A stretch of 24,101 bases of DNA from a virus: positions 1-24,101 of the IMG/VR virus record IMGVR_UViG_3300037674_000588; one strand, given 5' to 3'. Below are positions 1 through 24,101 of the stretch, in pieces. Under the pieces are notes generated by a model. It ran no database searches. It saw only the letters and a list, made by a program, of their open reading frames with translations, and had not been told where the DNA came from. Within the stretch, counting starts at the first letter, position 1; each line of letters begins with the position of its first letter. The position numbers were made by a program, and so were the translations under genes.

Positions 1-1
1 A

Positions 2-643
2 AGAACTACACAAAACTATATACTAAGAAGTCGGAAAGAAATACAAAAGAATGATAGGAAAGGAAGTCTAATAAGTAGATCAAGTAAAACTGCAAAAGTA
101 GATTTTGCTATTATAATGTGGACAGGGATTAATAGACTAGAGTTTATGACAGAAACCAAGTGGAAAAATGCTACTTGGAGGAAGTACGAATTAAACGCTG
201 AATATTTACCAACTAATGATTCTTATATTCTAAAAGATAAAGACCTTGATGAGGATATTGACCATCATCTAAATGGTTATATAAAAACTAGAAGTGCTAT
301 GTTTTGTTTGAAATGGACAATAAGTTATATGTTAGCTACTAAGTACTTTTTTAAAGCCCATAACATCCCTTACTTATTTTATACTTTTTCTTCTCAACAT
401 TATAAACCACTTTTACATCTCTTAGACGAGAAGTATTATGAAGAAGCAAATTTTGCTTGGCCTTCTTATGAAATGGATAAGAAAGAAGTACTAAAAGAAT
501 TACCCTTTCTAAAGCGTGATGGCTTTTTAGAAATTTGTAAAAAAGATTCTTTACCAACAGGAAAAAAAGACCACCCATTAGAGAGTGGTCACAAGCGTAT
601 GACGGAAGTTATACTAGGAGATATTAAAGACAAATGGCTATGA
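2..643 (+). CDS. SGNH/GDSL-type hydrolase-like protein, 5' end missing
   Basis: The reading frame is open from base 2 with no stop, so the ATG at 116 is very likely internal and the gene starts before the window. The visible part fits the SGNH hydrolase fold. A hydrophobic strand (VDFAIIMW) runs into WTGINR, matching the Gly and Asn of SGNH block III (GxND). Near the C-terminus DHPLESGHKR matches block V (Asp-x-x-His). The block I catalytic Ser would lie upstream, outside the window. Such proteins are esterases or deacetylases acting on carbohydrates or lipids. In phages they may modify a surface glycan or act with tail proteins, but the substrate here is unknown. The stop overlaps the next start (ATGA). 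Family call is moderate; the 5' truncation is well supported. Confidence 0.6.
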   Translation, partial: RTTQNYILRSRKEIQKNDRKGSLISRSSKTAKVDFAIIMWTGINRLEFMTETKWKNATWRKYELNAEYLPTNDSYILKDKDLDEDIDHHLNGYIKTRSAMFCLKWTISYMLATKYFFKAHNIPYLFYTFSSQHYKPLLHLLDEKYYEEANFAWPSYEMDKKEVLKELPFLKRDGFLEICKKDSLPTGKKDHPLESGHKRMTEVILGDIKDKWL

Positions 644-753
644 TAAAACGTTTGCTTAGAAAGATAAAAGCAAAATACTATGAAGTGAAAATTAGGCTTA
701 CTTACAAACCAGATGAGTTTGTTTATGAAGACGAAGAGAAAAATGAGCCTTAA
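640..753 (+). CDS. small basic hypothetical protein, 37 aa
   Basis: The ATG overlaps the stop of the hydrolase gene (ATGA), so the two are probably translationally coupled. The N-terminal half is rich in Lys and Arg (MIKRLLRKIKAK) and the C-terminus is acidic (EDEEKNE), giving a strongly polarised charge pattern. I do not recognise the family. Promoter P1 begins 18 bases after its stop, so this is the last gene of the upstream transcription unit. It is too short for certainty, but the coupled start and the lack of another use for the space favour a real gene. Confidence 0.5.
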   Translation: MIKRLLRKIKAKYYEVKIRLTYKPDEFVYEDEEKNEP

Positions 754-770
754 AAAATGTCACTTTTCAA

Positions 771-816
771 AAAATATTTCTTGACAAGAGGTTATATTTT
801 TAGTATAATATCTATA
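771..816 (+). promoter_or_regulatory. P1: consensus sigma70-type promoter
   Basis: Perfect -35 TTGACA (781-786) and perfect -10 TATAAT (804-809) are separated by the optimal 17 bases. The expected transcription start is near 816, which leaves a leader of about 24 nt before the ATG at 840. The -35 sits in AAAATATTTCTTGACAA (771-787), which differs at one base from the same 17-mer at P2 and P3. Host RNA polymerase should recognise it strongly, as expected for an early phage promoter. Confidence 0.9.
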
Positions 817-839
817 TAAATTGGAAATAGAAGCAAAAG

Positions 840-1589
840 ATGAAACAAATAAAAATTCCGACACATTGTCCTAATTGCGACAATCCTTTAGAGGAAGTGA
901 ACGATTTACTATTTTGTAGAAACCCAAACTGCACAGCACAATGGGACAAGAAGTTAAAGCACTTCGCTTCTACTCTTAAAATAAAAGGTCTAGGAACAGC
1001 AACTATTGCTAAACTAGATCTTTTTGACTATCCAGAACTTTACGAGCTATCAGCAGCGGAAATACAGGACAGGCTAGGTTCAGAAAAACTCGCAGATAAA
1101 CTGTACAATGAGATACAGAAATCTGCTAAAGTAGACTTACAAACCCTGATACCAGCGTTCTCAATTCCCCTATTTGGTCGGTCAGCTTCTCAAAAATTAA
1201 GCAAACACATATCGCATGTTGAGCAGATATCCGAAGCAAGTTGTACCGAAGCGGGTATCGGACCAAAGGCTACTTCCAATTTATTGAATTGGCTAGATTC
1301 GGAATTTTATCCGAATGATTATATAACCAAGCTACCTTTTAGTTTCAAATCTAAGAAAGTAGTACAACGAGAAATTGTTGGAATTGTTTGTATAAGTGGC
1401 AAACTCAAGAGTTTTCGCTCAAAAGCAGAGGCTCAAATAGTTCTGGAAGAACACGGCTTCGCCGTAAAACCTAGCCTGACTAAAGACTGTACTCATTTAA
1501 TAAATGAAAGCGGAATTGAGTCAGCCAAAACAAAGACTGCTCGGGAACGAGGAGTCACAATTATAAACAATTTAACAACATTAATTTAG
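840..1589 (+). CDS. LigA C-terminal half: zinc finger, HhH and BRCT domains without a catalytic domain
   Basis: This 249-residue protein matches only the C-terminal half of bacterial NAD-dependent DNA ligase. Residues 10-31 form the LigA Cys4 zinc finger (C10, C13, C26, C31; CPNC then CRNPNCTAQ). Residues about 45-165 are helix-hairpin-helix repeats (IKGLGTATIAKL; GIGPKAT). Residues about 172-249 resemble a BRCT domain (GIVCISGKL, HGFAVKPSLTKDCTHLI). No adenylation (KxDG) or OB domain is present here or anywhere else in the window, so alone it cannot seal nicks. It may be one chain of a split ligase, as annotated in some phages with ligase subunits A and B, or a DNA-binding clamp that recruits host LigA. 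It is the first gene after P1 and is followed 12 bases later by the repeat protein gene. Confidence 0.8.
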   Translation: MKQIKIPTHCPNCDNPLEEVNDLLFCRNPNCTAQWDKKLKHFASTLKIKGLGTATIAKLDLFDYPELYELSAAEIQDRLGSEKLADKLYNEIQKSAKVDLQTLIPAFSIPLFGRSASQKLSKHISHVEQISEASCTEAGIGPKATSNLLNWLDSEFYPNDYITKLPFSFKSKKVVQREIVGIVCISGKLKSFRSKAEAQIVLEEHGFAVKPSLTKDCTHLINESGIESAKTKTARERGVTIINNLTTLI

Positions 1590-1601
1590 AGGAAATTAGA
1601 A

Positions 1602-2321
1602 ATGGCATTACCAAAATGGACAGATGAAAGAACCCAACAACTTACAAGTTTTGTTGGTGACGAAAGCCCAGTTTCTCAAGCTACTGTTGCTGACGCCGCT
1701 GAAGAATTAGAAACTTCAGTACGCTCAGTATCCAGTAAACTTAGAAAAATGGGATTTGACGTCGAGCTCGCTTCTAGCTCAAACACAAAGTCTTTTACAG
1801 ACGAACAAGAAGCAACATTGAGAAACTTCGTAACCGACAACTCTGGCGGTTACACTTATGCAGAAATTGGATCTACCTTCGAAGGTGGACACTTCTCTGC
1901 AAAGTCTATACAAGGAAAAATCCTTTCTATGCAACTTACCGAGCATGTAAAACCAGCTCCTAAGGTTGAAAGTGTAAAAACTTATTCTGATGACGAAGAA
2001 GGCATATTTATCGGAATGGTAAATGACAATGCATTCATCGAAGAAATCGCAGCTGCATTAGACAGAAGCGTAAATTCTATCAGAGGAAAAGCACTATCAC
2101 TACTTAGAGCAGGCTCAATCAATGCAATACCTAAGCAAAAAGAAACTAAAGGATCTGGTAAAGCAGACCCATTAGCAGGTGTAGAAATTGACGACTTAAC
2201 TGTGGAAGAAATTGCTGATGAAATCGGCAAAACAGTTCGAGGCGTTAAAACTATGCTTACAAGACGTGGCTTAGTATGTGCTGATTATGACGGAAGCGCT
2301 AGAAAAGAAAGAGTTCAGTAA
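1602..2321 (+). CDS. tandem helical-repeat (Myb/SANT-like or HTH-like) protein, probably DNA-binding
   Basis: The 239-residue product contains about four degenerate repeats, near residues 5-55, 64-116, 127-177 and 190-232. The first three open with an aromatic residue then (T/S)D-(E/D) (KWTDER, SFTDEQ, TYSDDE). Each closes with a recognition-helix-like segment (TSVRSVSSKLRKMG, FSAKSIQGKILSM, RSVNSIRGKALSLL, KTVRGVKTMLTRRG). This layout resembles Myb/SANT or sigma-like HTH units and suggests DNA binding. I do not recognise a named family. A clear Shine-Dalgarno GAGG precedes the ATG, and codons look richer in C-ending forms than many neighbours, which may mean high expression. Its place between the ligase-like gene and the helicase points to replication or genome organisation. 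A transcriptional regulator is the alternative. Confidence 0.7.
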   Translation: MALPKWTDERTQQLTSFVGDESPVSQATVADAAEELETSVRSVSSKLRKMGFDVELASSSNTKSFTDEQEATLRNFVTDNSGGYTYAEIGSTFEGGHFSAKSIQGKILSMQLTEHVKPAPKVESVKTYSDDEEGIFIGMVNDNAFIEEIAAALDRSVNSIRGKALSLLRAGSINAIPKQKETKGSGKADPLAGVEIDDLTVEEIADEIGKTVRGVKTMLTRRGLVCADYDGSARKERVQ

Positions 2322-2339
2322 ATAACTTTTCATTGTACT

Positions 2340-2380
2340 CAGTCGGGTTGGTCGCTTCACGCGTAATTCCAACCCGTCTG
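2340..2380 (+). promoter_or_regulatory. stable RNA hairpin before the helicase gene
   Basis: An 8-bp perfect stem CGGGTTGG (2344-2351) / CCAACCCG (2369-2376) extends past a T/T mismatch by CAG (2340-2342) / CTG (2378-2380). CGC (2353-2355) can pair with GCG (2361-2363) inside the loop. No U-tract follows, so it is not a standard intrinsic terminator. It ends 7 bases before the helicase Shine-Dalgarno (GGGAGAG, 2387-2393). It could partly terminate transcription, be an RNA processing or stability site, or tune helicase translation. Confidence 0.6.
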
Positions 2381-2396
2381 ATTCTTGGGAGAGATA

Positions 2397-3755
2397 ATGG
2401 CAATAGAAAGTGCATTACTGAAGCAGATAGTAGATGGTGGCGACTTTGACACTTGGAACGATCTTAAACAACACTACCTTCCGACAGGCGAATATCAAAA
2501 GCTCTGGAAGATTGTGGATAAGCACGTTCATAAGTACCATGAGCTACCATCATTTGAGGATCTCAAGTCTGAGATTCGCTCCCGTGAACTACAAGAAAAG
2601 ATATATGCGATAGAATCCGTAGATACGGACGTACCCGCGTATAAGTTACTAGAGTATCTTAAAGACCAATTTACACAATCAGAGATACTAGAACAATTAG
2701 AGGTGTATATAGATGAACATATTACTATTGCAGATGCATCAGAGAACATTGATTTTATGCAAAAAATAGTAGTAGATGTTCAAGATAGAGTAGAAACTGC
2801 AACTGATAACGAGAGTATGGAATCAGTTGAGTTATTTGACTCTGAAGAAGATTTAGCAAAATATTTACCCCTTGGTCTTAACAATGATTATGACAAGGAT
2901 AATAATTTCTCTCCCAAAGACTTGGTCATTGTGGGAGGCGGAAGTGGTAAAGGTAAATCTTTCACTTGTTGTAATATAGCAGATGCCGTCTATAATAGAG
3001 GCAGAAGCGTATTATATTTTACAATAGAAATGGATTCTCGTAGTATTCTACAGAGATTAGCCTCCGTGGCTACTAGAGTTCCTTTAAAACGACTTCATTC
3101 TAGGAATTTAGTCGATTTTGAATGGGATGCAGTAGCTGAGTGGTGGGCAAACCGTTTTGAAAGTGGAGATGTACCTTTAGAGACCTACAAAAAAGAAAGA
3201 GATTTTGATAAGTTCACTTATGAACTACAAAGAAATTCTTTAAAAGAAGGTGCCCAAATTGACGTGTTTTATGATCCTGCACTTACTCTCGCTAAAATAA
3301 TAGCGGTGGTACGACAGAAGAAAGTAGAACATCAAGATTTAGGATTAGTCGTAGTCGACTATCTTAACCAAGTTCGCCGCCACAATGTGCCCGGTCGCTC
3401 TGGACAATATGATTGGACTGAGCAAATAGAAATATCCAAAGGGTTAAAACAGTTAGCCCAAGAGGTAAATGTTTTGTGTTTAAGTGCATTTCAAACCAAT
3501 CCTAAAGGAGAGGCAAGATTTGCAAGAGGAATATATGATGCAGTAGACGCTGCATATGTATTAGAGCATTGGGGAAAAGAAGAACCAGCAATTAAATTTA
3601 CTTGCGTAAAGATGAGAAATGGTGACCCCTCTGGTTTTACAAGTGTAATGGATTGGGACGCATTAAAAATCGGACCAAACTCTGCACTAGACCCAGATGA
3701 AAGAGATGCACTCATGGATGCAATGAAAGAGAATGAATCAATAGATGATATGTAA
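2397..3755 (+). CDS. replicative DNA helicase, DnaB/gp41 family
   Basis: The product (452 residues) is a RecA-fold hexameric helicase that unwinds DNA 5' to 3' at the replication fork. The N-terminal 140 residues are helical and acidic, as in the primase-interacting collar. Walker A is GGGSGKGKS at about 180-188, followed by the catalytic Glu in FTIEM near 211. Walker B is LVVVDY at about 317-322, and LSAFQTNPKG looks like the following sensor segment. I chose ATG 2397 because GGGAGAG (2387-2393) sits just ahead of it. A TTG at 2385 in the same frame would bury that site. It lies in the P1 unit, and the primase and polymerase lie downstream under P2. Confidence 0.93.
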   Translation: MAIESALLKQIVDGGDFDTWNDLKQHYLPTGEYQKLWKIVDKHVHKYHELPSFEDLKSEIRSRELQEKIYAIESVDTDVPAYKLLEYLKDQFTQSEILEQLEVYIDEHITIADASENIDFMQKIVVDVQDRVETATDNESMESVELFDSEEDLAKYLPLGLNNDYDKDNNFSPKDLVIVGGGSGKGKSFTCCNIADAVYNRGRSVLYFTIEMDSRSILQRLASVATRVPLKRLHSRNLVDFEWDAVAEWWANRFESGDVPLETYKKERDFDKFTYELQRNSLKEGAQIDVFYDPALTLAKIIAVVRQKKVEHQDLGLVVVDYLNQVRRHNVPGRSGQYDWTEQIEISKGLKQLAQEVNVLCLSAFQTNPKGEARFARGIYDAVDAAYVLEHWGKEEPAIKFTCVKMRNGDPSGFTSVMDWDALKIGPNSALDPDERDALMDAMKENESIDDM

Positions 3756-3757
3756 TC

Positions 3758-3832
3758 GGGGTTGTAGCTCAACGGGAGAGCATCTGCCTTGCACGTAGAA
3801 GGTTGTGAGTTCGAATCTCACCAGCTCCACCA
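3758..3832 (+). tRNA. tRNA-Ala(UGC)
   Basis: A full cloverleaf is visible. The acceptor stem GGGGTTG pairs with CAGCTCC (two wobble pairs). The D arm begins AGCTCAACGGGAGAGC. The anticodon stem TCTGC/GTAGA encloses loop CTTGCAC with anticodon TGC at 3790-3792. The T arm is GTGAG-TTCGAAT-CTCAC, and CCA is encoded at the 3' end. It begins two bases after the helicase stop, so it is co-transcribed and must be cut out by host RNases. Confidence 0.95.
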
Positions 3833-3842
3833 AACTAATAAA

Positions 3843-3918
3843 GGCTCATTAGTTAAGTGGTATATAACACCGCCCTGTCACGGCGGAGTCAGGAGTTCGA
3901 TTCTCCTATGAGCCGCCA
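3843..3918 (+). tRNA. tRNA-Asp(GUC)
   Basis: The acceptor stem GGCTCAT pairs perfectly with ATGAGCC, with discriminator G at 3915 and encoded CCA at 3916-3918. The anticodon stem CCGCC/GGCGG encloses loop CTGTCAC with anticodon GTC at 3877-3879. The T arm is AGGAG-TTCGATT-CTCCT. It follows tRNA-Ala by 10 bases and is probably processed from the same transcript. Confidence 0.96.
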
Positions 3919-3931
3919 ATAGAGAAAAGAA

Positions 3932-4108
3932 ATGGAAATGATAAAAATATTAACAAAACTACTAGTAGTGAAACGAGAGATCACCAGTAGTCAATATGAC
4001 CAACAAGCTATGTTAAATGGAGATGCAGAAACGATCTTAGATGAAGTAATAGAAGCAGTTTCAAATATAGTAGAAAGACGACAACAATATGAGGATGAAT
4101 GTGGCTGA
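3932..4108 (+). CDS. small hypothetical protein, 58 aa
   Basis: The frame opens 13 bases after tRNA-Asp. AGAGAAAAGA upstream is a weak purine-rich ribosome-binding site. The product is largely helical, with a hydrophobic basic N-terminus (MIKILTKLLVVKRE) and an acidic middle (NGDAETILDEVIEAVSNIVERR). I do not recognise it. Its end overlaps the next gene by 20 bases. The compact, coding-like helical sequence between tRNA and gene supports it as real, at moderate certainty. Confidence 0.55.
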   Translation: MEMIKILTKLLVVKREITSSQYDQQAMLNGDAETILDEVIEAVSNIVERRQQYEDECG

Positions 4109-4406
4109 GAAATCAATGAATACATTTGTCTATGCATCAAGCAAAGACATAAATAATGTTAGAGAATATCTAGTAGCACTTACTGAAAAAGAAATAGAAG
4201 ATTACTGTAGAGGTAAACATGAACGTCAACCAGACTTATTACACGAAGAAAAAGAAATAGTAGCATGGTATAATAACCCTACTCCTATTATGGTAGCACA
4301 TCATTTTACATGGGTTGGCAAAGGTAAGAGACCTCCTATGTTAAACATATCAAGACCATTTAAATATGGCGATCCAAAATTATGGAAATGGACACCCAAT
4401 GGCTAA
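4089..4406 (+). CDS. hypothetical protein, about 105 aa
   Basis: Family not recognised. The protein has a helical middle (NNVREYLVALTEKEIEDYCRG), a short aromatic stretch (EIVAWYNNP; AHHFTWVGKGK) and a Pro/Trp-rich tail. ATGs at 4089, 4095 and 4116 are all possible starts, and none has a clear Shine-Dalgarno. It overlaps the preceding small gene by 20 bases and the bL33-like gene by 8 bases (ATGGCTAA), consistent with coupled translation. No catalytic motif or membrane segment is visible. Confidence 0.7.
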   Translation: MRMNVAEKSMNTFVYASSKDINNVREYLVALTEKEIEDYCRGKHERQPDLLHEEKEIVAWYNNPTPIMVAHHFTWVGKGKRPPMLNISRPFKYGDPKLWKWTPNG

Positions 4407-4596
4407 AGGAAAGAAACAAATAGTAAATTTGATTCCAGAAGGGGAATCAAGGGATAGCCATACTTATAGTTATACAGCATATAAAACAGCGAGTATGATT
4501 TCGGAACAAAGAAAACTTAGAATAAGAAAATATAATCCGACCAAAAGAAAACACGAATTTTTTATAGAGGCTAAGTTACCTAGACACACGAAGTGA
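4399..4596 (+). CDS. rpmG: ribosomal protein bL33 homologue (phage-encoded)
   Basis: The 65-residue product starts MAKGKKQIVNL, like bacterial bL33 (MAKxxxxKIxL). Residues about 43-60 (RKYNPTKRKHEFFIEAKL) align with the bL33 C-terminal core RKYDPxxRKHxxYKEAKI. SHTYSYTAYK matches the GHFYVTKKN strand. bL33 is a small protein of the 50S subunit near the E site. The phage version is about ten residues longer than the usual 50-56, with the extra residues around positions 14-35. I chose ATG 4399 because the frame upstream (to 4366) lies inside the previous gene and bL33 proteins begin MAK. It may swap into host ribosomes during infection. Marine viruses are known to carry other ribosomal proteins such as bS21 and bL12. 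Confidence 0.8.
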   Translation: MAKGKKQIVNLIPEGESRDSHTYSYTAYKTASMISEQRKLRIRKYNPTKRKHEFFIEAKLPRHTK

Positions 4597-4859
4597 GAAA
4601 CTGGGTAGCAAAGCATGACAAAAACAAAGGTGGGGCTCATAAGTCCAAGAAGGACTATGACCGCAAAGATAGGAGTGACATGGAGAACGAAGTCAAATAT
4701 TTAGACTTAGAAACACAATTACAAAATTTACAAGATGCTATACACACAGCGAGAGAACTGCAACAGGTTACAAAAGGAGCTACTGCGTGGGCAATGTATC
4801 AAGAAGAAATAGATATACTTAACGAACAAGTGGAGAAACTTAGAGATGACAAAAGTTAA
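4593..4859 (+). CDS. basic N-terminal segment joined to an acidic coiled coil, 88 aa
   Basis: A GTG start overlaps the stop of the bL33 gene (GTGA). Residues 1-28 are very basic (RNWVAKHDKNKGGAHKSKKD) and resemble short RNxVAKHxxK-type phage proteins I know only as hypothetical stand-alone genes. Residues 30-88 are an acidic coiled-coil-like region (LDLETQLQNLQDAIHTA; LNEQVEKLRD). AGGAG at 4671-4675 stands 4 bases before an in-frame ATG at 4680. The coiled-coil half (59 residues, 4680-4859) could therefore also be made alone. Either this is one fusion protein or two in-frame products. Function unknown. RNA or ribosome binding by the basic part is a guess based on charge and on its neighbour. 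Confidence 0.6.
   Translation: MRNWVAKHDKNKGGAHKSKKDYDRKDRSDMENEVKYLDLETQLQNLQDAIHTARELQQVTKGATAWAMYQEEIDILNEQVEKLRDDKS
4671..4682 (+). promoter_or_regulatory. internal ribosome-binding site and ATG
   Basis: AGGAG (4671-4675), four bases, then ATG (4680-4682), in frame with the GTG-started gene at 4593. It is a better initiation signal than the GTG itself. It lies exactly at the border between the basic segment and the coiled-coil region. Confidence 0.5.
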
Positions 4860-5307
4860 AAAAGACAGATTCGAAGACAGGCTGGAGCGACGAATGAAAA
4901 ACTGGAAACAGGAACAGCACGAAAAGAAAATCTTTGGTGACCCAGAGAAAGAAGAAGTTGTATGGAAAATTGTTAAACTGCCCGACGGTGGTGTGGTTAG
5001 AAAACCTTTTAAAAAACAGTATGAAAACGAAGCAGTAAGCTGTGGGGGTGTACCTGAAGGTTTTATATCAGAAAATGAGTTCCAAAGCGAATCTCAAAAA
5101 ATGCAAGACCAGTTAGAGCCAATTTGGACTACAACAGAACATGATGAATCAGATGACCTAGAAGATGCTAAAAGAGTAGTAAAACGAAGTAAAGTTTATG
5201 AGGGTTGGTTTTGGAACGGACACCTTCAGAAATTTGAAAGATGGGAAGAATCTCAAGATAGTATGAAAACGAAAGAATATGAAAGGTGGTTTAATCGTGG
5301 CGGCTGA
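4846..5307 (+). CDS. hypothetical charged protein, 153 aa
   Basis: Not recognised. The sequence is highly charged and begins with a basic helical stretch (DRFEDRLERRMKNWKQEQHEKK). A small strand region follows (EVVWKIVKLPDGGVVRKPF) and then an acidic middle (TTTEHDESDDLED). The tail is rich in Trp and Tyr (YEGWFWNGHLQKFERW). No cysteine cluster, membrane segment or nucleotide-binding motif is seen. It overlaps the gene before it by 14 bases and the gene after it by up to 29, placing it firmly in the operon. Marine phages often carry similar charged proteins with no known role. Confidence 0.75.
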   Translation: MTKVKKDRFEDRLERRMKNWKQEQHEKKIFGDPEKEEVVWKIVKLPDGGVVRKPFKKQYENEAVSCGGVPEGFISENEFQSESQKMQDQLEPIWTTTEHDESDDLEDAKRVVKRSKVYEGWFWNGHLQKFERWEESQDSMKTKEYERWFNRGG

Positions 5308-5854
5308 TAGAATAAGCAGAGAAACTGCACACTTAGTACCCCTACCTCCACATAGTTGGCAGTTTAAAACTGTTGCTTGGATTTTAGACCAACCAAAAGT
5401 AAAAGAAAACATTGCTACTGTTCCAATAAATGAACCGCTTATGGAAAGTTTAATAAGACATGGTATGAAAAATCCGATACTTTGTATGCCGAATTGGTGG
5501 CCTATCGCAGGGTCTCAAAGAGTACGGTGTCTAGCTGATATGGTAAAAGAGCATGCAGTAGTATATGACTGGGAAGTAAATGTATGTACATTTGACACAG
5601 AAACTTGGTTACTATGGTATCTCTGGGGAGACACAGATTTTCGAGATAAAGCAACAGCAATTCAATTTCAAATGCTAGAGTTAGTATGGAAGTCACGTTA
5701 TTATAAATTTGATAAAGATCCTGACGGAACAGATATGACATATTTTGAAACTTTAGGAGATCAATTGGAATGGAAACATACTAGTAGACTAGGTAAACTC
5801 AGAGAAGAAAGTAGACAAAAACAACTTGATCTAGATAACCTGCCAATAGGATAG
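5279..5854 (+). CDS. ParB/Srx-fold domain protein
   Basis: The core near residues 49-88 (PINEPLMESLIRHGMKNPI, then PIAGSQRVRCLADM) follows the ParB N-terminal domain pattern. A helix ends in G-(M/L)-x-x-P-I, then a strand and a G-S-x-R box (G78, S79, R81). ParB-fold proteins bind or hydrolyse CTP or ATP, act as kinases or nucleases, or help partition DNA. Which applies here cannot be told. The later half (VNVCTFDTETWLLWYLW onward) is unfamiliar. ATG 5279 lies inside the previous gene, and GTG 5297, preceded by AGGTGG, is an alternative start. It is the last gene before promoter P2, whose conserved element begins 2 bases after its stop. Confidence 0.65.
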   Translation: MKGGLIVAADRISRETAHLVPLPPHSWQFKTVAWILDQPKVKENIATVPINEPLMESLIRHGMKNPILCMPNWWPIAGSQRVRCLADMVKEHAVVYDWEVNVCTFDTETWLLWYLWGDTDFRDKATAIQFQMLELVWKSRYYKFDKDPDGTDMTYFETLGDQLEWKHTSRLGKLREESRQKQLDLDNLPIG

Positions 5855-5855
5855 G

Positions 5856-5901
5856 AAAATAGTTCTTGACAACGCGTTTAAAATTTGATATAATAAAGGG
5901 A
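5856..5901 (+). promoter_or_regulatory. P2: consensus sigma70-type promoter at the primase start
   Basis: TTGACA (5866-5871) and TATAAT (5889-5894) are both perfect and 17 bases apart. The conserved 17-mer AAAATAGTTCTTGACAA spans 5856-5872 and is identical to that at P3. The expected transcription start, near 5901, is about three bases before the primase ATG at 5904. An mRNA from P2 would therefore be essentially leaderless. A purine run AAAGGG (5895-5900) could act as Shine-Dalgarno only on transcripts coming from further upstream. Confidence 0.92.
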
Positions 5902-5903
5902 CA

Positions 5904-6743
5904 ATGATAGCAGAAGAACTACTAACAGAGAAAGGCATAGATTACCAGCTTAAGGGGCAGGACGCACTTATCAGTTGTCTTAATCCTGAGCATGACGATA
6001 GCAATCCTAGTTTGAGAGTAGATAAAGTAACAGGTATCATGCATTGCTTTTCCTGTGGTTTTAAAGGAAACCTATTTACTTATTATGGAGCTCCAGCAAG
6101 CCCATTAGAAGTAAGAATACATAGAATTAAAGAAAAAATTGCGGCAACACGAGCACAAACAGTTGGTATTTCCCTCCCGAAAGACCGTATAGACTGGGCA
6201 GGTGGTGGCTTCAGAAACATATCTGAAGAAACTTTGAGAATATGGCAAGCATTCACATGGAATGCTCCCAAGTTTGAAGGACGCATCGTCTTCCCAGTCC
6301 GTGATTTGACAGGCAAGACAGTCGCATTAATTGGTAGATTAATAACAGGTATGAGTGAAGAAAAATACTATATCTACCCACAGGGAGTTAAACTCCCATT
6401 TTGTCCTGCAAAGGTTAAGCCAATACAGAATAGAGTTATATTGGTTGAAGGCATATTTGATGCTCTGAATCTTTGGGACAAAGGATTAAAGAATACTGTG
6501 TGCTGTTTTGGTACACAACAAATGGACTGGGTAAAGTTATCTTTACTCAAATTACAAGGGGTAAACGGAATAGATATTATCTTTGACGGAGATGAAGCAG
6601 GAAGGAGAGCAGCAGAAGTTATAAAGGGAGTAGCAGAACAACTAGAGCTTTCAGTACAGATTGTAAATCTACCAGAGGGAGAAGACCCAGGGAATCTAGT
6701 ACATGACCAAATACGGAGATTAAAAGAGAGATTATACGGATGA
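5904..6743 (+). CDS. DNA primase, DnaG type (CHC2 zinc finger and TOPRIM)
   Basis: This makes RNA primers for Okazaki fragments and would work with the helicase at 2397. The N-terminal zinc site is C25, H30, C48, C51 (CLNPEH ... CFSCGFKG), the CHC2 type. The TOPRIM domain is at about 176-262. It shows the conserved Glu in ILVEGIFDALNL (E182), the DGD pair in IIFDGDEAGRRAA (D228, D230) and a later acidic EGEDPGNL. The length of 279 residues is short beside bacterial DnaG (about 580) because there is no helicase-binding C-terminal domain. That is usual for phage primases. A TGA at 5886-5888 is in frame upstream and no other start codon precedes C25, so ATG 5904 is firm. Confidence 0.92.
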   Translation: MIAEELLTEKGIDYQLKGQDALISCLNPEHDDSNPSLRVDKVTGIMHCFSCGFKGNLFTYYGAPASPLEVRIHRIKEKIAATRAQTVGISLPKDRIDWAGGGFRNISEETLRIWQAFTWNAPKFEGRIVFPVRDLTGKTVALIGRLITGMSEEKYYIYPQGVKLPFCPAKVKPIQNRVILVEGIFDALNLWDKGLKNTVCCFGTQQMDWVKLSLLKLQGVNGIDIIFDGDEAGRRAAEVIKGVAEQLELSVQIVNLPEGEDPGNLVHDQIRRLKERLYG

Positions 6744-6913
6744 GAGTACGAAATAAAGAACACCAATCTCTAGGGATTGAAGAATTAAAACAATTAACAA
6801 CAGACTTTCCTAATGACGCAGAGTTAGGAAAAGCCATAAGAAAAATAGTTAATGACACAGCGAATAAAGAGGTCTTTAATTATTATAACGAATTACAAAA
6901 GGACGCGATATGA
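6740..6913 (+). CDS. small hypothetical protein between primase and polymerase, 57 aa
   Basis: It overlaps the primase stop by ATGA and the polymerase start by ATGA, so all three genes are translationally coupled. The product is mostly helical and charged (LGIEELKQLTTDFPNDAELGKA, then KEVFNYYNELQKDAI). It has no zinc ligands or membrane segment and I do not recognise it. Its fixed place between primase and polymerase suggests a small replication accessory protein, but that is context only. Confidence 0.65.
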   Translation: MRVRNKEHQSLGIEELKQLTTDFPNDAELGKAIRKIVNDTANKEVFNYYNELQKDAI

Positions 6914-9171
6914 ACATAGCACTAGTAGAAACTAAACCATCAGCAACGAGCTTTAATAGATACTTTGATTTTGAGTTTGACCGTTACGCATTATGCAGTA
7001 ATAGTAAGATTCAAAAAGTATTAAAAAAAGATGTCGATATAAAGATAAATGCAGATGAGTATGATTGGTTGATATTAGTGGGAGCAGAAGCGTTCAAATA
7101 CTTCACAAAGAAAAGTTCAGTTACAGAATATAATGGCAAGATTATTGATGAGAAATTTTTAGCATTAATGAATCCTGCGGTTATTAAATTCAGACCTGAA
7201 GCTAAGAAATCATTTGAAGAAGCAGTAGAAAGTATCACTAAGTATATAAGTGGTGAACTGAAAATAGAAAAACTAGACGAGGAAAAATGTTATGGTATAC
7301 AAGACAAAGAAACAATACTTAAGTACCTACAGGATGCAATTGATGCTCCAAGACCATACATTGCCCTTGACTCGGAGACCAGTGCTCTCTATGCTAGAGA
7401 TGGTTACATGCTTGGTTTCAGTATGTCTTACGAACCTGATCACGGTATATATTGTGACTCTGATGTTATAGACGTAGATGTAGAAAGCAAAATGCAAGAA
7501 CTGTTTAGATTAAAAACAGTAGTCTTTCATAATGCTAAATTTGATTTACAATGGTTTGAATATCACTTTGGATTTGTTTTTCCAAAGTTTGAGGATACCA
7601 TGCTTATGCATTATATGTTTGATGAAAACCCAGGCACACATGGATTGAAACAACTGGCTATGAATCATACTCCTTATGGCGATTATGAAAAGCCACTATC
7701 AGATTGGTCAGAACAATATAGAAAAGCTCACGGTGTATTAAAGGCAGACTTTAGTTATGACTTGATACCTTTTGATATAATGAAAAATTATGCGGCAATG
7801 GACGCTGTAGTTACGTTTTTATTATATGAAAAGATGAGAGCTGCGATAGAGAAGAATAACAAACTTAAGTGGGTATACGAAAATATATTACTTGAAGGTT
7901 GTAATTTCTTAAAGCAAGTAGAAAGTAATGGAGTTCCATTTGATAGGGACAGATTAGGTAGAGCATCAGCAATCATGGCTATTGATATTCAAAAAGCCAT
8001 AGATCAATTATATGAGTATCCTGAAATTGAACAGTATGAAAAGTTTAAAGGAAGTTCATTTAACCCGAACTCTACAGTACAACTTCGAGAACTTATGTTT
8101 GACTTTATAGGTCTAACCCCAACGGGTAAAAAGACGGGTACTGGGGCTGATTCCACAGATGCCGAAGTTCTAGGGACTCTTGCCCAAGAGCACGAAGTTC
8201 CGAAGCTGATTCTTGAAATCAGGCAGAAAGTAAAAATAAAGAATACATACTTAGATAAAATTATACCTAATTTAGACATGGACAGTCGGCTAAGAACAGG
8301 ATTCAACTTACACGGCACTACTTCTGGCAGATTGAGTTCAAGTGGAAAATTGAATATGCAACAATTGCCTCGGGATAATCCCACAGTCAAAGGATGCATA
8401 AAAGCAAGTGAAGGACATAAGATTGTTGCGATGGACTTGACTACGGCAGAGGTGTATGTTGCCGCGGTTTTAGCGAAAGACGAAGCTCTGAAGAGAGTAT
8501 TTAGAAGTGGAGGTAATTTTCATTCCACTATTGCAAAACAAGTATTTAATCTACCATGTGCGGTAGAAGAAGTTGATACTCTCTATAAAGATCGTAGACA
8601 ACAAGCAAAAGCGGTTACATTCGGAATAATGTACGGAGCAGGAGCACAAAAGATTTCATGGCAAGTCTCAAAAGATAGTGGCAAAGAGTTCACAGTCAAT
8701 GAGGCTTCCAGAGTAATTGATAACTATTTTCACTCATTTAAAAATTTGAAGAAGTGGTTAGAAATACAAGAAAGCTATATTAAAATGAATGGGTTTATAT
8801 ATAGCATATTTGGTAGGAAGCGAAGACTTCCTAACGCCCAGTCCAAAAATAAGGGCATAGCTTCTCATGAAGTGAGAAGTGGAATTAACTTTCTGGTACA
8901 ATCAGCCGCCTCTGATATAAACTTAATGGGCGCGATAGACATGCAGAAGTACATAAACGAAACGAGTATGAAAGCGAGGATATTTGCATTAGTGCATGAC
9001 TCCATACTTGCGGAAGTACCAGAAGAAGAAATAGAACATTATAGTGCGAAATTAAAACAATTTATCCAAAAAGAAAGAGGGTGCTCTATAGACGGAGCCC
9101 CGGTTGGATGTGACTTTGAGGTTGGTGATGACTACAGCATGGGCAAGTGGGACACGTATTACAGTACATAG
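6910..9171 (+). CDS. polA: DNA polymerase, family A (Pol I type) with 3'-5' exonuclease
   Basis: The replicative polymerase (753 residues) has an unfamiliar N-terminal 130 residues, then the proofreading domain. Exo I is D154/E156 in ALDSETSAL, Exo II FHNAKFD (D212), and Exo III Y294-D298 in NYAAMD. Polymerase motif 1 is TSGRLSSSGKLNMQQLPR. Motif A has D509 and E514 in MDLTTAEVY. Motif B is RRQQAKAVTFGIMYG, with K567 and Phe at the position equivalent to E. coli Phe762 (F571). Motif C reads LVHDSILAEV (H696, D697, S698), so Ser replaces the usual Glu of HDE while the catalytic Asp stays. There is no 5' exonuclease domain; the separate gene at 22929 supplies that. Confidence 0.95.
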   Translation: MNIALVETKPSATSFNRYFDFEFDRYALCSNSKIQKVLKKDVDIKINADEYDWLILVGAEAFKYFTKKSSVTEYNGKIIDEKFLALMNPAVIKFRPEAKKSFEEAVESITKYISGELKIEKLDEEKCYGIQDKETILKYLQDAIDAPRPYIALDSETSALYARDGYMLGFSMSYEPDHGIYCDSDVIDVDVESKMQELFRLKTVVFHNAKFDLQWFEYHFGFVFPKFEDTMLMHYMFDENPGTHGLKQLAMNHTPYGDYEKPLSDWSEQYRKAHGVLKADFSYDLIPFDIMKNYAAMDAVVTFLLYEKMRAAIEKNNKLKWVYENILLEGCNFLKQVESNGVPFDRDRLGRASAIMAIDIQKAIDQLYEYPEIEQYEKFKGSSFNPNSTVQLRELMFDFIGLTPTGKKTGTGADSTDAEVLGTLAQEHEVPKLILEIRQKVKIKNTYLDKIIPNLDMDSRLRTGFNLHGTTSGRLSSSGKLNMQQLPRDNPTVKGCIKASEGHKIVAMDLTTAEVYVAAVLAKDEALKRVFRSGGNFHSTIAKQVFNLPCAVEEVDTLYKDRRQQAKAVTFGIMYGAGAQKISWQVSKDSGKEFTVNEASRVIDNYFHSFKNLKKWLEIQESYIKMNGFIYSIFGRKRRLPNAQSKNKGIASHEVRSGINFLVQSAASDINLMGAIDMQKYINETSMKARIFALVHDSILAEVPEEEIEHYSAKLKQFIQKERGCSIDGAPVGCDFEVGDDYSMGKWDTYYST

Positions 9172-9346
9172 AAAACTAACTAGCAATGGTTTTATAATTT
9201 GGTATTGTAAAATAAATAATAAAGACGAAGGCAGCTTTATGACTAAAGATGAAGCTGAGACATACGCATGGCTAAGAACAACAACTAATGAGAAATTAAA
9301 ACCACCAATGTGGGTCGATAGAAGAGAAAGAGATGAAAGCAGGTAA
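9128..9346 (+). CDS. small hypothetical protein, 72 aa
   Basis: Not recognised. I chose ATG 9128 because GAGG (9118-9121) lies 6 bases ahead. The frame is open further up (ATG 9104) but only within the polymerase gene. The product shows a strand-rich middle (TVHRKLTSNGFIIWYCKINN), a helix (TKDEAETYAWLRTT) and a basic tail. It overlaps the end of the polymerase gene by 44 bases, which is long for this window and makes the true start less certain. The end overlaps the cupin start by 14 bases. Confidence 0.5.
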   Translation: MTTAWASGTRITVHRKLTSNGFIIWYCKINNKDEGSFMTKDEAETYAWLRTTTNEKLKPPMWVDRRERDESR

Positions 9347-9689
9347 AATATGGGGACAAACAGAACTAATCCATGCAAATGGAGTTCTTGAGTTCCACCG
9401 TATAGAGTATAAAGCGGGATATAAATGCTCAGAACATGAACACGAATTTAAATGGAACGGCTTTTTTGTAGAGAGTGGTAAAATGATAGTTCGAGTTTGG
9501 CAAAATGATTATGACTTAGTAGATGAAACATTACTACTTCCAGGTGACTTTACACAAGTTAAGCCAGGTTGTATGCATCAGTTTGAAGGAGTAACAGACG
9601 GTGTTGCTTTTGAATTATACTGGGCAGAGTTTAATCACAATGATATTAAAAGAAGGTCCGTAGGACAAGAGATTATGGATGATACATAA
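9333..9689 (+). CDS. cupin-domain protein, 118 aa
   Basis: This is a small single-domain cupin. Metal ligand candidates are H35 and H37 in SEHEHEFKWNGFFVESGKM and H82 in VKPGCMHQFEG. The turn LLLPGDF separates the two motifs. Small stand-alone cupins act as sugar-phosphate isomerases or epimerases, dioxygenases or binding proteins; the substrate here is unknown. A second, different cupin lies at 10167 and a sugar-type nucleotidyltransferase at 12406, so a role in making a modified sugar is plausible. AGAAGAGAAAGAG gives a reasonable ribosome-binding site. The stop overlaps the next start (TAATG). Confidence 0.8.
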   Translation: MKAGKIWGQTELIHANGVLEFHRIEYKAGYKCSEHEHEFKWNGFFVESGKMIVRVWQNDYDLVDETLLLPGDFTQVKPGCMHQFEGVTDGVAFELYWAEFNHNDIKRRSVGQEIMDDT

Positions 9690-10039
9690 TGGAATTAATA
9701 TTAGTTACCTTGCTAGTAAAGCACTATCTTGCTGATTATATATTTAATCCAGCATATGAGCCTACTAACAAACACATTTATGGGTCTAAAGGAAGTTTAG
9801 CACATTTAGGAATGCACATGGTATTTTGCTTTATAGCATTAGTACCGTTTCTATCCCTAAGTGTAGTTTTTGCCTGTATGTTATTTGATGGTTTTGTACA
9901 TTATCATGAAGATTATGTAAAGACAAAGTACTTATATAAACGTAAGGGCTTATCAGATAGATATAGACGTGCTATCACAGGAATAGATCAATTAGTGCAT
10001 ATGCTAACATATGTAGCAATTTACGCGTGGGTATCATGA
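9689..10039 (+). CDS. DUF3307-family membrane protein
   Basis: The N-terminus (LLVKHYLADYIFNP) matches the DUF3307 signature of a hydrophobic helix with His then (L)AD. Next come a His-containing helix (LAHLGMHMVFCFIALVPF), another hydrophobic stretch (SLSVVFACMLFDGFVHYHED) and the closing DQLVHMLTYVAIYAW. About three to four membrane helices carry conserved His and Asp residues. Function is unknown, although the fixed polar residues inside the membrane look enzymatic. The length of 116 is normal for the family. The start overlaps the cupin stop (TAATG) and the end overlaps the next microprotein (ATGA). Confidence 0.75.
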   Translation: MELILVTLLVKHYLADYIFNPAYEPTNKHIYGSKGSLAHLGMHMVFCFIALVPFLSLSVVFACMLFDGFVHYHEDYVKTKYLYKRKGLSDRYRRAITGIDQLVHMLTYVAIYAWVS

Positions 10040-10170
10040 ATTATAGTATAGAAAAGTTAATGAGACAATTTGAAAAAATTATGAACCATAGGTTTCATAT
10101 TGGCTGGGTATTCTTAGTTTTAGGACTTGGAATAGCCGTGTGTGTATATGCTCTTGCACGGTTAGTGTGA
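10036..10170 (+). CDS. small single-pass membrane protein, 44 aa
   Basis: The start overlaps the DUF3307 stop (ATGA) and the stop overlaps the GTG of the next cupin gene (GTGA). About twenty basic, polar residues (including MRQFEKIMNHRFH) precede one hydrophobic helix (IGWVFLVLGLGIAVCVYALA). It would sit in the inner membrane with the basic end probably in the cytoplasm. No family recognised. It may be a partner of the DUF3307 protein. Confidence 0.65.
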   Translation: MNYSIEKLMRQFEKIMNHRFHIGWVFLVLGLGIAVCVYALARLV

Positions 10171-10538
10171 AGTATAACATAAAAAACGTAGGCGGAAAAA
10201 CCGTCTATGATAATGATACCTATGTAGTTAAGGATAATACTTTTCTTATGGACAGTACGTTAAGTAGTACAAAACTGTACGCTGGTAAAGAAACCAGAGG
10301 ACATAGACACGCAGAACAAGAAGAAGTCTATGTATTTACAAAAGGTAGTGGAGAAATGATTATAGATGGAGATTACTGCGCTAAAAGATTATTAAAAGTA
10401 ACAGAGGGTGACATAGTTTTAGTACATAAAGGATGCCACCATAAAGTGCATAACCCAGCAGTATTTCCAGATCGTAAATGGAAAGGGACACCTTTAGAAT
10501 TTATATGTATTCTTCAAGGAAAAAGAAATGAGAATTGA
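10167..10538 (+). CDS. cupin-domain protein, 123 aa (GTG start)
   Basis: A canonical small cupin. Motif 1 is G-H46-x-H48-x3-E52 (RGHRHAEQEEVYVFTKGSGEM) and motif 2 runs VTEGDIVLVHKGCHHKVHNP with H92 or H95 as the last ligand. This fuller motif set makes metal binding more likely than in the first cupin. I chose GTG 10167 because it overlaps the preceding stop (GTGA). The frame stays open to a GTG at 10140, but that stretch is inside the membrane microprotein. Related phage cupins resemble sugar-phosphate isomerase or dTDP-sugar epimerase folds; the substrate is unknown. Confidence 0.82.
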   Translation: MKYNIKNVGGKTVYDNDTYVVKDNTFLMDSTLSSTKLYAGKETRGHRHAEQEEVYVFTKGSGEMIIDGDYCAKRLLKVTEGDIVLVHKGCHHKVHNPAVFPDRKWKGTPLEFICILQGKRNEN

Positions 10539-11295
10539 TAAATATACACATGAACATAATAGAAAAACAATTGAGGCGTTACCTGATAAAATTAATACTT
10601 ACGTACCGATAAGTGCTGGAGTAGAAAGTACCGCAGCATATCTTTATGCTATTAATGACCCTGATATTCATCCACTTTGTGTTAATTGGTATGACCCACA
10701 ATGGGGCGAAGCTGCAGACGCTATGCTAACATATGGAGAAAGACTGTGTAAACTTTACGATGCTCCATTAGTAGTATGGAACACAGGTAATATTGCAACT
10801 GAAAACGAAGTACCTATAGTTATCAGTGGACTTGCAGCTTGGATGGCAACAGTAGTGGGAAATAAACGATTTAATTGGAAATGGTTTATGGGATCAGGAA
10901 ATGCTGAAGATGATATTAGAATGAGAAATCAGTTTAAAGAATATAGACGAATAATTTCTCAACATTATAGTGATAGTTTAGATGGACATGGATTTAGTAT
11001 AGAAGCGATAATAAAAACGCCTGAAGTAAGATATCCATTTGAATACATGTCTAAATCAGAATTACTAGCGTTTGTAAAACAAACAGACCCAGAGGCTTAT
11101 AAGCTACTCTGGACGTGTGCAACTCCTAAAGGCACATTAAAAGAAGAAGGAGAAATAGTAGGATACGTTCCCTGTCATAATTGTAAAAAATGTGGAGAGT
11201 TCAAAGCTGCGGAAATAAAAGCCATGGAAGCAGTTCATAGAGTAGCAACAGGGAAATCATATAGTAAAAACTTTGGCTGGGAATATAGTAGATGA
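10528..11295 (+). CDS. QueC-like PP-loop ATPase with altered P-loop
   Basis: The 255-residue protein has a PP-loop (N-type ATPase) fold. The strand-loop YVPISAGVESTAAYLYA occupies the place of the SGGxDS loop, but reads S29-A-G-V-E33-S34. Near the C-terminus a Cys group (C197, then C216, C219, C222 in CHNCKKC) is like the zinc site of QueC. KTPEVRYPFEYMSKSELL matches the QueC middle segment. QueC makes preQ0 (7-cyano-7-deazaguanine), the precursor of queuosine and of deazaguanine DNA bases in some phages. No FolE, QueD, QueE or DNA transglycosylase gene is visible in the window, so the enzyme may use a host precursor or a different substrate. AAGGA (10516-10520) serves as ribosome-binding site. 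Confidence 0.65.
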   Translation: MRIDKYTHEHNRKTIEALPDKINTYVPISAGVESTAAYLYAINDPDIHPLCVNWYDPQWGEAADAMLTYGERLCKLYDAPLVVWNTGNIATENEVPIVISGLAAWMATVVGNKRFNWKWFMGSGNAEDDIRMRNQFKEYRRIISQHYSDSLDGHGFSIEAIIKTPEVRYPFEYMSKSELLAFVKQTDPEAYKLLWTCATPKGTLKEEGEIVGYVPCHNCKKCGEFKAAEIKAMEAVHRVATGKSYSKNFGWEYSR

Positions 11296-11900
11296 AATTT
11301 GAAGGGTTCGTAGAGAAAAAGACATTTAGAGTAAGTATGACTGAAGGGATTAGAGAGTCTTTTCAACATTATGAAACTCTATCTAAAGAAGAATATAGAA
11401 AAATATTAGAACAAAGAGTAGAACAATTTGTAGTACAAAATAAACGTATTATAAATCCTATTGATGATAGAGATGTTATATCTCATTTTCATTGTTTTTG
11501 GGAAGGAGAAAAACTCTTAGGAGTTTGTAGATTAGTTCCTCCTTTTACAGAAGAATGGGAAGAAGAAATACAATATCCTATTATTGATAAATGTACAGTA
11601 GTAGATAGACGACTGTCTATGTTTTGTGGTGCTCATGCTATAGATGCACATTGCTTTGAAAATCATTGTCAAGATTTAATTACTCTGTATAGAAGTAGTA
11701 ATTCTATGATGGAAATGTATACAGAAGGACATGAACTTATTAAGCATGGTAAAGAAACATATGGAGTAGGACATGAACTTGAACGATATAGATGGATAGG
11801 AGTAACTGACGATGCATGGGGTTTCCCAAGTTATCGGTGGGTTCATGAAGAACATACACAAGAAGAATGGCTAGAAAGAATAGCTCCAATCTTACATTAA
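11292..11900 (+). CDS. hypothetical protein, 202 aa
   Basis: Not recognised. The start overlaps the stop of the PP-loop gene (ATGA). The protein is acidic and rich in aromatic residues. A segment near residues 62-85 (SHFHCFWEGEKLLGVCRLVPPF) looks like the central strands of a GNAT acyltransferase. The clear acetyl-CoA loop (R/Q-x-x-G-x-G/A) is not visible, so I do not call it one. Several Cys and His residues (C104, C115, and the SMFCGAHAIDAHCFENHC stretch) could bind metal. Coupling to the QueC-like gene suggests a shared pathway. Confidence 0.75.
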   Translation: MKFEGFVEKKTFRVSMTEGIRESFQHYETLSKEEYRKILEQRVEQFVVQNKRIINPIDDRDVISHFHCFWEGEKLLGVCRLVPPFTEEWEEEIQYPIIDKCTVVDRRLSMFCGAHAIDAHCFENHCQDLITLYRSSNSMMEMYTEGHELIKHGKETYGVGHELERYRWIGVTDDAWGFPSYRWVHEEHTQEEWLERIAPILH

Positions 11901-11941
11901 TTCGCAGTAGGCGAAGGCAATTCTTTAGAAGTAGAAGAATT

Positions 11942-12421
11942 ATGGAAGCAGACAGAATACAGTTTCCAGTATTTGTAATACATACAGATAACGTGGAAGA
12001 AATAGATGGCATCTTATGGATAGATGACCAAGTGCTAGACGATAAAAATATGTCTGGCGAAACTTTAGGGGCAAGAAGGTTAGAAACGCCAATGAAAAGT
12101 ATATACCCCCTAAGATATATGATAGATGATATAATAGGCGTTTTAAAACACAGAGGAAAGAATTTTATAGATAGTAGCGGTTATGTATTTACTTACGAAA
12201 AAACCGATACACTACAAATAAAGTATCATAAGATACTAAGAAAGGTAAAGAAAGGCGTATGTGCAGTCGTTTGGTTAAAGGACTGTCCGTTTGCATTTAC
12301 CGAAAAAAGCCCCCCTCCTCCAGAGGTTACATGGGCAGGAGTGTTATATAGAAATGACATTCCTTGGAAAATATATAATTATAGCGATAAGAAAGAAAAA
12401 GATACATGGCGGAAAGTATAA
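11942..12421 (+). CDS. hypothetical protein, 159 aa
   Basis: Not recognised. The frame is open from 11867, but those first 25 residues are an Arg-rich stretch that overlaps the previous gene. ATG 11942, preceded by AGAAG, gives a well-formed N-terminus (MEADRIQFPVFVIHTDN). The product appears alpha/beta, with strands FPVFVIHTD, DGILWIDDQVL and GVCAVVWL, and a run of four prolines (SPPPPE) before a C-terminal strand region. No catalytic motif is identified. It ends 16 bases into the cytidylyltransferase gene, so they are probably co-translated. Confidence 0.7.
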   Translation: MEADRIQFPVFVIHTDNVEEIDGILWIDDQVLDDKNMSGETLGARRLETPMKSIYPLRYMIDDIIGVLKHRGKNFIDSSGYVFTYEKTDTLQIKYHKILRKVKKGVCAVVWLKDCPFAFTEKSPPPPEVTWAGVLYRNDIPWKIYNYSDKKEKDTWRKV

Positions 12422-12822
12422 AATTGACGGGATTTACCTGTGGTGCATTTGATTTGTTACACACAGGACATGTTTTAATGCTAAGAGAAGCTAAAGAGCA
12501 ATGTGACATATTGATAGTAGGATTACAAACAGACCCTAGTATTGATAGGGAAGATAAAGCAAAGCCAACTCAAAGCATATTTGAAAGATGGACACAACTT
12601 GAGTCAATAAAATACATAGATAAAATCATTCCGTATGATTCTGAAGCAAGTCTTATGGAGTTATTAAATAGTATACCTATTGACCTCCGAATTATAGGAG
12701 AGGAATATAAGAAGAAAGAGTTTACTGGAAAGGGTTTACATGAGGTCTATTACAATAATAGACAGCACTCCTTTTCTAGTACAGAACTCAGAGAAAGAAT
12801 AAGAGAAAACAATGGAAAGTGA
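12406..12822 (+). CDS. cytidylyltransferase-family nucleotidyltransferase (TagD/RfaE-like)
   Basis: A 138-residue single-domain nucleotidyltransferase of the HxGH family. The signature FDLLHTGHVLML (H19, H22) sits ten residues after the start strand. QHSFSSTELRERI at about 120-132 occupies the place of the C-terminal RTxGISTT-type motif. Members join CTP (or ATP) to glycerol-3-phosphate or sugar phosphates, making activated precursors for teichoic acid, LPS or capsule-like sugars. Length and motif order fit the TagD type, but substrate cannot be read from this. Similar genes occur in marine T4-like phages. With two cupins and a glycosyltransferase in the window, a sugar-modification route is plausible. 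Confidence 0.88.
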   Translation: MAESIKLTGFTCGAFDLLHTGHVLMLREAKEQCDILIVGLQTDPSIDREDKAKPTQSIFERWTQLESIKYIDKIIPYDSEASLMELLNSIPIDLRIIGEEYKKKEFTGKGLHEVYYNNRQHSFSSTELRERIRENNGK

Positions 12823-12940
12823 AAAAAGACTTAATGTATTGAAATCCGACTGGAATAAGTTTGATTTCTATAGGAAAGGATTCTATCTGTGCTTAGCGTA
12901 CCTCCTGTGGGATTTGTTTCACATATGGGGCTTAATTTAA
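12812..12940 (+). CDS. small hydrophobic protein, 42 aa
   Basis: The ATG overlaps the end of the cytidylyltransferase gene by 11 bases. The N-terminal half is basic and polar (KRLNVLKSDWNKFDFYRKG). The C-terminal half is hydrophobic and aromatic (FYLCLAYLLWDLFHIWGLI), suggesting one membrane-embedded or amphipathic helix. No family recognised. It ends 12 bases before iscU. Confidence 0.5.
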   Translation: MESEKRLNVLKSDWNKFDFYRKGFYLCLAYLLWDLFHIWGLI

Positions 12941-12952
12941 GATAAGGAAAAG

Positions 12953-13345
12953 ATGGCATACAGTAAAGAAGTAGTAGATAGGTTCGAGGGAGTCCTAAAA
13001 AATCCCTTAAAATATAATGTAGGAAGGTTTAATCCAAAAGACGCGGACGTAGCCAGTGGAATGGTTGGAGCTCCCGCATGTGGAGATGTAATGAAACTTG
13101 ATTTAAAAATTAAAGATGAAACAATTAAAGATGTCAAGTTCAAAACCTATGGCTGTGGCTCTGCAATAGCATCATCAACGATGTTTATTGACATGTTAAA
13201 GGGTCTAACGTTAGACGAAGCTAGTCAGATTAAAGATAAAGAAATCGCTGCAGCGTTGAGTTTACCACCTATAAAACTGCATTGTTCTGTTTTGGCAGAA
13301 AGTGCAATAAAGAAAGCAATAGAACATTGGGAAAGTAAAAAATGA
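12953..13345 (+). CDS. iscU: iron-sulfur cluster scaffold IscU
   Basis: This 130-residue protein is close to bacterial IscU along its whole length. IscU holds a nascent [2Fe-2S] cluster delivered by the cysteine desulfurase IscS and passes it on with HscA/HscB. All key residues are present: C43 and D45 in GAPACGDVM, C68 in TYGCGSAIASS, and H110-C111 in LPPIKLHCS. LPPIK matches the LPPVK motif by which the chaperone HscA recognises IscU. A six-residue insertion lies near residues 15-20 compared with the E. coli form. No IscS, IscA or HscA is visible here, so it must work with host partners. Phage enzymes needing Fe-S may benefit. Its close match suggests recent capture from a proteobacterium. 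Confidence 0.95.
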   Translation: MAYSKEVVDRFEGVLKNPLKYNVGRFNPKDADVASGMVGAPACGDVMKLDLKIKDETIKDVKFKTYGCGSAIASSTMFIDMLKGLTLDEASQIKDKEIAAALSLPPIKLHCSVLAESAIKKAIEHWESKK

Positions 13346-13419
13346 GCCCAACCGAAATAGCGGCAGGGTTTTTTATAGTCGTAATGTTTTTTGCTTTCGT
13401 AATAATAATGACTAGATAA
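13342..13419 (+). CDS. tiny membrane protein, 25 aa
   Basis: The ATG overlaps the iscU stop (ATGA) and its own stop overlaps the next start (TAATG). Almost the whole product is one hydrophobic helix (IAAGFFIVVMFFAFVIIM) with a short polar N-terminus and a terminal Arg. The double overlap argues that it is translated. Function unknown. Confidence 0.55.
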   Translation: MSPTEIAAGFFIVVMFFAFVIIMTR

Positions 13420-13631
13420 TGGTTAATAAAGATAGTTCGGCTAGGCTACCTGCTTTGTCGTGGAAGAAAAGAAGAGCTAATCCTGTGCCCGATAACCCCT
13501 GTGGTGAGTGCAAATACTATTATATGATTCATGAAATAACAAATTCACTAAGTGAAGGGTGGTGTCGAGTTGACCCAGAAGCGAAACTCGTACTATCAGA
13601 AGAAACTTGTGAGAAATGGGAAATAAAATAA
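13419..13631 (+). CDS. small four-cysteine protein, 70 aa
   Basis: The start overlaps the preceding microprotein stop (TAATG). Four cysteines are arranged C28-x2-C31, then C49 and C64 (NPCGECKYY ... GWCRVDP ... ETCEKWE), with aromatic residues beside them. This could bind zinc or a small Fe-S cluster. I know similar arrangements only as unnamed phage or bacterial proteins. The basic N-terminus (LSWKKRRANP) suggests nucleic acid contact. Its position one gene from iscU makes Fe-S binding worth testing, but nothing in the sequence proves it. Confidence 0.7.
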   Translation: MVNKDSSARLPALSWKKRRANPVPDNPCGECKYYYMIHEITNSLSEGWCRVDPEAKLVLSEETCEKWEIK

Positions 13632-13640
13632 GGAGGACAC

Positions 13641-13832
13641 ATGCCCTATATAGAACAATGTGGAGTAAACACAATAGAACAACAATTACAACAATGGAAG
13701 GGTGTGATGCATGATCCTAGGATAGATGGATTCAATGGCGCATACTGCAAACAAAAGATACAGAAAGTATTAAAAGCAGCAGAAGAAGCATTAGTAGATG
13801 CTCCCACGTATCATGGAGAGGAAGAATGGTAA
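13641..13832 (+). CDS. small hypothetical protein, 63 aa
   Basis: A perfect Shine-Dalgarno AGGAGG (13631-13636) lies 4 bases before ATG 13641, the strongest ribosome-binding site seen in the window, so high expression is likely. The product is helical (NTIEQQLQQWKGVMHD; KQKIQKVLKAAEEALVDA) with two cysteines. No family recognised. It overlaps the next gene by 7 bases. Confidence 0.7.
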   Translation: MPYIEQCGVNTIEQQLQQWKGVMHDPRIDGFNGAYCKQKIQKVLKAAEEALVDAPTYHGEEEW

Positions 13833-14056
13833 AGTTCGGAGAAAGAACACAAAAAACACAAGATTATAAAATAACAATAGTAGTAAAAGCTGATGTTACA
13901 GAAAAAACAGTAAAAGAATGGTTACCAAGAGCTTTAGAAGAAGGCGAGTTCAAGTATAAAATAATAAAAATTTATAGTACAGATACGACGGCAGTTGATA
14001 GAGATGACCCTGAGTATAAGTATTTAAACGATATAGATAAGTTAGAAAGTATATAA
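13826..14056 (+). CDS. small hypothetical protein, 76 aa
   Basis: Not recognised. It has a strand-helix-strand pattern (YKITIVVKADV; TVKEWLPRALEEGE; YKIIKIYSTD) consistent with a small ferredoxin-like alpha/beta fold. No cysteines or membrane segments are present. It overlaps the gene before by 7 bases and its stop overlaps the asparagine synthase start (TAATG), so it is coupled to that enzyme. Confidence 0.7.
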   Translation: MVKFGERTQKTQDYKITIVVKADVTEKTVKEWLPRALEEGEFKYKIIKIYSTDTTAVDRDDPEYKYLNDIDKLESI

Positions 14057-15570
14057 TGTGTGGATTTGTTGGAACTACAGAGAATGCTCTGGTAAAAGAG
14101 ATGCTCTTAAAGCAAGAACATCGCGGACCCGACGGTAATAGATATTGGCAAAATAGTGACTTTGCTTTTGGACACGCTCTATTAGATATAAATGGAAAGA
14201 CACAGTATCAACCTTATCGTACTAAAAAAGGTAATATAGTATTATTTAATGGCGAAATGTATGATGCTGATATACAGAATGATACAAAATGGCTAGCGGA
14301 AGGGATTGATACTTATGGGCATAAGCTTTTAGAGGCGTGTGATTGGCATGGTTCTATTGCGTGGTATAAGCCCAATACTAATGAACTAGTACTAATGCGA
14401 GATCATTTTGGAACAAAACCTTTATGGTATCGTATGGAAGGAAGAAAATTTGAATTTAGTACAAGTTTAAAAAGTTTTTTACATAAAGAACTTAGACCTA
14501 ATGCTAATAAAGAATTTCATAGAAATCCTCAATGGTTTGGTAATACAACTCCCTATAAGAACATTCAAAAAGTCGCTCCAGGTGAAGTAATAATTTATGA
14601 TACTTTGGATAGAAAAATTAAGAAAAAATTTAATTTCTGGAGTTATTTTAATATAAAATCAGAATCTCTAAACACAGCAGAGTTTAGACACAAAGCAATT
14701 AAAAGTGTAAAAAAAGTTGCTAAAAATATTAATAAGACAGGATTATTTTTAAGTGGTGGTATGGATAGTACATTAATCTTATCACTACTTAAAGATGTTC
14801 CAGAGTTAGACTTGCACGTTTTTAGTTGTGGATATAGTACCGAAAGGGGTAAACATTATACCTATAAAGAAATGGGCGATGAAGCGTACATGGCTAGACG
14901 GACTTGTAAAGAGTATGGAATACCTCTTACAGTAGTAAATTTAGACCAAGCTTCAAGAGAACACTATAGTAAAATGTGGATAGCAAATACACATTATACA
15001 TGGTCGGATAAAAATAGACAAGCTCCAAGATATCTATTAGCAAAGACTGCAGCAGAACATGGTTGTAAAGTAATTTTAACTGGAGATAGTGGAGATGAAC
15101 TTTTTACTGGATATCTTCACCATGCTGAGAGATTCGAAAAGGGGTGGCCTGAGAGAATGACCAAAGATTTAACTAAGAGACCTTGGTTTCCTAGTAGAGC
15201 TTTTGGAGAAGATCATCTTAGTAATAGTTTATTTATTGATTTATTACTAACTTCAGAACAAAATATTCTTGCAACAGATCAGACTTGTGGAATGTTTGGA
15301 ATGGAAAGTAGAATACCCTTTTTAACTCAAAGTTTTGTTAAGTATGTATTAAACATAAAAGGAAGTATAAAATTTAGACAAACTAAAAAGTTTTCTAGAG
15401 GAACAAATAAGTTTCTTGTAAGAGAAGTTATGAGACAGTACCTCCCTGAGCATGTTAGAAATAGAATAAACAAAACGGGGTGGACTAGTCCATGGGATAA
15501 TAATGTACCTGTCTTAAGAAACCAATGGTTAGACCATGATTTAGATTTCATAGAGACACTATCAAGATAA
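14056..15570 (+). CDS. asnB: asparagine synthase (glutamine-hydrolysing) family protein
   Basis: The 504-residue protein has both halves of AsnB. The N-terminal class II glutaminase domain has the nucleophile Cys2 exposed by Met removal (MCGFVG), HRGPDG at 22-27 and FNGEMYD at 64-70. The C-terminal synthetase domain has the PP-loop LSGGMDST near 232-239 and a later TGDSGDELFTGY. AsnB makes asparagine from aspartate, glutamine and ATP. In E. coli AsnB the sequence GHERL carries Arg49, which holds the glutamine substrate. Here the same place reads GHALL, so that Arg is Leu42. The glutaminase may be weakened or the substrate changed (ammonia use, or an amidotransferase acting on another carboxylate, as in sugar or cell-wall modification). 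Start overlaps the previous stop. Confidence 0.9.
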   Translation: MCGFVGTTENALVKEMLLKQEHRGPDGNRYWQNSDFAFGHALLDINGKTQYQPYRTKKGNIVLFNGEMYDADIQNDTKWLAEGIDTYGHKLLEACDWHGSIAWYKPNTNELVLMRDHFGTKPLWYRMEGRKFEFSTSLKSFLHKELRPNANKEFHRNPQWFGNTTPYKNIQKVAPGEVIIYDTLDRKIKKKFNFWSYFNIKSESLNTAEFRHKAIKSVKKVAKNINKTGLFLSGGMDSTLILSLLKDVPELDLHVFSCGYSTERGKHYTYKEMGDEAYMARRTCKEYGIPLTVVNLDQASREHYSKMWIANTHYTWSDKNRQAPRYLLAKTAAEHGCKVILTGDSGDELFTGYLHHAERFEKGWPERMTKDLTKRPWFPSRAFGEDHLSNSLFIDLLLTSEQNILATDQTCGMFGMESRIPFLTQSFVKYVLNIKGSIKFRQTKKFSRGTNKFLVREVMRQYLPEHVRNRINKTGWTSPWDNNVPVLRNQWLDHDLDFIETLSR

Positions 15571-15632
15571 TGGCATATTTAGCATTAATAGCGTTATGTA
15601 TGATATTTGCCTATATAGGAAGTCAACGATGA
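15570..15632 (+). CDS. microprotein, 20 aa, one hydrophobic helix
   Basis: The ATG overlaps the asparagine synthase stop (TAATG) and the stop overlaps ATG 15629 of the helicase gene (ATGA). The product is MAYLALIALCMIFAYIGSQR, a single hydrophobic stretch with a basic end. It may be a real membrane microprotein or only a coupling peptide that lets ribosomes re-start on the helicase gene. Both overlaps are visible; function is unknown. Confidence 0.4.
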   Translation: MAYLALIALCMIFAYIGSQR

Positions 15633-16909
15633 AGGCAGTCTTTAGTAATAGAATACAGATAGAAGGAAATGCTGATATGTTAGCAGTTCTTGAAGAAGAA
15701 CTAACTTATCGGTTACCCCCGCGTATGCCTCAAGACCCTCCTATAATCATAAAAACAATTAGACCTTTAAGAGAAGGAATTGTTTCTATACCAATGGGAA
15801 GAACGGATTTAATCCCAAAGAATTACGATATAGTCGATAAGAGGATTGTTCGTCCAGTTGAATTTCCTGAATTTGCGTTTACTTTACGTGAGAGCCAGCA
15901 GGCGGTCTATGACCGAGTAGTTGACAATACTATAATTAACGCTTGGGTAAGTTGGGGAAAGACAATAACGGCTTTATCCATCGCAAAAAAACTCGGGAAT
16001 AAAACATTGGTTGTTACGCACACGACCAACTTAAGAAATCAGTGGGAAGGCGAAGTAAAAAAAGCATTTGGAATTACACCAGGCAGGATAGGTAGTGGAG
16101 AGTTTAATACTTCAGGTCCTATCACTATTGGGAATATCCAAACTTTGTACCGACGAATGGACGACATAAAACAACGATTCGGTACTGTGATTTTAGATGA
16201 GATGCATCACGTTAGTAGTCCTACTTTTACTAGAATAGTAGATGAAATGCCCGCGAGATATAAGATTGGACTGACAGGAACATTAGAACGAAAAGACGGA
16301 AGACATGTAGTCTTTAGAGATTACTTTGGGAATACAGTACTAAAACCACCCAAAGAGAACTATATGATACCAAAAATTGATATTATTAAGTCAGACATAC
16401 GTTTTCTAGATGGCTCTTATACCCCTTGGGCTGAAAGAGTTAATCATTTAGCTAATAATGAAGAATACGTTCATACGGTATCTATGATTGCAGCAAGATA
16501 CGCTGCTTTAGGACACAAGGTTTTAGTAGTTTCAGATAGAGTAGCATTTCTAAAAGTTTGTGCGAGACTAGTGGGAAACCGAGCTATTTGTATAACAGGG
16601 GATATGCCCTTTGAAGAAAGAGATGTAGCTATGAAACAAATGAAAGGAGATAAAAATATTCTCTTTGGAACTCAATCAATATTCTCAGAAGGAATATCAT
16701 TAGATGATTTAAGCTGTTTAGTATTAGGAACCCCTGTAAACAATGATCCATTACTAACACAATTAATAGGAAGAATAGTACGGGAAAAGGAAGGAAAAAT
16801 CCAACCAACAGTCGTAGATATTCATTTAAAAGGAAAAACCGCCACCAGACAAGCAACTGCTAGAATGGGGTATTATATAAAAGAAGGATATAAAGTAAAA
16901 ATATTATGA
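15629..16909 (+). CDS. SF2 DNA helicase, UvsW/XPB-like
   Basis: The 426-residue superfamily 2 helicase resembles T4 UvsW, which remodels recombination intermediates and stalled forks. Motif I reads AWVSWGKTITAL at about 106-117, so the usual GxGKT is SWGKT. Motif II is ILDEMHHV (DEMH, near 190). Motif III is LTGT (near 215), and motif VI is QLIGRIVRE near 378-386. The N-terminal 90 residues form a small strand-rich domain as in UvsW. I chose ATG 15629 because it overlaps the microprotein stop and begins a good strand (MKAVFSNRIQIEG). The frame is open back to 15596 but only inside that microprotein. It fits functionally with gp46/gp47 and SSB downstream. Confidence 0.9.
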   Translation: MKAVFSNRIQIEGNADMLAVLEEELTYRLPPRMPQDPPIIIKTIRPLREGIVSIPMGRTDLIPKNYDIVDKRIVRPVEFPEFAFTLRESQQAVYDRVVDNTIINAWVSWGKTITALSIAKKLGNKTLVVTHTTNLRNQWEGEVKKAFGITPGRIGSGEFNTSGPITIGNIQTLYRRMDDIKQRFGTVILDEMHHVSSPTFTRIVDEMPARYKIGLTGTLERKDGRHVVFRDYFGNTVLKPPKENYMIPKIDIIKSDIRFLDGSYTPWAERVNHLANNEEYVHTVSMIAARYAALGHKVLVVSDRVAFLKVCARLVGNRAICITGDMPFEERDVAMKQMKGDKNILFGTQSIFSEGISLDDLSCLVLGTPVNNDPLLTQLIGRIVREKEGKIQPTVVDIHLKGKTATRQATARMGYYIKEGYKVKIL

Positions 16910-17820
16910 CAACCCAAGAACCACAAATTCAACAAATTACATTAAACTTACCAGAAATGAGAAAGTTAAAGTTTATGATTGCTACTCCCATGTATGGTGG
17001 TATGTGTCATGGATTGTACACTAAATCAATGATGGATACTATCTCTATGATGACAAGTCATGGAATACCAGCACAACTATATTACATGTTTAATGAATCT
17101 TTAATTACAAGAGCAAGAAACTATTGTGTTGCTAACTTTCTAAAAAGTGATTGCACTCATCTATGGTTTATAGATAGTGATATTGCTTGGAAAGCCCAAG
17201 ATGCGCTATATATGATGCATCTTATAGCAGAAGACCCAGATAAATTAAAAATCTTTACTGCATTATATCCTAAAAAAGTTATTGCTTGGGAAAAGATAGT
17301 AAAGGCTTGCAAATCAGGTCTGTTTGATGAAGAACCAGATAGTCTAGAACAAATTGCAGGAGACATGGTATTTAATCCACATCCTACAGAATACCCTGAC
17401 GGACGGGCTCCTGTATTTGAACCTGTGAGAGTGAAAGAAGCAGGTACAGGTTTTATGTTTATTGAAAGAAGTGTTTTTGAAAAGTATGGAGATAAACACC
17501 CAGAACTTTGGTACACTCCAGACCATTTAAGGGAGGCAGAATTTATGACAGATGAAAGAATTTGTGCTTATTTTGACTGTGTAATTAATGAACAAGATAG
17601 ATATTTAAGTGAGGATTATATGTTTTGTCAAAATGCAGATAAACTAGGGTTTAAAGTATTTACTTTGCCTCATGTAGAACTTATGCATTGCGGAAGCCAT
17701 ATATTTAGTGGAAGTGTACTAAAGATGGCACAACTTGACCTTCACCCTACAATCGACCCAGACCATGCAAAAAAAGTTGCTGAGTCTGCGGGCAAAAAAC
17801 CTCAGAAAAATAGTTCTTGA
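16906..17820 (+). CDS. GT-A fold glycosyltransferase
   Basis: The 304-residue protein begins its fold with FMIATPMYGGMCHGLY, a nucleotide-sugar-binding strand-loop. It continues with NESLITRARN and the DxD motif FIDSDIAW (D90, D92), which binds the metal and nucleotide sugar. Later TGFMFIERSVFEKYG and SEDYMFCQNADKLGF look like the acceptor-side ED region of family 2-like enzymes, and ELMHCGSH supplies a possible metal His. The target could be a host surface glycan, a virion protein or modified DNA bases; the sequence does not decide. The first 20 residues are probably unstructured. Start overlaps the helicase stop (ATGA). The -35 box of promoter P3 overlaps the stop codon. Confidence 0.85.
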   Translation: MTTQEPQIQQITLNLPEMRKLKFMIATPMYGGMCHGLYTKSMMDTISMMTSHGIPAQLYYMFNESLITRARNYCVANFLKSDCTHLWFIDSDIAWKAQDALYMMHLIAEDPDKLKIFTALYPKKVIAWEKIVKACKSGLFDEEPDSLEQIAGDMVFNPHPTEYPDGRAPVFEPVRVKEAGTGFMFIERSVFEKYGDKHPELWYTPDHLREAEFMTDERICAYFDCVINEQDRYLSEDYMFCQNADKLGFKVFTLPHVELMHCGSHIFSGSVLKMAQLDLHPTIDPDHAKKVAESAGKKPQKNSS

Positions 17821-17852
17821 CAAATGGATAATTTTTTGTTATAATATCTATG
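17807..17852 (+). promoter_or_regulatory. P3: consensus sigma70-type promoter, overlapping the glycosyltransferase stop
   Basis: TTGACA (17817-17822) and TATAAT (17840-17845) are perfect and 17 bases apart. The extended 17-mer AAAATAGTTCTTGACAA (17807-17823) is identical to P2. The expected transcription start, near 17850-17852, falls on the ATG of the next gene. It would drive the SSB, peroxiredoxin and gp47/gp46 operon. Confidence 0.92.
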
Positions 17853-18263
17853 ATATTTTATAATTGGGAAAAGATTTTAAGGTCTAGCAACGGAAAAGTC
17901 ATAGACATTGTAGCTATACTTAGAATAATAACATACAAGATAACCCCAAAAAACTATCACGATAGAACTTTTAAATTCTATCAACAAAACTACGGTGGCT
18001 TTAGTTTTCTACTTAATGCAGAAGACTTACTCACCAAAGGACGTACTTATAGTGACAAAGAAGTTTGCGAATATGCAGGTGTCGCGTCATTTCGCAGCTA
18101 CCATGAGTACAAACAATCAGGAGACACTACATTAGACCTCCTGTACCTTCCGGTATCGGAGGACATTATTAATAACAACAGACTGCTCGAATTGAGAGGG
18201 GATAAAATTCACTTCTTATTTGAGGAGACACAATCGGAGAAAAACGATGGCTATAGGCTTTAA
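17850..18263 (+). CDS. hypothetical protein, 137 aa, first gene of the P3 operon
   Basis: Not recognised. The product is alpha-rich (EKILRSSNGKVIDIVAILRII), with aromatic middle residues (FKFYQQNYGGFSFLLNAEDLL) and a final strand region. The start is unusually well fixed. A TAA at 17829-17831 closes the frame upstream, and no ATG, GTG or TTG follows for over 60 codons. ATG 17850 lies only 5 bases after the -10 box, so the mRNA would be leaderless. It overlaps the SSB gene by 17 bases. Its place suggests a replication or recombination role, such as a helicase loader or SSB partner, but no motif shows this. Confidence 0.78.
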   Translation: MIFYNWEKILRSSNGKVIDIVAILRIITYKITPKNYHDRTFKFYQQNYGGFSFLLNAEDLLTKGRTYSDKEVCEYAGVASFRSYHEYKQSGDTTLDLLYLPVSEDIINNNRLLELRGDKIHFLFEETQSEKNDGYRL

Positions 18264-18876
18264 CACAACAAAGGGCTCTGCCCAAAAAAACAAAATTGAA
18301 ACATACAATTTTTCAAACAGAGAAGACCACCACTTAAGAATAGTAGGTGACCTTCTTCCTCGTTATGTGTACTGGATAAAAGGCGAAAACAATAAAAATA
18401 TTCCCATGGAATGTTTGTCTTTTGACAGAAATAGCGAGACCTTTAACAATGTCGAACATGATCATGTTCGAGATTTTTACCCTGATCTAAAATGCGGCTG
18501 GGCTTATGCAGCTCAATGCATTGACTACGGCGATAAATCAATGAAAGTTTTAAATTTAAAAAGAAAACTCTTTGACCAAATCTTAGTAGCCATGGAAGAT
18601 TTAGGTGACCCTACTGATTACACAGCGGGTTGGGATATTTTCTTTAAAAGAATCAAGACTGGACCTCAGGTGTTTAATGTTGAGTACCAATTACAAGTAC
18701 TTAAATGCAAACCAAGAGCGTTAGAAGATTGGGAACAAGAATTAGTTGCCGAACTTAAGTCAATGGATGACGTCTTACCAAGACCTACTCCAGACGCTCA
18801 GTTAGAACTTTTAAAAAGAGTGCAAAACTCTCAAAATGCTACTGAAGAAGTATCGAATGAATTTGATATAAAATGA
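18247..18876 (+). CDS. single-stranded DNA-binding protein, gp32-like (probable)
   Basis: The 209-residue product fits the phage gp32-type SSB in layout. A basic N-terminus (MAIGFNTTKGSAQKNK) is followed by an aromatic and charged core (LRIVGDLLPRYVYWIKGENNK). Then comes DPTDYTAGWDIFFKRIKTGPQVFNVEYQLQVLKC, a pattern seen in phage SSB cores (repeat of strand, Gly and NVEY). The C-terminus is a flexible helix and linker. The gp32 zinc site is not clear. I chose ATG 18247 because GGAGA (18236-18240) lies 6 bases ahead; the frame from 18220 is inside the previous gene. It would coat ssDNA and organise helicase, polymerase and recombination proteins. The gene contains a perfect 20-base palindrome at 18452-18471. 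Confidence 0.6.
   Translation: MAIGFNTTKGSAQKNKIETYNFSNREDHHLRIVGDLLPRYVYWIKGENNKNIPMECLSFDRNSETFNNVEHDHVRDFYPDLKCGWAYAAQCIDYGDKSMKVLNLKRKLFDQILVAMEDLGDPTDYTAGWDIFFKRIKTGPQVFNVEYQLQVLKCKPRALEDWEQELVAELKSMDDVLPRPTPDAQLELLKRVQNSQNATEEVSNEFDIK
18452..18471. repeat. perfect 20-bp palindrome inside the SSB-like gene
   Basis: TCGAACATGATCATGTTCGA reads the same on both strands with no mismatch or spacer. It encodes part of the segment NVEHDHVRD. A random 20-bp perfect palindrome is expected about once in a million positions. The inner GAAC-N8-GTTC arrangement looks like a binding site for a dimeric regulator, but no known regulator has been matched to it. Confidence 0.95.
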
Positions 18877-19382
18877 TTGGCGTAGGCGAAGAGTTCCCTG
18901 AATTTTATATGCAGGCAGTTAATCAGGAAAATGAAATAATTGACTTTGACTATGAAGATTTATACAATCAATGGTCAATTATTTACTTTTATCCAAAAGA
19001 CTTTACCTTCATATGCCCTACAGAAATTCAAGGATTCGATAACTTAGTAGGGATAGTAGATAATGTTGTCGGAATTAGTCCTGATAACGAATATTGTAAA
19101 CTTGCGTGGAAACAGGATAACGAAATGATTAGTGATATTAGTCATATCCTTGCAGCAGATTCTGGTAATGAATTAGCAAATATTCTTGGAATAGTCTCAA
19201 ACGAGAACGTTCCTTATAGAGCTACTTTTATTATAGATACAGATAATGTTATTCAACATGTATCAGTTAATGCGCTACATACAGGTAGAAGTCATGAAGA
19301 ACTTTACAGAACTGTAGAGGCTCTTAAAGCTGACGGACTAACAGGATGTAACTGGCAAGCAGGAGACGATTACGTAGCATGA
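18873..19382 (+). CDS. 2-Cys peroxiredoxin (AhpC/Prx1 type)
   Basis: This thiol peroxidase reduces hydrogen peroxide and organic peroxides. The 169-residue sequence has the peroxidatic site FTFICPTEI (T45, C48, P49), the supporting Arg (R116 in YRATFIID) and a C-terminal resolving Cys (C159) in GLTGCNWQAGDDYV. The whole chain from FPEF to DDYV matches the AhpC-type family, a little shorter than the usual 187. It would need a host thioredoxin or AhpF for recycling. It is coupled to the SSB gene upstream and to gp47 downstream by ATGA overlaps. A phage peroxidase could protect DNA replication or the infected cell from oxidative stress. Confidence 0.93.
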   Translation: MIGVGEEFPEFYMQAVNQENEIIDFDYEDLYNQWSIIYFYPKDFTFICPTEIQGFDNLVGIVDNVVGISPDNEYCKLAWKQDNEMISDISHILAADSGNELANILGIVSNENVPYRATFIIDTDNVIQHVSVNALHTGRSHEELYRTVEALKADGLTGCNWQAGDDYVA

Positions 19383-20329
19383 TCTTATTTACAGCAGACT
19401 GGCACTTAAAGCTAGGGCAGAAAAATGTCCCTATGGCTTGGGCTTGTTCGCGCTATAAATTATTTTTTGAACAGATAAAGCAGTTAGAAAGTGACTGCAG
19501 TTTGCATATCATAGGCGGGGACTTGTTTGATCGAGTTCCCTCTATGGATGAGATAACTTTATACTTTGACTTTATTAGTGGTATAACGATACCAACTATA
19601 ATTTATGACGGAAATCATGAAGCAACTAGAAAAAATAAAACATTCTTCTCTAATCTTAAGAGAGCAACGAATGAATTAAATCCTTTAGTTGAAATCGTTG
19701 ATAAGACTACTGAGTATGGAGACTATGCTATACTTCCTTATGCAGATTTGCATAGAAAAAGAAGTATAGAAATGATTAAAGCTCCAATATTATTTACACA
19801 TGTTCGTGGAGAGATACCACCCCATGTAATGCCCGAAGTAGACTTAGATAGATTTAATAAATTTGATACTGTTTTTGCTGGTGATTTACACGCGCATAAC
19901 AATACTCAAAGAAACATAGTCTATCCAGGCAGTCCAATGACGACTTCTTTTCATAGAAATCAAGTCCAAACGGGTGCCTTACTAATTGATGAATCTGACT
20001 GGAGTTGGGAATGGCATGAATTCAAGTTACCCCAACTTATCCGAAAGACAGTAGATAACCCTGATGATATGGTACAAACACCATATAATCATACAATTTA
20101 CGAGATTGAAGGAGATGTTCAAGATTTAGCCTTAGTAAAAAATTCAGAATTGTTAGACAAGAAAGTAGTAAAACGACAAGTGGAAGCACGACTAAATTTA
20201 ACTGCTGAGATGACAATTTCTGACGAACTAGTACTATATCTACAAGATATATTACAATTAGATGATGATAAAATTAGAACTATTATAGGAGTATTTAGTG
20301 ATTATTCTACAGAAGTTGAAATGGGATAA
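19379..20329 (+). CDS. recombination nuclease subunit, gp47/SbcD/Mre11 family
   Basis: The 316-residue calcineurin-like phosphoesterase has all metal-binding motifs. They are D7 and H9 in FTADWHLK, GGDLFDR (D48), GNHE (N79, H80), THVRGE (H141) and GDLHAH (H171, H173), followed by YPGSP. In T4 the gp46/gp47 complex trims DNA ends, makes 3' tails for recombination-dependent replication and helps degrade host DNA. The start overlaps the peroxiredoxin stop (ATGA). The C-terminal end overlaps gp46 by 32 bases. Confidence 0.93.
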   Translation: MILFTADWHLKLGQKNVPMAWACSRYKLFFEQIKQLESDCSLHIIGGDLFDRVPSMDEITLYFDFISGITIPTIIYDGNHEATRKNKTFFSNLKRATNELNPLVEIVDKTTEYGDYAILPYADLHRKRSIEMIKAPILFTHVRGEIPPHVMPEVDLDRFNKFDTVFAGDLHAHNNTQRNIVYPGSPMTTSFHRNQVQTGALLIDESDWSWEWHEFKLPQLIRKTVDNPDDMVQTPYNHTIYEIEGDVQDLALVKNSELLDKKVVKRQVEARLNLTAEMTISDELVLYLQDILQLDDDKIRTIIGVFSDYSTEVEMG

Positions 20330-22115
20330 TTGTTTCTCTTATGGTAGTGGCAATGAGATAGACTTAGCTGCGTCAACTCTCACACAATTAGTTGGAACAA
20401 ATGGAGTGGGCAAATCATCAGTCCCTCTCATACTTGAAGAAGTAATGTTTAATAAAAACTCCAAGAATGTGAAAAAAGCAGATATTGCCAATCGCTATGT
20501 GAATCAGGGTTATAATATAAGTCTCGATTTCATGGTTGATGGCGACGAGTATTGCATTTCAGTAATGCGTAGAAAAGCATTGAAATGTAAACTCACAAAA
20601 AACGGAAAAGATATATCGTCACATACTGCGTCAAATACCTATAGAACTCTGGGGGAGACATTAGGGATAGATTTTAAGACTTTTACACAATTAGTTTATC
20701 AAAATACTAACGCATCACTACAGTTTTTGACAGCAACAGATACAAACCGTAAAAAGTTCTTAATTGAGTTATTAAAACTTGACGAGTATGTGGCATTTTT
20801 TGAAACTTTTAAAAATGCAGTACGAGATATATCACAGCAGATTATAGTCCATGAGGCAAAAACAGACACAATCGTAAAATGGTTAGATGGCAACAAATTG
20901 GACTCTATAGACATACTACCGATAATGAAACTTCCAAAAACGGAAGAAAGTGATGAAAAGCTATTACGTTCGTTACAGTTACAATTTGAAAATCTGGCGG
21001 AGAAAAATCGAAAAATTAACGATAATAATTACTTGCTAGAAGAACTGAAGTCCATAAATATTGATGAATTTCGTATAGATTTAGAAAGTAATCCAAGTAT
21101 GCAAGATACTGCAGATTTACAAGAAAGTCTAGGTGGACTTAAACAAGAAGTAATACAGTACGAAAATGAAAAGGATAAATACTTAGACCTACTTGAAAGA
21201 GGAGAGAGTACTTGTCCTACTTGTGAACAGAAAGTAGACACAGATCTTCTTGTTGATAACTATCAAGAGTTAGATAAGAAGGTAGAAACATTAGAAGCCA
21301 ACGTGGCTCAGGGGAATAAAGAATTAGAGAAAATAAATGATGAAAACAAAGTATATAGGACGGCAGCCCGAGGAATCAAAAACTGGGAACAACTTTACAG
21401 GAGTGTGGACTCTGGACTCCCTACAAGAGTATATGATAAAGCACAAGTGGAAAATCAAATACGAGAAGTACAAGACAAAGTGGAAACGGCTCGGGAAAGA
21501 TTGGAGGAAGTCATAAATGAAAACCAATCAAGAGAAAGACATAACACCAGAATTGATATTATTCAGGAACAAACTGAATCATTTGAAAAAGAGTTATTTT
21601 CCATTACAACTGCGCTCAGCTCTGCTGAAAGTAAGTTATCAATACTTGAGATTCTTAAAAAATCATTTTCAACTAATGGACTCCTCGCATACAAGATCGA
21701 ATCCCTCGTCAAAGAATTAGAGGTATTAACGAATGAGTATTTGGCGGAGTTTAGTGACGGGAGATTCTCTATTAATTTTGTAGTAGAGAATGATAAATTA
21801 AATGTTGAAGTATCTGATAATGGGAATATTATTGATATTTTGGCTCTTTCTAGCGGTGAACTTGCTAGAGTTAATATTGCTACACTTGTAGCAATTAGAA
21901 AATTGATGACTTCTATAAGTAGAAGTCAGATAAATGTTCTTTTCTTGGACGAGGTTAATCAAGCCTTAGATGAAGCAGGAAAAGAGAAAGTGGTAGAAAT
22001 CCTTTTAAAGGAAGAGAATCTAAATACATATCTAGTCTCTCATGGGTGGACTCATCCTCTCTTAGAGAAAATAGAAATAGTAAAGACGGAGAATATAAGT
22101 AGTTTAGAACAATGA
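20298..22115 (+). CDS. recombination ATPase subunit, gp46/SbcC/Rad50 family
   Basis: The 605-residue ABC-type ATPase is the partner of gp47. Walker A is LVGTNGVGKSS (33-41). A coiled coil spans about 170-450 and carries the zinc hook CPTCEQ (C306, C309) between its arms. The signature is LSSGELARVN (517-526) and Walker B is NVLFLDEVNQALDEAG (D551, E552), followed by LVSHG. The GTG start at 20298 lies inside gp47 but opens directly with a strand (MIILQKLKWDNCFSY) as in the family. No nearer downstream ATG keeps the strand, so GTG is favoured. Confidence 0.93.
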   Translation: MIILQKLKWDNCFSYGSGNEIDLAASTLTQLVGTNGVGKSSVPLILEEVMFNKNSKNVKKADIANRYVNQGYNISLDFMVDGDEYCISVMRRKALKCKLTKNGKDISSHTASNTYRTLGETLGIDFKTFTQLVYQNTNASLQFLTATDTNRKKFLIELLKLDEYVAFFETFKNAVRDISQQIIVHEAKTDTIVKWLDGNKLDSIDILPIMKLPKTEESDEKLLRSLQLQFENLAEKNRKINDNNYLLEELKSINIDEFRIDLESNPSMQDTADLQESLGGLKQEVIQYENEKDKYLDLLERGESTCPTCEQKVDTDLLVDNYQELDKKVETLEANVAQGNKELEKINDENKVYRTAARGIKNWEQLYRSVDSGLPTRVYDKAQVENQIREVQDKVETARERLEEVINENQSRERHNTRIDIIQEQTESFEKELFSITTALSSAESKLSILEILKKSFSTNGLLAYKIESLVKELEVLTNEYLAEFSDGRFSINFVVENDKLNVEVSDNGNIIDILALSSGELARVNIATLVAIRKLMTSISRSQINVLFLDEVNQALDEAGKEKVVEILLKEENLNTYLVSHGWTHPLLEKIEIVKTENISSLEQ

Positions 22116-22282
22116 AAGATGGAGATACCTTTTGGTATCATGAGTGCCCACAGATGGCATACCCACGATACATACCAGTAGGAGAGAAGTGCCCAGCCTG
22201 TGCATTTGCAGCTCTCCCGCTAATAGATAAAGCAAAAATTAGGCAAAGCGAATATTTAAACGAAATTGAAGGAACAGAATAA
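22112..22282 (+). CDS. small zinc-ribbon-like protein, 56 aa
   Basis: Start and stop overlap the neighbours (ATGA with gp46, TAATG with ACP), supporting translation. It has Cys12, Cys27 and Cys30 (CPACAF) and a His10-x-Cys12 pair (YHECP). Together these could form a His/Cys zinc site. The rest is a helix ([20 protein letters not shown]). Not recognised. Confidence 0.6.
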
Positions 22283-22506
22283 TGGAAGAACAATTAAAAA
22301 AAATTATATCAATGCATTTAGGAATGGATCACGCAGATATTAACAATAATATGTCATTTATAGATGACTTAGGCGCGGATTCTCTAGATACAGTAGAATT
22401 AGTGATGATGATAGAAGAAGAGTTTGAGTGCGAAATACCAGATGAGGTAGCCGAAAACTTACACACAGTTCAAGATATGCTGGACTACTTGGAAAAAAGT
22501 GGTTAA
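22282..22506 (+). CDS. acpP: acyl carrier protein
   Basis: The 74-residue product aligns along nearly all of bacterial Acp[21 protein letters not shown] has Ser34 in the DSL motif, the place where host phosphopantetheinyl transferase adds the prosthetic arm. The later [20 protein letters not shown] also matches. ACP carries acyl chains in fatty acid, lipid A or other acyl synthesis. No acyltransferase or ketosynthase is visible nearby, so it must act through host enzymes or bind a host partner such as SpoT or MukB. It sits between recombination genes and a nuclease; the stop overlaps the next gene by 8 bases. Confidence 0.95.
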
Positions 22507-22990
22507 TGCACGACAGAAAGGTCGTACAGGAGAATTACAAGTACTAAACATGTTAACCCGACATACAGGGTTGCCATTCACTCAAGTCCCTGGTTCAGGG
22601 AGTGGAAAAGTGAAGGGAGATTTGTACCTAGAACATCATAAGAACGTTTTTCTTATTGAAGTAAAGTTCTATAAAGACAATCCTTTCGGTTCAAAAATAT
22701 TCACACAAAAAAGTAATAATCTTGTTCAATGGTGGAACAAATTAATAAGGCAAGCAGAAGACAATAGTCTTGAACCCTTATTATTTTGGAAGAAAAATCA
22801 TGAACAATTTTTCGTAGCAACAACAAGAAAACCTCTATTCTATAAGAAGTATGTGCATATATCATGGCTCGGTGCATATATTATGACAGCAGAACAATGG
22901 TTAGAGAAAGAAACAATGGAATTTACAAATGGCAATAGAATTTACGAGCCTTGGAAAGCTGACCCCGAATGGGAACTTATTAATCGTTGA
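22499..22990 (+). CDS. PD-(D/E)XK nuclease, possibly a Holliday junction resolvase
   Basis: The 163-residue protein shows the restriction-like nuclease core. Glu12 in [12 protein letters not shown] is followed by Asp41 in KVKGDLYL and by E54-x-K56 in [11 protein letters not shown]. These are the usual metal-binding acid, D and ExK. The GSGSG loop before Asp41 resembles Hjc-type resolvases and phage RecB-like nucleases. The C-terminal half has a basic region ([19 protein letters not shown]). As a member of a recombination operon it could resolve Holliday junctions; other nuclease jobs are possible. The start is GTG 22499, overlapping the ACP gene. Confidence 0.78.
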
Positions 22991-23786
22991 TGGACTCAAC
23001 GTGGCTTTCCGATGGAAACATCAAGGCAAACTCAAATATAAGACTGAATATGTAAGAACAGTCGAAAGTCTAGCAAAATCTTACAACTGTGGAGAAATAG
23101 TTATTCTCGGAGATGGCGGAAGTCATAAAAGAAAAGAATTATATCCCCTATATAAAGCGAATCGTAAAGAACGGTACGCAGATCAAACGCCTGAAGAGGC
23201 TGCAGAGTTTGAGCAATTTATGGCTGAATTTGCAAATACTTTAAAAATGCTTGAAAAATCAGGACATTTAACATTAAGATATCATGGTGTAGAAGCAGAT
23301 GATATCGCCGCTTTAATATGTTCAAAGCGGGAACATCTTGGTCTAGAAAATATTTGGTTAATATCTTCTGATAAGGACTGGGACTTATTAATTGATGAGA
23401 ACATTTCACGGTTCTCAACAGTAACGAGAAAAGAAACAACATTAGAAAATTGGGATGAACACTATGATTTTGACCCTGAGTATTTTTTAACTTTTAAATG
23501 CTTAACAGGAGATAAAGGAGATAATGTTCCAGGTGTTAATGGAATCGGCCCTAAAAGAGCAACTGGTCTAATACAAGAATACGGAGATATTTTTGATATT
23601 ATGGCTAGTCTGCCTATTGATAGCAGATATAAACATATGCAAAACCTTAATGAGTTTGGAAGTGAGCAACTTAGCTTAAATATAGAACTCATGGATTTAT
23701 CATATGATGTTGATGCTCAAGTTTTAGGGAATAGCGAAGAAATAATTAACAACGTAGAGGAGTACATAAGTGAAGATAGATTATAG
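22929..23786 (+). CDS. 5'-3' exonuclease / flap endonuclease
   Basis: This 285-residue FEN-family enzyme removes RNA primers and 5' flaps. It supplies the activity lacking in the polymerase gene at 6910. Motifs in order are IVDGLNVAF (D21), LGDGG (D62), YKANRKERY (K76, R79), VEADDIA (E122, D124, D125), SSDKDWDL (D148, D150) and the helix-3-turn region GDKGDNVPGVNGIGPKRAT (D195, D198). Its closest relatives are T5 exonuclease and T4 RNase H. The ATG at 22929 gives a 62-base overlap with the nuclease gene, the longest in this part. No in-frame ATG lies nearer to the IVDG strand, so this start is reasonable. Confidence 0.92.
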   Translation: MAIEFTSLGKLTPNGNLLIVDGLNVAFRWKHQGKLKYKTEYVRTVESLAKSYNCGEIVILGDGGSHKRKELYPLYKANRKERYADQTPEEAAEFEQFMAEFANTLKMLEKSGHLTLRYHGVEADDIAALICSKREHLGLENIWLISSDKDWDLLIDENISRFSTVTRKETTLENWDEHYDFDPEYFLTFKCLTGDKGDNVPGVNGIGPKRATGLIQEYGDIFDIMASLPIDSRYKHMQNLNEFGSEQLSLNIELMDLSYDVDAQVLGNSEEIINNVEEYISEDRL

Positions 23787-24101
23787 TAAAGATTCTTTAT
23801 TAGATGATTTCGCAAAGATAACTTTGCAAGACAGATATATGGTGGGACACGAACAGTCTCCCCAAGAAGCTTTTGCTAGGGCTGCTACTGCATTTGCAGA
23901 TGATGACGCTCACGCACAGAGGCTATATGATTACGTTAGTAATCTATGGTTTATGTTTGCAACTCCTATTTTATCAAATGGAGGTACCGAACGCGGTCTT
24001 CCAATTAGTTGTTTCTTAAATTACATAGATGATAGTCGTGAGGGTATTACCGAACATTATGTAGAAAATGCTTTTCTTTCTTCTTTTGGAGGAGGAATAG
24101 G
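23770..24101 (+). CDS. nrdA: ribonucleotide reductase large subunit, NrdA-like, 3' end missing
   Basis: The frame starts at GTG 23770, preceded by AGGAG (23758-23762) and by an in-frame TAA at 23767-23769, which fixes the start. The visible 110 residues include MFATPILSNGGTERGLPISCFLNY, matching the RNR catalytic-chain N-terminal region in cyanophage-type NrdA. The Cys of SCFL is one of the redox-active cysteines. FGGGIG at the end is also typical. The protein makes dNTPs from ribonucleotides; the radical-class details lie past the window. It overlaps the flap exonuclease gene by 17 bases and runs off the 3' edge. Confidence 0.92.
   Translation, partial: MKIDYSKDSLLDDFAKITLQDRYMVGHEQSPQEAFARAATAFADDDAHAQRLYDYVSNLWFMFATPILSNGGTERGLPISCFLNYIDDSREGITEHYVENAFLSSFGGGI

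Follow-up and report, generated by a model that had tools for sequence, protein, structure and literature searches.

A SAR86-type ribosomal protein bL33 gene on a marine T5-like phage contig

Virus-encoded bL33 has been described on more than ten contigs of uncultivated aquatic viruses (Mizuno et al. 2019, PMC6375957), and a cyanophage bL33 was reported in 2026 in the jumbo cyanophage PhiMa05 (PMC13157829). In the ribosome, bL33 contacts the E-site tRNA and is among the loosely bound, exchangeable ribosomal proteins; the viral proteins bS21 and bL12 become incorporated into E. coli ribosomes (PMC6375957). The window analysed here, i.e. the whole stretch of 24,101 nucleotides, corresponds to a virus record of 24.1 kb that may be a fragment (IMG/VR record IMGVR_UViG_3300037674_000588), and contains a bL33 gene. 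As in the study of Mizuno et al. 2019 (PMC6375957), in which the gene was almost only aquatic and at least two host-virus transfers were found, bL33 is located on a phage contig; unlike in that study, the present copy belongs to a T5-like lineage and is linked by two genes to SAR86, and an overlap with their contigs is possible. The PhiMa05 gene (PMC13157829) is likewise phage-carried with a tRNA gene in its neighbourhood, but it is one of six ribosomal proteins of a jumbo cyanophage and has Vampirovibrionia affinity, whereas the present one is the single ribosomal protein noticed in a 24-kb fragment. The pelagiphage bS21 (PMC6375957) is also a single exchangeable ribosomal protein in a marine phage; it differs in being a small-subunit protein with experimental evidence of incorporation, whereas the present bL33 is known from its sequence and predicted fold. 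Phage bL33 is already described as a kind of gene, and what the present case adds is an explanation of the insert, two genes that link the phage to SAR86 and a picture of where bL33 is located in T5-like phages.

The bL33 gene (Table 1) starts with ATG, which overlaps the stop codon of the preceding ORF, ends with TGA and encodes MAKGKKQIVNLIPEGESRDSHTYSYTAYKTASMISEQRKLRIRKYNPTKRKHEFFIEAKLPRHTK. The protein has no cysteine; the CxxC pairs of the zinc-binding (C-plus) type are absent and it belongs to the C-minus type. A first-pass annotation, made from the DNA alone, had assigned this ORF to bL33 and had proposed a profile search as a check. The NCBIfam equivalog model TIGR01023 (rpmG_bact) was narrowly passed, with 24.3 bits for a cut-off of 23.95 (E = 3e-5, protein residues 1-59 on model positions 1-54 of 56), whereas the score with Pfam PF00471 was narrowly below the cut-off (23 versus 25 bits, E = 1e-4). 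Such a low Pfam score is normal for bL33 of this type, since the chromosomal bL33 of eight SAR86 genomes scored 17-27 bits. When a profile of six phage copies and the phage-like L015 sequence was searched against the PDB sequences, the top matches were the bL33 of solved ribosomes (E = 6.6e-6), and the E-value reached 2.4e-7 once SAR86 and SAR11 rows had joined the profile. HHalign against 13 canonical bL33 gave a probability of 96.9% (E = 1.3e-10), and of the 14 positions that do not vary in canonical bL33, reading of this alignment showed 10 to be retained. The ORF is not a chance ORF.

The structure of the window bL33 was predicted by AlphaFold2 from an alignment of 34 sequences, with a mean pLDDT of 82 and a pTM of 0.62; a previous prediction based on 7 sequences had been of low quality (pLDDT 60). 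In a Foldseek search of the PDB, nearly all the top matches were bL33 chains with a probability of 1.00 and a best E-value of 0.0045, all E-values being at least 0.001 as is usual with so short a chain. VIA-align with the bL33 chains of solved ribosomes gave Z scores of 5.3-7.0 over 44-55 residues, and no significant bL33 match was found in the BFVD structure search. The predicted fold is that of bL33 and, together with the TIGR01023 and HHalign results, upholds the initial assignment.

The first-pass annotation had also described an inserted loop of about ten residues, considered as phage-specific and as a possible sign of altered or phage-marked ribosomes. Extra residues are present, but HHalign against canonical bL33 split them into four residues at positions 13-16 (PEGE, in the first turn), two internal residues at about 36-37 and a five-residue C-terminal tail past position 60, which ruled out a single ten-residue loop. 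Furthermore, an alignment of phage, SAR86 and SAR11 sequences revealed all these extras in SAR86 chromosomal bL33, namely the PEGE turn with SRDSHTYHY, the internal two residues and a -KLPPHSK tail, so the idea of a phage-specific insert had to be abandoned. Being the normal SAR86 form, the extras give no reason to suspect altered or marked ribosomes; their presence in SAR86 bL33 indicates instead a match to the ribosome of the likely host. The SAR86 proteins (e.g. CP097968.1 and CP097973.1) are alike in length class, PEGE turn, internal residues and LPxH tail, with 55-66% identity to the window bL33; the phage copy differs in having LPRHTK where SAR86 has LPPHSK and FF where SAR86 has WF, and in sitting among phage genes. 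Before an unusual insert in a phage homologue is taken for a phage-specific trait, a comparison with the likely host should be made.

The SAR86-type protein is the only convincing bL33 in each of eight SAR86 genomes, two of them complete chromosomes, and the same form is the only convincing one in 12 SAR86 and SAR11 genomes, in which three further matches were weak and stop-interrupted. Among 369 gammaproteobacterial genomes sampled, the profile gave more than 120 bits in three only, namely the named SAR86 genome G001 and two genomes with the SAR86-type sequence (G043 and G295), and the next highest score was 37. In 289 alphaproteobacterial genomes, SAR11-type sequences gave 66-92 bits, a few others 49-60 and the remainder at most 36. 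As the profile contained SAR86 and SAR11 rows, the scores show where this form occurs and are no independent test of homology. SAR11 bL33 is 49-52% identical to the window protein and has part of the turn and the tail in common. None of the papers in the collection searched mentioned SAR86 and bL33 together.

The genes around bL33 include T5-type replication families, i.e. a D5-like regulator, an NAD ligase, a DnaB helicase and a PolA that is about 45% identical over its full length to the PolA of T5-like phages. By this gene content the window belongs to a T5-like phage, and the first-pass annotation was right in regarding the gene as phage-encoded. A tblastn search of 50,697 phage records gave no match to the phage bL33, and no cultivated relative was found. 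A second gene of the window, coding for an IscU-type scaffold, also resembles SAR86: its best nine matches among 40 genomes all came from SAR86 or SAR86-type genomes (62-71%), and its six-residue insertion was present in the four SAR86 or SAR86-type genomes aligned and absent from the four other gammaproteobacteria. These 40 genomes were hand-chosen with SAR86 over-represented, which makes the support good without being decisive. As bL33 and the IscU insertion are both SAR86-like, the host is probably SAR86, and the two genes provide a testable link to this abundant marine group, for which, according to a 2012 paper (PMC3474794), no infecting phage had been reported. Other comparisons added nothing to this link. 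The best match of the phage tRNAs was 80% in one SAR86 genome with comparable scores elsewhere, hence no clear host signal; the tetranucleotide composition was nearer to SAR86 and SAR11 than to other groups, with SAR86 and SAR11 not separating; and the peroxiredoxin matched none of eight SAR86 genomes at 1e-5.

Table 1. Coordinates of the features in the window.
Feature	Position	Strand	Remarks
tRNA-Ala (TGC)	3758..3832	+	upstream of bL33; 100% identical in L025, 86% in L029
tRNA-Asp (GTC)	3843..3918	+	upstream of bL33; 100% identical in lineage A phage L020
58-aa ORF	3932..4108	+	between the tRNAs and bL33
105-aa ORF	4089..4406	+	between the 58-aa ORF and bL33; start possibly GTG 4101; stop overlaps bL33 start
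bL33 (rpmG-like) gene	4399..4596	+	65 aa, C-minus type; SAR86-type with PEGE turn and LPRHTK tail; from profiles, fold and relatives
88-aa ORF	4593..4859	+	basic N-terminus; PHROG 4586; DUF7230-like below cut-off
153-aa ORF, function unknown	4846..5307	+	relative downstream of bL33 in group C phage L025
Cupin-like	9333-9689		listed with the host-like genes
DUF3307	9689-10039		listed with the host-like genes
Cytidylyltransferase	12406-12822		host-like metabolic gene
IscU-type (NifU_N) iron-sulphur scaffold	12953..13345	+	six-residue insertion as in SAR86; host marker outside the bL33 system
Asparagine synthase	14056-15570		host-like metabolic gene
AhpC/TSA peroxiredoxin	18873-19382		host-like metabolic gene
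Acyl carrier protein	22282-22506		host-like metabolic gene

In addition to the copy in the window, IMG/VR contained fifteen relatives with identities of 48-100%, and a profile search of the same resource returned 152 bL33 relatives, of which 80 were kept. By gene content, these relatives belong to different phage types, among them two T5-like lineages, a group having lysozyme and HSP20, and T4-like phages recognised by gp17- and gp32-type genes. In lineage A, to which the window belongs, bL33 is located between DnaB and primase, and in T5-like lineage B between asnB and a D10-type helicase. The DnaB-primase interval was covered in 59 T5-like contigs and contained bL33 in 2 of them, both of lineage A; the other 57 had none in this interval or in the rest of the available stretch, these being fragments of genomes that may carry the gene elsewhere. 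On the evidence of these contigs, bL33 is dispensable for the T5-like phage type, since most of the relatives examined are without it at this locus. Comparison of the T5-like copies gave dN/dS values of about 0.08-0.35 with appreciable synonymous divergence (three methods, with some failures due to so few codons); judged from these codon comparisons, purifying selection acts on the gene, which is conserved among related phages.

The tRNA-Ala adjoining bL33 is identical in the window and in L025, a group C phage that is otherwise different; L029, too, has a tRNA-Ala near bL33, together with the basic motif of the next gene. These cases, together three and hence few, suggest that a small tRNA-bL33 segment may have been exchanged between phages. 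The L015 contig (1-9643) is phage-like and carries SNase, a cell wall hydrolase, the TRAP transporter DctQ/DctM, a permuted-type tmRNA and a diverged bL33 of this form; DctM and the tmRNA had made a bacterial contig conceivable, but a phage is likelier, as the SNase and cell-wall hydrolase genes are common to other phage contigs.

Replacement or topping-up of the host protein is the simplest reading of the gene, because the phage copy matches the form of the likely host. We consider it likely that this marine phage of T5-like type, with SAR86 as its most likely host, carries a working bL33 of SAR86 type that stands in for host bL33 on the 50S subunit during infection. The phage bL33 would be synthesised, probably along with the phage tRNAs whose genes lie just upstream, and would displace the host protein on the 50S subunit near the E site; we infer that ribosomes would in this way be kept complete, or slightly tuned, during the shut-off of host genes. 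If the protein enters SAR86-type ribosomes, the E-site region of the large subunit would join the places where phages supply ribosome parts. The phage copy may have specialised or acquired a tuned function, since 34-45% of its positions differ from SAR86 bL33. It could even act as a modifier and not as a stand-in, altering the handling of E-site tRNA in favour of phage mRNAs. An identity of just 55-66% to SAR86 bL33, the location of the gene beside phage tRNAs in several phage types and the effect of viral bS21, which cut in vitro translation to about 5% (PMC6375957), are compatible with such a specialised ribosome. We nevertheless regard it as unlikely, as the seemingly special features are those of the host and no residue change was identified that separates all the phage copies from SAR86.

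Many ribosomal proteins have second roles, and the RNA-binding fold of bL33 could be used outside the ribosome, for example on phage or host RNA; nothing direct points to this, and the retention of the bL33 core residues and fold makes it very improbable. That the gene is a chance pick-up from a host and useless to the phage is scarcely credible: its patchy presence among T5-like phages and its two different positions would agree with a passenger, but not its low dN/dS over appreciable synonymous divergence or its occurrence in several different phage types.

In a tree of bL33 sequences, the phage and SAR86 proteins formed one clade (support 100/100) with the SAR11-type sequences next to it; this tree was built on 66 columns and its inner order is weak and poorly resolved. 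AU tests rejected neither a monophyletic SAR86 (p = 0.481) nor monophyletic phages (p = 0.657) nor a plain gammaproteobacterial placement of the phage and SAR86 clade (p = 0.195). The SAR86 link of bL33 is firm as a similarity of sequences, whereas the direction and number of transfers are not settled by the tree and the AU tests. SAR86 and SAR11, which belong to different classes, have a similar bL33 turn and LPPHSK tail, unlike most bL33 sampled (L093, L107 and L145, near 5001). Horizontal transfer of this form between SAR86 and SAR11 is possible. It is also conceivable, though improbable in our opinion, that SAR86 received its chromosomal bL33, newly or in place of an older one, from a pool of this form carried by phages and passed among phage types along with tRNA genes, with links to the SAR11 form; if true, phages would have been the route by which an abundant ocean bacterium acquired a core ribosomal protein.

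In the relatives L018 and L020, the stop of the 58-aa ORF directly overlaps the bL33 start. The 105-aa ORF, which separates the two genes in the window, had no match in L018 and L020, and a relative of it was found near bL33 in group C phages. At either junction a stop and a start overlap briefly around TGGCT; in view of these overlaps and of its absence from L018 and L020, the ORF looks like a clean gene insertion. Downstream of bL33, the very basic start pointed out for the next gene, for which an action on ribosomes had been suggested, is indeed present (MRNWVAKHDKNKGGAHKSKKDYDRKDR, at the beginning of the 88-aa ORF) and is the one part of this suggestion that was confirmed; the ORF matches phage families of unknown function. 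Farther away, many host-like metabolic genes are found on this phage fragment (window 9333-22506). Among the relatives, HSP20 immediately precedes bL33 in one phage group and in others lies at a greater distance on the downstream side; the HSP20 loci are at about 7470-7945 in L031, L036, L040, L046 and L049 and at 10752-11183 in L023, those of L036 and L023 being confirmed by Pfam and the others identified by similarity.
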